This document shows, piece after piece, positions 1 through 64,000 of a DNA stretch of 64,000 nucleotides. The translations under genes and the position numbers were made by a program. The DNA is taken from assembly GCF_005473905.2 (NCBI RefSeq), contig NZ_CP061336.1:2720501-2784500 (forward strand), read 5' to 3'. The notes beneath the pieces are model-generated. The model was not told where the DNA came from. It did not search any database and saw only the letters and a list, made by a program, of their open reading frames with translations. Numbering within the stretch: the stretch's first letter is position 1; each line of letters opens with the position of its first letter. The DNA comes from Ruminiclostridium herbifermentans (GTDB lineage: Bacteria > Bacillota > Clostridia > Acetivibrionales > DSM-1351).

Positions 1-375
1 TTTTTAAATGTATTATCCATAATATTTCTTCATGCTCACCTTAAAAATTCCCCTATAAGTCAGCATGAAATCCATCCTCCCTTTTATATATAGTAAACAT
101 TACCTTGATTTATAATATATATAGATTATACACCTGGAAATAAATTCTGTCTATATAATTTGAAATATTTTTTAATATTTTTTATTAATTTATTAATAAT
201 ATTAATTTTTTAATCAATTTCATTAATTTCTCTGTATTATGAATGTTCAACTGCATCTTTTTTAAAACTATTATATAATAACTTATACTTTACAGTTTAT
301 TCCTTACTTTAAGCCCATATTCAAATTAAAAGACAATTAAATTATAAATTGGTGTTTTTCTGAATGAGTAACCGT
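1..375. other. AT-rich intergenic left edge
   Basis: No substantial gene is visible. On the minus strand a 20-codon ORF (positions 75 to 13) begins after a good GGGAGG ribosome binding site, and its stop overlaps an ATG at position 20 that could open a gene leaving the window to the left (reads M-D-N-T-F-K before the edge). This could be a leader peptide and a coupled start, or chance; six codons are too few to judge. The rest is A/T-rich sequence with no clear terminator for the neighbouring minus-strand gene. Confidence 0.3.
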
Positions 376-1527
376 TTATCTACTTTTTTCATATGCAATT
401 TTATTCACAGCTATTACTGCTCTGTCAATTTCATTTATTGTATTAAAATAACCTACACTCATTCGAACAATACCTGTCTTTTGCGTTCTGAAATGATTAT
501 GTGCCAATGGCGCACAATGAAGTCCTGCTCTACATGCTATTCCATAAATACTGTCAAGTTCTTCGCAAATTTCAGAAGAATCTATATCTTTAATATTAAA
601 TGCAATTATGCCTGAATTTTCAGCTGCATTTTTTGAACTATACAATTTAATATAGCGGTTTTGATATAATCCATCATATAATCTCTTAATAAGTAAATCT
701 TTTTTAGTCTTAATTGCATCTTCCCCAATTTTTTCAATAAACTCTATTCCGGCACCCAATCCAACAATTCCTGGAGTATTAAGTGTTCCGCTTTCATATT
801 TATCTGGCAAAAAATCAGGTTGATATAAAATTCCTGATTTACTTCCAGTTCCTCCGGTCATTAATGGTTTTAAAGCAACACCAGGGGCTATATATAAACC
901 TCCTGTACCCTGCGGTCCCATTAGTCCTTTATGGCCTGGAAATGCAATCATACTTGCATACTGTTTAGTTAAATCTATTTTTAAACAACCTAATCCCTGA
1001 GCTCCATCTATTAAAAACAATATTCCTCTATCCCTAGCAATTTCACCTATCTCTTTAACAGGCATAATAATTCCATTTACATTTGAGGAAAGTGTGCAGA
1101 CAATCAATTTAGTTTTTTTCTCTATACTTCTCCTGACTTGAACAGGATCAATTACTCCCAAATCATCTCCTGACAATATTGTAAGCTTAATCACACCATT
1201 TTTTTCCATAGTTTTAAGTGGTCTTAATACTGAATTGTGCTCCATACATGTTGTAATTACATGGTCACCTTTTGACAAGCACCCAAGTATTGCAAGATTT
1301 AACGCCTCAGTTGTGTTTTTTGTAAAGCAAATATTGAGATAGTCCTTTATATTAAGCAGCTTTGCTATACGTTCACGAGTTTCTGTAACTGCCATAGCAC
1401 TCCGTAAAGACATAGCATGACTTCCTCTTCCAGGATTAGAACAATATGTTCTCATACATCTGTCCATTTCTACATATACATTTTCAGGTTTAGGAAATGA
1501 TGTTGCTGCATTGTCCAAATAAATCAT
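376..1527 (-). CDS. cysteine desulfurase family protein (class V aminotransferase fold)
   Basis: This is a PLP-dependent enzyme of the NifS/IscS-like fold, 383 residues, about the family's usual length. Seen in the sequence: the N-terminal DNAATSFPKP motif, TKNTTEALN near residue 70 (phosphate cup), an EHNSVLRP segment, a DGAQ aspartate, the PLP lysine in PGHKG near residue 200, and a C-terminal RAGLHCAP loop with the putative sulfur-accepting cysteine. The pattern matches the TIGR01977-like subgroup, whose members often stand alone rather than in an isc/suf operon. No iscU or thiI lies nearby, so the physiological sulfur acceptor is unknown. The ATG start follows a GGAGG site. Cysteine desulfurase activity is inferred from the family. 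Confidence 0.85.
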   Translation of the reverse strand: MIYLDNAATSFPKPENVYVEMDRCMRTYCSNPGRGSHAMSLRSAMAVTETRERIAKLLNIKDYLNICFTKNTTEALNLAILGCLSKGDHVITTCMEHNSVLRPLKTMEKNGVIKLTILSGDDLGVIDPVQVRRSIEKKTKLIVCTLSSNVNGIIMPVKEIGEIARDRGILFLIDGAQGLGCLKIDLTKQYASMIAFPGHKGLMGPQGTGGLYIAPGVALKPLMTGGTGSKSGILYQPDFLPDKYESGTLNTPGIVGLGAGIEFIEKIGEDAIKTKKDLLIKRLYDGLYQNRYIKLYSSKNAAENSGIIAFNIKDIDSSEICEELDSIYGIACRAGLHCAPLAHNHFRTQKTGIVRMSVGYFNTINEIDRAVIAVNKIAYEKSR

Positions 1528-1973
1528 TGTCTACCTCCATGAGCTGTATAACAATACCCTAAAACAGCATCTTATATTAATTTAAAAATGTGGTACTAAT
1601 CTATATATAGCCCCATATACGGCTCACACGCAATTATATTACTATTATATTATGATTGTAGAGTTGACTTGTTTACAAAAACATTTTATTTGAGGTAACC
1701 AAATATTTAAGTTGTTCAAACTTATTTAAGCACCAACTATACTTTTCAGTTATCTTGTTCAAATAATTAATAAATTTAAACGCTAATATACTAAACTAAT
1801 TTAATTAAGTTAAATAGTAACTTTTTTTATACACATTTTACTAAATTGCCATTAAACTATGGACTTTTTTTTTTAAAAGTAGCATAATTAAATGTAATTA
1901 ATAAAACAGATTGATTGTAACTTTATATACATCAAAATATAATATTTAAATAAATATGAAGGGAGTAATATTA
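1528..1973. other. intergenic, divergent promoters of desulfurase gene and ilvE
   Basis: AT-rich, divergent promoter region. I looked for a T-box leader ahead of ilvE (specifier loop plus an AGGGTGG-type antiterminator) and did not find one. A few short inverted repeats are present but nothing resembling a known riboswitch. Confidence 0.4.
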
Positions 1974-3041
1974 ATGAATATTTCTATTACTAAGACAACA
2001 AATCCAAAACAGAAACCAGATCAGAATAATTTGGGTTTTGGTATAAACTTCACAGACCATATGTTTATTATGGATTATGATGAAGGACAAGGTTGGCATG
2101 ATGCAAGAATAGTACCTTATGCTCCTATACCAGTAGATCCTTCTGCAATGGCATTGCATTATGGTCAGGCAATTTTTGAGGGCTTAAAAGCATACAAATC
2201 TGCTAAAGGCGAAATTCTACTATTCAGACCAGAAAAAAACATGCAGAGAGTCAATAATTCAAATAGACTACTATGTATTCCAGAAATTAATGTTGATGAC
2301 TGCGTACAAGCAATAAAAGAAATTGTTAGAGTTGACGCTGGCTGGATTCCTAGTGCTCCAGGTACCTCCCTATACATCCGTCCGTTTATATTTGCTTCAG
2401 AACCTGCTCTTGGCGTAAGACCATCACATTCATACAAATTTATAATAATACTTTCACCTGTAGGCGCTTATTATCCAGAAGGAATTAATCCAGTAAAAAT
2501 TTATGTAGAAAGCAAATATGTTCGTGCTGTTAGAGGTGGTCTTGGTGAAGCAAAAACTGTTGCTAACTATGCTGCCAGCCTAAAAGCTCAAGTTGAGGCT
2601 AAAAAAGAAGGCTATACTCAAGTGTTATGGTTAGATGGTGTTGAAAAGAAATATGTTGAAGAAGTTGGAACAATGAATGTATTCTTCAAAATTGATGGAG
2701 AAGTTATTACACCTGAACTTACTGGCACAATCCTTCCTGGTATAACACGTATGTCTACTATTGAACTCTTAAAACAAGCTGGTATACCTGTATCTGAACG
2801 CAGAATATCAATACAAGAGATTTATGATGCTCATGCAGCCGGCAAATTAGAAGAAGCGTTTGGTACTGGTACTGCAGCAGTAATTTCACCTATTGGTGAG
2901 TTCAGCTGGAACGGAAAAGTTATTAAAGTTAATGATGGCAAAATCGGAGAGGTTTCTCAGAAGATATATGATACAATTACAGGCATCCAAAGCGGAGAAT
3001 TAGAAGATACATTTGGATGGACTCAAAAGGTTACTCTGTAA
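1974..3041 (+). CDS. ilvE: branched-chain amino acid aminotransferase
   Basis: Transfers the amino group between glutamate and the 2-oxo acids of leucine, isoleucine and valine; cytoplasmic, PLP-dependent, fold type IV. The protein is 355 residues, the normal size of the longer BCAT subfamily. The PLP lysine lies in GEAKTVANYAASLKA, and EVGTMN and the C-terminal GTGTAAVI phosphate-binding segment are present. The start is placed at the ATG following AAGGGAG; an in-frame ATG 18 bases upstream lies ahead of that site and has none of its own. The gene stands alone, with no ilv/leu operon beside it. Confidence 0.95.
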   Translation: MNISITKTTNPKQKPDQNNLGFGINFTDHMFIMDYDEGQGWHDARIVPYAPIPVDPSAMALHYGQAIFEGLKAYKSAKGEILLFRPEKNMQRVNNSNRLLCIPEINVDDCVQAIKEIVRVDAGWIPSAPGTSLYIRPFIFASEPALGVRPSHSYKFIIILSPVGAYYPEGINPVKIYVESKYVRAVRGGLGEAKTVANYAASLKAQVEAKKEGYTQVLWLDGVEKKYVEEVGTMNVFFKIDGEVITPELTGTILPGITRMSTIELLKQAGIPVSERRISIQEIYDAHAAGKLEEAFGTGTAAVISPIGEFSWNGKVIKVNDGKIGEVSQKIYDTITGIQSGELEDTFGWTQKVTL

Positions 3042-3153
3042 TAATCAGTTAAACCTTTTAAATATGCTTCTATTCAAGCTTAACTTTTGACATATTATTA
3101 GGCAATATTATATTAGTTTACACTGATACATAAAAATACAATTACGAGTAATC

Positions 3154-3346
3154 TCAATAGTTGGGATAGAACAAAAAAATATAATTTTATGAAGGGCCGA
3201 TTACTTTAACAAGTGGTTGGCTCTTTGTTCGTTTGTATTGCATATAGAATTACGGTTCTACATCAATAGTTGGAGCAAAACTGTAAACTGAAATTTTATG
3301 AAGGGCCGATTACTTTAACAAGTGATTGGCTCTTTGTTCGTTTGTA
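3154..3346 (+). repeat. two direct copies of a long GU-rich hairpin element (109-bp period)
   Basis: Two copies, 3154-3237 and 3263-3346, share the segment TCAATAGTTGG and, 29 bases on, a 55-bp block differing at a single base. Each block folds into a 14-bp hairpin: in copy 1 the arms are 3192-3205 and 3212-3225 with a TTAACA loop. Several pairs are G-U only if the plus strand is the RNA, so the element reads as plus-strand RNA, downstream of ilvE. The single substitution between copies turns a U-G pair into U-A, which preserves pairing. The U-tract is weak (interrupted by G and C), so this may be a terminator pair or a small structured RNA. Confidence 0.6.
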
Positions 3347-3354
3347 GAGCACGT

Positions 3355-3489
3355 AAAATTAAAATCCCAAAATTAAAATCCCATTGTATAGATACTGATT
3401 CCATTGATAAATATTATCCAGATGAAGATGATAAGGATATACGTCCCGTGTTTAGATGCTGTTTCTATAGTCGTTGGCTATTTGGTTAA
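3355..3489 (+). pseudogene. possible degraded 3' end of an unknown gene
   Basis: An open frame of 44 codons ends in a normal stop. Its last part reads like protein sequence (acidic YYPDEDDKD stretch followed by RPVFRCCFYSRWLFG), but there is no start codon or ribosome binding site. The upstream part is a simple AAATTAAAATCCC duplication. I do not recognise the family. It may be the tail of a gene disrupted by the hairpin repeats upstream, or chance. Confidence 0.2.
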
Positions 3490-3674
3490 TTTTATATACT
3501 TCCTCTCAATTTCTATGCATTATCATAGAGTGGAAAAGTTTAGCTTTTGAGTTATAATACTTACCTTTAGCGTATATATTTCTAAATAGGGCTTGCTTAA
3601 TGAATAGAAGATTTTTGTCAAAGTAATAGAACTTTGGAACATAATTAAATCCAGTCAATAATTTAAGTTATGCT

Positions 3675-5024
3675 ATGATTATTACAACCTATTTTATGAA
3701 CTATATAAAATTATTTAAATTTATCTTATTGAAAGAGAGCGTGAAGGGTAATTTGAAAATATTTTTCTTGATTTGTTTTTTGATTATTGCAATATACATA
3801 TATATTACCAGCAAAAGATATATACAAACATATATAAAAAAATTTATTGTGCCAATATTTGCAGTACTATTTATAATTGCACTTATTGTATATCCAAAAA
3901 CAGTAGTTACGTCTGCTTCTAAAGGAATTAATCTCTGGCTTAATGTAGTATTCCCTTCTCTATTTCCATTTTTTGTTGCATCACAGCTGCTTAGCAAATC
4001 AGGATTTATTAATATTTTCGGAATAATATTAGAGCCAATAATGCGTCCGCTCTTTAATATCCCTGGCTGCGGTTCATTTGCACTTGCAATGGGTATAGTT
4101 AGCGGATATCCTGTTGGAGCTGCAATAACAAATGATTTGAGAAAGCAAGAGCTTGTCTCGAAGACCGAAGCAGAAAGGCTATTAACATTTACAAATAATT
4201 CGGGGCCTCTATTTATTATGGGTTCAGTGGCTGTTGGTATGTTTCAATCCCCCAAAATTGGCTATCTGCTTTATATTTGCCATGTTGCAGCATGTGTTAC
4301 TGTAGGACTTATATTTAAACATTACAAAAATAATACGAAAATAACTAAATCTAATACAAAGATATCACAAAAGCTGCACTTAGAACTTCAAAGAATGAGA
4401 AATTCAGATATAAATACATGGACTCTATTTGGAGAAAGTATTAAAAATTCTATATATACAATTTTAACAATAGGCGGCTTTATTATTTTTTTCTCAGTTT
4501 TTATAAATATTTTAATTTCAAGTGGAATAATCGGAAAGGTATGCAGCCTGGTACCAAATATTGTAAACAACTTAGGAATAGAAGCTAAAACTCTTGAAGG
4601 AATGCTATGCGGATTATTTGAGATAACAACTGGTGCAAATCTAATAAGTTTAGCAAGCGCAAATTTGAAAATCAAACTTTGTTGCATCAGTTTAATAATT
4701 GGATGGGCAGGTTTTTCTGTACATACTCAAGTTATGAGCATTATAAGTTCATCTGATATCAGTGCAAAACCCTATATAATAGGTAAAGCATTACAAGGTA
4801 TAATTTCTGCAGTTTATACTTATATTGGAATAACTATATTTAATAATTGGTTAGCACTAGAATCAACAGTTTTCTCAAACATAACAATCAAATATATTTA
4901 TAGTTGGGGAAATATTTGTTTGATTTCTATCCAAAATATTTTTGTTATATCAGCAATTATAATTGCAATTTCTTTACTATATATTTGCTTTATTAGCATT
5001 ACATCAAAGAAAAAGTTACTTTAA
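3675..5024 (+). CDS. ylbJ: sporulation integral membrane protein YlbJ
   Basis: Polytopic membrane protein needed for spore formation in Bacillus; in Clostridia it is a standard sporulation gene. Family-defining segments are visible: GINLWLNVVFPSLFPFF, LEPIMRPLFNIPG, the GIVSGYPVGA motif, and EAERLLTFTNNSGPLFI. Eight or so hydrophobic helices follow in gate-type nucleoside transporter-like order. At 449 residues it is longer than the usual 400, because of an extra N-terminal hydrophobic segment. The start is uncertain: the first ATG has no ribosome binding site, while a TTG at 3753 follows GAAGGG and would give a more normal length. Converges with the next gene, overlapping by 9 bp. Confidence 0.85.
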   Translation: MIITTYFMNYIKLFKFILLKESVKGNLKIFFLICFLIIAIYIYITSKRYIQTYIKKFIVPIFAVLFIIALIVYPKTVVTSASKGINLWLNVVFPSLFPFFVASQLLSKSGFINIFGIILEPIMRPLFNIPGCGSFALAMGIVSGYPVGAAITNDLRKQELVSKTEAERLLTFTNNSGPLFIMGSVAVGMFQSPKIGYLLYICHVAACVTVGLIFKHYKNNTKITKSNTKISQKLHLELQRMRNSDINTWTLFGESIKNSIYTILTIGGFIIFFSVFINILISSGIIGKVCSLVPNIVNNLGIEAKTLEGMLCGLFEITTGANLISLASANLKIKLCCISLIIGWAGFSVHTQVMSIISSSDISAKPYIIGKALQGIISAVYTYIGITIFNNWLALESTVFSNITIKYIYSWGNICLISIQNIFVISAIIIAISLLYICFISITSKKKLL

Positions 5025-5453
5025 CTCTTTTCTATTTGTTCTGATAACATCAGTTGCATCTGATAAAATTTCTTCCACCTTACTCAGAACACTATCCGCA
5101 TATTCCCGAGCGCCCAAACGTATCTCTCTTGCGTTCTTTTGAGCACTGCCTACTATTTCATTTGCCTGTTCATAAGCTTTTTTGGTGATCTCATGTTCAT
5201 CAACCAAAGAAGCTATTTTGTTCTCAGCATCCTTTAATATGTTATCCGCTTCTTTTTGCGCTTGTAATAGTATTCTCTGACGTTCTTCTTTAACCCATTT
5301 TGCCTGTTTAATATCATCAGGTAATTTAAGTCTCATCTCTTTAACTATTTCTAAGACTTCTTCCCTATCAACTATGCATTTCCCCGAAAAGGGTACACCA
5401 GAACTTTTCTCAATTAAGTCCTCTAAAGTTTCCAGTACCGTTAATATTTCCAT
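5016..5453 (-). CDS. coiled-coil protein, ATP synthase B-subunit/DivIVA-like
   Basis: A 145-residue, mostly helical, charged protein with a long central coiled coil (residues 45-120, heptad-like KEADNILKDAENKIASLVDE). It resembles the soluble part of F0 subunit b or DivIVA-type scaffolds. Genes of this type often follow coaD in Clostridia, but no function is established. The start is placed at the ATG after GGGGGAG; the longer frame upstream overlaps coaD. Probably the last gene of an operon with rsmD and coaD. Confidence 0.6.
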   Translation of the reverse strand: MEILTVLETLEDLIEKSSGVPFSGKCIVDREEVLEIVKEMRLKLPDDIKQAKWVKEERQRILLQAQKEADNILKDAENKIASLVDEHEITKKAYEQANEIVGSAQKNAREIRLGAREYADSVLSKVEEILSDATDVIRTNRKELK

Positions 5454-5454
5454 A

Positions 5455-5961
5455 TTATAACTCCCCCTTTGGTTCTTTGATTCCAAATTTGTCTGCAATA
5501 TCTTCTACTATGCATTCTGGTACAAGACCTTTAAAATCCCCATTGTATCTGGCAATCTCTTTTACCATACTTGAACTTAAAAATGAATAGTTAATACTTG
5601 ACATCATAAATAGTGTTTCAATTTCTGGAGACTGATTTTTATTTAATAAAGCCATTTGAAGTTCATATTCAAAGTCTGATACTGCCCTGAGTCCTTTAAT
5701 AATAACATTTGCATTCTTTTTCTTAACAAAGTCTACTAACAATCCTGAAAAACATTCAACCTCAACATTAGTACAATTACATTCCTTTATAACTCTTCTT
5801 AGCATATCTGTGCGTTCTTCCATACTGAATAACGGCGTCTTGTTGTGGCTGACTAATACTGCTACGATTAGCTTGTCACAAATCTTTGATGCTCTCTCAA
5901 TTATATCTAAATGTCCATTAGTAACAGGGTCAAAACTCCCAGGGTAAATAAATATTCTCAT
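5455..5961 (-). CDS. coaD: phosphopantetheine adenylyltransferase
   Basis: Catalyses the fourth step of coenzyme A synthesis, adding AMP from ATP to 4'-phosphopantetheine. The 168-residue protein is the normal length. The nucleotidyltransferase signature [15 protein letters not shown] holds the T/HxGH-type ATP site, and the C-terminal [18 protein letters not shown] matches the family signature. It lies 8 bp after rsmD, the usual rsmD-coaD order, and runs straight into the coiled-coil gene. Confidence 0.96.
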
Positions 5962-5968
5962 GTAAATT

Positions 5969-6526
5969 TCATCCTTTGTGCTTATAAAATGTCAACTTGG
6001 TATTACCGTATATTTGTTTTCTTGAAACTAACAATGTTTCTGTTTCCTCTGGCAACAAATCTTCAACATCAGTTTCAGCAACAATTATAATTTTATTCTC
6101 TAATATTCCCATTTTTTCCAATTCTGTTAATATGTCTGGAATAATACCCTTACTGTAAGGTGGGTCTAGGAAAATTATATCAAATTTTTTTCCCATATGG
6201 GAGAGTTTTTTTAATATTAATTGGGCTTCACCCAAAAAAACTTCCGATTTGTCAATAAGTCTTGCTTTTTTTATATTATTTTTTATTATATCTATGCTCT
6301 TATCATTGTTATCACAGAAAACAGCACTCTTTGCCCCTCTGCTTAGAGCTTCAATGCCTAAAGCACCGCTCCCGGCAAACAAATCTAATATTTTAGAATC
6401 CTCTTCAATATATGGAGCAAGTATATTAAATAAATTTTCTTTTACTCTGTCAGTAGTAGGTCTTGTATTCATACCTTCTAAAGCAGCCAATTTTAGTCCT
6501 CTTGCACTACCCGAAATTACACGCAC
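5969..6526 (-). CDS. rsmD: 16S rRNA (guanine-966-N2)-methyltransferase RsmD
   Basis: Methylates G966 of 16S rRNA. The SAM-binding motif is [19 protein letters not shown] and the catalytic (D/N)PPY-type motif is DIIFLDPPY. The start is set at a GTG with AAGGAGG 8 bases upstream, giving [10 protein letters not shown], the typical N-terminus of the family; two in-frame ATGs further upstream lack a proper site. The protein is 185 residues, the normal size. Confidence 0.93.
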
Positions 6527-6580
6527 TTTAGACTCCTCCTTCATAAAGATATGCAAGCATAGCTGGTTAAATGACCACAG

Positions 6581-8668
6581 CTAAGAAAGTGTCGCCTTTT
6601 CACCAAAATGCTGTGCTAAATACTGTTTTAATTTTTTATTTTTTATAAGTCCCGGATCTTTAATTGCTATTTCCTTTGCACCCTCCTGTGCCAGCTTCAG
6701 TATTTCTAAATCTTTATAAAGGTTAGCAATTTTTAGTTCAGGCAATCCATGTTGTTTGGTTCCGAAAAACTCACCAGGTCCTCTTATCTCTAAATCCTTT
6801 TCTGAAATAACAAAACCATCATTTGATTGGGCCATTATTTTCATTCTTTCCTTTGAAACCTTTGAATTAGATTGATTAAACAATATACAGTAGGATTGAG
6901 TTCCACCTCTTCCTACTCTTCCCCTCAACTGATGAAGCTGAGCTAATCCAAATCTCTCTGCGTTTTCAATAACCATTAGCGTAGCGTTTGGAACATTGAC
7001 ACCTACCTCTATAATTGTAGTTGAAACAAGTATGCTTATTTCGCCGTCTTTAAAACTCCTCATTATGGACTCTTTTTCATTTGATTTCATTTTGCCGTGA
7101 ATAATACCAACCTTTAAATCTTTAAAAACATTTTTGCTAATATCCTCAGCCGTTACTACTGCTGATTTTGCCTCTATCTCCTCAGATTCCTCAACCAAAG
7201 GACATACTATATAAACCTGTTGACCTGCTTGTACGGTTTCCCTAATAAAATTATTAATTCTTTCTCTCATTGACTCATTTACTGAGTATGTTTTTATTGG
7301 TTTTCTTCCAGGTGGAAGTTCATCTATTATTGAAATATCAAGATCTCCATATAAAATAAGTGCTAGAGTTCTTGGAATAGGTGTTGCCGTCATTACCAAG
7401 ACATCAGGGTTTCTTCCCTTTTCTGTCAGAATTGATCTTTGCCTAACACCAAATCTATGTTGTTCATCAGTTATTACTAACCCAAGATTTAAGAACTCTA
7501 CTGTATCCTCTATTAATGCATGGGTTCCAATAACCACATTAATAGTCCCATTTTTCAAGCCTTCAAAAACGACTTGCTTTTGCTTTTTTGATTGGTTTCC
7601 AGAAAGTAATTCAACTTTAATATCAAACTTTTCAAGTAAGGGCTTAACTGAATTGTAGTGCTGTTCAGCTAATATTTCAGTTGGAACCATCAATGCACCC
7701 TGATAGCCGCATTTTACTGCTTTAAATAATGCCAAAACAGCTATTATTGTCTTACCTGAGCCAACGTCACCCTGAACTAGTCTGTTCATTATGTTATTGC
7801 TCTCCATATCCTGCTCAACTTCTTTAAATACTCTCTTTTGTGCGTTTGTAAGTTCAAACGGTAACGACTTTATAAATTCCTCCATCTCATAGGATTTTGT
7901 ATATTTTATACCCTGCCTTTCAGCAGTTGCAATATTCTTATAAGATAGAAGTCCAAGCTGCAGCAAAAATAGTTCTTCAAACACTAATCTATATCTAGCC
8001 ATATCCTTATCTAATTCTGTTTTTGGAAAATGTATCTCATTTAAGCTAAACATAATGTCAGCCAAATTATATTTTTCCCTGATTTCCTTAGGTATTATGT
8101 CCTCTAACTCAATATTATTAAAGCTTTTAAGTGCTTCCTGCATTATGGTTCTAATTAAGTTCTGACTTAAATCCTTTGTTGAAGGATATACAGGCAGAAT
8201 TTTTAAACTCTTCTTTAAGCCATTATTATGTGATTGAGTATTATCTATTTTTTCAAATACTGGATTAGATATTTGAAGTTTATTAAATTTTCTTTCAACT
8301 TTTCCATAAAAAATATAATTTGCTCCGACAGTAAGCGAATTCTTTATGTAATGCTGGTTAAACCATATCGCAGTAATTTTACCTGTGCTGTCCTGCACTG
8401 ATACCTTAGATATAGTCATTCCCCTTCTAGGTCTTGTTACATTAACATTAGATACAATTGTACCTTCAAATGAACACAACTCACCATCTTGAAGGTCAGC
8501 AATATTCTTAATTATGCTTCTATCCTCATATGCTTTTGGGTAGTAAGTTAACAGATCAAAGAAGTTATTTATATTTAGCCTTTTAAACAAGGATAATCTT
8601 GACTCTCCAACGCCCTTTATATATCTAATGGATTGTTTTTTTAAGTCTTCAAGCGATAATTGTTTCAA
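6581..8668 (-). CDS. recG: ATP-dependent DNA helicase RecG
   Basis: Branch-migrating helicase that regresses stalled replication forks and processes recombination intermediates. The order is an N-terminal wedge/OB-fold domain (to about residue 200), Walker A GDVGSGKTI, the DEQH box in ITDEQHRFG, motif III TATPIPRTLAL, and the C-terminal QLRGRVGRG motif VI. A TTG start is preferred (GGAGG six bases upstream, 695 residues); an ATG 42 bases upstream has no binding site. rsmD follows 54 bp later, so the two may be co-transcribed. Confidence 0.95.
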   Translation of the reverse strand: MKQLSLEDLKKQSIRYIKGVGESRLSLFKRLNINNFFDLLTYYPKAYEDRSIIKNIADLQDGELCSFEGTIVSNVNVTRPRRGMTISKVSVQDSTGKITAIWFNQHYIKNSLTVGANYIFYGKVERKFNKLQISNPVFEKIDNTQSHNNGLKKSLKILPVYPSTKDLSQNLIRTIMQEALKSFNNIELEDIIPKEIREKYNLADIMFSLNEIHFPKTELDKDMARYRLVFEELFLLQLGLLSYKNIATAERQGIKYTKSYEMEEFIKSLPFELTNAQKRVFKEVEQDMESNNIMNRLVQGDVGSGKTIIAVLALFKAVKCGYQGALMVPTEILAEQHYNSVKPLLEKFDIKVELLSGNQSKKQKQVVFEGLKNGTINVVIGTHALIEDTVEFLNLGLVITDEQHRFGVRQRSILTEKGRNPDVLVMTATPIPRTLALILYGDLDISIIDELPPGRKPIKTYSVNESMRERINNFIRETVQAGQQVYIVCPLVEESEEIEAKSAVVTAEDISKNVFKDLKVGIIHGKMKSNEKESIMRSFKDGEISILVSTTIIEVGVNVPNATLMVIENAERFGLAQLHQLRGRVGRGGTQSYCILFNQSNSKVSKERMKIMAQSNDGFVISEKDLEIRGPGEFFGTKQHGLPELKIANLYKDLEILKLAQEGAKEIAIKDPGLIKNKKLKQYLAQHFGEKATLS

Positions 8669-9266
8669 TTCTAGCCTCCATGCTTTAGTATTATGATAAA
8701 TATTATCCATGTCTTATATTTACATAAAAGTAACATACAGTACTTTCGGTAGAAAGAGTGACATGGTCTAGGCATCAAATTTTATACAACTTTAATTTCT
8801 TAAATCTTATAATAACTCAGAAGTACTGTCATTGCCCAGCATTATTCTTATAAGCTTTATTTAAGCTATATTGTCATAGTTATTATAACAATATAGATGT
8901 TATTGTACCACACTTTCTGCGATTATTAAACAAAAGCATAAGCTTATTAGATAATACACATTCTATCAAAAATAAATGCCCGGATTGGGATACCCAAATT
9001 CAGGTATTATTCAACATTATTTTTACAAAATATTGATTAAGTTTTTATATTTCAATATTTTTCATTGTTTAGATTAATACCAATTTATAAAATAAATACT
9101 TTACATTGGAAATTAATTCATTTCGAATATTCTCGCTTGCTTTTTAAATAGTAAAATTTATATAAAAAGGCTTGAGTTAAAAGTTTTGTTATGTTAAAAT
9201 AGTTATTGCTTTGATGTCGAAATTAGAGAAACTAGAATTCTCCATAATTTAAAGGAGGTGTTATAT
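8669..9266. other. intergenic between recG and rpmB
   Basis: About 600 bp of AT-rich sequence without a gene. It holds the divergent promoters of recG and rpmB and the rpmB leader. No conserved RNA is recognised in the first 450 bases. Confidence 0.4.
9172..9200 (+). promoter_or_regulatory. sigma-A-type promoter of rpmB
   Basis: A TTGAGT -35 box and a TAAAAT -10 box are separated by exactly 17 bases. Transcription from about 9207 would give a leader of about 60 bases before rpmB. Confidence 0.6.
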
Positions 9267-9455
9267 ATGGCAAAATGTGAAATTTGCAGTAAAGCAACTG
9301 TATTTGGAAATAATCGAAGCCATGCGTTAAATGCTACTAGCCGTACATGGAAACCAAATGTTAGAAAAATAAAGATAGTTGACAATGGAACACCAAAATC
9401 AATTAGCATATGCACAAGGTGTCTTCGTTCAAACAAAGTTACCAGAGCTATCTAA
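9267..9455 (+). CDS. rpmB: 50S ribosomal protein L28
   Basis: Large-subunit ribosomal protein bL28, 62 residues (typical length). It begins MAKCEICSK and contains the conserved SHALNATSRTWKPN segment; CEIC near the start and the CTRC cysteine pair near the C-terminus suggest the zinc-binding form. The start is the ATG after AAAGGAGG; a GTG nine bases upstream lies inside the binding site. As in Bacillus, spoVM lies just beyond it on the opposite strand. Confidence 0.97.
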   Translation: MAKCEICSKATVFGNNRSHALNATSRTWKPNVRKIKIVDNGTPKSISICTRCLRSNKVTRAI

Positions 9456-9490
9456 TTTATTTTAGTAAACTAATTTAATTACTTTAAAAT

Positions 9491-9525
9491 AAAAAAGCGT
9501 CTATGATACGCTTTTTTATTTTTTT
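9491..9525 (+). terminator. rho-independent terminator after rpmB
   Basis: The inverted repeat AAAAAAGCGT/ACGCTTTTTT with a 6-7-base loop is followed by a long T run. It also reads reasonably on the minus strand and could serve spoVM too. Confidence 0.85.
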
Positions 9526-9624
9526 ATCTTTATTTAACTTAAGCAAAATTGGAATAACCAATTTGCATTATTTATTGCTCTCGCAATTTTTTCTTAGCTA
9601 ATGTTACATTCTATCAGCGGTATA

Positions 9625-9696
9625 TCATCCTATTTTAAAAACTCTTTTCAATATACCACCAATAAGTTTAGGCATCTTTACTACAACTATTCTCAT
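9625..9696 (-). CDS. spoVM: stage V sporulation protein SpoVM (23-residue amphipathic peptide)
   Basis: A 23-codon frame encodes MRIVVVKMPKLIGGILKRV followed by FKIG and a TGA stop. It matches the layout of Bacillus SpoVM (26 residues): a short hydrophobic start, the K-x-P-K-x-x-G-G-I core with the helix-breaking proline, and a basic amphipathic helix. SpoVM recognises the convex membrane of the forespore and anchors the SpoIVA coat basement layer. A GGGGGAG binding site lies 9 bases upstream of the ATG. Location next to rpmB mirrors Bacillus subtilis. The small size means automatic annotation often misses it. Confidence 0.88.
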   Translation of the reverse strand: MRIVVVKMPKLIGGILKRVFKIG

Positions 9697-10120
9697 AAAA
9701 TACACTCCCCCTAAATATAGCTCCTCACTATTTATCATATTCCTGTGTTTTCAGTTTCGTGATACTATTCCTAAAAAACTTTTATTAAGAACATGCTTCT
9801 AAATGAGCCGGTATGTGTATTTATTATTAAATATGTATATTTGACTTCTAAAAAGTGGATTATTGAATAAATATAAAATATAGTATCATGATTTTAAATA
9901 AGTCAAAAACACTAAATCTATTTAAAAGAATCACTGATTGTAATTTGATTAGGTTAATTATTTAGATCCTACTCCCCATTAATATACTAAAGATAAAACT
10001 ATGTCTAATGTAAATAAGCAAACATTTTAGGAAATAGAAAACATATTAATCAAAAGCAATATAAATGCATATTTTATAGCAAGCCTATTTATTTTTAATA
10101 ATCATATTATAGGAGAAATA
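9697..10120. other. intergenic between spoVM and the next gene
   Basis: About 420 bp with no recognisable gene; it should hold the sporulation-controlled promoter of spoVM (minus strand) and the promoter of the following plus-strand gene. No clear boxes can be assigned. Confidence 0.35.
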
Positions 10121-10819
10121 ATGATGTATTTATTACTAGTAAAAAACTATAAAAAAAACATAATTATAATATCTTCAGCTGTTATATTTCTCATATTTTC
10201 TATTGTCGGACTAAAAATATTGCTGGATAAACCTCCAAAATATAATGTGATTTTAGATAAGAATTTATATATTTCATTTCCTTTTTCGTTTAGAATATCT
10301 GATATTTACTCTATTAATTTTGAAACCGCTCCATATATACAAACATCAGCTAGCAGTCACAAAAAATTTTTAGACTTCAAGAGTCCCGAAGAAGGCTTTG
10401 AATTTAGCTATCCCAGCATGTTTGAACTTATCCCTTCGAATTTGCCTGGTGGTGAAATTTTATACCACATTGACTTTAAAAACAAAAATGATATAAGCAA
10501 AAATGGATTTGTTCAAGTTTGGAAGCTGCCCTATTCAATTGAAGAATTTCTCGAAAACTCAAAAAATACTGCTATGTTGGACTTTATAGATTTTAAATCC
10601 AAAAAAATATGCATTAATGGACTTGATGGCTATCTCTGGGATTATTCATATAATAGCACTTCTGGAAAATACAAAGCTCTCGAAGCATTTCTTTATAAAG
10701 ACTCAAAACTATATAGAGTCAGTTATTTTTTGCCTCTTAACCAATATAACTCAAAAGAATATGATATTTTCTGGAATATTGTTGATTCTATAAAAATCAA
10801 TAAAAAACCTAATCCATAA
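10121..10819 (+). CDS. membrane-anchored PsbP-like protein of unknown function
   Basis: A 232-residue protein with one N-terminal transmembrane anchor (residues 13-35) and an extracellular domain. The segment SPEEGFEFSYPSMFELIPS followed by alternating strands resembles the PsbP/DUF1795-like fold, in which a short protein is tethered outside the cell. There is no lipobox cysteine. It has an AGGAGA binding site, stands alone, and converges with the GGDEF gene (11-bp overlap). Function unknown. Confidence 0.6.
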   Translation: MMYLLLVKNYKKNIIIISSAVIFLIFSIVGLKILLDKPPKYNVILDKNLYISFPFSFRISDIYSINFETAPYIQTSASSHKKFLDFKSPEEGFEFSYPSMFELIPSNLPGGEILYHIDFKNKNDISKNGFVQVWKLPYSIEEFLENSKNTAMLDFIDFKSKKICINGLDGYLWDYSYNSTSGKYKALEAFLYKDSKLYRVSYFLPLNQYNSKEYDIFWNIVDSIKINKKPNP

Positions 10820-12500
10820 TATCATAATCTTTTGCAACCTCTATTCGATTTCTACCATTATCCTTAGCTCTATATAATGCATTATCAGCATCTTTTATAA
10901 TTTCAGTAACGCTCTTAGATGTCTCTGGAAAACTAGCAATTCCAAAGCTTGCCGTAACAGATGCAGATACTAAACTATCTGTTATAACACTATTAGCAAT
11001 TTTATGTCGCAAGTACTCGACCTTTTCATATGCCTTTTTTATTGAAGTACGAGGTAAAATAATTACAAATTCCTCTCCTCCAAATCTAGCCATAGTATCT
11101 GTAGACCTTAAGCTGCTTTTAACCATTTGTGCAACACTTTTTAATACTACATCTCCAAATAAGTGACCGTATGTATCGTTAAATTTCTTAAAATAATCTA
11201 TATCTAATATAACTAAAGTTAATTCATATCCAGATTCCTTAGCTAATTTAAATTCATTTTCAAATTTCTGATGAAAATACACTCTATTATATACACCTGT
11301 AAGTCCGTCAATAGTAGCTAAAACCTGCATACTTGCATATAATTCAGCATTTTCTATTGCCATACTTACAGATTTACAAATTGTTGTAACAAGACTTAGG
11401 TTTTCATTGTTGAATGTATTTTTGTTCTTATGTTCAATTAGGAGCAATCCAAACTTTCGGGATTTTGAACTTAGTGGAATACAAATAAATGAGCCTATAA
11501 CTCTGCTTTGAATAAACTCAAACTTTTCTGGTACTACATCATTTTCTAGTATTGGTTTTTCACTCTCTAATATATCTAATAAAAACCTACAATTAATATT
11601 ATCACTTAATATTGCTAAATCTTCTTTATCTTTAACATTTGTAAAGTGTACTTTCAGCTTATTTTTCTTTTGGTCAAAAAATACAATTGTAGAATAGTTT
11701 ACACCCATAACACCAATAATTACGTCATTAACAAACTTAAGTAATTCATTTATATCAAAAATAGAGCCTATAGCCTCACTTATCTGCTGGAGAGTATAGA
11801 ACTCTGCAATACTTTTTGTAAGTCGTAAATTAGAATCTTCAAGCTTGAGATTAGATTCTTTTAGCTTGTCATATTGAATTTTTATTTCATTTTGAGCAGC
11901 TTCAAGCTGTTCATATTTTTCTCCAAGTTCAAAAACTAATCTTTGGTTTTCTATTTCGTTCTTACAATTTTGATTACTAAAAGCAGATGTGATAATTATT
12001 ATTGAAATCCATATAACATATACCCACACTAATTCTATACAGTAATCAAATAAATCTGAAGTACTTAAAATAATAGTATCTGATAAAAAATATACTATAA
12101 ATCCTTTTACAATTTTAATTACAGCATTAATACCTAATAACACAAAGCTTGATTTTCTGCCCCTTGAAAGGCTAGAAAATATCATTGGAATGATTATAAG
12201 ATAATGCTCTATACGCTGATAGTTGCCATTTATAAATATTGATAACAATGCAACTTCAATAATTCTAAAGACATCAAATACTTTTTCAGTATAAAGTAAA
12301 TTACTATTAATATATTTAAGCCGAACAAAGTTAAAAATACTTAATAACACAATTAAAATAATTAACATTATATCTGATTTTGATAAATTAATTATATTAA
12401 TTGCAGGATTAATATTTATAGCCACAGATATAGCCAAGAAAGCTAATATTCCCCAGCAACATCTACCTAATACCTGTTCGAATTTTTGAATTCTATTCAT
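10809..12500 (-). CDS. membrane GAF-GGDEF diguanylate cyclase
   Basis: Predicted to make cyclic di-GMP from two GTP. The layout is five or six N-terminal membrane helices (to about residue 175), a coiled coil (185-230), a GAF sensor domain (about 240-385) and a C-terminal GGDEF domain (395-555). The active-site motif is RFGGEEF, intact, and an RSTD sequence sits five residues upstream of GGEEF, the position of the inhibitory RxxD product-binding site. Starts after GGAGG. A GAF-HD-GYP phosphodiesterase-type protein lies about 5 kb away, so both arms of c-di-GMP turnover are present. Confidence 0.9.
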   Translation of the reverse strand: MNRIQKFEQVLGRCCWGILAFLAISVAININPAINIINLSKSDIMLIILIVLLSIFNFVRLKYINSNLLYTEKVFDVFRIIEVALLSIFINGNYQRIEHYLIIIPMIFSSLSRGRKSSFVLLGINAVIKIVKGFIVYFLSDTIILSTSDLFDYCIELVWVYVIWISIIIITSAFSNQNCKNEIENQRLVFELGEKYEQLEAAQNEIKIQYDKLKESNLKLEDSNLRLTKSIAEFYTLQQISEAIGSIFDINELLKFVNDVIIGVMGVNYSTIVFFDQKKNKLKVHFTNVKDKEDLAILSDNINCRFLLDILESEKPILENDVVPEKFEFIQSRVIGSFICIPLSSKSRKFGLLLIEHKNKNTFNNENLSLVTTICKSVSMAIENAELYASMQVLATIDGLTGVYNRVYFHQKFENEFKLAKESGYELTLVILDIDYFKKFNDTYGHLFGDVVLKSVAQMVKSSLRSTDTMARFGGEEFVIILPRTSIKKAYEKVEYLRHKIANSVITDSLVSASVTASFGIASFPETSKSVTEIIKDADNALYRAKDNGRNRIEVAKDYDIMD

Positions 12501-12536
12501 ACAACCTCCAAAACTACATTCTTACGAGCAACGTAC

Positions 12537-14723
12537 TTATCCTTTGGATTCCCAATAAATTTCGATATTATCACCACGTTGAATTTTATCAGTAAAATTT
12601 GCAGCTTTTCCATTGAGTTTTAACACGATGTTTCCCTTTGGAGTAGATAAATCAAAATTGATGTAACTAAAAATATCTACAAAAATATAAGATTTATATT
12701 CTTTAAGAACAACTCTCTCTCCATTAACAGTAACAAAAAACTCTCTATCATTACTAGATTTGTCAGCATCACTGTTAGTTTCACTTATCTGCTTTTGAGA
12801 AGTAATCATCTCATCATTAACGTAATTATGCTGTACCAATGAATTGTTTTCTATTTCAGTATATATTTCATTATACCTAATATCATCATTATTCTGCAGT
12901 ATATAATCAAGACTTTTATTTCTGCCGTTAACTAATAATTCTTTTTCCTCTATATCAAGTGCAAATTCCTTTACCAAATCCTTAAGAGTAATTGTTTCAT
13001 ATATACTTACAACATCATTTTCTTTAATATTTTCAGAAATATCACAAGTTCTTCCATTTATTGCTGCGCTAGGAGAAAGCGTAATAGCTTCACCATTCAA
13101 ATGTATTATAATAGGATCTGGATTTTTAACATAGTCAGCAATACACCTTCTAGCATTTTCTCCATTTTTAGCAGGAATTACGTTTATTTTATCACCGATT
13201 TTTAATAGAGTATCTATGCTAGCCACACTATCATTAACATAGATTTCAGCAGCTACGCCATAATCGCCCCTTACATACATTTGCTTGCCATTAAGAGTAA
13301 AGCTTAAAGACTTGCCTGTCCTAGCAATTAGCATTTCAGGATTATAACCAACTAAAATCAAGGCGTCAGCAACACTAAGCTTTTTAGAATTTAAAAGTCT
13401 TACCTTTTCTCCGTTTAAGGTAACAGATAAAAAGTCCTGACCTTGCTGAATATACGCCATCATAGCTATACCCAGCGGAGTAATAGCTTCTGGACCTGAT
13501 AGCTTCTTAAGCTTGGTTTTTATATTATGTATTACATCTCTTCCTCTTACAGCAACTCTATCCTCATGGATACCTAGATAATTGGCAATTTTGCTTGTCA
13601 GTCCTGGAATCTGACTCCCACCACCAATAAGAAATACTGCGTTAGGAGCCTTTTTATTAAACTCTAATATCTTTTCAGAAATATTGCTAGCTAGATAATC
13701 AATTGTACTATCAAGCATACTCAAAGCGTGCTTATTAGAAATTTCAATATTTTTACCAAGAATATCTTTAAACTTTAGGGTTTCTACTCCAGATGAAATA
13801 TCAATTTTTATCTTCTCAGCAGTATTAAAATCCACTAGATACTCATGTGCAATTTTTTCTGTAATCTCATCACCAGCAATTGGAACCATTCCATAAGCAA
13901 CAACTGACCCAGACTGAGTAACAGCAATATCGGAAGTTCCTGCTCCAATATCAACCAAAACTAAATTTAACAAACGTAAGTCCTTAGGAATAGTCACACT
14001 AATTGCCGCAATAGGTTCAAGAGTAAGACTGTGCACTTTAAGCCCTACCTTGTCCATAACAGTATATAAGCTGTCTACAACAACTCGTGGTAAAAATGTA
14101 GCCAATACTTCCACTCCAATTTTTTTACCCTTGTGGCCAACTAATGATGAAATAACATAACCATTGAGGAAATAATTTACTACACTATAGCCTACACAAT
14201 AAAAGACTGTTTTTTCATCTTCTAATTCAGTATCAAGCTTTTCTTGAGCATTTTGAACGGCATCTACTTCCATGCCACCAACTATTTCTTCGCTTATTTC
14301 AGTATCAGGATCAACATCATACTCTAATTTTACCTGACTAGTTTTCAATACTCTCCCAGCCGCAGCAATAGCAACACTTGTTAATGTAATACCAAGAGTT
14401 TTCTCTAGTTTGTTTTTTACTTCAGTAATTACTTCAGCAACCTTTAATATATCGTGAATCTGACCATCAAGCATAGCACGGCTTTGATGCTCAACTACCT
14501 CTGCAGCAATAACTTTAAAAATTTCCTTCTCATAATATCCAACTATGCCTACTACAGTTCTAGTTCCTATATCAAGAGCAAAAATCAAATCTTCGGCACT
14601 ATAGTCAGCCTTTATAGATTTTTTTACTGTTTTTGATTTTTTTACTAGGTTTAATTTATTTTGGCTGCCTTGTTTAATATCTTTTGTATCTTTTATATTT
14701 GACATCGTCTGTTTATCAGTCAT
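12537..14723 (-). CDS. FtsA/PilM-like actin-fold ATPase with long C-terminal repeat region
   Basis: Residues 40-410 carry the actin-like ATPase fold: phosphate 1 loop FALDIGTRTVVG, an SHS2-type insert, phosphate 2 loop VLVDIGAGTSDIAVT, and adenosine motif AVFLIGGGSQIPG. This fits FtsA/PilM-like cytoskeletal proteins. Ordinary FtsA ends near residue 420; here about 300 more residues follow, made of repeated beta-rich units opening with V-x-L-N-G-E/K (SVTLNGEKVRLL, SFTLNGKQMYV, IIHLNGEAITL, VTVNGERVVL, VLKLNGKAANF). No canonical C-terminal amphipathic membrane helix is seen. A basic N-terminal tail of about 38 residues precedes the fold. No ftsZ lies nearby. Start: ATG after GGAGG, rather than a GTG 12 bases upstream. 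Confidence 0.75.
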   Translation of the reverse strand: MTDKQTMSNIKDTKDIKQGSQNKLNLVKKSKTVKKSIKADYSAEDLIFALDIGTRTVVGIVGYYEKEIFKVIAAEVVEHQSRAMLDGQIHDILKVAEVITEVKNKLEKTLGITLTSVAIAAAGRVLKTSQVKLEYDVDPDTEISEEIVGGMEVDAVQNAQEKLDTELEDEKTVFYCVGYSVVNYFLNGYVISSLVGHKGKKIGVEVLATFLPRVVVDSLYTVMDKVGLKVHSLTLEPIAAISVTIPKDLRLLNLVLVDIGAGTSDIAVTQSGSVVAYGMVPIAGDEITEKIAHEYLVDFNTAEKIKIDISSGVETLKFKDILGKNIEISNKHALSMLDSTIDYLASNISEKILEFNKKAPNAVFLIGGGSQIPGLTSKIANYLGIHEDRVAVRGRDVIHNIKTKLKKLSGPEAITPLGIAMMAYIQQGQDFLSVTLNGEKVRLLNSKKLSVADALILVGYNPEMLIARTGKSLSFTLNGKQMYVRGDYGVAAEIYVNDSVASIDTLLKIGDKINVIPAKNGENARRCIADYVKNPDPIIIHLNGEAITLSPSAAINGRTCDISENIKENDVVSIYETITLKDLVKEFALDIEEKELLVNGRNKSLDYILQNNDDIRYNEIYTEIENNSLVQHNYVNDEMITSQKQISETNSDADKSSNDREFFVTVNGERVVLKEYKSYIFVDIFSYINFDLSTPKGNIVLKLNGKAANFTDKIQRGDNIEIYWESKG

Positions 14724-14943
14724 ATTAACCTCCACATCGGCTTAAAATGCAAAATTTACAAAGACTATCTGCAGATAAGCCGATTTTGGCTTTTAAACAC
14801 TCATAAAAGCATTATGAACAAACAAAATTTGATTTTTGATATGCACTATGTGACTATTTGACATTCACATAATACAATCAACAATTATTTGCTGTTCTGT
14901 AAAACTTCATTAAGTTTGTAAAATAATATTGTTACAGCTACTA

Positions 14944-15579
14944 CTAATTATTTTTAACGATATAACTACAATAATCCCTTATTTCGCATTTTTCACATTC
15001 AGGTTTTCTAGCTTTACATACTGCTCTGCCGTGAGATACTAGCATATGACAAAAATCTGCCCATCTTTCCTTTGGGACGATTTTTTGAAGATCATATTCA
15101 ATCTTTTCAGGATTTTCACTTTTAGTTAATCCAATTCGATTTGATAGCCTTTTTGCGTGTGTATCTACAATAATTCCTTGAATACCATAAATCTCATAAA
15201 GAACAAGATTAGCCGTCTTACGCCCAACCCCAGGAAGTGCTGTTAGTTCTTCCATATTTGTTGGTATCTCTCCATTGTATTTATCAACAAGTATTCTGCA
15301 ACACTCTTTAATATTTTTGGCCTTATTTCTATAAAAGCCAGTTGATTTAATATCCTGTTCTAATTCTGCAATATCAGCATTTGCAAAGTCTTCTGCACTT
15401 TTATATTTTGAATACAAATCTTTAGCTACAATATTCACCCTTGCATCTGTACACTGAGCAGCCAATTGCGTTGAAATAAGCAATTGCAATGGACTCTTAT
15501 AATCAAGTGTACATTCAGCGTTAGGATAAATCCCGTCAAAAATTTGTAATATATGAATAACTTTTTCCTTTTTATTCAT
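14944..15579 (-). CDS. nth: endonuclease III
   Basis: DNA glycosylase/AP lyase that removes oxidised pyrimidines. The 211-residue protein carries the helix-hairpin-helix ALPGVGRKTANLVL with the catalytic lysine, the catalytic aspartate in VDTHAKRLSNRIG, and the C-terminal [4Fe-4S] cysteines in the pattern C-x6-C-x2-C-x5-C. The start overlaps the end of glgA by 8 bp, so the two are translated from one transcript. Confidence 0.96.
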   Translation of the reverse strand: MNKKEKVIHILQIFDGIYPNAECTLDYKSPLQLLISTQLAAQCTDARVNIVAKDLYSKYKSAEDFANADIAELEQDIKSTGFYRNKAKNIKECCRILVDKYNGEIPTNMEELTALPGVGRKTANLVLYEIYGIQGIIVDTHAKRLSNRIGLTKSENPEKIEYDLQKIVPKERWADFCHMLVSHGRAVCKARKPECEKCEIRDYCSYIVKNN

Positions 15580-17056
15580 TTGTAATTAATTCACCTTTTT
15601 TTCTTTTAACAGCTAATTCGTATAGTTCAAGATAAGCTCTGCTTGGCTTTTTCCAAGAAAAATCACTATCTAAAGCTCTTAATACAAGAGTCTCCCAAAT
15701 CTTAGGCTTATTCTTGTAGACATCAATAGCTCTATAAATTGTTTTGTTAAATTCACTTACTGAAAATTCCTCAAAGGAAAAACCATTCCCCTCTGCATTA
15801 TTTTCATCATAATCAATAATAGTCTCTGCTAACCCACCAGTTGCTCTTACCACAGGTATTGTGCCATATCTAAGACTTATAATCTGACCTAACCCGCAAG
15901 GCTCAAATCTAGAAGGCATTAAAAACATATCTGAAGCTGCATATATTTTTTTTGCTAAATCAGTATTAAACTCAAAAAATGCAGCTACATTAAGAGGATA
16001 TTTCTTTTGTAACTCTGAAAACGCATTGTGATAGCACTCATCACCCAGTCCTAAAACAATCAATTGTACATTTTCTTTTATAATTAAATCATCTATACAT
16101 CCCAATAGAAGTTCTAAGCCTTTTTGCCCTGTAAGTCTTGTAACTACACCCATTAATGGAGCTTGGCTTCTTGGTAAATTCAGTTCATCCTGAATTGCTT
16201 GTTTATTTTTATTTTTTAGCTTTATGTTATTTTTGTCAAAATTGGCATATAAGCATTCATCCTTGCTAGGATCAAATTCTTCATATGAAATACCATTAAC
16301 TATTCCAAAGAGATCTTCTTTCCTCTTATTTAACACACCCTCCATTTTTTCACCATAGGCTGTGGTTAATATCTCTTCTGCATATTGCTTACTTACAGTA
16401 TTAATAATATCTGCATACACTAAACCACACTTCATAAAACTAAACATGCCATAAAACTCTGCTTTATCAGAAACAAAATAACCTTCTTCCAAATTTAAAT
16501 ATCTAGTAACATCTGCACCAAAATTACCTTGATATTCTAAATTGTGAACAGTGTATATTGTTGCTATATCTTTATAGAAGTCGTTCTTTCTGTACTTTTC
16601 ATTTAGCAATAGGCAAATAGGTCCAGTATGCCAATCATTACAATGAATTATATCAGGTTTAAAACCTATAGCTGGTAACATCTCAAGAGCTGTTTTGCAT
16701 AATAATATAAATCTCTGTGCATCATCAAAATAACAGTAGATTCCATTCCTATTAAAATAATTGTGGTTTTCTATAAAGTATACAGGAATTGCTTTGTTTT
16801 CAGTATTGAAAATACTTCCTTCTTTAATCACACATGTTTCTATCCGATGCCCAATTTCAACAGCAACATCGGCAACATATTTTGTATTTACATCAATAAT
16901 TCCATATCTTGGCATTACTATTCTTACATCATGACCTAGCAAAGTTAACTCTTTTGGTAATGAGCCTGCTACATCTGCTAATCCACCTGTTTTAGCAAAT
17001 GGATCAACCTCTGCAGAAACAAAAAGCACTTTTAGTTGTTTATTATTTATTTTCAC
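15572..17056 (-). CDS. glgA: glycogen synthase (ADP-glucose)
   Basis: GT5 glycosyltransferase that extends alpha-1,4-glucan from ADP-glucose. The N-terminal KTGGLADVAGSLP is the substrate-binding signature; the C-terminal PSRFEPCGLGQ motif carries the second nucleotide-sugar site. The protein is 494 residues with a GTG start seven bases after GGAGGG; an ATG upstream has no site of its own. No glgC, glgD or glgP is adjacent, so the rest of the glycogen pathway must lie elsewhere. Confidence 0.95.
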   Translation of the reverse strand: MKINNKQLKVLFVSAEVDPFAKTGGLADVAGSLPKELTLLGHDVRIVMPRYGIIDVNTKYVADVAVEIGHRIETCVIKEGSIFNTENKAIPVYFIENHNYFNRNGIYCYFDDAQRFILLCKTALEMLPAIGFKPDIIHCNDWHTGPICLLLNEKYRKNDFYKDIATIYTVHNLEYQGNFGADVTRYLNLEEGYFVSDKAEFYGMFSFMKCGLVYADIINTVSKQYAEEILTTAYGEKMEGVLNKRKEDLFGIVNGISYEEFDPSKDECLYANFDKNNIKLKNKNKQAIQDELNLPRSQAPLMGVVTRLTGQKGLELLLGCIDDLIIKENVQLIVLGLGDECYHNAFSELQKKYPLNVAAFFEFNTDLAKKIYAASDMFLMPSRFEPCGLGQIISLRYGTIPVVRATGGLAETIIDYDENNAEGNGFSFEEFSVSEFNKTIYRAIDVYKNKPKIWETLVLRALDSDFSWKKPSRAYLELYELAVKRKKGELITNE

Positions 17057-17097
17057 TATATTCCCTCCACAGTATAATGACATTTTTATAATCTAAC

Positions 17098-18588
17098 TTA
17101 TGTATTTACTAATTCTCTTATCATTTTAATAAATACATCGGATACTTTCGGATCAAACTGAATACCTTTGCATCTTTCAATTTCATTAACTGCAACTTCC
17201 ATTGTCATACCCTTACGATAGGTTCTGTTACTAGTCATTGCGTCAAATGCATCCGCAATACACAATATTCTTCCTAAAAGGCTGATTTCTTCACCTTTTA
17301 AGTTATTAGGATATCCAGACCCATTGTACTTTTCATGATGCTCTAAAATAGCTCTAAGTCCTCTATTTAAAAATTCAACATTTTTTAATATGTTGTATGA
17401 TATCTCTGGATGCTTCTTAATTTCTTCATATTCTTGCTCTGTCAGCTTCTCTGGCTTGTTTAAAATTCCAGCAGAAATTCCTATTTTCCCTATATCGTGC
17501 AAAACTGCAGCATATTTTAAATCCTGTATAGACTCTTCATCAAGATTCATATTAGCAGCTATTTCACAAGCTATTTCCATAACCCTTTGACAATGTCCGC
17601 TAGTATAGGCATCTTTTGCTTCAATTGCATTAACTAATGACATTACGGTTTGTATGTACCCTGTATTTAAACTTTCAGAATATCTAAGCAATTCTTCATT
17701 TTTTTGTCTAAGTTCTTCTTTAGCCTTATTTAAATTTTCAATGTTATCATTAAGGTCATCATTAACTGCAGCAGCTTCCTCATAAAGAGCCTCTATTTCC
17801 TGCTTCTGAGCCCAAACATCGTTAAATAATTCAGCCTTATTTATTGCAACAGCAGCATAATTAGCCAAACTTTTAATAAATGGCAAATTGATATTCTTGA
17901 AAGAATTCTTTTTAGAGGTTTCTAAAAATATAACACCTAGCTGTTCGGTAGATATACTTAAAGGAATTGCAAGCTTGTCACCGTATATTCCTCGTTTTTT
18001 AATTAGAATATCACAGTTAACAACAATTGAATTTGTATTGAAGCATTTTGTAATTACTGAGTCATCATCAAAAAACTTTCCAACTTCACCAAATAACTCT
18101 TTTCCAAACTCATATCTGCAAAAGATATCTTGAGAATCAACGTCCTTAAAACAAATTAAGCATCTATCACAATTAGTAAATTTTTGATAAACATCAAAAA
18201 TATACTCTACAATATTATCTACATCCATTGTAGAATTAAATTTCTCAGATGTAATCCTTAATATCTCAAGTTCTTCCTGTTTTTGCTTTAATAACTCATA
18301 GGCATTTAAAGCATCCTTATCTCTATTAGGATAAAAAAAGCGCTGAGGTTTTAGACTCTTTATTGCTTTATTTTTAATAATTTTTTGTAGCCTGCGCTTA
18401 TTTTTAGATCTGATTTTTGATACTATAATAATTTCTAAAACATTAACTGCTAAAAAAATCAAAAATGCTAATAAACCAATAGATAATAAAAATATATTAT
18501 GCTTAGAATGTCCATAAATTAATACTGGAATAGTTACAATCAATGCAATACATTTTATAATATAAATGTAATACTTACTAAAGTTCAT
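17098..18588 (-). CDS. membrane GAF-HD-GYP phosphodiesterase-type signalling protein
   Basis: Two N-terminal membrane helices (about 5-50), a GAF domain (about 120-260), a coiled coil (270-310) and an HD-GYP domain (315-495). Metal and catalytic residues are intact: SGHCQRV, HDIGKIG, HPEISYNIL, and HHEKYNGSGYP. HD-GYP proteins hydrolyse c-di-GMP to pGpG or GMP. The start is the ATG after GGAGGAAGGT. It lies 41 bp upstream of glgA and probably shares its transcript, though a link to glycogen is only positional. Confidence 0.88.
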   Translation of the reverse strand: MNFSKYYIYIIKCIALIVTIPVLIYGHSKHNIFLLSIGLLAFLIFLAVNVLEIIIVSKIRSKNKRRLQKIIKNKAIKSLKPQRFFYPNRDKDALNAYELLKQKQEELEILRITSEKFNSTMDVDNIVEYIFDVYQKFTNCDRCLICFKDVDSQDIFCRYEFGKELFGEVGKFFDDDSVITKCFNTNSIVVNCDILIKKRGIYGDKLAIPLSISTEQLGVIFLETSKKNSFKNINLPFIKSLANYAAVAINKAELFNDVWAQKQEIEALYEEAAAVNDDLNDNIENLNKAKEELRQKNEELLRYSESLNTGYIQTVMSLVNAIEAKDAYTSGHCQRVMEIACEIAANMNLDEESIQDLKYAAVLHDIGKIGISAGILNKPEKLTEQEYEEIKKHPEISYNILKNVEFLNRGLRAILEHHEKYNGSGYPNNLKGEEISLLGRILCIADAFDAMTSNRTYRKGMTMEVAVNEIERCKGIQFDPKVSDVFIKMIRELVNT

Positions 18589-18890
18589 ACCTTCCTCCAT
18601 CAGTAAATTTTTAAGTAGTTTACCATAGTCAAATACTACCAGCTAGATAGTATGAGTTAAGGGCTAACCACCAACTGACTTTGTGAATCAAAATATGCAT
18701 TATTGTGGTAGCAAACTCAAAACTCACAAAATAAGTATGTTTTGAGAATAATCTATTATATGCAAAAAAGTATTAATAAGCCAATTTTGTTTAAATCAAA
18801 TTTTGACTCTCATATCTTAATTTTAAAGTTTTTTTGTTACATTAGCAACATAAATTGTATATTTTTGTGTAATAAATTTATTTTATATCG

Positions 18891-18981
18891 ATGAAAGAGA
18901 TGTCCCCTCTTCTATAATTTGCGGGTACCGCTTTGGTTTTAAGCTGATAAATTTTCCCCGAAACACTTAAAGTCGCTGATG
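18891..18981 (+). repeat. dispersed hairpin element, copy B
   Basis: Shares GCGGGTACC, then CTTTGGTTTTAAGCTGAT and a closing GTCGCTGATG, with an element at 39595-39702 read on the other strand (which has GCGGGTACC, TTTGGTTTTCAGGTGATGA and GCCGCTGATTA). Here the element is antiparallel to both neighbouring genes, which argues against a cis riboswitch and for a mobile or structural repeat. Confidence 0.5.
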
Positions 18982-19104
18982 TAATCTACAATTAAAAATA
19001 ATTCATTAAATAATTTTATTCATAAAAACTTCGTCAAAAAATTCATTAAAACTACTTCATTAATAAGACTTCATTAATAAAATTCATTTTGATTCTAGAC
19101 TTAA

Positions 19105-19144
19105 TAAAAAATAGGTACAAACATTATAAAATGCTGTACCTATT
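19105..19144 (-). terminator. terminator of htrA
   Basis: A perfect 10-bp stem AATAGGTACA/TGTACCTATT is followed, on the minus strand, by a run of six T. Confidence 0.85.
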
Positions 19145-19156
19145 ATATCATAATCT

Positions 19157-20731
19157 TTATTTTGTTTCACCTAGAGTAACTTTCAATTTTTTCCTGTTGC
19201 CATCTCTATAAATTTCTACTTCTACAACATCTCCAGGCTTAAATTTATTCTTTTCGTCTTCTAGTTCATCATAGGATTTAACTGGTACATTATTAAATTT
19301 CGTAATAATGTCTAGTGCTCTGATACCTGCTTTCTGGGCTGCTCCTAAAATTTCAACATCTGCTACAAAAACTCCCATAGGCAAATTATTTTCTCTAGCT
19401 ATTTCTTCTGTATAGCTATTATCAACGTATATTCCTAAATAAGGCTTAGATATATATGTGTTTTTAATTAATTCATCAGCAATTTTTTTTGCATCATTGA
19501 CTGGAATGGCAAATCCTAAGCCTTCAAAACCAGTAGCAACCATTTTGATAGTATTTACACCTATTAGCTGGCCTTTAATGTTGACTAACGCACCACCGCT
19601 ATTTCCAGGATTAATAGCTGCATCAGTTTGAATAAGCCTAATCTTTTTGCCTCCATCAAGCTGAACTGTTCTATTTAATCCACTAATAACACCAGTTGTT
19701 AATGAACCCATATATTCTAATCCACCTGGATTACCAAAAGCAATTGCTGGCTCTCCTACTTTTACAGTATCCGAATCGCCAAACTCAATAGCTGGCAACC
19801 CACCCTCATTAATCTTTAGAACAGCTAAATCAGTCTTGGAGTCATATCCCTTAATTTCTGCCTTATAGGGTTTATCTATTCTACTAGGAAGATATACTAA
19901 TATTTGTGAGCCAGCTCTTATATCTCTGGTTTTATTATTCAATGAACGTTCTATAACATGATGGTTTGTAAGAATATAGCCATCTGTGCTTATTATAATC
20001 CCTGAACCCTCTCCAAAATCAGCTTGTGAACCAAAGAACTCATTTGTATTTTGATAAGAGGCTCTAATGCCAACAACAGAAGGACCAACCTTCTCTGCAA
20101 CACTAGTAACAGCACTTTCACCTGTTTGCACTATTTCAACCTTTTTTATTTCACTTATGCCTGTCTGTGCTCCAATATTACTATTTTCCTGCGTACTAAT
20201 ACCCAATAGTTTTTTTATTTGAGGTTGTAATGCTGGTGCAACAACTATAAGCATAGCTGATACAATTGCTGCCCCAACTATAGCACTAACTAAAGAAACT
20301 AAGATATACTTCCATGCATCAGATTTTTTGTTATTTGTTTTTTTGAAATTCTCCTTATAATAGCTATTCATATTTAAGTTATAGCCATTATAACTAGTAT
20401 TCAAATTCTGATTCTGCAAAGTTTTTTGAGTATCCTCGTAATTTCTATTGTTATACGAAGCAGAAGAATTACCCTCATATTTCTGATTTTCGTTTGAAGT
20501 CTCAGCTATGTTGTTACTAGTATTACCATTGTTAACAGGGTTACTCTCATGAAAAGAATAACTATATGCTGAATTCGTGTTGTTTATCCCATTTTCACCA
20601 AGGTTCTCATTTGAAACTTTATTGTTATTGACCTCGTTATTATTAATATTTTGAATATTGTTATTATCCTCATTAGTATCAATATTTTGGTTATCGTTAT
20701 CATTTATTTTTTCAGTACTTTCGTCGGTCAT
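19157..20731 (-). CDS. HtrA/DegP-type serine protease with PDZ domain
   Basis: Membrane-anchored quality-control protease acting outside the cell. Residues 1-135 are an unusual Asn/Glu/Tyr-rich low-complexity cytoplasmic tail; a transmembrane helix follows (about 139-168), then the trypsin-like domain with His in LTNHHV, Asp in SKTDLAVLK and Ser in NPGNSGGAL, and one C-terminal PDZ domain. Starts after AAGGAGG. It lies just downstream of a histidine kinase/regulator pair on the same strand, as in the YycF/CssRS-like arrangements where envelope stress controls htrA. Confidence 0.92.
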   Translation of the reverse strand: MTDESTEKINDNDNQNIDTNEDNNNIQNINNNEVNNNKVSNENLGENGINNTNSAYSYSFHESNPVNNGNTSNNIAETSNENQKYEGNSSASYNNRNYEDTQKTLQNQNLNTSYNGYNLNMNSYYKENFKKTNNKKSDAWKYILVSLVSAIVGAAIVSAMLIVVAPALQPQIKKLLGISTQENSNIGAQTGISEIKKVEIVQTGESAVTSVAEKVGPSVVGIRASYQNTNEFFGSQADFGEGSGIIISTDGYILTNHHVIERSLNNKTRDIRAGSQILVYLPSRIDKPYKAEIKGYDSKTDLAVLKINEGGLPAIEFGDSDTVKVGEPAIAFGNPGGLEYMGSLTTGVISGLNRTVQLDGGKKIRLIQTDAAINPGNSGGALVNIKGQLIGVNTIKMVATGFEGLGFAIPVNDAKKIADELIKNTYISKPYLGIYVDNSYTEEIARENNLPMGVFVADVEILGAAQKAGIRALDIITKFNNVPVKSYDELEDEKNKFKPGDVVEVEIYRDGNRKKLKVTLGETK

Positions 20732-20800
20732 TAAGCTTTCCCTCCTTACAGATTTAGATAAATTGTAATAAAACTTCTTTAAAAATTTATGAACAAAATG

Positions 20801-22315
20801 TTAATCTTCTAGATTGTTTTTGAAATAATCAAGAGTAAACGTAAATTTAGTACCTACACCAATTGTACTTTCAACCCAAATCTCTTGATTGTGTTCATTA
20901 ATAATATTTTTAGCAATAGCCAGTCCTAAACCAGTTCCCGTTTTATCCTTCCCTCGGGACTTATCCGATTTATAAAATCTATCCCAAACTCGTTTAATAT
21001 CATCTTCATTTATTCCTATTCCAGTATCTGATACTGAAACTAATACCTTTTCTTTATTCTTTACAGTTTCTAAAATAATTCTCCCATTTTCATTAGAAAA
21101 TTTTACTGCGTTATGCAAGAGATTTATTATAACTCTTTCAATAGAGTCTTTATCAGCAGAAACCATTAAATTTTCAACCGCAAAATTGGCTTCAACTTCT
21201 ATATTTTTAGATGTTATCAAAGTTTCAAGCTTAATTACACATATACGTATCAGTTCATTTATATCAAATTGCTTAATATTTAAAGTAACCTCTCCAGCCT
21301 CCATTTTGGCAAGATCCAAAAGGTCATTTACAAGTCTGCTGAGTCTGATGGTCTCATCCTTTACTATTAGCAAATAATTAAGTTGTTTTTCGGGCGGTAT
21401 AGTACCATCAATTATGCCTTCAACAAATCCTCTGATAGAAGTCATTGGGGTTCTAAGTTCATGAGAAACATTTGCAATAAATCCTCTTCTCATTTCTTCT
21501 AGTTCTTGCAAATCATCTAACATATGATTAAAACTATCTGCCAGCTGACCTATTTCATCCTTTGAACTAACAACAAGTCTGTTATTGAATTCTCCGCCTG
21601 CAATTTTCTTTGCAACTTGATTAATTTGTTTTAATGGTCTTGTAAATTTAACCGAGAAAAGATACACTAGAAAAATTGCTATCAATATTGATAATCCACC
21701 AGATATCATGAACAATCTCAATACTGAAAACTGAAGCCTCTGAACCTCAGGTACAGGTGTGTGTAAGTAAACAGCAGCTATTGTTATTTGCTTTCCGTTA
21801 CTAGGTATTACTTGAATAGGCATTTGCACTGTTAACCACGAACTTCCATCATTTTTGAAAGCTTCATCAGAGAAAAAGCCGAAGAAATTACCTGTCTTTA
21901 CAAGTGTTTCATTTCCAACCTCCATAACATCTGAATATTGCCTTGGATCAGGTAATTTAGCCAGTCTGTTTTCATCCCTGTATTTTTCAATAAAACTCTC
22001 AGGCATGCTTGGTTCACTATATACAATGTGCCCTGAATTGTTTACAATCCATATCATAGAATTGCTTAATACACTTGATTGGTTCAAGAAACTCTGAAAC
22101 CATTTAAGAGATGTATTATCCATATTACCATATAAAATAATAAAAGCGTTCTTTATAACTTCAGCGTTCCTTTTAAGAGTATCTTCTTTTTGCTTTGTAC
22201 TATAATCATTTAAAAAATAGAACAAAAAGCCACCTGTTACCAGATAGTTGAGTACTAATAATCCGATAAATACGCTAACAAGCTTTTTAAATATTGTATT
22301 AAATTTAAACGTCAT
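20801..22315 (-). CDS. sensor histidine kinase (HAMP, HisKA, HATPase)
   Basis: Two membrane helices (about 15-37 and 190-215) flank an extracellular sensor domain, followed by HAMP, the phosphoacceptor box SHELRTPMTSIRGF, the N box in IINLLHNAVKFS, G1 DTGIGI and G2 GTGLGLAIAK. The architecture is that of the PhoR/ResE/WalK class. The start is not certain: the ATG has a weak GGA site, and a TTG 27 bases upstream lies almost on a GGAG. It pairs with the regulator encoded just upstream. Confidence 0.9.
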   Translation of the reverse strand: MTFKFNTIFKKLVSVFIGLLVLNYLVTGGFLFYFLNDYSTKQKEDTLKRNAEVIKNAFIILYGNMDNTSLKWFQSFLNQSSVLSNSMIWIVNNSGHIVYSEPSMPESFIEKYRDENRLAKLPDPRQYSDVMEVGNETLVKTGNFFGFFSDEAFKNDGSSWLTVQMPIQVIPSNGKQITIAAVYLHTPVPEVQRLQFSVLRLFMISGGLSILIAIFLVYLFSVKFTRPLKQINQVAKKIAGGEFNNRLVVSSKDEIGQLADSFNHMLDDLQELEEMRRGFIANVSHELRTPMTSIRGFVEGIIDGTIPPEKQLNYLLIVKDETIRLSRLVNDLLDLAKMEAGEVTLNIKQFDINELIRICVIKLETLITSKNIEVEANFAVENLMVSADKDSIERVIINLLHNAVKFSNENGRIILETVKNKEKVLVSVSDTGIGINEDDIKRVWDRFYKSDKSRGKDKTGTGLGLAIAKNIINEHNQEIWVESTIGVGTKFTFTLDYFKNNLED

Positions 22316-22413
22316 TTTAAATCCAGTTTTATATTGGCGCAAACTCCAATAAAATTATGGACTTGTTTCCCCCTTTTTTGTTAAAAGTTGTATATATGTT
22401 TGTGTGTAGTATT

Positions 22414-23103
22414 CTAACTTTTCACTTCAAACTTGTAGCCTACACCCCATACGGTTTTTAGCTGCCAAGACTGACCCTCAATATCAATTTTTTCCCTTAC
22501 TCTCTTTACATGAACATCCACTGTTCGTGAATCACCATAAAAATCAAAGCCCCATACATGCTCTAAAAGCTGTTCTCTTGTAAATACCTTATTGGGATTG
22601 GAAGCCAAAAAGAATAGCAGTTCAAGTTCTTTTGGAGGCATTTCAATAAGATTTCCTTTGAGCCTTATAGTATAGTTGCTCTTATTTATTATCAAATTGG
22701 TATATGCTACCTCCTGAGTATCTACTTCTTTGTGTTCATATCTTCTCAAAACTGCTTTTATCCTTGCTACAAGTTCTTTTGGCTCAAAGGGCTTGACCAT
22801 ATAATCATCAGCACCCAATTCCAAGCCAAGAACCTTATCAAAGGTTTCACCTTTTGCAGTTAACATTATAATAGGTATGGAACTGACCTTTCTAATTTCT
22901 CTGCAAACCTGCCATCCATCAATACCCGGAAGCATTATATCCAGCACAACTAAACTAGGAGTCTGTACTTTGAAAATATCTACTGCGTTTATTCCATTGT
23001 ATGCAAAAACTACATCATAGCCTTCTTTTTGAAGATATAATCCTATTAGTTCACAAATATTTCTGTCATCATCTACAATCAATATTTTACTTTTGCTATT
23101 CAT
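22414..23103 (-). CDS. OmpR/PhoP-family response regulator
   Basis: Receiver domain with acidic pocket VDDDR, phosphoacceptor aspartate in VLDIMLPGIDG and lysine in YMVKPFEP, then a winged-helix DNA-binding domain ending RTVDVHVKRVREKI and TVWGVGYKFE. It is the first gene of a two-component pair with the kinase 98 bp downstream. The ATG start has only a weak, distant GGGG; a TTG 21 bases upstream has no better site. Confidence 0.93.
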   Translation of the reverse strand: MNSKSKILIVDDDRNICELIGLYLQKEGYDVVFAYNGINAVDIFKVQTPSLVVLDIMLPGIDGWQVCREIRKVSSIPIIMLTAKGETFDKVLGLELGADDYMVKPFEPKELVARIKAVLRRYEHKEVDTQEVAYTNLIINKSNYTIRLKGNLIEMPPKELELLFFLASNPNKVFTREQLLEHVWGFDFYGDSRTVDVHVKRVREKIDIEGQSWQLKTVWGVGYKFEVKS

Positions 23104-23587
23104 ACTTATGTCTACGCGCCCCAATTGCTAACGGATTATAGAACAGGCACGTAACCCGTCCCCCCTTTTTATCTATTTTATAACTATATTATCAGCAAAA
23201 TTTTATTTTTTTATTGAAACTGCTTAGCAATATTAATAACTCAGCTTTTTTGCGTCTATAGGTGATTAACCGTATCAATTTCATCCAATTACTCTAAGTG
23301 ATAAACACCTGCACAACGATTTCCAAATATCTGAGTTATTAAGTTATCTTTAATTACCATAATATTATCATTATTTTAAAATTAATAATATTTTTAAATA
23401 GAGATAGACATTTATTTTAATTATATCAATAGTAATTTAAAATGTAATATAAATATTAAAATATTAACAAAATGTTTATTATACCGTCTAGGTTAAAAAA
23501 TAAATTTTAGTTTATCAAAAGTTACTTTTTAATTAATTTATACCCCAATTATTTACATAGAACCTAAAACAAAATTAAATATTTTAA
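23104..23587. other. intergenic between spo0A and the two-component pair
   Basis: About 480 bp, very AT-rich. It holds the promoter of the response regulator gene. No gene or recognised RNA. Confidence 0.4.
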
Positions 23588-23641
23588 TCAAAAAAACTCC
23601 TCCGCTTTATTGTGGTTTTTAATTCAATAAAGCAGAAGAGT
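23588..23641 (-). terminator. terminator of spo0A
   Basis: A 17-bp stem (arms 23596-23612 and 23625-23641; two G-U pairs when read as minus-strand RNA) is followed by a T-rich tail on the minus strand. Confidence 0.85.
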
Positions 23642-23693
23642 CTAATTGATAAATAAATGCAGTGTTGTTAGACACAATTTGTTTCAATTTAAA

Positions 23694-24536
23694 TTAGCTA
23701 ACCTTCATTTCTAATCTTAATTTATCAGCAATCATAGCTATAAACTCAGAATTGGTTGGCTTGCCTTTTCCAATGTTTACTGTGTAGCCAAACAGAGCGT
23801 CGATAGCTTCTACTTGACCTCTGCTCCAAGCCACCTCAATAGCATGACGAATAGCTCTTTCTACTCTGCTTGGAGTAGTATTGTATTCTTTGGCAATACT
23901 AGGATATAACAATTTGGTAATAGAATTGATTACATCCAAATCTTTAACTACCATCATAATAGCATCTCTTAAATACTGATAACCTTTAATATGTGCAGGA
24001 ACACCTATTTCATGCATAATATTAGTTACCTCTACTTCCAAGCTTCTTGAAGTATTATTGATATGAGCTGGTCTCTTCTCAGATGTAGTAAAGTACTCAT
24101 TCTTGTGAGAAGAGATAGATGATGAAATAGAATTCTGCGGTGCAGTTAAGTAAGTATTAGTTTTCAACTGTCTGATTCTGTTAACTAGAACATCCATGTC
24201 AAAAGGCTTAACAATGTAATATTCTGCCCCTAATGCAAGTGCTCGTTGTGTAATTTTGTCTTGGCCAACTGCTGATAGAACAATAAATAATGGTTTTTTC
24301 TCCATAGTGGACTCAGCAATCTTCTCTAAAACCCCAAGACCATCTAAATGAGGCATTATAATGTCTAGTATTGCGATATCCGGAGTATTCTGAAATATTA
24401 AGTCAACAGCCTCCAAACCATCTCTTGCAAGACCTACAACATCAATATCATTTTGATTTGATAAATACTCACACAGGATATCTCCGAATTCACGATTGTC
24501 GTCCGCAATAAGTACTTGAATTTTATTATTACTCAA
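23694..24536 (-). CDS. spo0A: sporulation master regulator Spo0A
   Basis: Phosphorelay end-point that switches the cell to sporulation. The receiver domain carries DD at 12-13, the phosphorylated aspartate near 58 ([14 protein letters not shown]) and lysine in YIVKPFD. The C-terminal DNA-binding domain shows the Spo0A-specific [20 protein letters not shown] recognition helix. Start is TTG, with AGGGGG eight bases upstream. It follows spoIVB, the conserved order in endospore formers. Confidence 0.98.
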
Positions 24537-24706
24537 AGCAATAACCCCCTACGTTTTTTATTTTACCAAAATATGTCATGTATCTATTATATTTTGAACT
24601 CGACATAATTACAAGTTTTTTCATTAATTGCCAAAGAAAAATATTTTTACAAAAACAAAATAACTTGTGTATGCCTCTATTTTACCATATTTCTCTAATA
24701 TTATAA

Positions 24707-24751
24707 AGAAAAAACATTATATTATTGCCCAAAGAGTAATAATATAATGTT
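24707..24751 (-). terminator. terminator of spoIVB
   Basis: A perfect 14-bp stem (arms 24713-24726 and 24738-24751) is followed by TTTTTTCTTT on the minus strand, separating spoIVB from spo0A. Confidence 0.85.
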
Positions 24752-24765
24752 ATTTTATTAAAATT

Positions 24766-26094
24766 TCAACCAACTTTCAACTCTTGCAAATGATTATTAG
24801 AATTTCCGTCAATATTTTTTAGCATCCATTCAATAAAAATTCCATAGCCTCTAGTTGGATCATTAACCAAAACATGTGTTACCGCTCCAATTAGTTTACC
24901 GTTTTGAATTATTGGACTGCCCGACATCCCCTGTACAATGCCGCCTGTTGTGTCTAATAATCTTTTATCAGTAACCCTAATTACCATTCCTTTAGGTCCG
25001 CTGAAGGATTGTCGTGCAACCTTTTCAATATATACATCAAACTCTTCTATAGTATTGCCTTCTATATTTGATAAAATAGTTGCCTTTCCAACCTTTACTT
25101 GACCTCTAATCCCTATAGGATAAGCCTTATTTTTAAACATTTTCAAATCATTGTTAAATAATTTGCCGTAAATTCCGCATTCATCATTTTTAAATATATT
25201 ACCCATTGGCAATTTATTCTCCATAAATATACCTTTTAATTCGCCAGGAGTGCCTTGAACTCCTCTTTTTATAGCAACTATATTTGATTCAAGAACTTCT
25301 CCGCTTCTTACAGGCATTAATAGCCCTGTATCAATATCTGTTATACCATGTCCTAATGCTCCAAAGGTGCGCGATTCAGGGTCATAGAATGTCATTGTAC
25401 CTATTCCTGCTGTACTATCTCTTACCCATAACCCAATATGGTATTTTTTATCGTTTATACCTATAGTTGGGGTTAATATTGTACGCATAATGTTATTTCC
25501 TCTTTTATACGCCACCTCAAGTTTTTTTCCATTACTACTGTCAATTTGTTCAATTAGTTCATTTATGCCTGATATTTTCTTCCCATTAATTTCATAAATA
25601 ATATCCCCCACCCTAATTCCTGCTTCTTTCGCCGGAGCATTTCTTTCACCTGAGCCTTTATCCACATCACTTATTCCTATAACCAATATGCCTTCCATTT
25701 TTATTTTAACCCCTACAGTGTTTCCGCAAGCTACAAGCTTTTTACTTGGAATAATATCCACTTGCATTGTTTTAAGAGGAATTAGACCAAATGCTTTAAA
25801 ATCTAAATTTACAGTTCCTTTTTTTTCTGTTTTAAATGCTAATGGCGACAGCAATTCTAAATAATTACCATTTGCTTCTATATCTTTATTATTTAGTTTT
25901 AAAGCTTCGCTGTTATCGGCTTTTATATTTACAAAATAAAAGCTTTGAAAATTATAAACATATTCCTCTCCTTCCAAAAGTGTAATCTTTTTGGGTATTA
26001 CAGAAAATGCCTGCACATAACTAAATGTAATTACACAAATACATACAAATAGTAATACAAACAGCTTTTTTTTATTGGTTTTATAATAGTGCAT
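24766..26094 (-). CDS. spoIVB: SpoIVB peptidase (S55)
   Basis: Forespore-made serine protease that signals across the intermembrane space to activate pro-sigma-K processing. It has an N-terminal signal anchor (about 11-30), a PDZ domain (about 130-205) and the catalytic domain with His in GALGHGITD and Ser in GMSGSPIIQNG. The 442-residue length matches the family. Starts after GGGAGC. Expression is expected from sigma-G in the forespore, though no promoter was assigned. Confidence 0.96.
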   Translation of the reverse strand: MHYYKTNKKKLFVLLFVCICVITFSYVQAFSVIPKKITLLEGEEYVYNFQSFYFVNIKADNSEALKLNNKDIEANGNYLELLSPLAFKTEKKGTVNLDFKAFGLIPLKTMQVDIIPSKKLVACGNTVGVKIKMEGILVIGISDVDKGSGERNAPAKEAGIRVGDIIYEINGKKISGINELIEQIDSSNGKKLEVAYKRGNNIMRTILTPTIGINDKKYHIGLWVRDSTAGIGTMTFYDPESRTFGALGHGITDIDTGLLMPVRSGEVLESNIVAIKRGVQGTPGELKGIFMENKLPMGNIFKNDECGIYGKLFNNDLKMFKNKAYPIGIRGQVKVGKATILSNIEGNTIEEFDVYIEKVARQSFSGPKGMVIRVTDKRLLDTTGGIVQGMSGSPIIQNGKLIGAVTHVLVNDPTRGYGIFIEWMLKNIDGNSNNHLQELKVG

Positions 26095-26406
26095 GTTTTC
26101 ACGCTCCCCATGAGAAACAACAATATAATAAATGAAATATTATTATATTGCTGTTTCTAAATAAAAAATAATTTAACATGCTGCTTGCCTTTACATATTG
26201 CAATAAACTTCTTAAAAATAAGATTGTTAAAATAAACTTATTAAAACAAGCTTTTTAAAAAAACAAACTTCTTATAAAACACCATTACAACTAAATAACA
26301 AGTCACGCTTTTTTTATTTTTTTAAGCGTGACCGAATTATCTAATCATAAGTTAACCTTTATGGATTTTTATTATTCAAGTAAATTAAAACATGAAAGTA
26401 ATTATT
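26095..26406. other. intergenic recN-spoIVB with two inverted repeats
   Basis: Contains a 9-bp-stem hairpin GTCACGCTT/AAGCGTGAC with an A/T-rich loop (26302-26332), probably the recN terminator although the T-tract is poor. It also contains an AACAATATAATA/TATTATATTGCTGTT inverted repeat (26122-26157) just upstream of spoIVB. Between them are short AAACTTCTTA/AAACTTATTA direct repeats. Confidence 0.45.
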
Positions 26407-28110
26407 TTATTTTTTTGATTTGAAAATTTTAGCTGCTTTTATAAGTTCCTCAGCATGCTTAATTGCAAGATTTGTAATGTCAGAACCGCCAATTATTCTG
26501 GCAATTTCTTCAATTCTTCCTTTTGAATCGAGACTTTTTACTGTTGTGAAGGTATTTTCACCATTTGAATTTTTTTCAATTAATAAATGATTATCTGCCA
26601 TACAAGCTAACTGTGATAAGTGGGTAACACATAACACCTGATGATTTTTTGAAATATATGACAGCCTTTCGCCTACTTTCTGAGCAGCTTTTCCACTTAT
26701 ACCTGTATCAATTTCATCAAATATCAAAGTTGGTATTGAGTCAACATTGGCAAGAATAGTCTTTATAGCAAGCATTATTCTTGACATTTCTCCTCCAGAT
26801 GCAATTTTACTCAATGGCTTTAAAGGCTCACCTATATTGCTGGAAATAAGGAATTCAGCGCAGTCTAGTCCATTCTTAGTAAAATTTGTATCATTCTCCT
26901 TATATAATAAATTTACTTTAAATTCGGAATTTTTCATCTCCAAATTTTCTAACTCTGCTGTAATATTTTTTTCAAGAGTATGTGCAGCCTTTTCCCTCTC
27001 TATATGCAGCTGTTTACTACTAGAAAGCAACTTTTGGGTAAGTTCATCTAATTGCTTATTTAATTCTTCTATTAAGCTCTCACTTTGCAGAAGTTCTTGA
27101 TATTCACTTTTAGATTTTTCATAAAATTCTAAAATTTCTTCAATTGTATATCCATACTTTCTCTTAAGCCTAGCAATTATATCAAGTCTTTCATCAATAC
27201 GGGATAACTCTTCAGGATCAAATTCTGCTCCATCCCTTTTTTCCATAATATCTCCGCAAATATCCTCCAATTGATAAATAACAGATTCTAATTTTTCTGA
27301 TATAGGAATTATTCCCTCATCATATTTGCATATGCTTGAAAGTTCTTGAAGAATTTTGTTTAAAATATACATAGCAGATTTGCCATTATTATCTTCGTTT
27401 AACAGTTCATAAGACATAATAATAGAACTCATTATTTTTTCAGAATTAACTAAAACCTGTCTCTTTTTGTTTAAAATCTCATCTTCACCTTTTTTGAGTT
27501 TGGCATTTTTAATCTCGTCAATTTGAAATTTCAGCATGTCCATTCTGCGAGCAATTTCACCTTTGTCACCAACAAGTCCCTGAATTCTTGACTTTACTGA
27601 TTTATACTCTTCAAAAAGTTCAGAATATTCAGCTTTGTACTTTTCAAGAGCAGCACCGCCAAAGGCATCTAAAAGTTCTATATGAGTCTCAGTTTTTAGA
27701 AGGGATTGGTTGTCGTGTTGTCCATGTATATCTATTAGCAGTTCTCCTACCTGCTTAAGAGTAGATACATTAACAAGCCTGCCATTAATTCTGCAAGTAT
27801 TTTTACCTGATAAAGAAATTTCTCTGGAAATAATAATATTCCCATCTTCAGCTTCAATTCCAAGCTGTTCTAAAATATCACTTACATATGTATTTTTATT
27901 GTAATCAAATATAGCTTCAATAATTGCCTTGTCTTTTCCATTTCTAATTATATCTTTATTAACTCTTTCACCTAGAATAGCATTTATAGAGTCAATTATA
28001 ATTGATTTTCCCGCACCAGTCTCACCTGTAAGTACATTAAGTCCAGGTGTTATCTCAAGGCTGAGTTTATCAATAAGAGCTATATTTTGAATATCAAGCT
28101 GCAAAAGCAT
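26407..28110 (-). CDS. recN: DNA repair protein RecN
   Basis: SMC-like ATPase that gathers double-strand breaks for recombination. Walker A is GETGAGKSIIIDS at residues 30-42, Walker B is TLIFDEIDTGISG near residue 470, and a long coiled coil (150-400) lies between. The 567 residues match the family. Start ATG six bases after AGGTGA. It follows argR in the conserved tlyA-nadK-argR-recN order, but here the spacer before it holds a tandem repeat array. Confidence 0.96.
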   Translation of the reverse strand: MLLQLDIQNIALIDKLSLEITPGLNVLTGETGAGKSIIIDSINAILGERVNKDIIRNGKDKAIIEAIFDYNKNTYVSDILEQLGIEAEDGNIIISREISLSGKNTCRINGRLVNVSTLKQVGELLIDIHGQHDNQSLLKTETHIELLDAFGGAALEKYKAEYSELFEEYKSVKSRIQGLVGDKGEIARRMDMLKFQIDEIKNAKLKKGEDEILNKKRQVLVNSEKIMSSIIMSYELLNEDNNGKSAMYILNKILQELSSICKYDEGIIPISEKLESVIYQLEDICGDIMEKRDGAEFDPEELSRIDERLDIIARLKRKYGYTIEEILEFYEKSKSEYQELLQSESLIEELNKQLDELTQKLLSSSKQLHIEREKAAHTLEKNITAELENLEMKNSEFKVNLLYKENDTNFTKNGLDCAEFLISSNIGEPLKPLSKIASGGEMSRIMLAIKTILANVDSIPTLIFDEIDTGISGKAAQKVGERLSYISKNHQVLCVTHLSQLACMADNHLLIEKNSNGENTFTTVKSLDSKGRIEEIARIIGGSDITNLAIKHAEELIKAAKIFKSKK

Positions 28111-28420
28111 TCATATTCACCTACCTTAAATTTTATAAAACAATGGTAAAATAAGACAGCTGCAATTCTATAAGCAGCCTAAATAAAAGTCTATAATTGT
28201 ATGACTTAAATATTTATGACTTTCAATCTATAACTTCCAAATCTAAATCTTCTACGGAATTTAAGACTTCCATAAAATATAAACTTTCATATAAGTTAAC
28301 CTTTTTCATAGAAGTTAATCCTTTTGATAGAAGTTAACCTTTTATAAAATATAAACTTCAAAAGAAAATAAAGCAAGTTATACCTAATCTCTTAGTTATT
28401 TATTTAATAAATTATAAAAC
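28111..28420. other. intergenic with short GAAGTTAACCTTTT-type repeats
   Basis: Between recN and the 65-bp array lies AT-rich DNA with short imperfect direct repeats (ATAAACTTTCATATAAGTTAACC, split here as ATAAACTT and AAGTTAACCTTTT, about 28230-28360). No gene is seen. Confidence 0.4.
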
Positions 28421-29010
28421 ACAAGTCTTACTACTTCTTAATACATGCACCCTTGAATGAATTAAACATCTAATAAATATCAAATACAAGTCTTACTGCT
28501 TCTTGATACATACACCCTTGAATGTATTATGCATCTAATAAATATCAAACACAAGTCTTACTGCTTCTTGATACATGCACTCTTGAATCTGCAATGCATC
28601 TAATAAATTTCAAACACAAGTCTTACTATTTCTTGATACATGCACCCTTGAATGTATTATGCATCTAATAAATATCAAACGCAAGTCTTACTGCTTCTTG
28701 ATACATGCACTCTTGAATCTGCAATGCATCTAATAAATTTCAAACACAAGTCTTACTATTTCTCGATACATGCACTCTTGAATCTGTTATGCATATAATA
28801 AATATCAAACACTAGCTAGAACCAGGTCCTTAAAGCAAGCAGACCTGGAGGGTTAAACATCTAATAAATATCAAACACAAGTCTTACTGCTTCTTGATAC
28901 ATGCACCCTTGAATGTATTATGCATCTAATAAATATAAACACAAGTCTTACTATTTCTTGATAAATTAACCCTTGAATGTGTTAAACATTTAATAAATAT
29001 AAAACACAAA
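28421..29010. repeat. tandem array of a 65-bp unit (about nine copies)
   Basis: Units begin ACAAGTCTTACT at 28421, 28486, 28551, 28616, 28681, 28746, (28811), 28877 and 28941, with a partial unit at 29006; spacing is 65, once 66 and once 64. Each unit continues with TTCTTGATACATGCAC and ends CATCTAATAAATATCAAAC. Two alternating types (TGTATTATGCATC versus CTGCAATGCATC) show a 130-bp higher-order period. The unit at 28811 has a replaced core holding the inverted repeat CCAGGTC/GACCTGG. There is no spacer between units, so this is not CRISPR. Confidence 0.9.
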
Positions 29011-29073
29011 TTAAACCTAGTAAAAAAATATCAAAAATAATAAATCTCAAAAATTCAAAATTAAAATTTTATA

Positions 29074-29529
29074 TTAAGACTGTTTTATCATTTTGTTAAA
29101 TTTATTCACTATTTCCTCTGCTATTTTTTCAGCTCTGCAAACAATTAATAATGTATCATCGCCTGCAATACTACCTAATATTTCCTCCCATTTTAGGGCA
29201 TCAATTGCAGAAGCTGCTGCCTGCGCCATTCCAGAAAGAGTTTTTACAACTACTATATTATTTGCATAATCACTTGATACATACGATTCAGTTAGAATAG
29301 TTGTTAATCTGCTTGATATATGATTTTCTGTTTGGGTTAATGTAGCATATTTATATCTGCCATCAGATGACATAACCTTAATCAATCTAAGATCCTTTAT
29401 ATCTCTAGAAACAGTAGCTTGAGTCACTTCCATACCTTGCTCTTTTAACTTCTCAGCAAGTTCTTCTTGAGTTTCTATTACGTTATTATCTATTATTTCT
29501 AAAATTTTTGCATGACGGTTATACTTCAT
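29074..29529 (-). CDS. argR: arginine repressor ArgR/AhrC
   Basis: Hexameric arginine-sensing regulator, 151 residues. The N-terminal winged helix has the EELAEKLKEQGMEVTQATVSRD recognition segment (residues 18-39 approx.) and the C-terminal domain carries GSIAGDDTLLIVCR, the arginine-binding and trimer motif. It lies 4 bp after nadK, so they are co-transcribed. Confidence 0.95.
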   Translation of the reverse strand: MKYNRHAKILEIIDNNVIETQEELAEKLKEQGMEVTQATVSRDIKDLRLIKVMSSDGRYKYATLTQTENHISSRLTTILTESYVSSDYANNIVVVKTLSGMAQAAASAIDALKWEEILGSIAGDDTLLIVCRAEKIAEEIVNKFNKMIKQS

Positions 29530-29533
29530 ATTA

Positions 29534-30391
29534 TCAATCCTCTTTTCTATCGTAAAATTTATTTCTAACTATTGTAAAGAAATTTTTCGAATCAATCTTT
29601 AAAATTTTAACTTTACTGTTTGTCTTTTCAATTACAAGATAGTCTCCTCCTGATATTTCATAAAGCTTTTGTCCATCTACATTTACAAGTGCTGTGTGTT
29701 CAAAACCATCAGCCACACACACCTTAATAATCTGCTCTTCTTTTGCAATAAAAGAACTAGAATACAGTATATGAGGACAAATAGGCGTTACAATAATAAG
29801 GTTTGAGGTTGGATCAACAATAGGTCCCCCTGCCGATAATGAATATGCTGTAGAGCCAGTAGGAGTTGCTAATACAATGCCATCGCATGGAAACATTTCG
29901 ATGAAGTTGTCATCAATAAATGTACTCAAATGCAAAATTCTTTGTATTCCTCCACGGGATATTACAACATCGTTTATTGCTTCATCTTCAGCAAACAACT
30001 TTCCACCCTTATATATTTTTGAAGAAATCATCATTCTTTCTTCAATTTTATAATTTCCACTAAATATATTTTCTACAGCTTTATCAATTTCTCCTTTTTC
30101 AATATCTGTTAAAAATCCCATAGAACCAAGATTAATGCCTAACATTGGTATATTGTATAAATAAGCAGCTCTAGCCGCTTTTAAAAAAGTACCATCTCCA
30201 CCTAAGCATATAATCAAATCGCAACTTGCACATATTTCATTGACCTCATCGTCAATTCCTTCCTTGCCACTTGAATTAGGAGTTGGAAGTATAACTTGAC
30301 CACCATGTCTCTTTACACTTTCAATCAACTGATTTGTATATTTTAATCCAATGTCTTTTTCTCTATTCGTTATAATACCTATGTTTTTCAT
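29534..30391 (-). CDS. nadK: NAD kinase
   Basis: Phosphorylates NAD to NADP. The GGDGTFLKAAR motif holds the catalytic aspartate and ATP site; the second conserved motif is ATPTGSTAYSLSAGGP. The 285 residues are the normal length. Starts after GGAGGG and couples to argR. Confidence 0.96.
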   Translation of the reverse strand: MKNIGIITNREKDIGLKYTNQLIESVKRHGGQVILPTPNSSGKEGIDDEVNEICASCDLIICLGGDGTFLKAARAAYLYNIPMLGINLGSMGFLTDIEKGEIDKAVENIFSGNYKIEERMMISSKIYKGGKLFAEDEAINDVVISRGGIQRILHLSTFIDDNFIEMFPCDGIVLATPTGSTAYSLSAGGPIVDPTSNLIIVTPICPHILYSSSFIAKEEQIIKVCVADGFEHTALVNVDGQKLYEISGGDYLVIEKTNSKVKILKIDSKNFFTIVRNKFYDRKED

Positions 30392-30529
30392 CTTACCCTC
30401 CAGGAGGCTGTATTTAGTGATTTCGATGTAATAATCAACTTCCGCATATAAATCAGTACAGGTAACTAAGTCTACTCCTGTAATTTACAATTACAAAAGT
30501 TAGGAAATATTACTTAAATTAATACTTAA

Positions 30530-31348
30530 TTATATCTTTCCAGCAAGTGACAAATGAGCACTTGTAACCACACTATCTATAAGTTCATTAACTTCATTAC
30601 ACGAATTGCCTTGATCTTGCTTTGATAAATAAAGTAAATACTCAATATTTCCTTCAGGACCTTTAATTGGCGAATAAGACAGCTCCTTTATATATAAATT
30701 CTGGGCAAGTACAAAATTTACAATGTTTAAAATAACCTCTTTATGTACTGCGCTGTCTCTAACCACGCCATGTTTTCCAACCTTTTCTCGTCCAGCTTCA
30801 AACTGAGGTTTAATTAAGCAAACAATCTCCCCATCAGCATTTAATAATTCTAACACAGCAGGCATTACCTTCGTTAATGAAATAAATGATACATCAATTG
30901 AAGCAAAATCAGAAAGGAATCCTATATCCTCTGGTTTAACATATCTTATATTTGTCCGCTCCATGCAAATAACACGTGAATCATTTCTAAGTTCCCATGC
31001 AAGCTGACCATAACCAACATCAATGGCTACTACCTTAGCAGCACCATTTTTCAGCATACAATCAGTAAATCCGCCTGTTGATGCTCCTATATCCAAACAT
31101 ACTTTATTTTCAAGAACTATATTAAATTCGCTTATGGCCTTAGCAAGCTTCAATCCGCCTCTGCTAACAAAAGGATTTATATTTTCTTTTATCTCAATCT
31201 GGCAGTCTACTGAAACCTTAGTTCCCGGCTTGTCTTCACGTACTCCATTAATCCAAACAACACCTGCCATAATGGCACTTTTGCACTTTTCTCTGCTTTC
31301 AAACAAACCTTTTTCAACAAGTAATACATCAAGTCTTTCCTTTTCCAA
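30530..31348 (-). CDS. tlyA: TlyA family rRNA 2'-O-methyltransferase / hemolysin-like
   Basis: An N-terminal S4 RNA-binding domain (residues 4-62) precedes a FtsJ-like SAM methyltransferase with LDIGASTGGFTDCMLKNGA and IDVGYGQL. Family members methylate rRNA cytidines; the older name is YqxC. The start is TTG eight bases after GGAGG; the binding site lies in the last codons of dxs, so the pair is translationally coupled. Confidence 0.93.
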   Translation of the reverse strand: MEKERLDVLLVEKGLFESREKCKSAIMAGVVWINGVREDKPGTKVSVDCQIEIKENINPFVSRGGLKLAKAISEFNIVLENKVCLDIGASTGGFTDCMLKNGAAKVVAIDVGYGQLAWELRNDSRVICMERTNIRYVKPEDIGFLSDFASIDVSFISLTKVMPAVLELLNADGEIVCLIKPQFEAGREKVGKHGVVRDSAVHKEVILNIVNFVLAQNLYIKELSYSPIKGPEGNIEYLLYLSKQDQGNSCNEVNELIDSVVTSAHLSLAGKI

Positions 31349-31351
31349 CGT

Positions 31352-33235
31352 TTATCCTCCAAAACCCGCTTTAGCCCTAGCGAAATATTCTAAAATACTA
31401 TTTGCAACCGAATCAGAATCTAATCCTAAATTCTTAAGCAATTCATTTCTAGAACCATGAGGAATAAATTCCTCTGGCAATGCCATAATATTTAAATTGG
31501 TTGCAAATCCATTTTTATTAATTACTTCTAATACTCTGCTTCCAAAGCCACCAACCCGGCAATTATCTTCGAGCGTAACTATCTGTTTGAACTTATGGGC
31601 ACAACGAATGATTAATTTTTCATCTATTGGCTTAATAAATCTAACACTAACTACTTCAGCACTGATGCCACTCTTTTCGAGTTTTTCAGCCGCTTCCAAA
31701 GCCGTAGCCACCATAGTCCCAACAGCTAAGATACAAACATCCTTACCTTCCTTTACAATGGCACCTTTTCCCATTTTAATAGGAATTTCATTTGTCATAA
31801 GAGTTTTGCCTCTTCCTCTAGGATACCTGATTGCAATTGGTCCTGATTGCTTATTAACAGCAAAATCAAGCATATGTTTTAATTCATAGTAATCGGCAGG
31901 TGCCATAATTGTAAGATTGGGTATATGATTCAAAAAGGATATATCAAAAATCCCTTGATGAGTTTCACCATCTTCGCCAACAATCCCAGCTCTATCTATT
32001 GCAAATACTACATGAAGCTTTTGAGCCGCAACATCATGTACTATTTGGTCATATGCCCTTTGTAAGAACGAGGAATATATAGCAACTACAGGTATCATCC
32101 CGCTAATCGCCATTCCAGCAGCTGATGTAACTGCATGCTGCTCTGCTATTCCAACATCAAAAAATCTCTGAGGATATTCTGTGCTAAATTTATGGAGTCC
32201 TGTTCCCTTTACCATAGCAGCCGAAATTGCAACAACCTTATCATTGACAGCTGCTAATTGGCAGACAGTATCGCCAAATACCTTTGAAAAATCTGGCTCA
32301 CTTGTTCCTAATGTTTCACCTGTTTCTATTTCAAAGGGAGCTATTCCATGAAATCTGTCAGGACTTTCCTCAGCATAAGAATAACCCTTTCCCTTTTGAG
32401 TGCTTACATGAAGCAAAACAGGTCCTTTAATCTTTTTAGCTGCAACTAATGCCTTATTTAACTCTTCAAAATTATGTCCATCCACTGGTCCATAATACTT
32501 ATATCCTAATTGTTCAAAAAACACTCCTTGTGCAAACAGATATTTTATTGTTCCCTTTATCTTTATTGCAGCAGCTCTTGCCTTTTTGCTAAACTTAGGC
32601 AATTTTTCAAGAAAATTATCAACGTCCTCTTTGGCTTTTGTATATACTGGGTCTGTCCTAAGCCTGCTAAGGTATTTTGACAAACCTCCAACATTTTGGG
32701 AAATTGACATTTCATTATCATTTAGTATAACTATAAAATTACTGTTTAGCCTTCCACCGTCATTCAGCGCTTCGTATGCCATACCTCCAGTCATAGCTCC
32801 GTCACCAATAACGGCAATAACACTATACTTTTCATTATTTAAATCTCTTGCCCTAGCTATACCAAGAGCAGCAGAAATAGACGTGCTGCTGTGTCCTGTG
32901 TTAAAGCAGTCATGCTTGCTTTCACTAGTTTTTGGAAAACCAGCAAGTCCTCCAAGCTTTCTAAGTGTATCAAATTTGTCCTTACGTCCTGTTAGTATCT
33001 TATGCACATATGATTGATGACCAACGTCCCAGACAATTTTATCAAATTCAGAATTAAAATTTTTGTGAAGGGCAAGTGTCAACTCAACAATTCCAAGATT
33101 TGACGCCAAATGACCTCCTGTTTTTGAAACCTTTTGAATAAGAAATGTTCTTATCTCCTCAGCTAAGCATATTAGCTGCTCATTATTTAGTTTTTGTATA
33201 TCTTCAGGAGAGTTTATACTATCCAAATACCGCAC
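31352..33235 (-). CDS. dxs: 1-deoxy-D-xylulose-5-phosphate synthase
   Basis: Thiamine-diphosphate enzyme for the first step of the MEP isoprenoid pathway (pyruvate plus glyceraldehyde 3-phosphate). The GDGAMTGGMAYEALNDGG motif binds TPP-Mg; the transketolase centre (VAIYSSFLQRAYDQIVHD) and C-terminal domain are complete; 627 residues. Start GTG nine bases after AAAGGAG. Its neighbour ispA, two genes upstream, acts later in the same pathway. Confidence 0.97.
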   Translation of the reverse strand: MRYLDSINSPEDIQKLNNEQLICLAEEIRTFLIQKVSKTGGHLASNLGIVELTLALHKNFNSEFDKIVWDVGHQSYVHKILTGRKDKFDTLRKLGGLAGFPKTSESKHDCFNTGHSSTSISAALGIARARDLNNEKYSVIAVIGDGAMTGGMAYEALNDGGRLNSNFIVILNDNEMSISQNVGGLSKYLSRLRTDPVYTKAKEDVDNFLEKLPKFSKKARAAAIKIKGTIKYLFAQGVFFEQLGYKYYGPVDGHNFEELNKALVAAKKIKGPVLLHVSTQKGKGYSYAEESPDRFHGIAPFEIETGETLGTSEPDFSKVFGDTVCQLAAVNDKVVAISAAMVKGTGLHKFSTEYPQRFFDVGIAEQHAVTSAAGMAISGMIPVVAIYSSFLQRAYDQIVHDVAAQKLHVVFAIDRAGIVGEDGETHQGIFDISFLNHIPNLTIMAPADYYELKHMLDFAVNKQSGPIAIRYPRGRGKTLMTNEIPIKMGKGAIVKEGKDVCILAVGTMVATALEAAEKLEKSGISAEVVSVRFIKPIDEKLIIRCAHKFKQIVTLEDNCRVGGFGSRVLEVINKNGFATNLNIMALPEEFIPHGSRNELLKNLGLDSDSVANSILEYFARAKAGFGG

Positions 33236-33249
33236 TTGTTTATACTCCT

Positions 33250-33927
33250 TTAATTACCTTTATCCTTTTGGGACTTAGTCTTTTTATTTTGTTTCTTTCT
33301 CTTTGACCTAAAATTAAGTTTTTTCAATATTTTAAATTTTCCAAATGGAAAATTAGTTATTATAGCAACTTTATATATAATGTAATTACTATTTGAAAGA
33401 GCTATAGACTTTCCTAAAGATTTCCCTCCAACAGTTAAAGAAGCTACCAATGCAGTAAATGACAGAGCAAATATTGAGTTCTGAGAATTAGTAGCATTCC
33501 CCGAAAACCTGTAAACAATCAATGCAACTGCTGCTCCGCTGACTACACCGCAAATATCACCTACAACATCATTACAAAAGTTAGATACTTTATCTGCATT
33601 TCTTATCAATCGTATAGCCTGCCTTGCACCATATAGCTTTCTTGAAGCCATTGAATGAAAGGGTGCTTCATCTGCAGCTGTAGCAGCAGTTCCAACCACA
33701 TCAAACAAAATACTTATGATAATTATAATGAAAACAATAAGAAAAGAAACTGCTGTAGATGCATTGCCAATTGTTTTATTAGAGAAGAAAGACATAAAAA
33801 TAGAAATAAAAAATGTGACAACTATAATTAAGAGTGTCCATACTCTTGTCTCTTTTTTTGAACCAACAATATTTGCTTTAAACTTTACCTTTTTTTCATC
33901 GACCGGATGTTTATAATTATCGTCCAA
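33250..33927 (-). CDS. oapA: OapA, OLE RNA-associated membrane protein (DUF21/CorB-like)
   Basis: A 225-residue protein with four predicted membrane helices (about 30-48, 60-80, 123-143, 153-170) and basic ends (C-terminal RSKRKKQNKKTKSQK). The segment between helices 2 and 3 resembles the CNNM/CorB DUF21 domain and contains a DxxxD motif (NDVVGD), the feature reported as essential in OapA of alkaliphilic bacilli. Position directly downstream of the OLE RNA and 15 bp upstream of dxs is the known OapA position. Start is TTG or GTG after GGAGG; the TTG, with seven-base spacing, is preferred. Role inferred: holds the OLE ribonucleoprotein at the membrane. Confidence 0.85.
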   Translation of the reverse strand: MDDNYKHPVDEKKVKFKANIVGSKKETRVWTLLIIVVTFFISIFMSFFSNKTIGNASTAVSFLIVFIIIIISILFDVVGTAATAADEAPFHSMASRKLYGARQAIRLIRNADKVSNFCNDVVGDICGVVSGAAVALIVYRFSGNATNSQNSIFALSFTALVASLTVGGKSLGKSIALSNSNYIIYKVAIITNFPFGKFKILKKLNFRSKRKKQNKKTKSQKDKGN

Positions 33928-33954
33928 CACCAATCCTCCAAATTATATAGAAAA

Positions 33955-34562
33955 ACAGGTGGCAGCTTACTGAGTAAATTTTGCGGCTTAGGTCAGGCAG
34001 GATTTCCCAAATGCAGTACTGGAATGTCGCCAAACCAGAGGTTTCCCATTAAACGCATCTCCATATTGTTACCAAATATGGGGCCTGATTACCACTTAGT
34101 CCACACTTTAATCCCCAATAAGCCACATATAGAACAGTCTAGGGGTTTTCCCCAACAGTCAAAATGACTCCTAGCCTCTTTTGCAAAAAAGGTTTCAAGC
34201 AGCAATAATGCTCATATATCGGCCAATACATTAAGCATCCGATCCACTATCCACCAAATTTCACTCAAGGCAGGCTACTCTGTTCACAGCATCTTTCGAT
34301 ACCGCATAACAGGTTTAATCCCTTATCGTAGATGAGGTGGTAAGCAAAAGCTTAGCTTTTCACCCACAAGTCAGGGTCTCCACGGAAAAGGGGTCAACGC
34401 CCGCATGCCATTGCGGATCGCCCCTAAGCCTTAACTCCCAGCACCAACCCACCACTGGGCGTAGCAAGCCGGCACAAGGAACTTCATCGATGTGCCCTTT
34501 AACGGATTTTTAGGCCCGTCTTCAGAGCCATTAGTACTGACTAGAATACTGCGCCACCATGT
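33955..34562 (-). ncRNA. ole: OLE RNA (ornate, large, extremophilic), about 0.6 kb
   Basis: About 610 bases between ispA and oapA are clearly GC-richer than the surrounding spacers and contain no credible ORF. Many local inverted repeats are visible on the minus strand, for example the GGTGGGTTGGTGCTGGG region (34438-34458), and GGGGAAAACCCC at 34141-34156. Near its ends lie GGTGGCGCAG (5') and GCTGCCACC (3'), which could close the structure. OLE RNA is known as a roughly 600-nt membrane-associated RNA of extremophilic and anaerobic Firmicutes, located in the isoprenoid operon next to oapA; size, strand, site and partner all agree. Ends are approximate. I identified it by context and size rather than by alignment. 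Confidence 0.85.
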
Positions 34563-34580
34563 TTTTATTCAAAATTATAT

Positions 34581-34650
34581 ATAACGAAGAAAGAAATATC
34601 ACCACTTGAATTATAATCGGTGAGAATATCTCTCGCCTCGTTTTTGCACC
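34581..34650 (+). repeat. dispersed hairpin element, copy E
   Basis: Reads ATAACGAAGAAAGAAATATC, then ACCACTT, GGTGAGAATATCTC and CGCCTCGTTTTTGCACC. The order and wording match the copy at 39271-39373 (read on the minus strand), with the middle shortened. Confidence 0.45.
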
Positions 34651-34822
34651 ATTTTATATTTCTATAAACGAATTTTTTATTTAAATAAATCACACTAAAT
34701 AAATATCATTAAATAAATTTTATCTTAATCTTGGCGATATAATAACTCAGCACAAAACTAAAATTACTATAACTAACTAAAAAAATATAACCAATCTTCT
34801 CATCTGATAAAACCAGTACAAA

Positions 34823-34863
34823 TACTAAAAAAGAGAGTACTGCTTGACTCTATATTTTTAGTA
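34823..34863 (-). terminator. hairpin between ispA and OLE RNA
   Basis: The arms TACTAAAAA/TTTTTAGTA enclose a second stem AGAGT/ACTCT. On the minus strand the inner stem is followed by CTTTTTT, so the region can act as a terminator or attenuator separating ispA transcripts from OLE. Confidence 0.5.
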
Positions 34864-34931
34864 CAATGGCGATATTAGTGCCATCGAGACAATATTATAA
34901 CATAATTAATTATAAAATACAAACCATATTC

Positions 34932-35816
34932 TTAACCTGTTCTTTCCACTAAAGATTTTGCCATATCCCTTAAAAACTCAGCCTTTGAGCCGAATTGCTC
35001 CAGATAAGTAATCCCTTCATTTGTGACTGTTTCCAATAACTTCTTAGATTGCTCAATTCCAAACATAGTTACATAGGTGGTTTTCTCACAAAGGGCATCA
35101 CTTCCTGGTTTCTTGCCCATATTCTCAATATCCCCTTCAACATCCAATATATCATCCTTAATCTGAAATGCCAATCCTAAATTTGTGGCAAAATTGGATA
35201 ATAACTTTAGTTCATTATCAGTAACACCACAAATTACAGCTGCCGCCTCAACAGGTGCTTTAATCAACGCTCCTGTCTTTAGCCTATGCATAGTCTTAAG
35301 CCTATCCTCATCAATACTTTTACCTTCAGAACTCAAGTCAATTACTTGACCTCCGATCATTCCAAGTGCTCCGGCATATTTTGCAATAAGCCTCATTGCT
35401 TCCAGCTTCCTGCTATTACTAGAGTTTATCGCATCTTCTATCATATTCTCATATGCGAGATTTAACAGTGCATCTCCAGCTAGAATTGCCATTGCCTCCC
35501 CATATACCTTGTGATTTGTAAGCTTGCCTCGTCTGTAATCATCATTATCCATAGCTGGTAAATCATCATGTATTAAAGAATATGTGTGAATCATTTCAAT
35601 AGAACAAGCAAAAGCAAGTACCTCATTTAAATCTTTTCCAAGCATTTCTGCAACTGCGAGAGCAAGAACAGGCCTTAGTCTCTTGCCGCCAGCCATTAAG
35701 CTATATTGCATAGCATCCTTTAAACTGATATAGTAGGGATTATCAATTTTTATACTTTTGTTAAGTGTATCCTCTATAATTTGTACATATTCTGATTGCT
35801 TTTGTGTAAAATTCAT
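34932..35816 (-). CDS. ispA: farnesyl/geranyl diphosphate synthase
   Basis: Class I trans-prenyltransferase joining isopentenyl units. The first aspartate-rich motif DDLPAMDNDD and the second DDILD, plus GGKRLRP and the AGDALLNLAYE segment, are intact; 294 residues as expected. Its ATG overlaps the xseB stop (ATGA), so they are coupled. Confidence 0.96.
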   Translation of the reverse strand: MNFTQKQSEYVQIIEDTLNKSIKIDNPYYISLKDAMQYSLMAGGKRLRPVLALAVAEMLGKDLNEVLAFACSIEMIHTYSLIHDDLPAMDNDDYRRGKLTNHKVYGEAMAILAGDALLNLAYENMIEDAINSSNSRKLEAMRLIAKYAGALGMIGGQVIDLSSEGKSIDEDRLKTMHRLKTGALIKAPVEAAAVICGVTDNELKLLSNFATNLGLAFQIKDDILDVEGDIENMGKKPGSDALCEKTTYVTMFGIEQSKKLLETVTNEGITYLEQFGSKAEFLRDMAKSLVERTG

Positions 35817-36058
35817 ATATCAAAGTCCTTTTCTATTATTTTTCCTTCTTCATCATGCAGCAGTATTGAAATTTTCTTCTCCGCTTCATCAAGCTTAGCT
35901 GCACAATATCTAGAAAGTTCTATTCCCTGCTGAAAATTTTTAATTGATTCTTCTAATGTTGTATCACCCTTTTCTAGTATTGAAACTATATTTTCTAACT
36001 CAAGCATTGCATCTTCAAAGCTTTTATCAGCATCATTTTTTTTTAGGTTTCTAGCCAT
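35813..36058 (-). CDS. xseB: exodeoxyribonuclease VII small subunit
   Basis: An 81-residue helical protein with the family pattern FEDAMLELENIVSILEKGDTTLEES in its first half (residues 14-38, given in part). It binds the large subunit XseA. Overlaps xseA by 8 bp and ispA by 4 bp. Confidence 0.95.
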   Translation of the reverse strand: MARNLKKNDADKSFEDAMLELENIVSILEKGDTTLEESIKNFQQGIELSRYCAAKLDEAEKKISILLHDEEGKIIEKDFDI

Positions 36059-37268
36059 TTAAGCTACCTCCTTGTTTTGTTGATACTACCTTGCAATCTA
36101 TTTTTCCATCCCTTAAAGAAACTTCAAGAGTATCTCCTATACTAACCTGCTCTACCCGACTAACTATATTACCCTCTGAGTTCTTAACCACACTATAACC
36201 CCGTTCAAATACTTTTAACGGACTAAGTGCATCTAGCTTGCCTGCAAGCATTGCAAACTGAGATTTTTTCTCTTTAATAAGCATTTCACTGCTCTTAATC
36301 AAATGTTTCAAATCATTATCCAATCTTAATCTATGCTGATTAACTTTATCATATGGTTGACGAAAAACGTTTCTGGAATTAACCTTTTGAAGCTGATTTC
36401 TACAAGCCTCCAGCTTATTTACAAGAGAAGTCTTCATTCTTATACTATAATTCTGAAGCTTATATAACAGCACCTCTAAATCTGGAACTGCCAATTCTGC
36501 TGCTGCAGATGGCGTTGGTGCTCTCATATCAGCAACAAAATCGCAAATTGTAAAATCAGTTTCATGTCCAACAGCAGATATAACTGGTATATCAGATGCA
36601 TAAATACTTCTTGCTACTACTTCCTCATTAAATGCCCAGAGTTCCTCCAGTGACCCTCCGCCTCTTGCAACAATTATTACATCTACTTGCTTTAATTGAT
36701 TTAGCTTTGTTATTGCAGCAGCAATTTGGCCTGCAGCTTGCGCTCCCTGTACTGCAACAGGATATAACTGAATTCTCATTTTGCTATGTCTTCTATAGGT
36801 TACATTTATAATATCTCTGATAACTGAACCGGTTGAAGAGGTAACAACACCAATACATTTAGGCAATATGGGAATTTTTTTCTTTTTATCAGCATCAAAT
36901 AAGCCCTCTTTTTGCAGTTTATTTTTTAACTGCTCATAAGCAAGATGAAGAGCCCCAACACCGTCAGGCTGCATATCACTTGCATAGAGCTGATACTGTC
37001 CATCTCTTTCAAAAACAGATATATAACCTGAAACAATAACCTTTTCACCATTTTGCGGAGCAAATCTTAGCAATGAGGCATGGGATTTAAACATAACGCA
37101 TTTTAACACACTATTTTGATCCTTTATAGTAAAATACATATGTCCAGTATAATGATGCTTAAAATTCGAAATTTCACCTCTTACAGATAATCCCGATAAA
37201 ATGCCGTCATTTGAAACTAATTGCTTTATGTAATTATTTATGTCTGAAACCGAATAAACTCTTTCCAT
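36051..37268 (-). CDS. xseA: exodeoxyribonuclease VII large subunit
   Basis: Degrades single-stranded DNA bidirectionally. It has an N-terminal OB-fold (about 1-100), then the catalytic domain with GVVTSSTGSVIRDI, ARGGGSLEELWAFN and SAVGHETDFTICDFVADMRA, then a coiled coil. The 405 residues are slightly shorter than the Escherichia coli enzyme, as usual in Firmicutes. Starts after AGGAGAA. Confidence 0.96.
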   Translation of the reverse strand: MERVYSVSDINNYIKQLVSNDGILSGLSVRGEISNFKHHYTGHMYFTIKDQNSVLKCVMFKSHASLLRFAPQNGEKVIVSGYISVFERDGQYQLYASDMQPDGVGALHLAYEQLKNKLQKEGLFDADKKKKIPILPKCIGVVTSSTGSVIRDIINVTYRRHSKMRIQLYPVAVQGAQAAGQIAAAITKLNQLKQVDVIIVARGGGSLEELWAFNEEVVARSIYASDIPVISAVGHETDFTICDFVADMRAPTPSAAAELAVPDLEVLLYKLQNYSIRMKTSLVNKLEACRNQLQKVNSRNVFRQPYDKVNQHRLRLDNDLKHLIKSSEMLIKEKKSQFAMLAGKLDALSPLKVFERGYSVVKNSEGNIVSRVEQVSIGDTLEVSLRDGKIDCKVVSTKQGGSLNG

Positions 37269-37681
37269 TAATTATTCTCCTATAAATAGGCGTTGAAAAA
37301 CTTATTTAATAAAAAGTGAAAAAGTGAAATAATTTCATATAACAAGTTTTTCTTGCAATTATCTTATCAGTAAACCATTATTAAAACAACACGCTTTATG
37401 TACTTTCATTGATGTACTTTGTACGAAGTTTGAATTAAAAAGAGTTTGAATTAAAAAAATAAAAAAGATAATGCAAATATAACCTTACATTACCCGATTT
37501 ATTAACTCTATTATGGTTACTATGCATCTAGTATGTTTTAAAGCCTACAAATCAAATCCAAAATATAGTCTGTTATTTTATAATTATTGTCTATGCGCTG
37601 TTGATAACAGATATTATTTTCTTTTTGCAAGAAATCAAAGTAACCCTCTACATCTTAATCCTTATATACTTAAGTTTTGAG
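37269..37681. other. intergenic between nusB and xseA (site where folD often lies)
   Basis: About 410 bp, AT-rich, with a short tandem GTTTGAATTAAAAA repeat near 37430-37460. In many Firmicutes folD sits between nusB and xseA; nothing like it remains here. Confidence 0.4.
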
Positions 37682-38137
37682 TTATTTTAATGAAGCATTA
37701 TCTTTAACTGATTGGTCTTTTAAAGCGCTCTCAGCATTAGCATCTTCTTTTGTAACTTTACCTAAAAGTCCATTTACAAATGACCCTGCATCTTCATTAC
37801 TATACTTTTTGGCTAATTCAACTGCTTCGTTTACAGAAACGCTGAATGGAATATCCTCACGGTATAGAATTTCATAAATTCCAATTCTAAGTATGGACAA
37901 ATCTATCTTTGATAATCTGTTTATCTTCCATCCCATTGCATTTTTTTCTATGATGGAATCAATAATATTAATCTTTTCATTTACCCCATCTATAATGCTT
38001 CTAATATACTTTTGATCATTTTCTGTAAAGTTTCCATCTTCCAGGGCCATTTCAATTTGTTCACTTTTATCACTTTTTTGTATTTCCATTTGATATAACA
38101 ATTTCATCGCAGTTTCCCTGGATGCACGACGTCCCAT
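37682..38137 (-). CDS. nusB: transcription antitermination factor NusB
   Basis: RNA-binding helical protein acting with NusE/S10 at boxA to keep polymerase on rRNA operons. The N-terminal MGRRASRETAMKLLYQME and later SVNEAVELAKKYSNEDAGSF motif are characteristic. 151 residues. Confidence 0.94.
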   Translation of the reverse strand: MGRRASRETAMKLLYQMEIQKSDKSEQIEMALEDGNFTENDQKYIRSIIDGVNEKINIIDSIIEKNAMGWKINRLSKIDLSILRIGIYEILYREDIPFSVSVNEAVELAKKYSNEDAGSFVNGLLGKVTKEDANAESALKDQSVKDNASLK

Positions 38138-38315
38138 TAAAATTCCTCCTATGTATCTTCAAATTAAATTATTTTATCCAATCTAACTATTTTATCTTAA
38201 ATTATTTTATCTAACTTTGCTCCAATACAAGAATGTACGCAGAACCTACTTCTAAAAAGCCTGGCAACAGTATCTAAAGTTCAACCCCTACTCTCTTATT
38301 AAAAAACTCAGGTAT

Positions 38316-38546
38316 TTATCTGTATGTACCCGGCGGCAGAATTCTATCCAGTAAATTCTTAATGTAATCCTTATCTTGATGTAATCTTTTACCTATATAG
38401 CATCCAACAGTAACACATATAATAACAAACAAAGCCTTAATAATGCCAAGCAGCAGTACAATAACGGCAATAGCAAGACCAATTGCAGCACCAAGTATTT
38501 CTCCTTTATGAAGCCTATAAATTTCATATACCTTTTGCTTATCCAT
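38316..38546 (-). CDS. DUF2273 small membrane protein
   Basis: A 76-residue protein with one or two hydrophobic segments (about 18-52, ILGAAIGLAIAVIVLLLGII) and a basic C-terminus. DUF2273 proteins accompany AmaP and Asp23 in Gram-positive cell-envelope stress clusters. The start is the ATG after GGAGGTGTT; a further ATG 18 bases upstream has no good site. Last gene of the asp23-amaP-DUF2273 group. Confidence 0.8.
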   Translation of the reverse strand: MDKQKVYEIYRLHKGEILGAAIGLAIAVIVLLLGIIKALFVIICVTVGCYIGKRLHQDKDYIKNLLDRILPPGTYR

Positions 38547-38567
38547 TATTTTGAACACCTCCATATG

Positions 38568-39119
38568 CTACTCGACCCTAGAAGACTTATAGCCTGTAAA
38601 AATACTCTCTATAAGTACTTTTACACTATCCACTTGAACTCCAGTACAATCCTCAACCGCAGTCTTAACCTTGATTTGCATATCTTCAGATAACAAAGGT
38701 ATGTTTATATCTGGAAGTACTATGGCTTTCACAGTAATGCTAACACATTCCCCTATTTTAGTAACATATGCTTTTGAATCACGAATGCCTGATAGCTTTC
38801 TTGATGTTGCAAGTGCAATATTTTCAATGGAATTCAGAGTAATTCTGATATCACCATTTTTATTATATTTTATAATTGCCTTTTTATCTCCCTCTGGTTT
38901 AAATCCTGAAAGAAGAAAAGTCAAACTCAAGCAGAAAAATATTGAAGCAATAATAAACATAATTATTGACGGATTTCTATATTTCAGTACTTCATTATAT
39001 AGGTATGTATAAGTATCTGTTAGTATGCTAGACTTTACAGTAACAAGCATTACAAACATAGATGCAATAGTCAGAAAAAATGCATATATTGCTAACAAAA
39101 CTCGTAAAATTATGTTCAT
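38568..39119 (-). CDS. amaP: alkaline shock response membrane anchor protein AmaP
   Basis: An N-terminal transmembrane hairpin (residues 5-80, two helices) is followed by an Asp23-like soluble domain (about 90-180: IKVKTAVEDCTGVQVDSVKVLIES). In Staphylococcus AmaP tethers Asp23 to the membrane. Start is the ATG following AGAGGTGGAG; the longer frame upstream lacks a site. Spaced only 21 bp from the DUF2273 gene. Confidence 0.85.
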   Translation of the reverse strand: MNIILRVLLAIYAFFLTIASMFVMLVTVKSSILTDTYTYLYNEVLKYRNPSIIMFIIASIFFCLSLTFLLSGFKPEGDKKAIIKYNKNGDIRITLNSIENIALATSRKLSGIRDSKAYVTKIGECVSITVKAIVLPDINIPLLSEDMQIKVKTAVEDCTGVQVDSVKVLIESIFTGYKSSRVE

Positions 39120-39270
39120 AGTCTCCACCTCTTCTATTGACATAAGAAATATTGGCTTACCAACCTTAGTTTTTGAATTTAAAAGCCAAACATTACCTAT
39201 TTAAGTATCTATTACAGCACGTAGATTTAAATTAATTTTCTAAAATTGTAATATAGAAAAATATCATTAC

Positions 39271-39373
39271 ATCTGCGATGCTTCAACGAGGCGGAATATA
39301 CTCTCAAAGCCTTAATACCAAATAGATACCACCACATAGAGAAGTGGTAACATTTTCTTGCCCCGTTATAAGC
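39271..39373 (-). repeat. dispersed hairpin element, copy D
   Basis: On the minus strand: ATAACGGGGCAAGAAAATG, then TACCAC...GTGGTGGTA (a 6-bp stem), TATTTGGTATTAAGGC and ATTCCGCCTCGTTGAAGCATCGC. It shares this order with copies A and E. Confidence 0.5.
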
Positions 39374-39594
39374 TTATTATATTTCAAATACTAATAAAAA
39401 TCAAACTCTGTATGTATGAAATAACTATAAATACACCAATCTTACATAATATTAACTGCAAAGATATGTCATATATTATTTATTTTACTATTAATTGTAT
39501 CCAGTTATCCGTATTATAATACCCTTTATAAAGCTTAGAATCAAATTTAAATTTCTAAAAATAAAACTTCTATATATTTATAGAAAAATTATGT

Positions 39595-39702
39595 TAATCA
39601 GCGGCGTGTAAGTGAGGTAGGAGATATTTTTGTCATCACCTGAAAACCAAACGGGTACCCGCCACTTATAAATGCAGAGGACAATTTCTCGCCTTGTTAT
39701 AC
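39595..39702 (-). repeat. dispersed hairpin element, copy A
   Basis: On the minus strand: ATAACAAGGCGAGAAATTG, TCCTCTGC, GTGGCGGGTACCCG (palindromic core), TTTGGTTTTCAGGTGATGA and CACGCCGCTGATTA. It is the fullest copy and matches copy B in its middle and copy C at both ends. Confidence 0.5.
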
Positions 39703-39817
39703 TTTCCAGTAAAAAATCTGGCTTTGTACCTGCCATTATTAACTTAGTAATAAAAACGCTATATGCATTAGTACGCAGTTAACACTTGCAAATAAATGAC
39801 CAATTAATTGCAGACAT

Positions 39818-40204
39818 TTACTTTGCTTCAGCTTCTTTTTTAACTTCTTTGTCAAAGTTTACACCTTGAACATGAATATTTACTTCAATTACATTCAAGC
39901 CTGTCATTGTCTGTACTGCAGTTTTAACCTTCTCCTGTATATTCCATGCAACTTCAGGTATTCTAGCACCGAATTCTACTATTATATAAAGGTCAATTGC
40001 AGCCTCTTTTTCTCCAACCTCAACCTTTACACCCTTTGAAAGATTTTTTCTTCCAAGTATTTCGGCAATGCCTCCTACTATTCCTCCACTCATACCTGCA
40101 ACTCCAGGAACGTCAGTAGCAGCAATTCCTGCAATAATGGCAACAACCTCTTCAGAAATTTTTACAGACCCGTAATCATCTAAAACACTATTTTCTTCGT
40201 CCAT
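39818..40204 (-). CDS. Asp23/Gls24 family envelope stress protein
   Basis: A 128-residue soluble protein of the Asp23 family (VKISEEVVAIIAGIAATDVPGVAGM, in part; C-terminal MTGLNVIEVNIHVQGV). In many Clostridia such a gene lies between spoIIIAH and nusB. Starts after GAGAGGTG. A terminator separates it from spoIIIAH, so it probably has its own promoter. Confidence 0.92.
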   Translation of the reverse strand: MDEENSVLDDYGSVKISEEVVAIIAGIAATDVPGVAGMSGGIVGGIAEILGRKNLSKGVKVEVGEKEAAIDLYIIVEFGARIPEVAWNIQEKVKTAVQTMTGLNVIEVNIHVQGVNFDKEVKKEAEAK

Positions 40205-40391
40205 ATTGCACCTCTCTATAGGAAAACTTCTTGCAAGAAGTTTGATTATGGCTTAAAAGTAACTTAATACTTTATTATACCCACCAAACATAACTCTAAT
40301 AACTCTTGAAAAAGAAACTGTTTAGAACTTTGTAAATTATACCACTTAAAAGTACAATTATCAATGAAATAAATATACTTTTATACAAGAG

Positions 40392-40421
40392 AAAAAGGCT
40401 ATCCTAATCTGAAGGATAACC
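40392..40421 (-). terminator. terminator of the spoIIIA operon
   Basis: The stem GGTTATCC/GGATAGCC (one G-U) is followed on the minus strand by TTTTTC, 80 bp after spoIIIAH. Confidence 0.8.
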
Positions 40422-40499
40422 TCATTAATTATTATCTCAACTTTCCAAGTTAAAAACTATAGATGTAGGGGCATAACAATGGATAGTTGGGCTATAATC

Positions 40500-41063
40500 T
40501 TAATACATTGACTTGATAATCACTTTATCAAAAGAAACATTTCCTTGTCTAACAACTATATCAGCTATTTTTGCTGCATCAGCCTTTGAAATCGCCGGAG
40601 CCTTAACAATAATATCAACACTTCCGTCATCTGCAAACAATGCTATTGCATCACTAAAGCCCTTTCCTTTTATCAGTGATTCAATGTTTGCTTCTTTTTG
40701 GTTGATTTCAATAAGCTTCAACATTTTTTCCTGAGCCTTAGCTTTAGCTTCCTTTGAAGCAAGCTCATCAGAAGTTATGCTCTTTATTGTCTCAATATCT
40801 TCATCTCTGGATTTTTCTCTGTCCATTTTTGTCTGCGCAAAATAGTTATTTGTTTCCTTAGATGCTGTTACAGCCTCTTGTTCATTGTCTGCAACTTCTC
40901 CTGTAGAAATGCCTAAGTTATCTACATATACAGCATCACCACTTTGGGCAGGATCTTCAGCTGTACTGTAATGTTGGTTGTAGCTGATTTGTAAGTAGCC
41001 AGCTATAACAAGCATTAATACAAGGGAAAGTACAACAATTTGTTTTCTTTGTAGAAATTTCAT
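40500..41063 (-). CDS. spoIIIAH: stage III sporulation protein AH
   Basis: Mother-cell membrane protein whose extracellular domain binds forespore SpoIIQ (or its clostridial counterpart) to form the channel between compartments. An N-terminal anchor (7-25) precedes a linker and a C-terminal ring-building domain with AEDPAQSGDAVYVDNLG and KGFSDAIALFADDGSVDIIV (in parts). Starts after AGGAGGG. 187 residues. Confidence 0.9.
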   Translation of the reverse strand: MKFLQRKQIVVLSLVLMLVIAGYLQISYNQHYSTAEDPAQSGDAVYVDNLGISTGEVADNEQEAVTASKETNNYFAQTKMDREKSRDEDIETIKSITSDELASKEAKAKAQEKMLKLIEINQKEANIESLIKGKGFSDAIALFADDGSVDIIVKAPAISKADAAKIADIVVRQGNVSFDKVIIKSMY

Positions 41064-41420
41064 TACATAGACCCTCCTAACAATGTTAATAATTTATTAT
41101 TCCTCCTTAGCTTTTAACTTAAGGATTATAACGAGGTTTTTGTCCTCGCTTTCACGCCGCTGATTATTAATGATTTTTCTACTAAAAAATTTCTCTAAAA
41201 TGTAAAAGCTTTATTTAAAAAATTATTAGAAAAACTTTATTAGTAAAACTTCATTAGAACAACTTTATCAATAAAATTTTATTGAAAAATTTATATTTGA
41301 ATCATTAGCGTTATAACTTATCTTAGAATTATGTATATTCATTATTTATACACTTTATATCTGTTTTTTAAATTAATTACTCAACTTTCAATTTAAAATT
41401 TTGATGATTATAATATCTAG
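41064..41420. other. intergenic spoIIIAG-spoIIIAH with short repeats
   Basis: Holds a short version of the dispersed element (41127-41170) and a run of short TTTATTAGTAAAACTTCATT-type repeats (about 41210-41290) like those at 19000-19090. Confidence 0.45.
41127..41170 (+). repeat. dispersed hairpin element, copy C (internally deleted)
   Basis: ATAACGAGGTTTTTGTCCTC followed by GCTTTCACGCCGCTGATTA has both ends of copy A but lacks its middle; GAGG...CCTC forms a small hairpin. Plus strand, opposite to copy A. Confidence 0.45.
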
Positions 41421-42080
41421 TTAATTTCCGTTTCTCTCAAATACTTGTATTTTATGAGCAGCTATATCCAAAAGAGCTTCTGCTGCTTTGGACAAATTAG
41501 CCTTTACTTCCGCGTCATCAGCCCCATCAGCCACTACTACCACACCCTTAACCTTTGGGAAAATTTCCTTGATTATAAATGGTTTTTTTGATCCATTAGC
41601 TTCTTCATAAATAGTTGAATTTTCTATGTCAGTTTGTCTAACAATTCTAGAACCACCTTCTTTGTCCTTTTCCTGAGTACTATTTTCACTTGTATTAACG
41701 TCTACAGCCGGTATATATTCATTTCCGGTGTAAAATGTAATCATAACGTCTACTTTACCTGCACCCTTTATTTTTGACAATATTGCCTGCAGCTTGCTCT
41801 CCATTTCACTTTTGGGATCTTTATTTGATTGATTAAAGGTTTCTGCCGACCCATCCCTAGTATCAGAAACAGCTTTAGCATCAAGTCCAGCATCACTAGC
41901 ATTAACAAGAGTTCTATTAATTGCATTATTTTCAGGCTCTTTTTCAAACAGGGCACTTCCAGCAATAAGGAACATAGCCCCCAAAAGTGCTATAATTGCT
42001 GCCTTCTCTATGATTTTTTTGCTGCCCTGCTTTTTAACTGATCCTTTTGCTTTTTCCAGAAGCTTTTTAAACATATTCAT
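41421..42080 (-). CDS. spoIIIAG: stage III sporulation protein AG
   Basis: Forms the secretin-like ring of the feeding-tube channel. A basic N-terminus, one membrane helix (about 25-42) and an extracellular domain with the typical ITFYTGNEYIPAVDVNTSEN and IFPKVKGVVVVADGADDAEV (in parts). The start is uncertain: the ATG used here follows GGGCGAAAAT (weak); another in-frame ATG lies 21 bases upstream. Confidence 0.9.
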   Translation of the reverse strand: MNMFKKLLEKAKGSVKKQGSKKIIEKAAIIALLGAMFLIAGSALFEKEPENNAINRTLVNASDAGLDAKAVSDTRDGSAETFNQSNKDPKSEMESKLQAILSKIKGAGKVDVMITFYTGNEYIPAVDVNTSENSTQEKDKEGGSRIVRQTDIENSTIYEEANGSKKPFIIKEIFPKVKGVVVVADGADDAEVKANLSKAAEALLDIAAHKIQVFERNGN

Positions 42081-42449
42081 ATTTTCGCCCATACTCTGCA
42101 TATGTCCGGCAATGTATATGTGCAGTCTTTGGACTCCCCTCCTTTATAATCTATTTTGTTTGTCTATTGTACTAATTTAATATGTTTGACTAAATATTTT
42201 ACGAACCTTGTATAGTACTGGCTTATTCTTACTTGTACTCGCGTACCAGTAAGACTGCGATAAAACTTCAGTACTAGCTTACTGATTCTTCCGTACTAAC
42301 TTACTTTATGGTTTGCTCACTAGATATTTATTGAATTTGTATTGGTTGATTCATAGTTATTTGTACACCCTCACCACATTCAGCATCCTTGCTTCATCGT
42401 TGGTCTAAAACATATATCCTAGAGGTTTTAGGACATAAATAACTATTCT
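42081..42449. other. intergenic spoIIIAF-spoIIIAG
   Basis: About 370 bp in an operon whose genes usually overlap. It contains a TACTGG...CCAGTA inverted repeat and repeated TTACTTGTACT/TTCAGTACTAGCTTACTGATT wording near 42220-42300. No gene. Confidence 0.4.
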
Positions 42450-43106
42450 TCACTCTTCTAGTATTGTTACGAAAATCAAGTCCTTATTTATTTCAAGAGC
42501 CCTATTAAGATTGTCTTTAACCTGCTCTGCAATTTTACTGTTATTTTCATTTATTTGATTTGATGCTTTCGTTTTCGCATTTTCTGATTGTGAATTAATT
42601 TCAACATTCACTACCGAAACAGGCTTTATTTTTATACTATCAGCTGTTTTTTCATCTTTATCTTGCTTTTTATTTTTTTGCATTTCTAAATACACTCTAT
42701 TAACCTCACCAAAACTGTCACTATTGTAGTCTTCATTAATTTGAACATCTACCTTTAAGGCTACTACACCCTCTATTTCTTCTGTTTCAGCTTGTATTTT
42801 ATTTATCAGTTTCTTTTTATAAATACCTGCAATTTGTTTCATTTGAGTATCATTTAATAGCTTGCTGCTGTTTTCCAGTTCTTTTTTATCAATATAAAAG
42901 CTGTCGGAAATAATGTCTTCTCTCAATGTATAATTCTGATTCCTTAACGCTATAAATGGATTTATAATTACAATTAACAAAATAAAGCCTGATACCAAAT
43001 TAATTATTTTCTTTATTTTGCCTGTTGGAATTATAATTTCAAAGAGAATAAGTATTACTGTAATAGTTACAATATTTATTATCCAGTCCTTCAAAAATAG
43101 AAGCAT
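42450..43106 (-). CDS. spoIIIAF: stage III sporulation protein AF
   Basis: Two N-terminal membrane helices (5-27, 34-52) with the family's PTGKIKKIINLVSGFILL segment between and after them, followed by a charged soluble domain. 218 residues; starts after AGGGGGA, 13 bp from spoIIIAE. Confidence 0.9.
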   Translation of the reverse strand: MLLFLKDWIINIVTITVILILFEIIIPTGKIKKIINLVSGFILLIVIINPFIALRNQNYTLREDIISDSFYIDKKELENSSKLLNDTQMKQIAGIYKKKLINKIQAETEEIEGVVALKVDVQINEDYNSDSFGEVNRVYLEMQKNKKQDKDEKTADSIKIKPVSVVNVEINSQSENAKTKASNQINENNSKIAEQVKDNLNRALEINKDLIFVTILEE

Positions 43107-43119
43107 CTGCCTATTCCCC

Positions 43120-44502
43120 CTATCTTATCATTGTTGATAAATTAGTTGTACTTATTACAACTGTTATAGCTATCAAGAACATAACAGATACTGCCGCCGT
43201 TATTCCCAGCAGGAAGGTCAATGAACTTGCCATGTCACTCATGCAGTTTGTAATTTTCTTATCAGATATTGGCTCAACAATTGCACTGGCTAGTCTGTAT
43301 AATATTACAAGAGCAAGTATTTTCAATAATGGAGCTAGACAAATTATTATTATGCCAATCATAGCAACAATACCAGAGGCATTTTTTATTACTAAAGTAC
43401 AGCCAACTACTGTATCAGCAGCATCAGCCAAATATTTTCCCACAACAGGTATAAAGGTTCCAAGAGCAAATTTAGCTGTTTTGCTTGTTACACCATCTAC
43501 TACTGCTCCCATGGTGCCTTGAATGGAAACAACCGCAATAAATATTGTCAATATCAGGCCAATTCCCCATGTGCATATTTGCTTAATAAAGCCGGAGAGT
43601 TTTGTTAACTGAACCTTGTCCGAAATATTGTTAACGATATTTAACACCGTTATCAAAAATATTAGGGGTATAAAGAAATTTTTTATAATTGTAGCCCCTA
43701 ATTCCACAAGCATAATAAGTATAGGCTGAAAAACTCCAGCTGACGAAAGATTTCCTGTTGATACAAGCAAACTGATTAATAACGGAATAATTGAGTGCAT
43801 AAAGCTAACCATTTTGTCAATTATAGACACACACATGGTCATAGCAGTGCTGAAGCTAATCATCAATACCGAAACTATAACAATATAGCAAACAAAGAAT
43901 GCAAGTTCTCCCACACTTTCACTTAAAAATGAATTCTGCAAGTTCTTCAATATGGCACAAATAATCGCCAGAATAATTATCTTAATCAAGATATCAGTGT
44001 TCAAAAACACCTCGCCAAGCAAATATCTCACTACTCTGTTAATTATTCCGGTAATGCTTAAATCAAAATCCCCCTTAACCGCTGAGGATATTATGTTATC
44101 AGGCTTGAATTCAGGAAACAGCTCTTCAGCTTCCTTGGAATAATACTTTTTAACGCTTTCTGTAATGGATTTAGTATCGTTTGCATTTAGCTGCTCTTCA
44201 ATTAAACTACTTGTATCATCTAAACTATTTGTATCATCATATTGACTTTTTTCTGTCTCTTGACCAATAATTTGACCGCTACTAGCATTATTGTCTTTAG
44301 CAGCCAAAGCTTCCATAGGGTTTAATACCATGGGGCTTAATATGGATATGAAAACAATCAAAAATATAGTACATGTTTTAATGCGAATATTCATTTTCCT
44401 TTTAAAATTATGTAAAATGGTCTCATTTGCTTGAACCGCAAAAGAGATAAATCTTAATTTTTGTTTGTCAATATGTACAGATAAAATTTTTTTCATTGGC
44501 AT
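43120..44502 (-). CDS. spoIIIAE: stage III sporulation protein AE
   Basis: Polytopic permease-like component of the SpoIIIA channel. An N-terminal region with a signal-like helix (about 42-66, ending near EALAA) is followed by eight or so membrane segments; the conserved PLISLLVSTGN and FIPVVGKYLADAADTVVG motifs are present. Start is the third codon of the longest frame, six bases after GGGGG. 460 residues, slightly longer than usual at the N-terminus. Confidence 0.92.
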   Translation of the reverse strand: MPMKKILSVHIDKQKLRFISFAVQANETILHNFKRKMNIRIKTCTIFLIVFISILSPMVLNPMEALAAKDNNASSGQIIGQETEKSQYDDTNSLDDTSSLIEEQLNANDTKSITESVKKYYSKEAEELFPEFKPDNIISSAVKGDFDLSITGIINRVVRYLLGEVFLNTDILIKIIILAIICAILKNLQNSFLSESVGELAFFVCYIVIVSVLMISFSTAMTMCVSIIDKMVSFMHSIIPLLISLLVSTGNLSSAGVFQPILIMLVELGATIIKNFFIPLIFLITVLNIVNNISDKVQLTKLSGFIKQICTWGIGLILTIFIAVVSIQGTMGAVVDGVTSKTAKFALGTFIPVVGKYLADAADTVVGCTLVIKNASGIVAMIGIIIICLAPLLKILALVILYRLASAIVEPISDKKITNCMSDMASSLTFLLGITAAVSVMFLIAITVVISTTNLSTMIR

Positions 44503-44526
44503 ATCCATCCCCCTTGGTTACTCAAA

Positions 44527-44905
44527 CCACAAAAAGCTGCTGACTGAGTTACGCCTCCCCTTTTAATAGTTCTATTTCAAAACATGTCATTCAAAATCAC
44601 ATGTGGTTTTCTATAGGCAAAAGTTAATTATGCTTGTACAGAGTTCTCTTAAATCCACGAAATGCTGCTGACTAGTTGCGCCTACTTATGGAAATTCTGT
44701 TTCAAAACATGTCATTCAAAATCACATGTGGTTTTCTATAGGCAAAAGTTAATTATGCTTGTACAGAGTTCTCTTAAATCCACAAAAAGCTGCTGACTGA
44801 GTTGCGCCTACTTTTGGCAATTTTATTTCAAAACATGTCATCAAAATCACATGTGGTTTTCTATAGGCAAAAGTTAATTATGCTTGTACAGAGTACGCTA
44901 TATCC
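44527..44905. repeat. three tandem copies of a ~125-bp unit between spoIIIAD and spoIIIAE
   Basis: Units begin CCACRAAAWGCTGCTGACT at 44527, 44655 and 44780 (periods 128 and 125) and end ATTATGCTTGTACAGAG. Each contains an inverted repeat AAAACATGT...ACATGTGGTTTT. A fourth partial end (ATTATGCTTGTACAAAG) occurs near 44981. The copies differ at only a few positions. Confidence 0.9.
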
Positions 44906-45009
44906 ATATTAAGAAAATGATGTATTCACGAAATATTTCCTCAATAAAAGCTGCTTGAAACTTTTCGCTTCTCGACCCCCCATTATGCTTGTACAAAGGA
45001 TTTGCTAGT

Positions 45010-45396
45010 CTAAGGCATAAGCTTTATTACTAAATCCAGCAATGAAGAAATTATCGGTACAGCCAAAATCACAATTGTCACTTTTCCAGCAAGTTCTATT
45101 TTTGAGGCAATGGAGGATTCACCGGCATCCTTGCAAACCTCAGCTCCAAACTCAGCAATATAGGCAATTCCAACTATTTTCAAAAGTATATTTATGTAGG
45201 TATAATCTATATTTGCTTTTTTGCTGAAGCTTTGCAAAAAATCTATTACGGCAGACAGCTTTACTATAACAACAATAAATATTAATATGCCCGTAGCTAT
45301 TCCCAATTGTAAAGCTAACTCAGGACGCTGCTTTTTTATTATTGATGATAAAACAACCGCAATTATGCCGACACAAACAATCTGAAGTATATCCAT
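45010..45396 (-). CDS. spoIIIAD: stage III sporulation protein AD
   Basis: A 128-residue membrane protein with three or four helices (MDILQIVCVGIIAVVLSSII start; AYIAEFGAEVCKDAGESSIA conserved loop). Small SpoIIIA channel component. Starts after AAAGGTG. Confidence 0.92.
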   Translation of the reverse strand: MDILQIVCVGIIAVVLSSIIKKQRPELALQLGIATGILIFIVVIVKLSAVIDFLQSFSKKANIDYTYINILLKIVGIAYIAEFGAEVCKDAGESSIASKIELAGKVTIVILAVPIISSLLDLVIKLMP

Positions 45397-45723
45397 AGCA
45401 CCTTTGACCTCTTATTAGTTATTTGTTGTTTTGCTTAGCCCTTTGTGATTAATCTTTTCAAATAGCTTTTAATTATGGCAGCTGCAATTTAGTTTATTTT
45501 GATTAGCTTGTATCTTAAAACCATAGTTTTTACGGTGTTTTAGCCATCCTAATATGTTCATACAACCCTTCTATTAGACAAACATATTAGACATAAAACC
45601 TTCTTAAACTCATTTGCTCACAAAATTATAGCTAAACTATCAGCGTAGAGTTTTTGCTTCAGAGGCGTTAGGTAGTATTTCTTACTGCTTCCTCACAATT
45701 ATGCAAGCTAAACCCTAACCCAA
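45397..45723. other. intergenic spoIIIAC-spoIIIAD
   Basis: About 330 bp with no gene and no recognised structure. Confidence 0.35.
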
Positions 45724-45921
45724 TTAGAACTGGAACATAGTTTTAACAGCCTGGAAAAGTCCTGCTATTTCTTTTGAAACTATCATCAGCACAACAACTA
45801 TTCCTGCCAAGGTTATCATCATTGCCTGCTCTTCTCTGCCTGTTCGCTTAAGCAATTCATAAAGTACTGAAACAATTATTCCTATTGCTGCTATTTTAAA
45901 TATAAGATCAATGCCATCCAT
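45724..45921 (-). CDS. spoIIIAC: stage III sporulation protein AC
   Basis: A 65-residue two-helix membrane protein (DLIFKIAAIGIIVSVLYELL; MMITLAGIVVVLMIV). The start is the ATG seven bases after GGAGG rather than a GTG further upstream. Confidence 0.92.
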   Translation of the reverse strand: MDGIDLIFKIAAIGIIVSVLYELLKRTGREEQAMMITLAGIVVVLMIVSKEIAGLFQAVKTMFQF

Positions 45922-46203
45922 ACAAACCTCCACGCCACATTGGACAATAATATAGTAAAACTTTCAGCGGATAACCTATGCATTTATATCAAAATACTGT
46001 CTTTCCTTACAATTGTAACAGCTGTATTATCAGCTACTGATGAATTAATTCATATTAGATTTGCAGTTCAATCTAAATATCACTAAATTTGCTCCTATAT
46101 GCTATTAACTAATTAAATATTTTATGCTTGCAAATTTCTAATTCGTTTTGGCAGAAAACTGCTCAAGCCTTCAAAGCTGTACTTCCCACTTAATTTATAA
46201 CCA

Positions 46204-46722
46204 TCAGAAAAATATTATAGCTATTGCCAAACCGCTCAAAACTCCAAGACTTCGATACATTTTTTCGTTCTTCTTTTTCATTTCTTCAGCCTTTTGCTCT
46301 TGCAGCTTTAGTTGTGACGAAATAAGCCTAATATTATTTAATTGACCCTCCAAATCGGAATTACCAAGCATTTTCCCAAAGGTTAGAAGAATTGTCTTGT
46401 CCTCATAATTCAAAGACAGCTTTCCATAGTTTTCCTCAACCGCCTTTTCCCAAGCCAAATCTGCTGTGTAACCATTTGTACCTAGATATTTAGCTGCCTC
46501 CCTAAAAATTATTGCAGTATCAAATTTAGCGCTGTTATATATTCTAATAAATGCTTCTGCCAATAAATTGGACAAATAGCTTATCTCGTTTTCCAGCATT
46601 TGCAGCATAGATTGCAATTCTCGTAAAGCCCTTGGTCTTTTTGAGCATTCAGCTGCCATTGAAAAGCCTATTATGCTAGTGCCGCCAATAAGTATGACTG
46701 CCCCTATAAGTTTTATTATCAT
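46204..46722 (-). CDS. spoIIIAB: stage III sporulation protein AB
   Basis: 172 residues, GspF-like fold fragment: an N-terminal membrane helix, a cytoplasmic helical domain with RPRALRELQSMLQMLENEISY, and a C-terminal helix. The ATG overlaps the spoIIIAA stop (ATGA) and follows GGAGG, so translation is coupled. Confidence 0.92.
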   Translation of the reverse strand: MIIKLIGAVILIGGTSIIGFSMAAECSKRPRALRELQSMLQMLENEISYLSNLLAEAFIRIYNSAKFDTAIIFREAAKYLGTNGYTADLAWEKAVEENYGKLSLNYEDKTILLTFGKMLGNSDLEGQLNNIRLISSQLKLQEQKAEEMKKKNEKMYRSLGVLSGLAIAIIFF

Positions 46723-47717
46723 GCCCGGCACCTCCTGTATATTGCTGTAAGCTTGGAGTCAACAACTTCTTCAAGAGTTCCGGGGCCATTTCTGCTGCTT
46801 AGTACGATAATTCTTTCAAATACGCCTGACTTAATCATTTCCAGCAGTTCTTCCCTCATTTTGAGTTCTGTAATGCTATAGCCATGAGCAGAGGTTATAA
46901 TTTTAACTCCTGAGTTCAAAACCTTTAGTATTGCTGCCTTGTCGCCCTGAGTTCCAATTTCATCAGTAATTATTATATTAGGAGACATACTTCGAAGTAG
47001 CATTTCCATACCTAAGGCTTTAGGGCATCCATCCATAATGTCAGTTCTAAAGCCAACATCATTTTGTGCAATGCCTTTGAAGCAAGCTGCAATTTCTGAT
47101 CTCTCATCTACAATTCCAACCTTAAGCCCTGTAAAATCAAAATCTGCAGCACCGTTGCTCATAATTCTTGCGACATCTCTTAAAATAGTAGTTTTACCGC
47201 ATTGGGGTGGTCCGACTAACAAGGTATTATATATATCACTGCTATTTTTTATTATGAATTTTATGATATGCTTGGAGCAGCCTGATATTTCCTTAGCAAC
47301 ACGAATATTTAGCCCATTGAAATCCTTTATATTTCTTACTTGTCCTTCTTGAATTACTGTTTTACCGCAAAGCCCTACTCTATGGCCTCCACGAAGAGTT
47401 AGATACCCCGCTCTTATTTCATCCTGGTAAGCATATACTGAGTTCTCACTCATTAGCTCCATTGTTTTTAATATTTCCATTTGAGCTAATATATAGGATG
47501 CAGAGATATCCTTTGTCAGTAAGCCCTCTGCTGTAACAAACCAGTCAAAGTTCTTGTAAAATACCATCAAAGGCTTGCTTGCCCTTAATCTTATTTCCTC
47601 TAGATTGTCCAAAATATCACTTTCCATTTTAAGCAGTATATTTTTTATACTGGGTATGACAAACGGCAGAATGTCATTTTCAACAGATTTTAGCTTTTGC
47701 AAAGGCTTATTGCTCAT
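46719..47717 (-). CDS. spoIIIAA: stage III sporulation protein AA (ATPase)
   Basis: Secretion-type ATPase proposed to energise the SpoIIIA channel. Walker A is GPPQCGKTTILRD, Walker B lies in NIIITDEIG, and the family motif YQDEIRAGYLTLRGGHRVGLCG is present (given in part). First gene of the complete spoIIIAA-AH operon; 332 residues. The binding site GAGG lies ten bases from the ATG. Confidence 0.95.
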   Translation of the reverse strand: MSNKPLQKLKSVENDILPFVIPSIKNILLKMESDILDNLEEIRLRASKPLMVFYKNFDWFVTAEGLLTKDISASYILAQMEILKTMELMSENSVYAYQDEIRAGYLTLRGGHRVGLCGKTVIQEGQVRNIKDFNGLNIRVAKEISGCSKHIIKFIIKNSSDIYNTLLVGPPQCGKTTILRDVARIMSNGAADFDFTGLKVGIVDERSEIAACFKGIAQNDVGFRTDIMDGCPKALGMEMLLRSMSPNIIITDEIGTQGDKAAILKVLNSGVKIITSAHGYSITELKMREELLEMIKSGVFERIIVLSSRNGPGTLEEVVDSKLTAIYRRCRA

Positions 47718-47799
47718 TTGTGTCCATCCTCTCTTCTTATCCTTCGAGTTAATTACTAATAATATATTAGGCTTTGTCCAACAATATGACTTAAATAAA

Positions 47800-47853
47800 A
47801 TAAAAAAGCTGATTACAAATTCAAATATAATTCGAATTTGTAATCAGCTTTTG
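47800..47853 (-). terminator. strong bidirectional hairpin terminator upstream of spoIIIAA
   Basis: An 18-bp perfect stem AAAGCTGATTACAAATTC/GAATTTGTAATCAGCTTT with A and T runs on both sides. It closes minus-strand transcription arriving from the accessory region and marks its left boundary. Confidence 0.85.
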
Positions 47854-48117
47854 ACAATACAATATACCAAGCAGTAATTTACTTAAATAGTACTCCCGCC
47901 GACCGTATTACACTCGACTTCCTGTCTCGGGTTAATACTCACAGCTACTCCTGTAGCTGTGTCGGCTACAATACTTGTTATTCACCTACTATTTCTAGCA
48001 TCAATTTCTAACCGAGCTTCGCAACTAGATATATATTACACTCGCGTACTATTTATATCAAAAAGACATCGTTATACAGAAAATGTTTTTTGCATTAACT
48101 CATTGACTAAGCTAATT
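47854..48117. other. GC-richer intergenic with stem-loops, possible small RNA
   Basis: Contains CACAGCTAC/GTAGCTGTG (perfect 9-bp stem, 47940-47961), enclosed by GCCGA/TCGGC, and a repeated TATTACACTCG (47902, 48033). No ORF. The composition differs from the AT-rich spacers around it. Confidence 0.3.
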
Positions 48118-48397
48118 TATAGACTGAATAGTAACGGATAAACAGCATTATTACCGTCTATCAGGTAGCGGAACGCCAGAACTAAATCTTCATTTCCTTG
48201 TTTGGGACAACTATCATAAATTTATATTTATTTGGGCTCAACAGTATTCTTACTTTCCATGTGTTTGTAAAACACTAGTTGATAGACTTTTCAAATCCTC
48301 TAATCTGGGTCATTAGCAATTCAACAAAACAAATAGGAGTATTTCCATTGTAATCAGCTGGTTTCAATTCCCTATTTCAGGTCATTAGTATTTTTAC
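48118..48397 (-). CRISPR. decayed CRISPR array A
   Basis: Repeat of 37 bp, canonical on the minus strand (begins GTTGAAATGC, ends GGGAATTGAAAC). Repeat-like units at 48118-48154, a collapsed unit 48188-48253, 48289-48325 and 48361-48397; spacers of 33-35 bp at 48155, 48254 and 48326. All repeats are degenerate. Spacers 48254-48288 and 48326-48360 recur in array B. Confidence 0.75.
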
Positions 48398-48460
48398 TTG
48401 TTTTTTTGAGCTATTCTCAGTATTTTCAAGGCTTTCAGCCATTTTGAGATTGGGTTAAGA
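48398..48460 (-). promoter_or_regulatory. CRISPR leader A
   Basis: The segment containing GAGCTATTCTCAGTATTTTC and AGCCATTTTGAGATTGGGTT recurs next to the repeat-proximal end of all three arrays, on the side expected for a leader of minus-strand arrays. Confidence 0.65.
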
Positions 48461-48562
48461 TTGTAATTTTTAGTGAATAAGCTAAAAACGTAATGCATCT
48501 AGATCTCCTGCTTTATACTAAATACCAACATTTCGCTCATATATCTATCACTTAAAACAACA

Positions 48563-49144
48563 CTATCTTGTTACAGCCATACCTTCAATGCTTTCCATGG
48601 GGATTATAAATTTGGTGTTAAAGAGTTCCTTTGAATATGTATGGGTTTCTTTTAATAAATACTTTTCTAGCTTCTCCACTTCAAATAATTTTTCTTCTGT
48701 TTTGGCCAATCGCATAAAATACGAAAAATTCTCTTCTCTACTTTCAGACTTCTGTATTTTTGGATATTTATCGGAATTATAAACAAGTATGTAGCTTATA
48801 TTCTTCCTTGCAAAATCAAAGTCAGGAATAATCCCCAGTTCTAACAGCATAATAATACTATCATATATTTTTCTGAATAAATCAGCCCTATCTATTGAAC
48901 CGTTTTTGAATTCAATAAAGTACCAGCTACCATCTTTACTGATATACAAGGCATCATTAGAAGCCGGAAGACAGGGCAAATGTTTTTCTTTGCTATATTC
49001 TTTTGGTATTTTATCAAAATTAATAACTTTTAACTTGCTTTCACACATATAACTTACACTACATTTATCAAAGGAAGCTTTCTTTAGTGTACATTCATGT
49101 TTTATTAATGCTTCACGTAAATTTTGAATAATTTCTTCTGTCAT
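48563..49144 (-). CDS. PD-(D/E)XK-like nuclease-fold protein, partner of ATPase
   Basis: A 193-residue protein I do not assign to a named family. A restriction-endonuclease-like core is visible: SNDALYISKDGSWYFIEFKNG gives Asp64, Glu78 and Lys80 in the D...ExK arrangement on adjacent strands, preceded by an N-terminal helix (TEEIIQNLREALIKHE) and followed by helical RADLFRKIYDSIIML. A start at the ATG after AAAGGAAAG is preferred over one 18 bases upstream that overlaps the ATPase stop. Either way the pair is coupled. Inference: an effector nuclease controlled by the ATPase, as in two-gene defence systems. Nuclease activity is unproven. Confidence 0.6.
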   Translation of the reverse strand: MTEEIIQNLREALIKHECTLKKASFDKCSVSYMCESKLKVINFDKIPKEYSKEKHLPCLPASNDALYISKDGSWYFIEFKNGSIDRADLFRKIYDSIIMLLELGIIPDFDFARKNISYILVYNSDKYPKIQKSESREENFSYFMRLAKTEEKLFEVEKLEKYLLKETHTYSKELFNTKFIIPMESIEGMAVTR

Positions 49145-49154
49145 AGACTTTCCT

Positions 49155-50468
49155 TTACTCATTATTTAGCTGGTGGCGCAATGTATCCAGTAACTGGACA
49201 GGAGACACCATTTTCTTATAAATCAAGTCAATATTATCTGTCACTATTTCCATATTTACCTTGTTATTTTCCATGGAAGACAAATAGTAATTAACCTTTT
49301 TATCAATACCATGCTTTACAGAAAATAAATTTATTGCATCCAAAAAATATGGACTATGGGTTGCAATTATTATTGATAAATCAAAGCTTTTTTGCAGCAA
49401 TACAATTAACTCTGCGTATGCTACCTGCCACTGAGGATGTAAGTGTATTTCTGGCTCATCTAAAACTAAAACATCCTTTTCCTTTAATACACCCTTCTCA
49501 AGCAGCATTTTTATAATGACAAATGATTTTAGTCCTGCTGAAAGGTTGTTAAAATTAACAGGCTCGCTAAAGCCATCATTTTGTAAAGCAAATCCATGCT
49601 GATTTTTAATTATTTGTCCATCAACAACTGTTTGCAGAGTCTGATAAACTTCTTTTAGCTTTTCTTTAGCAAGAACAGATTCAAAAATCCCATCCATTAT
49701 GTCTGCTTTATTATTTTTAATTAATAAATTTTTCAAATAATCATCAATAGTATTTAACTCACCAGTACTAGATAGCGTATCTATAATAAAAGGGTTATCA
49801 ATATAAACTGCTTTGTTTAAAATAGGAATATCTGCTGAAAACTCTGTACATTCATTATTTGAAAACACTAGATTAATGCACTTCTTCTTTATCTCCAATT
49901 CCAATATAGCATTTTTATTTTCATTATTAAGAGAGTTAATTTGTTTATAAAATACACTGTTAAAATATCGTGTTAGAACTTCTGATATAATAGCCTGATT
50001 AGGCAAATTAAAAATAGATATTATTTTGTCAGCTGTTTCATCAATCATTTGATTAAATTCATCAATTTCACTATACTTTATGTTCGAATATTTTAGTACT
50101 TTTTTTATAGTAAATGTAATGTCATTTTTATTATAAGAATTATCACCCAGAAAAGTTTTTAAATCAAGCTCATTTGTTATAGTAAAAGCAATATGTTTTG
50201 CTACCATTGATATTTCTTTTTCAACTGAATTATTTTCAATTTTTTCAATATAATTATTTTTCACTAAAATATAGCAAATATCCTCAATTTCTTTTAATCG
50301 TTGATTAACAATTTGGCCTTCAATACCAGCTATTGAATTAAACAACGAAAAAAGCACCTTTCCCACTGTACTTTTTCCAGTATTATTTTCTCCAGCAATA
50401 ACAGTAATCCCATCAACTAGAATATCCGCATGTTCTATCTTTGCAAAATTATCAATTATTAATTTCAT
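49155..50468 (-). CDS. AAA/ABC-type (OLD/SMC-like) ATPase
   Basis: 437 residues. Walker A GENNTGKST at 26-34 follows an FAKIEHADI strand pattern typical of OLD/RecF-like ATPases; the ABC signature is LSAGLKS, Walker B VLVLDEPEIHLHP and the switch histidine ATHSPYF. A helical insert lies between. There is no TOPRIM domain at the C-terminus, so it is not a single-chain OLD nuclease; the nuclease function seems to lie in the next gene. Starts after GAAAGGG. Flanked by CRISPR arrays A and B. Confidence 0.85.
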   Translation of the reverse strand: MKLIIDNFAKIEHADILVDGITVIAGENNTGKSTVGKVLFSLFNSIAGIEGQIVNQRLKEIEDICYILVKNNYIEKIENNSVEKEISMVAKHIAFTITNELDLKTFLGDNSYNKNDITFTIKKVLKYSNIKYSEIDEFNQMIDETADKIISIFNLPNQAIISEVLTRYFNSVFYKQINSLNNENKNAILELEIKKKCINLVFSNNECTEFSADIPILNKAVYIDNPFIIDTLSSTGELNTIDDYLKNLLIKNNKADIMDGIFESVLAKEKLKEVYQTLQTVVDGQIIKNQHGFALQNDGFSEPVNFNNLSAGLKSFVIIKMLLEKGVLKEKDVLVLDEPEIHLHPQWQVAYAELIVLLQKSFDLSIIIATHSPYFLDAINLFSVKHGIDKKVNYYLSSMENNKVNMEIVTDNIDLIYKKMVSPVQLLDTLRHQLNNE

Positions 50469-50572
50469 AGTAACCCTTTCAAAAACAATACATCATAAAT
50501 AGTAAACTTAATCTTTAGAATCAATTATACTTTATTCCCTAATGAAATACAATTCTTTACAAGGACATATAC

Positions 50573-51049
50573 ACTCGTCAGTATTAATACGTATCACTTG
50601 CATTCTTACCGTCTATCAGGTAGCGGAACGCCAAAACTAAATCTTCATTTCATTGTTTGGGGCAACTATCATAAATTTATATTTATTTGGGCTCAACAGT
50701 ATTCTTACTTTCCATGTGTTTCTAAAACGCTAGTTGATAGACTTTTCAAATCCCGAATTCGAGATCTATCAGATAGCGGAACACTAGATGATGATTTTGT
50801 AATTTCTTTATTTCAGACCAACAGCATTCTTACTTTCCATGTGTTTGTAAAACGCTAGTTGATAGACTTTTCAAATCCTCTAATCTGGGTCATTAGCAAT
50901 TCAACAAAACAAATAGGAGTATTTCCATTGTAATCAGCTGGTTTCAATCCCCTATTTCAGGTCACTTGCATTTCAACTTAAATGAAAAATCCAATCTTTT
51001 AACAGGTAAATAAGTGCAATTCCCTATTTCAGGTCATTAGTATTTTTAC
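50573..51049 (-). CRISPR. decayed CRISPR array B
   Basis: Same 37-bp repeat. Units at 50573-50609, 50643-50708 (collapsed), a truncated one at 50744-50761, 50797-50833, 50869-50905, 50941-50977 (the best match, but with CC for TC) and 51013-51049. Spacers of 33-35 bp at 50610, 50709, 50762, 50834, 50906 and 50978. The spacers at 50834 and 50906 match array A almost or fully (0-1 mismatch), and the 50709 and 50834 spacers are copies of each other. Confidence 0.8.
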
Positions 51050-51112
51050 TTGTTTTTTTGAGCTATTCTCAGTATTTTCAAGGCTTTTAGCCATTTTGAG
51101 ATTGGGTTTAAT
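51050..51112 (-). promoter_or_regulatory. CRISPR leader B
   Basis: Nearly identical to leader A (one base differs in the AAGGCTTT(T/C)AGCC segment). It lies between array B and the 3' end of the cas operon. Confidence 0.65.
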
Positions 51113-51113
51113 C

Positions 51114-51144
51114 AGTTAAGGGAGAAAATTGCTCTCCCTTAACT
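51114..51144 (-). terminator. hairpin after the cas operon
   Basis: A perfect 12-bp stem AGTTAAGGGAGA/TCTCCCTTAACT right after the last cas gene. The T-tract on the minus strand is poor, so termination may be partial and allow read-through into array B. Confidence 0.6.
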
Positions 51145-51151
51145 ATTTAGT

Positions 51152-53335
51152 TTATTTATTTTTATCTTGCTGTAATTGAGGTAACCTTGGATCCTCTAAA
51201 ATCCCTTTTAATGTAAATCTAATATTCTGCTTCACTTCTGTAGCCCCATCACCAGCTATACGATTTAACTTAAACCAAACATGACTTCCTTCGTCATTAT
51301 TACTTTTTTTATCCTTTTTGCTTTTATTATTATCTATTATTTTCCCAAAAGTATATTGTACATTTTTTCCTTCCATGCTTGCATAATTTGTTATGTAAAG
51401 AAATTCTCTATATGCCTTATCATTAAACGAAGAATTCTCTGATAATATTTCTAAAAAATTCATAGGCTTATATGTTCTTATAATAGAGCCATCTTCTGCA
51501 ATATTCCATGTTCTATTTTTAACTTCATTTACTACTATTTTTACACTTCCAAAGCCTAATGGCTTAGCTCCTCCTATTTTGTGGCACCTATTTCCATTAA
51601 TATTATTTTCACCAATTGTCAAAACCCAAATAAGACTTTCTAGTTCTTTATTAGTTATTCTTTCAAAGTATATATCAAATTTAAACTCAACTTCTGCTTT
51701 AACAGGTCTAACAGTAGTATTAAGAGCTGTAATTCCCAAATCACTTTCTGTATTATTACGTTCACTAAGTTTTTGGGCTTTAATTGAATGTGAATGCCAG
51801 TAAAACTTTCTTCCAAGAATCTTTAACTCTTTATTTATATCAGTATTTTTGTTTATTCTACTATAGTCGTAATTCCAAAAATGTGCATTTACCTTTTTAC
51901 CATTAAGTTCAATCTTTGGACGTTCTGTGTAAAACTCCATTGCTGATGGTTTTGGTGAACTTAGTTCTTCTAATGTCATAATTTCATCAAAACAATTGCT
52001 TTCATTAAAACCCTTTTTAAGCTTAGCATCTGAAAACCTAATTTTCGAACCTAATGCAGAATTATCTCCAACCATACCAAAGAGTTCACATGCTGGGCAT
52101 AAATTACTCGCTTCAGAACAAGAATTAAATTCACCGTTATTTTTATTTTTTAAAATTCCCATAATTGTATTATTTAATCCAATTCTTGAAATACATGCTG
52201 GAGCTAAATATATTGTACTACCTACTTTTTCATACCAAACAGGATATTCCATTCCTTCTTTAATGCTGTTTAAACTATAGTGTTTATATCCATTATGTTC
52301 ATCATTCTTTTCCCCTAAGTTTCTATTTACTGCAGGGTCTTTATATACTTCCAAAACTAATTCCAATTTTTCTATTGCTTCATTAATATCTCCCTGTACT
52401 TCAATCCTTTTTCTATTAGCATTATTTAAATTATATGCAAATATACTGTCATGATGCTTTCTACTTCCAAAAGGTTCTCCTAAAAGTAGTATACCTTCTT
52501 CTTCCGTACCATTTCCAATATCTTGAGCCAGATATGGATAATAATTATTGTCCTTATATCGCTTTCCAACATTAAATTTAATTTTATCACCAGTGTAATA
52601 TTTATCCTCACCTACTTTTATATATTTACCTGACTCTATACTATGTATAGGTTCTGGATCATTTTTGCACTCTTTAGTCTTTATCATATATTTATTTGCT
52701 TCATATAATTTCCAACCTGTTTTTTCTTTAACAAGTATTCCAGCTTTTTTAGCCTTACTTTCTCGTGCTGTTAATGGGTTATCCGACGTCATCATACAAG
52801 AATCTGTTAATGCTTCAAAAGCAGACCTAATAACTCCACGTATACTACTACCTGGAATTATAGGTTCTTTGAGATTATTCAATGAAATTTTTTCAGACAT
52901 AACTCCACGTATACTACTACCTGGAATTAAAGGTTCCTTTGGTTCATTCAATGAAACTTTTCCAGACAAATCATTATATGAGAAAAAGTCATAGTTCTTA
53001 TGTTTTTCATTTGTTTCTTTATTTCCATCAGCTTTATTATCTTGTTCATCCTTTTTTTCATTTATCAAATCAGCTAATCCTAACGCATTGTCATTAGTTA
53101 TATTTGGTATAAAAATTGGTGTCTTTGTTCTCAATGTACAACTAATTGAGCCCGTTAGCAGTTCATCAGAGAAATCCTCTTTACCTTTTTCTCTTCGTTT
53201 AACTTCTTTTCCAAGACTTATGAAATTATATGGATTAACAAATTTGTCTCCAAATTCTTCAATATTGTTTGGATATTTACTCTTTTTCTGTATATTATTT
53301 TTCCATTTCATCATTTCACTAGCCATATCACCCAT
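51152..53335 (-). CDS. TIGR03986-type CRISPR RAMP protein (Cas7-like with large insertion)
   Basis: 727 residues, a RAMP-fold subunit of a type III-D-like complex. Seen: glycine-rich loop PGSSIRG, present twice (about 138-144 and 161-167) because a 23-residue segment is tandemly duplicated; the CPACELFG cysteine motif near residue 428 followed by SKIRFSDAKL; and GGAKPLGFGSVKI near 590, the second G-rich loop. The large region between the loops corresponds to an insertion within a Cas7 fold. Start: ATG overlapping the preceding stop (ATGGGTGA), after GGTGGAG. Last gene of the operon. Confidence 0.8.
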   Translation of the reverse strand: MGDMASEMMKWKNNIQKKSKYPNNIEEFGDKFVNPYNFISLGKEVKRREKGKEDFSDELLTGSISCTLRTKTPIFIPNITNDNALGLADLINEKKDEQDNKADGNKETNEKHKNYDFFSYNDLSGKVSLNEPKEPLIPGSSIRGVMSEKISLNNLKEPIIPGSSIRGVIRSAFEALTDSCMMTSDNPLTARESKAKKAGILVKEKTGWKLYEANKYMIKTKECKNDPEPIHSIESGKYIKVGEDKYYTGDKIKFNVGKRYKDNNYYPYLAQDIGNGTEEEGILLLGEPFGSRKHHDSIFAYNLNNANRKRIEVQGDINEAIEKLELVLEVYKDPAVNRNLGEKNDEHNGYKHYSLNSIKEGMEYPVWYEKVGSTIYLAPACISRIGLNNTIMGILKNKNNGEFNSCSEASNLCPACELFGMVGDNSALGSKIRFSDAKLKKGFNESNCFDEIMTLEELSSPKPSAMEFYTERPKIELNGKKVNAHFWNYDYSRINKNTDINKELKILGRKFYWHSHSIKAQKLSERNNTESDLGITALNTTVRPVKAEVEFKFDIYFERITNKELESLIWVLTIGENNINGNRCHKIGGAKPLGFGSVKIVVNEVKNRTWNIAEDGSIIRTYKPMNFLEILSENSSFNDKAYREFLYITNYASMEGKNVQYTFGKIIDNNKSKKDKKSNNDEGSHVWFKLNRIAGDGATEVKQNIRFTLKGILEDPRLPQLQQDKNK

Positions 53336-53954
53336 CACACTCCACCTCATTTCCTCCAGCTTTAAATCCTGCTAATCTCCAATCTGCTACTTCTGGAGAG
53401 CCATCTTCATTAAATTTTATGTAAGTCTTAATTAATAGCTTTAAATCCTGATCTTTGTAAGCTTCAGCATTAAAAGGCAGCTCGGGCAAATTTCTAATTT
53501 TACTTTTAAATTTACCGTCTTTTTGCCACTCACCATCAAGATAGTGCTCTTCTTTATATATATAAAGCTTTTTTGACTCATTGTAATCATCAAGATAGCG
53601 ATATAAGAACTTATCTTGTTCAAATGAATATATAACCCTAACCTCAAAGCATCTATTAAAAACTCGAAGTTCTAACAAGTTATTTGTATCATTTTGAGTA
53701 AATTCATTATCATTTTTAAACTTATCACAAAACTTCATGTTTACAAATTTTCCAAAACAAACATGATCTTTGAAAACTGCATATACAAAGCAATTTTCAT
53801 CTTTTTCACTCACTATAAATTTTTGTTTATTATCAGAATCATCTTCTGTCCTGTTTTCATAAATACTCTTTAGTCTACCAATCAAATCCTGAGGAATTAC
53901 ATTTTTTATTTCCACTTCTATATCTGACCAGTTCATTTCTTTAGTATCACCCAT
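53328..53954 (-). CDS. csx19: Csx19-like type III-D CRISPR protein (TIGR03984-like)
   Basis: 208 residues, no RAMP G-rich loop. The C-terminal GSPEVADWRLAGFKAGG and the position within a type III-D operon suit Csx19. Seen also: LELRVFNRCFEVRVIYSFEQ strands. In solved III-D variants Csx19 sits at the base of the complex; that role is transferred by family only. Overlaps both neighbours by 8 bp through ATGGGTGA-type junctions. Identification rests on context more than on motif. Confidence 0.6.
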   Translation of the reverse strand: MGDTKEMNWSDIEVEIKNVIPQDLIGRLKSIYENRTEDDSDNKQKFIVSEKDENCFVYAVFKDHVCFGKFVNMKFCDKFKNDNEFTQNDTNNLLELRVFNRCFEVRVIYSFEQDKFLYRYLDDYNESKKLYIYKEEHYLDGEWQKDGKFKSKIRNLPELPFNAEAYKDQDLKLLIKTYIKFNEDGSPEVADWRLAGFKAGGNEVECDG

Positions 53955-55674
53955 TTTTTCTCAACTCCTCCGCAAGTGATTTTAAGCATTCTTTACTTAC
54001 TATATCTTTTTCATTATTTTGGGGTATATCTTTTCCTATATCGTTCGCTATTTCCTTTACTATATCTTTATGAATCTTAATATCAGTAACCTTCATAAGT
54101 CCTCTACCTACAGCAGTTTCACCACCTACAGCTAACAGCCCATCATTAAGTTCATCAAGGAAAAGGAAAACTAAACCCAATACAGCTTTTTTCTCATCAC
54201 ATTTTCTGTTTATTCCTATTTTTAGTTTTGTTTCTCCACCACAGCATACATTTTCAGTAAATAGAGCTCCATGCATTGAGCCACCAGTAAATCTATCTAT
54301 TTTAGTTCTTGTTATAGGCATAATTGTGAAATTCTCAATTTCACTTTCAAAAAAGCTGAGGTTTGATTTGCAGAACTGTTTTTTGTTTTTCTTGCTTCCA
54401 TCTACTTCCGTTTTGTTGTCACTTATATTATTTGTGCTACTATTTTGAACGTTATTGTTTTTAGTATTTTCAGCATTTTGTTCGTTTTCATTCTGACCAA
54501 AGGCAATGCTAAGTATGCGATTAACTTTCTCATTTATTTTGCGTCTAACATTATCTTTATCATCATTTACATCAACGCCTATTGCATTTAAGTCCATAGA
54601 ATTTAATATTTCTTCCAAAATAATTTTTGACCTGTGTCTGAATGCTCCTGCCCAAGTTGTACCAGGAATTACAGGTGTTTCATCGTCCAAACAAAGTTGT
54701 CCATAATCAAATTTTTCTATATTAGGATAACTTTTGACTTTGTTCTTTTCAGAGTTATTTTTACAATCTATTCTCTGTTCAGAATTACTATCATTTTCTC
54801 CACTTTGTTGAGAATTATTTTGAACTATAATATTTGGATCAACATTATAATCACGTATCATTATTGTATCTGGTATTTTAATTTTTGCTTCAATTCCGTA
54901 AATATCATTACTACCAAGGTCCTCTCTTGATGTATAATTTCCATCTTTCCACTCAGAAGAACAATATGGATCAAATTCCAACCAATCTTCAGCTTTGCAT
55001 TCTCCCTTTATAAAGCTTTTTGTATAATACTCTGCTTCCATATAACCCAATCCACGGCTTGTTTTTGAGCCTATACGAAGGTCGCCTGAATTGATTGCAA
55101 TTGCTATTTTGTTAATTATCGCTTTAAATACTTTGGCTTTTTCACCACAATATTCAATTATTGCTTCAAATTTCGCACCCTTTTCAATAATTTCATAATT
55201 GTACTTTCCAGTGTCAATGGCTGTTTTCCTATCATCCAACTTTACACCATCTCTAAATGAAATAACAAATCTGGATTTTGATTTTTTGTTTGGATTGTCT
55301 GTGTTATTCGTGGAAGAATTATTCTCTGCATTATTTTCAGAAGAATTTCTACCTTCTACCTCTGCAAGTACTGCATCACCAAAAATTATTTCGCTTTGCC
55401 TTGCCTTGTGTTCCTCTTTTGAGTTTCCTCTATGAATATATCCAAAGAATTCTTTATCAATATCATCAATACTCATATCAGATGAATCTAAACCATTTGT
55501 TTTTATGTAGTGCCTGAATACTCCTGCCAGTGTTGAGCCTGGAATAAATGGTTCATCTCCTTGCTTGATAATATCCTTATCGCTGAACTCATCCATACCT
55601 GAGCATACTGAAAAAGGAGATTTTGTTGTAAGAATTAGTTTTATATATACTCTTTCTTTCGTACTATTTGTCAT
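53947..55674 (-). CDS. double RAMP protein (Cas7-2x-like, type III-D)
   Basis: 575 residues with two Cas7/Csm3-type RAMP units fused. Unit 1: loop IPGSTLAGVFRH (about 43-54) and RIGSKTSRGLGYM (200-212). Unit 2: IPGTTWAGAFRHRSK (335-349) and GGETAVGRGLMKV near 530. Acidic residues follow each first loop (SSDMSIDDID; VDVNDDKD), where Cas7 subunits carry the RNA-cutting aspartate; which ones act cannot be told. The units are joined and expanded by Asn/Ser-rich inserts (about 110-133, 285-315, 400-430). Start ATG after GGGAGG; overlaps csx10 by 11 bp. Confidence 0.8.
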   Translation of the reverse strand: MTNSTKERVYIKLILTTKSPFSVCSGMDEFSDKDIIKQGDEPFIPGSTLAGVFRHYIKTNGLDSSDMSIDDIDKEFFGYIHRGNSKEEHKARQSEIIFGDAVLAEVEGRNSSENNAENNSSTNNTDNPNKKSKSRFVISFRDGVKLDDRKTAIDTGKYNYEIIEKGAKFEAIIEYCGEKAKVFKAIINKIAIAINSGDLRIGSKTSRGLGYMEAEYYTKSFIKGECKAEDWLEFDPYCSSEWKDGNYTSREDLGSNDIYGIEAKIKIPDTIMIRDYNVDPNIIVQNNSQQSGENDSNSEQRIDCKNNSEKNKVKSYPNIEKFDYGQLCLDDETPVIPGTTWAGAFRHRSKIILEEILNSMDLNAIGVDVNDDKDNVRRKINEKVNRILSIAFGQNENEQNAENTKNNNVQNSSTNNISDNKTEVDGSKKNKKQFCKSNLSFFESEIENFTIMPITRTKIDRFTGGSMHGALFTENVCCGGETKLKIGINRKCDEKKAVLGLVFLFLDELNDGLLAVGGETAVGRGLMKVTDIKIHKDIVKEIANDIGKDIPQNNEKDIVSKECLKSLAEELRKNG

Positions 55675-58198
55675 TTTTATCGCCTCCCTTTTCATTGCCA
55701 ATTATTCTTATGTTAAGTCTGCATTGTGTCAGCAAGTTAATGTAATAGTACTTCAAATAATATTCCAAAAGTTCTTCTTTTGCATTGTTATTACTTATTT
55801 TTTTCACATCTTCAAATCTTTCAATGGATTCTTTTATTTCATTTAAATCTTTCCTTTTTTCTTCAGCAGCTTTGTTGATTGAATTAGTATTAACTTCTGG
55901 AGAATTATTTGATTCATTAGAAGAATTAATTTCTAAGGAACCTTCTTCTTTATCCTTAAATACTAGTTCTTCTACCATTTTCCTTTTATCCGTATCTTTA
56001 ATATAACTGATAAATTCCACAAAGTCCGAATACTTCCAACCATTTATGTATTTTACAAGAAGGTTATTTATAGTTGTTGAATTAATTGAAAGCTTTTGTT
56101 GATTATCTATTTTTTCCGAATTATTATTAAGCCTTTCTGCATTATAAAGTGCTTTTTTCTTAAGTTTTAATAAGTTTTCTTGCCTTTTGATATTATTTAT
56201 TAATATACTAAGCACATTTTCCAAATCTGGAGTTTTAGCTTTCTCTTTATTGCTTGTACTAATCCAGTCTTTTTCCTTTAGAGCTAGATTATCATTTAAA
56301 ACAGCATCTTTTACCCAGACATACATTTTGCCCAAGCCCTCATTCTGTCTTTCGCCTATGCTAATGTATTTATTAATTTCTTTTTCGTCACCTGTATATA
56401 TAAAAGTAAACACACTACCTGTAGCAATTGCTGGAACAGGAGGTCTTTCCAAATTCCATTTCCTATTGTAGCTGCCTATTTGGTCAACCTTAATGAATGA
56501 TATTTTTTCATTGTCACAATATTTCTTTGTATCATCCTTGCCAAAAAGCTTCTCTGCAATTTTCTTAACAATTTCCTCTGGCTTTATAATATTGCCTCCC
56601 AAATCATCAAGAAGCATAATATGTGATTGTGCAACTACTGCAAGTTCATTACCATTGTTTACTGAAATTTTTATTTCATCTGATGTTTCCTCTTTATACT
56701 TAACAACTGTTACAGAGCCATATTGAGCAGTTTTTGACTTTCCAATACGCATTTTGCAGTTATTTTTATTAAGCAAATCAACTATCGTCTTTATGCCTTC
56801 CTTGCTGCCTTTAATCTCACCAATAAAGTATTGGTCTGCACTTATTGCATTATATTGATAAAATGTATCTATAGCTTTGTCCTTTGACTTTTTACCATCT
56901 TTATCATCAACAGGTCTTGCGTGATGGTAGAATACTTCTTTTTTGACCTCCACAAAACGTTTTTTATCAATTTCATATTCATTTTTGCAGTTATTCTCTT
57001 TACTACTCTTACAGTCAGGCAATTTACCAAATGGATAAATATCTATATCACGGATAAACTTGTTTGTTAAAGATTTAGAAGGATTTTGTTTTTGTTCTTT
57101 TTCATAAAATACACTATTATAGCAAATTCCTTCACTGATTTTTTCTTTTTTACATGTAACAGGTGCTGGAAAATATCTGCTATAATTCTTATCCGAAATA
57201 TAGAAATTAGAAAAATACAATCCATCCTCCTGACCATTAACAAAGAACTTATAGAAATTTTCATCATCTTTGTTATACTTTAAATACTGACCTGCGAAAT
57301 AGCCTAATATAGTTGAGCCTGGAATATAGTCCATTGATTCAGAAGCCTTATTGCTGGAAATCATTATCGGTGAATCCAATCTGATCAGAAGCTTAATTTT
57401 ATTACAATTATCAGAAATATTAATTACATTTTTTTCAATTGCATTATTTTCCTCTAAACTGAGCTTTACTGCTCCAAAGCCCCTTGTCCTGTGTGAGCCA
57501 ATGTGCCTTAATGCTTTACAGCATTTAACTAATAGTTCTTTATCACTTGGGTCTGACAAGCTTGCCTCAGCAATGAATACCCTGTTTATATCGTTTATAT
57601 TGGTTTCGATATTATTTTCATTATTTTTTTCATGATTGTTTTTGTTAGCTACATCTTCATTTTTTAAATTATCAAATTTTTCTTTCTTAATGGGATCTAT
57701 ACAATTAATAACTCTAATGGTTCTGAGGCTTCCATCTTTAGCCGCTCCTGTTGATTCATTAATTGCTGTTCTGGTTCTGGTAGACGTAAAGTAGTTTATA
57801 ATGTCACTTCTTTTTATTTGTTTCTCGCCTTTGTTTTCATTTTTAGTATCTTTTATGCCTTGCTGATTGTGTACATTCTCAGACTGGCTATACATTTCAT
57901 CAAGCATAGTATAAATTTCTCTATAATTCTCTATGTAGGCATTAGATATGCTAAATGCTCCACCTTCATTTAATCCCTTTTCACCAAAAAGTCGTTTCTT
58001 ATCCTCCTCAGTGCAGCTTTCCCATTCTATTAATTCATTAGCAGCTTCTAGCAAACAGCCCTTTAGCCTTTTTGCAGGAATATATGGGAATCCGAATTTA
58101 TCAAAGCATACATCACTATCTATATAGCATCCGTGTCCACTGCCTGATGCCGCACACAAATCTGATTTAAGCTCTATTTTTATCCTGTAATGTTTCAT
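55664..58198 (-). CDS. csx10: Csx10-type RAMP fusion (type III-D)
   Basis: 844 residues. The N-terminus is typical of Csx10: a first strand, IDSDVCFDKFGFPYIPAKRLKGCLLEAA (residues 26-53, in part) and HIGSHRTRGFGAVKLS near 235. A second RAMP unit begins at IPGSTILGYFAGQYLK near 290, with GKSKTAQYGSVTV near 500 and ERQNEGLGKMYVW near 625. The last 200 residues are helical and charged (NIKRQENLLKLKKKALYNAE), a candidate Cas11-like small-subunit domain, as in the Cas7-Cas5-Cas11 fusion of type III-Dv. Its ATG abuts the cas10 stop. Confidence 0.82.
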   Translation of the reverse strand: MKHYRIKIELKSDLCAASGSGHGCYIDSDVCFDKFGFPYIPAKRLKGCLLEAANELIEWESCTEEDKKRLFGEKGLNEGGAFSISNAYIENYREIYTMLDEMYSQSENVHNQQGIKDTKNENKGEKQIKRSDIINYFTSTRTRTAINESTGAAKDGSLRTIRVINCIDPIKKEKFDNLKNEDVANKNNHEKNNENNIETNINDINRVFIAEASLSDPSDKELLVKCCKALRHIGSHRTRGFGAVKLSLEENNAIEKNVINISDNCNKIKLLIRLDSPIMISSNKASESMDYIPGSTILGYFAGQYLKYNKDDENFYKFFVNGQEDGLYFSNFYISDKNYSRYFPAPVTCKKEKISEGICYNSVFYEKEQKQNPSKSLTNKFIRDIDIYPFGKLPDCKSSKENNCKNEYEIDKKRFVEVKKEVFYHHARPVDDKDGKKSKDKAIDTFYQYNAISADQYFIGEIKGSKEGIKTIVDLLNKNNCKMRIGKSKTAQYGSVTVVKYKEETSDEIKISVNNGNELAVVAQSHIMLLDDLGGNIIKPEEIVKKIAEKLFGKDDTKKYCDNEKISFIKVDQIGSYNRKWNLERPPVPAIATGSVFTFIYTGDEKEINKYISIGERQNEGLGKMYVWVKDAVLNDNLALKEKDWISTSNKEKAKTPDLENVLSILINNIKRQENLLKLKKKALYNAERLNNNSEKIDNQQKLSINSTTINNLLVKYINGWKYSDFVEFISYIKDTDKRKMVEELVFKDKEEGSLEINSSNESNNSPEVNTNSINKAAEEKRKDLNEIKESIERFEDVKKISNNNAKEELLEYYLKYYYINLLTQCRLNIRIIGNEKGGDKNDK

Positions 58199-60076
58199 TT
58201 AATTTTTCATCTCCTTCTTCTTTTGCTCATCAAGCTGCGCATTAAGCTTATTATTTATAAATTCAAGCGCAAAATCTTCTAGGTTACAATAAATATCACT
58301 AATTTCTAATGAATCATAGTAAATGGCCTTAAAAGAATTACCATCATTATAAAAAGCTTTATTCTTAACTTTTTCATCTGATTCTTCAAATATATCTCTG
58401 TTCAGATATTTCTGATATTCAGGTAAAGAATACCCTCTAGACTCAAATTGCTTAATAGTATCTTGCAAATCATCATAACTTGAAAAATATTGATTTCTGA
58501 ACTCTGCAACTCTTGTACTAGGCCAAGCTTTAAGCTGTTTCTTTTTACTTGAGTCGTCTGATTTTTCGGCACTATCATTGATATCAGTCTCTTTAGATGT
58601 TTCACAATTTTTATTTGAAACCTTATTCTCTGAATTATTGCTTTCTTCCTTTGGAGTTTTACCAGTGGAAAAGTATTCTGCAAATTCTTCAAGCATCCTT
58701 ATGTCCTTTAAAGGATCAATTTCTTTACCTGTTACTTGCCAAGGACGTCTTAACAGGCTGTATCCGTCATCATTTACATACTGATTTTTCCTCATATTTT
58801 CCAAATCTTCTGTAACCCCTGAAAAGCAGAAATGATAATCAATAAAGCCACGTGTTATATCACTTGCTTTTGATTTTGCCTCAGCTTTAGCATTTGAACA
58901 GCATTCTTCGGCAATTTTATATGCTAAATTGAAAGGAAAATGACTGTGTATAAATGCAATTCCTGCACAAGCAGAAAATTGCAAATCATCATTTTCTGTT
59001 GACTTAGCGTTATTGTCTAAGTTGTCACTTTCAGAATTATTTTTTTGATTCTTTCCACATTGAACAATCTTCTCAAGATAAAGCCTTGTAAGTGGAATTG
59101 CAATTCTAGCATTGCAGATGAATGTAATATCATCACCAGCACAGATTATTGGTCTCATTGGCAATTTAGGTCTATCGCAGTTCTTATTTATATCAAGTTT
59201 TTTCCAATCATTATTAGTGCAAATTGCTTTTTCCAGTGCTTCAGGCATTACATTATATGCTTCTATAGTAAACGAGTTAGTTATTATCTGTGATAATTTT
59301 CTAATTTTAGGTACTGCCTTTTTATACTCAGTTTCATCAGCCATACTCTGGTTAATTGCATATGCCATGTTGTTACCATCAATATGTACAATAGCAAGCA
59401 AGCTTTCTGTTCCCTTGTCTGTAACCATTTCATCAAGGTTGAGCATATAGTTGAAATCATCATATTTATTAGAATCTTCTTTATATTTAATATAAGTCTT
59501 CAATTTTAGATTAGCTTCTGTAGAGTTTAAATCGTTATCATTTATATCTGATTTATATATATTCCTTGATACTATTGGTAATCCAGAAATAGAGTCTCTT
59601 TTTGTAACAGCTATTCCTCTAGGTAGTGTAAGAGGAGGATTTTTTTGCTTTGCTTCGTTAAGTTTACTCATTAATTTATCTATATCATCTTTATAATTTT
59701 CTTCACATTTAACAAATGCTGAAGAAACAGATAAACTATAGGTCTTTTCAAGAATTATTTCGTTCATCCTTCTGTACACTCGCTTATATTCATCTTCACT
59801 CTTAAATGCTGCATAAAGGTTTCCGCCACCTTCATAAATAATCTCGACTTGCAAATATTTTTTGCCTTCAAAATCAAATTCCTCACTTTTATTTTCCCAG
59901 TCGAAATCCATTTTTTCTGAATTGTTCTTACCAAACACATATTCACATGCTTCTTCAAAGCATTTTCTAAGAATATTTTTGATTATCTCCGAAGCACCTA
60001 TTATCTCTTTAATCTTATTAGTACGAAAAATGAATTCCTGTATTCCTCTTACATCAAAAACCGTCAACACTGACAT
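58199..60076 (-). CDS. cas10: Cas10-like large subunit without HD domain
   Basis: 625 residues, starting directly in the first palm domain (VFDVRGIQEFIFRTNKIKEIIGAS, residues 6-29 in part; GGGN at 83-86). The second palm shows HIDGNN (231-236) and AGDD (313-316) in place of the usual GGDD. No HD motif precedes the palm, so no DNase domain. A helical C-terminal D4-like domain follows, with an Asn/Ser/Lys-rich insert (about 475-515). If AGDD still binds metal, it makes cyclic oligoadenylate, which fits the divergent CARF gene. First gene of the five-gene operon; starts after AAGGAGG. Confidence 0.88.
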   Translation of the reverse strand: MSVLTVFDVRGIQEFIFRTNKIKEIIGASEIIKNILRKCFEEACEYVFGKNNSEKMDFDWENKSEEFDFEGKKYLQVEIIYEGGGNLYAAFKSEDEYKRVYRRMNEIILEKTYSLSVSSAFVKCEENYKDDIDKLMSKLNEAKQKNPPLTLPRGIAVTKRDSISGLPIVSRNIYKSDINDNDLNSTEANLKLKTYIKYKEDSNKYDDFNYMLNLDEMVTDKGTESLLAIVHIDGNNMAYAINQSMADETEYKKAVPKIRKLSQIITNSFTIEAYNVMPEALEKAICTNNDWKKLDINKNCDRPKLPMRPIICAGDDITFICNARIAIPLTRLYLEKIVQCGKNQKNNSESDNLDNNAKSTENDDLQFSACAGIAFIHSHFPFNLAYKIAEECCSNAKAEAKSKASDITRGFIDYHFCFSGVTEDLENMRKNQYVNDDGYSLLRRPWQVTGKEIDPLKDIRMLEEFAEYFSTGKTPKEESNNSENKVSNKNCETSKETDINDSAEKSDDSSKKKQLKAWPSTRVAEFRNQYFSSYDDLQDTIKQFESRGYSLPEYQKYLNRDIFEESDEKVKNKAFYNDGNSFKAIYYDSLEISDIYCNLEDFALEFINNKLNAQLDEQKKKEMKN

Positions 60077-60234
60077 TCATATTCCTCCTTAGTTTTACAT
60101 ATGCTTATATTATAATACTAATTATTGTATATATTACAATTTTTATTATATTTATTTCATTTTTGTATTGTTTTTACAAATTTTAAGTGGTAAATTTATA
60201 CATATAAACTAATAATATTAAGGGAGATTGAATA
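60077..60234. promoter_or_regulatory. divergent promoter region cas10 / CARF-HEPN gene
   Basis: The 158 bp between the divergent genes must hold both promoters. TATAATACT around 60108 (palindromic with respect to both strands) and TTGTAT at 60166 with later TATACAT at 60198 are candidates. No operator is recognised. Confidence 0.4.
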
Positions 60235-61716
60235 ATGAATGAGAATATAATGATTTTATTTCTAAGTAATGTACGGCCTGTTAAGAATAATTTAAAAAAG
60301 TATCCATACAAGTATACCGAAACAAATGAAAATCATAATTATAATTTTGATATTAAAGGTGTACAAACTAACGAAGCTGCTGTTAAAACAGTAATTCAAT
60401 TATTACATGAATCTCAAAAAAAGCTTTCCACTGTTTATATGCTCTGCACAAAAACAGTGCTTGATGAGATAAAAGGATTAGAAGAAAAGCACAAAGAATT
60501 CTTTGAAAGAAGAATTAAAGAATTTTGTGAAGATAATAAATACAGTTGTCCTAAATTTGAAAAAATTGATTATGATGAGAGTAGTAAAGGAGAAAAAGTA
60601 TTTAATGAAATAATCAACATGGCAAATAAAATTGACGAAGATTATAACTCATCTGATATTACGGTATATGCTGATATGACTGGTGGAATGAGAAATTCTT
60701 CTATGCTTATGCTATCCATTATGAGATTACTACAATACAAGGGGATAAAAATAGAAAAAGTATTATATTCAAATTGGTCACCCGATACTGGTGAAACATA
60801 TATGGAAATTATAAGTAATGAAGATAAAAATTCTGTTTGCAAGCAAAATGATGATAAACAAAAATATAACACCATTGATAATATTACAGATATTTATAAA
60901 ATAAATAATTTAATTGCAGGTGCTGAAGAATTTGTTAAGTTTGGTAGTGCACAAACACTAACAGAATATTTTCAAATATTTATAAATAATAATCCCACCT
61001 CTCCATTATCGCTATTAATTGATGCAATGAATAACTTTTCTGAAAATCTAAAGTTATGTAGATATGGATATTTTAAAGAATCAATAGATAAATTAAAAGA
61101 TTGTATAAACAATTATAGAAGAAATGCTTTAAATGATATTAATGAGAAAATTTTTTATTTATTTTTATCAACAATAAAAAAAGAATATGATTTATTACTA
61201 AAACAAGATAGAACAGATTTAGATATTATCTCATGGTGCATTGAAAAGGGTTATTTACAACAAGCACTAACATTGTATGTTGAGAAGGTTCCTGATTTTA
61301 TTTATAGCAATCTTTTCCCATCTCTAGATGATAAAGAATTAAAAATTGTAGAAAAATCGTGTTGGTCAAATACTAGCCTAGGCTTCTATTTAATTAATAA
61401 ATACATTTTATCAAAAAACAATGCAAATTATAAACCCAAAAAGAATAAAGAAAAAGATTTTTTAGAACCAGATAAAAAAGCTGAATTAATTATAAATAGA
61501 TTAAATAATAAAATCGTCAAATTAAAATCAGATGTTATCAAATATGACTCCGATTATTTAAAAAATATACTTAAAAATTACTATACAATAAAAGATGACC
61601 GAAACAATTCTAACCATGCAAGTAATGAGAAAAACTTTAAAACTTCAGAGCATATTAAAAATGATTTAATTGAATATATCAATCTTCTTAATAAGAACAA
61701 CAAAAACTATAAATAA
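60235..61716 (+). CDS. CARF-HEPN ribonuclease (Csx1/Csm6-like, TM1812 family)
   Basis: 493 residues. The N-terminal CARF domain opens with ILFLSNVR and has the ligand-loop motif YADMTGGMRNSSMLMLSIMR (144-164, in part). The middle is helical. The C-terminal HEPN motif R-x4-H is intact (Arg456 to His461, in DDRNNSNHAS). The family senses cyclic oligoadenylate from Cas10 and then cuts RNA non-specifically. Starts after AAGGGAG. Transcribed away from the cas operon, followed at once by a small gene. Confidence 0.88.
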   Translation: MNENIMILFLSNVRPVKNNLKKYPYKYTETNENHNYNFDIKGVQTNEAAVKTVIQLLHESQKKLSTVYMLCTKTVLDEIKGLEEKHKEFFERRIKEFCEDNKYSCPKFEKIDYDESSKGEKVFNEIINMANKIDEDYNSSDITVYADMTGGMRNSSMLMLSIMRLLQYKGIKIEKVLYSNWSPDTGETYMEIISNEDKNSVCKQNDDKQKYNTIDNITDIYKINNLIAGAEEFVKFGSAQTLTEYFQIFINNNPTSPLSLLIDAMNNFSENLKLCRYGYFKESIDKLKDCINNYRRNALNDINEKIFYLFLSTIKKEYDLLLKQDRTDLDIISWCIEKGYLQQALTLYVEKVPDFIYSNLFPSLDDKELKIVEKSCWSNTSLGFYLINKYILSKNNANYKPKKNKEKDFLEPDKKAELIINRLNNKIVKLKSDVIKYDSDYLKNILKNYYTIKDDRNNSNHASNEKNFKTSEHIKNDLIEYINLLNKNNKNYK

Positions 61717-61741
61717 CTTATACCACAGGAGAACCCCCACC

Positions 61742-62101
61742 ATGTTCCTTAACCTTACAAACCACCCTCACTCAAACTGGAGTGAAAAGCAAACATCATA
61801 TGCAAAAGCTTATGGTGAAATAGTTGATATGCCATTTCCTGAGATTTCACCGCATTTGTCACGTGAGGGCATTGAAGCTTTAGCACAGGATTATTTGACT
61901 AAAATTATTGCTTTAAAGCCCAAAGCGGTTTTGCTTCAAGGTGAAATGACCTTTACATTTTGTCTTACAAAATTGCTACAAAACTCAGGAATTAAAGTAT
62001 TGGCAGCATGTTCTGAGCGTGTTACTTCTGAAAAAGTAGATTCAGAAGGCAAAACTGTTAGGCTTTCCACTTTTGAATTTGTTCAATTCAGAGAATATTA
62101 A
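61742..62101 (+). CDS. small Rossmann-like protein beside CARF-HEPN gene (Csx15/16/20-like?)
   Basis: 119 residues; start at the ATG after CAGGAG, 25 bp after the CARF-HEPN gene (a longer upstream frame overlaps that gene and is unlikely). Seen: MFLNLTNHPHSNW, VDMPFPEISPH, KAVLLQGEMTFTF and AACSERVTSEK, an alternating strand/helix pattern ending in a conserved-looking Ser-Glu-Arg. Small Csx15/Csx16/Csx20-type proteins with comparable design occur next to CARF effectors and include ring nucleases. I did not recognise the exact family; a role in degrading cyclic oligoadenylate is inference from context. Confidence 0.5.
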   Translation: MFLNLTNHPHSNWSEKQTSYAKAYGEIVDMPFPEISPHLSREGIEALAQDYLTKIIALKPKAVLLQGEMTFTFCLTKLLQNSGIKVLAACSERVTSEKVDSEGKTVRLSTFEFVQFREY

Positions 62102-62130
62102 ACCGAAATATTTATCTATTTCTAATAACA

Positions 62131-62168
62131 AAAGCTTCTTACAGATTTATTCTGTGAGAAGCTTTTTT
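62131..62168 (+). terminator. terminator of the CARF-HEPN operon
   Basis: The stem AAAGCTTCTTACAGA/TCTGTGAGAAGCTTT (one mismatch) is followed by TTTT on the plus strand. Confidence 0.85.
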
Positions 62169-62171
62169 AAC

Positions 62172-62426
62172 GCTCAAATCCCCTACATCTGCTCATTAGC
62201 ATTCTTACCGTCTATCAGGTAGCGGAATACTAGAACATAAATTTTTCATTTCCCCGATTCAGAACACTTGCATTCTTACTGCCCAATCAATTTACAAAAT
62301 TCTAGCTGATGGACTTTTCAAATTCCCTAATTCGGGTCACATGCATTTCAACTGTTGGGAATACCTAGAACACAAGCCAGACAAGTTGTGTTTCAATTCC
62401 CTACAACGGGTCACATGCATTTCAAC
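62172..62426 (-). CRISPR. CRISPR array C (4 repeats, 3 spacers)
   Basis: 37-bp repeats at 62172-62208, 62243-62279, 62316-62352 and 62390-62426, spacers of 34, 36 and 37 bp. The two right-hand repeats are nearly identical (ACAACG versus AATTCG in the middle); the two left ones are degenerate, as expected at the leader-distal end. On the minus strand the repeat ends GGGAATTGAAAC, giving an ATTGAAAC-type 5' handle. The left spacer (62209) is a diverged version of the oldest spacer of arrays A and B, and the 62280 spacer of their second. Confidence 0.88.
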
Positions 62427-62486
62427 TCGTTTTTGAGTTATTCTCAGTAACACCAAGGCTTTCAGCCATTTTGAGATTGGGTTAAA
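62427..62486 (-). promoter_or_regulatory. CRISPR leader C
   Basis: Shares GAGTTATTCTCAGTA, AAGGCTTTCAGCCATTTTGA and GATTGGGTT with leaders A and B. It is adjacent to the best-preserved repeat. Confidence 0.65.
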
Positions 62487-62685
62487 ATTGCACTTTTTAA
62501 CGCTTTTTTATGTTTTCAAGGTGCTTTTTTGCTAGTTTTATATACTTGAAACCCTTTATTATAAAGGCTTTTGAGATTTTTATACTAAAAATCAAAATAA
62601 AAAGTATATAATTATCAAACATTTATTAAATAATATAAAATATGATAGTTATTTACAAAACATTTTAGTTTGATAATCCTAAAAC
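62487..62685. other. intergenic between array C leader and CD1247-type gene
   Basis: AT-rich. GCACTTT/AAGGTGC followed by TTTTTT (62499-62531) is a weak plus-strand terminator; AATCAAAATAAAAAG-type sequence follows. No gene. Confidence 0.35.
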
Positions 62686-62719
62686 ATAAAAAAGCTGCTA
62701 ACATTGGATGTCAGCAGCT
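62686..62719 (-). terminator. terminator of the efp operon
   Basis: The stem AGCTGCTaACAT/ATGTcAGCAGCT (one mismatch) is followed by six T on the minus strand, just after the CD1247-type gene. It marks the right edge of the accessory region. Confidence 0.85.
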
Positions 62720-62754
62720 ATTCATCTGATATTTCTTTTTCTTATTAAATATTT

Positions 62755-63174
62755 TTATTCTTCTTCATGATCACAGTCACAACCGCAACCGCAATCATCA
62801 TCACCACAGTCACAATCCCACTCTAACTCAATCTTTTCATGGCAATGGGGACATTCAATTGTTTCAGCATCTTCATCAATCATGTCAAGATCTACTTCTA
62901 TTATCTCACCGCAGTATGGGCATTCAACTTCTTCAAATTCTAGATCTTCGTCATCATATACCACTTTTTCAAGCTCAGCAAGATCCTCATCAATGCCGTC
63001 AACCTGTTCGCTCATTTCGTCCTGAATTTCCTCAATATCCTCAATTGCAAGAGAAATATCATCCAAAACATCAATGATTGCATTCAGCAATTTACCCTCA
63101 TTTGTTGAATCGTCAATTTTCATACCCTCTGCCAAACCTTTGATGAAAGCTACTCTTTCGCTAATATAGCTCAT
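62755..63174 (-). CDS. CD1247 N-terminal domain protein with zinc ribbon
   Basis: 139 residues. The N-terminal helical part (SERVAFIKGLAEGMKIDDSTNEGKLL, in part) is the CD1247 domain; then a zinc ribbon CPYCGE ... CPHCHE, and a striking C-terminal Cys/Asp-rich tail (WDCDCGDDDCGCGCDCD) that could bind more metal. A standard gene between efp and spoIIIAA in Clostridia; function unknown. Starts after AGGAGGTAA. Confidence 0.85.
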   Translation of the reverse strand: MSYISERVAFIKGLAEGMKIDDSTNEGKLLNAIIDVLDDISLAIEDIEEIQDEMSEQVDGIDEDLAELEKVVYDDEDLEFEEVECPYCGEIIEVDLDMIDEDAETIECPHCHEKIELEWDCDCGDDDCGCGCDCDHEEE

Positions 63175-63235
63175 TAATCTTACCTCCTCATTACCATTTA
63201 GTATTTTTCAGTATTTTATCAGTATTTTGTGTTAA

Positions 63236-63799
63236 TTATTTGTTTACTCTTTCCATGTACTCATTTGTTCTAGTATCAATTCTGATTATATCTCCAACAT
63301 TAATAAATAATGGAACCTTTACAACATAACCAGTTTCAACAGTAGCTGGTTTAGTTGCTCCTGTAGCAGTATCACCCTTAAAGCCAGGATCTGTTTCTGT
63401 AACTTCAAGTTCAACAAATGTAGGTGGCTCAATTCCAAAAACATTTCCCTTATGTGATAATATTCTAACTATTTCATTTTCCTTAACGAGAGCAAGTGAA
63501 TCACCTATTGTTTCCTTGCTTATTGGAATCTGCTCATATGATTCAACATCCATGAAATAGTAAAGATCTTCATCTTTATAAAGATACTGCATATCTTTTC
63601 TATCAATGTGTGCCTTTGGCATTTTATCAGTTGGGCTAAAAGTTCTTTCAACTGTAGCACCAGTAACAATATTTTTTAGCTTACATCTTACAAAAGCTGC
63701 TCCTTTTCCAGGCTTAACGTGTTGGAATTCCACCACTTGGAATATGTTATTATCATATTCAAACGTCACACCATTTTTAAAATCACCAGCTACTATCAT
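63236..63799 (-). CDS. efp: translation elongation factor P
   Basis: Relieves ribosome stalling at polyproline. 187 residues with the three-domain KOW/OB layout; the modified lysine position lies in [10 protein letters not shown] near residue 32, and the C-terminal signature is [15 protein letters not shown]. No efpM-type enzyme (epmA/epmB) is nearby. Starts after CGGAGG. Confidence 0.97.
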
Positions 63800-64000
63800 A
63801 ATATACCTCCGTAATAAATAAACATTTTATGATTAATTCATAAACAAAAATAACCATTTTGCATTATTTGCATCTTAGTTTATATTAAATTATATTTGAC
63901 TCTAAGGCAAGGAAAATTTTCATTATTATACGTTTTTTCATATTTTTTTATCATTCTTAGCTAAACAAAACTATAACTATGCAAATATTGCCACATACTA
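63800..64000. other. promoter region of efp at right edge
   Basis: AT-rich; holds the efp promoter on the minus strand. No gene is visible before the window ends. Confidence 0.35.

Follow-up and report, generated by a model that had tools for sequence, protein, structure and literature searches.

Next to a type III-D CRISPR effector operon in Ruminiclostridium herbifermentans lie two adjoining genes, for an ATPase and a putative nuclease, which raises the question of whether they form a defence cassette of their own and, if so, whether that cassette is of a known kind. We addressed this by computation on a window of 64,000 nucleotides (contig NZ_CP061336.1, positions 2,720,501 to 2,784,500), following the genes and their coupling, the predicted folds and conserved residues of both products, and the co-inheritance and mobility of the pair. 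The pair is an OLD-ABC ATPase plus PD-(D/E)XK cassette of already known composition, from a Bacillota-centred family, and by its kind it is likely to have a role in anti-phage defence.

The gene pair and its predicted products

Both open reading frames of the original prediction were recovered, with the ATPase gene (49155-50468, 437 aa) coming first on the minus strand and the gene for a small protein (48563-49144, 193 aa) following it. The ATG of the second gene at 49144 lies 10 nt past the ATPase stop, with AAGGAAA just 5' of it, while an alternative in-frame ATG upstream, at 49162, would give an 8-nt overlap with that stop. The two genes are tightly coupled whichever start is used, as had been proposed.

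The first product is an ABC ATPase of the OLD/Rad50/PtuA type. It matches AAA_15 and AAA_21 above the Pfam cut-offs, and the Pfam search gave no TOPRIM match within its 437 residues, in agreement with its initial description as an OLD/RecF-like ATPase without TOPRIM. OLD and PtuA heads are among the matches of the predicted fold, and the head also resembles those of Rad50 and SMC proteins. The ATPase residues (Walker A K32, codon 50373-50375; catalytic E338, codon 49455-49457; H-loop H371, codon 49356-49358; all minus strand) are conserved across the family in an alignment of 57 rows (A3), in which the 5'-truncated L053 was retained and from which shortened, cut or split frames (L029, L035, L051, L054) and absent or broken ones (L062, L066, L070) were left out. 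The ATPases of Ezakiella (L050, L058, L059, L060) measure 295-316 aa versus about 435 and still have a nuclease partner; such a length would fit if much of the insert following Walker A had been lost.

The small protein had been read as a PD-(D/E)XK nuclease with D64, E78 and K80 as its active site, and both the residue numbers and the layout held up. In a structure prediction it came out with a PD-(D/E)XK-like topology (pLDDT 90.5), in which D64 (codon 48953-48955), E78 (48911-48913) and K80 (48905-48907, all minus strand) occupy the places that catalytic residues have in that fold, and all three are kept in 60/60 aligned small proteins. The invariant positions of this alignment (A2; 60 rows, with L062, L064, L066 and L070 left out as truncated or broken) are S24, D26, D44, D64, E78, F79, K80, N81, K92 and V121; a further alignment (A4) is the same set minus L012, with some starts trimmed. 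Because the patterns used to scan the collection, [MF]IEFKN[GT]x[VI] and [VI][DN]FD..., contained those residues, the conservation of E78 to N81 was partly selected for, and that of D44 less so, whereas D64 and K92 lie outside the patterns and their invariance was not selected for. D, E and K are also kept in all eight of the 60 rows that do not carry the first pattern, and D...E-F-K recurs in three relatives reached via the ATPase alone, namely L112 from an Acinetobacter plasmid, L095, and L111 from a Klebsiella plasmid (nuclease-profile scores of 48, 45 and 29 bits, respectively). Judged from these alignments, the conservation of the triad is more than chance.

Profile libraries gave little for this protein. 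Pfam and NCBIfam returned no convincing match, a PDB profile search with the nuclease alignment gave none at E <= 1, and a search of a viral fold library gave none at E <= 0.001. The phage family phrog_25533 matches the window nuclease at 2.4e-4; a search of the class with it hit 3/391 genomes. Besides the window's own these were L009 and L011, in both of which a stop interrupts the match, and L009 contains no member of either the ATPase or the nuclease family.

Co-inheritance and mobility of the pair

A search for the coupled pair across genomes, suggested along with the original prediction, found an ATPase frame directly upstream of the nuclease on the same strand in 60 of 63 loci (L012-L074), mostly from Bacillota, a count that includes one locus cut by a contig end (L035) and three with a split or truncated ATPase (L051, L053, L054). 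The nucleases of the other three (L062, L066, L070) are themselves truncated or broken. Pairwise distances of nucleases and ATPases correlate (r = 0.79 over 55 loci, a value reached in 0/2000 permutations), and the nearest neighbour is identical for both proteins in 22/55 loci. The main groups are common to the two trees, among them one starred set of 15 rows that unites the window with other Bacillota, an Akkermansia and a Bifidobacterium; some placements are unsure owing to long branches, and, with many loci coming from metagenome bins, single odd organisms may be mis-binned contigs.

One copy, L074, belongs to a temperate phage whose genes include those for tail, endolysin, replication and anti-repressor proteins. 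There (5485-10371) the pair has an integrase that also matches DNA invertases as its neighbour on one side, and on the other a metalloprotease-like gene and a regulator; phage cargo is commonly found at the spot between the regulatory module and the integrase. We read ParB-like and mobilisation-like proteins on L012, a scaffold from the human gut that is labelled bacteriophage. Among viral contigs, the single nuclease protein retrieved none and the alignment retrieved one, L074, and no plasmid matched the small protein at E <= 0.01. Given the ATPase adjacency in 60/63 loci, the agreement of the trees and the temperate-phage copy, the ATPase-nuclease pair is a real, mobile and co-inherited cassette.

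As a separate observation, a distant relative of the whole pair (L111:1201-3166) sits directly after the replication gene of a 5.9-kb Klebsiella plasmid; no copy was found in the E. coli genomes searched with it.

The resemblance of the ATPase head to Rad50 and SMC heads would also suit a housekeeping or DNA-repair pair of the Rad50-Mre11 or RecF sort. Such a pair would be hard to reconcile with a patchy distribution, in which just 7/391 genomes of the class, counting that of the window, have a nuclease match at E <= 0.001, two of these matches being spurious (in L006 and L007 they fall within unrelated proteins, of 554 and 394 aa, that do not belong to the family), and 0/10 genomes of the same genus have one. 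Copies elsewhere, moreover, sit among changing neighbours and in mobile elements, and we regard a repair function as very unlikely.

Relation to known systems and proposed mode of action

The suggestion that the pair fits no two-gene system did not survive comparison, since WonAB, the 'OLD-ABC ATPase + Novel REase' operon and HEC-02 have the same composition. WonAB pairs an OLD-ABC ATPase with a PD-(D/E)xK nuclease in the WASA-1 prophage of Vibrio cholerae, has demonstrated anti-phage activity in V. cholerae and Escherichia coli, requires both genes and their catalytic residues for protection, and aborts infection by halting translation (PMC12137116). As described there, it shares with the window pair a two-gene operon, an OLD-type ABC ATPase without TOPRIM, a PD-(D/E)xK nuclease and a prophage-borne example, and 33 residues separate the catalytic glutamate from the H-loop histidine in both ATPases (E300 and H333 in WonA, E338 and H371 in the window). 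The two are likened by composition and by this spacing, and WonAB homologues are reported to occur mainly in Gram-negative bacteria (PMC12137116), in contrast with the mostly Bacillota loci found here.

The 'OLD-ABC ATPase + Novel REase' operon of the Krishnan 2020 survey, as relayed in the WonAB report, is present in 0.96% of bacterial genomes and has Anaerovibrio lipolyticus as its exemplar (via PMC12137116). It has the composition of the window pair, and because the family assembled here includes a pair from Anaerovibrio sp. JC8 (L057), the two are likely identical, as compared by description and genus only. Eight other Anaerovibrio genomes searched contained no match. OLD-ABC ATPases paired with PD-(D/E)XK enzymes have also been described in BREX loci in a 2026 survey (PMC12839542).

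HEC-02, a PADLOC entry, resembles the pair in layout, with an ATPase overlapped by or next to a small VDF...E-x-K protein in 4/4 examples. Two of these (L106, L107) were reached with the HEC-02B models, which hit 1/148, 1/119 and 1/119 genomes, the last two being the same genome, and two plasmid copies (L108, L109) were reached with the L107 protein. In L108 (1377-2992) the HEC-02-like ATPase and small D...ExK protein are annotated as lying in a BREX operon, with brxC and pglX on either side, and in L109 (1320-2992) they are flanked by two large unnamed genes. The ATPase profiles of HEC-02 and the window family match strongly (E 9.9e-21) and the nuclease profiles weakly (hhalign E 0.0068, probability 5.6), with D, E and K aligning in register. 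No HEC-02B model matches the window nuclease at E <= 1, and searches with three of these models gave no match in its genome at E <= 1e-5; the HEC-02B model that matches most often does so in 7/60 relatives at E <= 0.01, and the best value for any is 1.6e-6. The window ATPase also matches a model named HEC-02B (5.2e-15), PADLOC's A and B labels being mixed.

Several better-known systems were considered and set aside. PARIS likewise couples an OLD-type ATPase with a separate effector gene, and the window ATPase matches the AriA model (9.7e-19), but AriB is a TOPRIM nuclease, whereas the small protein gave no AriB match at E <= 1, and its conserved D...ExK belongs to a PD-(D/E)XK-like topology. 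Septu was rejected since its PtuB is an HNH nuclease, while the 60 aligned small-protein relatives share no invariant histidine and a PtuB match was absent at E <= 1. For Hachiman, the match to HamA reaches just E 0.0085 and covers residues 111-188, which do not include the D/E/K motif, and the partner is an ABC ATPase and not a helicase; a Hachiman-related structure at Foldseek rank 1 (E 0.039, rmsd 15.4) was not accepted as a sign of kinship. Gabija combines a GajA ATPase-TOPRIM fusion with the helicase GajB, and here neither a TOPRIM match in the 437-aa ATPase nor a helicase match in its partner was obtained.

By analogy with WonAB, we consider it quite probable that the pair is an anti-phage cassette in which the ATPase acts as sensor and activator and the nuclease as effector. 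The ATPase would dimerise via its ABC heads, hold the nuclease and sense a phage-dependent signal, whereupon its ATP cycle would activate the nuclease to cut nucleic acid and end the infection, sacrificing the cell; complex formation, ATPase-dependent activation and abortive infection are all carried over here from WonAB. Less probable, if by no means far-fetched, is that the Bacillota-centred nucleases form an effector lineage of their own, with a separate trigger and target, for instance PD-(D/E)XK enzymes that cut tRNA or rRNA, and are not just the WonB of a different host.

That the two genes are coupled and move as one would also suit a toxin-antitoxin module, with the nuclease as a toxin restrained by the ATPase and maintenance, not phage defence, as the function. 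Partial copies bear on this in both directions. In L092 (1501-2842) the ATPase is intact and the nuclease deleted save for about 22 residues of its start, and in L004, L066 and L070, where no intact ATPase accompanies the nuclease, the nuclease copy is itself broken, which favours this reading. On the other hand, L051, L053 and L054 join a damaged ATPase to an intact nuclease frame, and the 5'-truncated nuclease of L062 keeps D, E and K without any ATPase. Moreover, in WonAB the toxicity of overproduced WonB depends on the presence of active WonA, and simple sequestration is ruled out (PMC12137116). A toxin-antitoxin role is improbable, and an asymmetry in which orphan nucleases would always be broken was looked for and dropped, the picture being mixed across loci. 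In L066 (600-1760), both genes carry frameshifts and the active-site E-x-K reads K-x-K, possibly a sequencing error in this metagenome bin.

With the WonAB-like reading as the preferred one, the present collection adds to the OLD-ABC plus PD-(D/E)XK kind a family that is well defined, supported by trees and centred on Bacillota, for which 60 aligned nucleases and two confident structural models are available. The cassette is apt to escape standard annotation, because the nuclease has no convincing Pfam match and the PADLOC models reach only some relatives, and these weakly. Should the pair work like WonAB, translation-arresting abortive infection would extend to these bacteria, and the exact residues to mutate are available.

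Gene neighbourhoods and the CRISPR setting of the window

Neighbours were scanned at 60 loci, taking at most two per side and omitting open reading frames below 100 aa (217 neighbours, 109 upstream and 108 downstream). Those of defence type included three type I specificity subunits upstream, a fused AriAB and AbiLi (L022), together with a GajB-like match (L029) that may be a general UvrD-type helicase. Just upstream of a Fibrobacter pair, a large protein (L065:3949-6558) matches RdrB of RADAR (1.4e-26). Matches to mad3 (four upstream, four downstream) may reflect ATPases in general, and six of ten neighbours scanned singly gave no PADLOC match at 1e-15. In L064, a neighbour of 1292 aa matches a DEDDh model labelled Cas-associated (1.8e-40); a protein this large could be a subunit of a DNA polymerase.

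The CRISPR island of the original prediction is borne out by a type III-D effector operon outside the cassette (51152-60076, minus strand; a TIGR03986 Cas7-like protein, Csx19, a Cas7-like protein, a Csx10 fusion and Cas10d) and by decayed leader/array-like tracts on both sides of the pair, all on the minus strand. The downstream tract (48134-48456) is a near-copy of the upstream one (50589-51108), with 93-99% identity in three blocks (48134-48298 versus 50589-50753, 93%; 48227-48399 versus 50807-50979, 93%; 48365-48456 versus 51017-51108, 99%), so that the pair lies inside 48457-50588, bracketed by the two copies, and a third, more diverged copy of the same tract occurs at 62172-62483. Since they have a common leader-like end, degenerate 37-nt repeats and related spacers, the tracts look like copies of one decaying array rather than separate live arrays. 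An array with shared, drifting spacers seems to spread via duplication and decay instead of adaptation.

The G+C content is 28.5% for the pair, 30.9% for the cas genes and 34.8% for sporulation genes. Comparison with ten genomes of the same genus suggests how the island arose. The gene spoIIIAA is present in 11/11 genomes, and in 8/10 sibling regions it is separated by about 3-7 kb from an efp-like gene and the gene next to that (homologous to 63236-63799 and 62755-63174, respectively); of the two remaining regions, L096 begins at a contig end and L105 is a short stretch. The same interval spans about 15 kb in the window, and the cas gene at 51152-53350, like the nuclease, has no match in the ten siblings (E <= 0.001 for the cas gene). 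On these grounds, the CRISPR and cassette island is, from sequence comparison, an insertion or replacement in this lineage.

Placed between two decayed CRISPR-like tracts and adjoining a cas operon, the pair might be taken for an accessory effector of the type III-D system. As a main reading this was rejected, as other copies have other neighbours: no core cas family appears among the 25 commonest of 142 PADLOC neighbour families on one side and of 72 on the other, itself weak negative evidence, and the copy in L074 is carried by a phage. At E <= 1, PADLOC gives the window nuclease just the weak match to HamA and none to a CARF model, and the CARF-PDDEXK model, whose PD-(D/E)XK part is known from its name, is weakly matched by 2/60 relatives (best 6.7e-4). 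We therefore hold an accessory CRISPR role to be highly improbable, and the CRISPR link of the pair looks local and incidental.

Beside the III-D operon, a protein encoded at 60235-61716 on the plus strand, with a chance-level Pfam match, contains DMTGGMR and an R-x4-H-like stretch, RNNSNH. From these two motifs, it may be a Csm6-type CARF-HEPN RNase.
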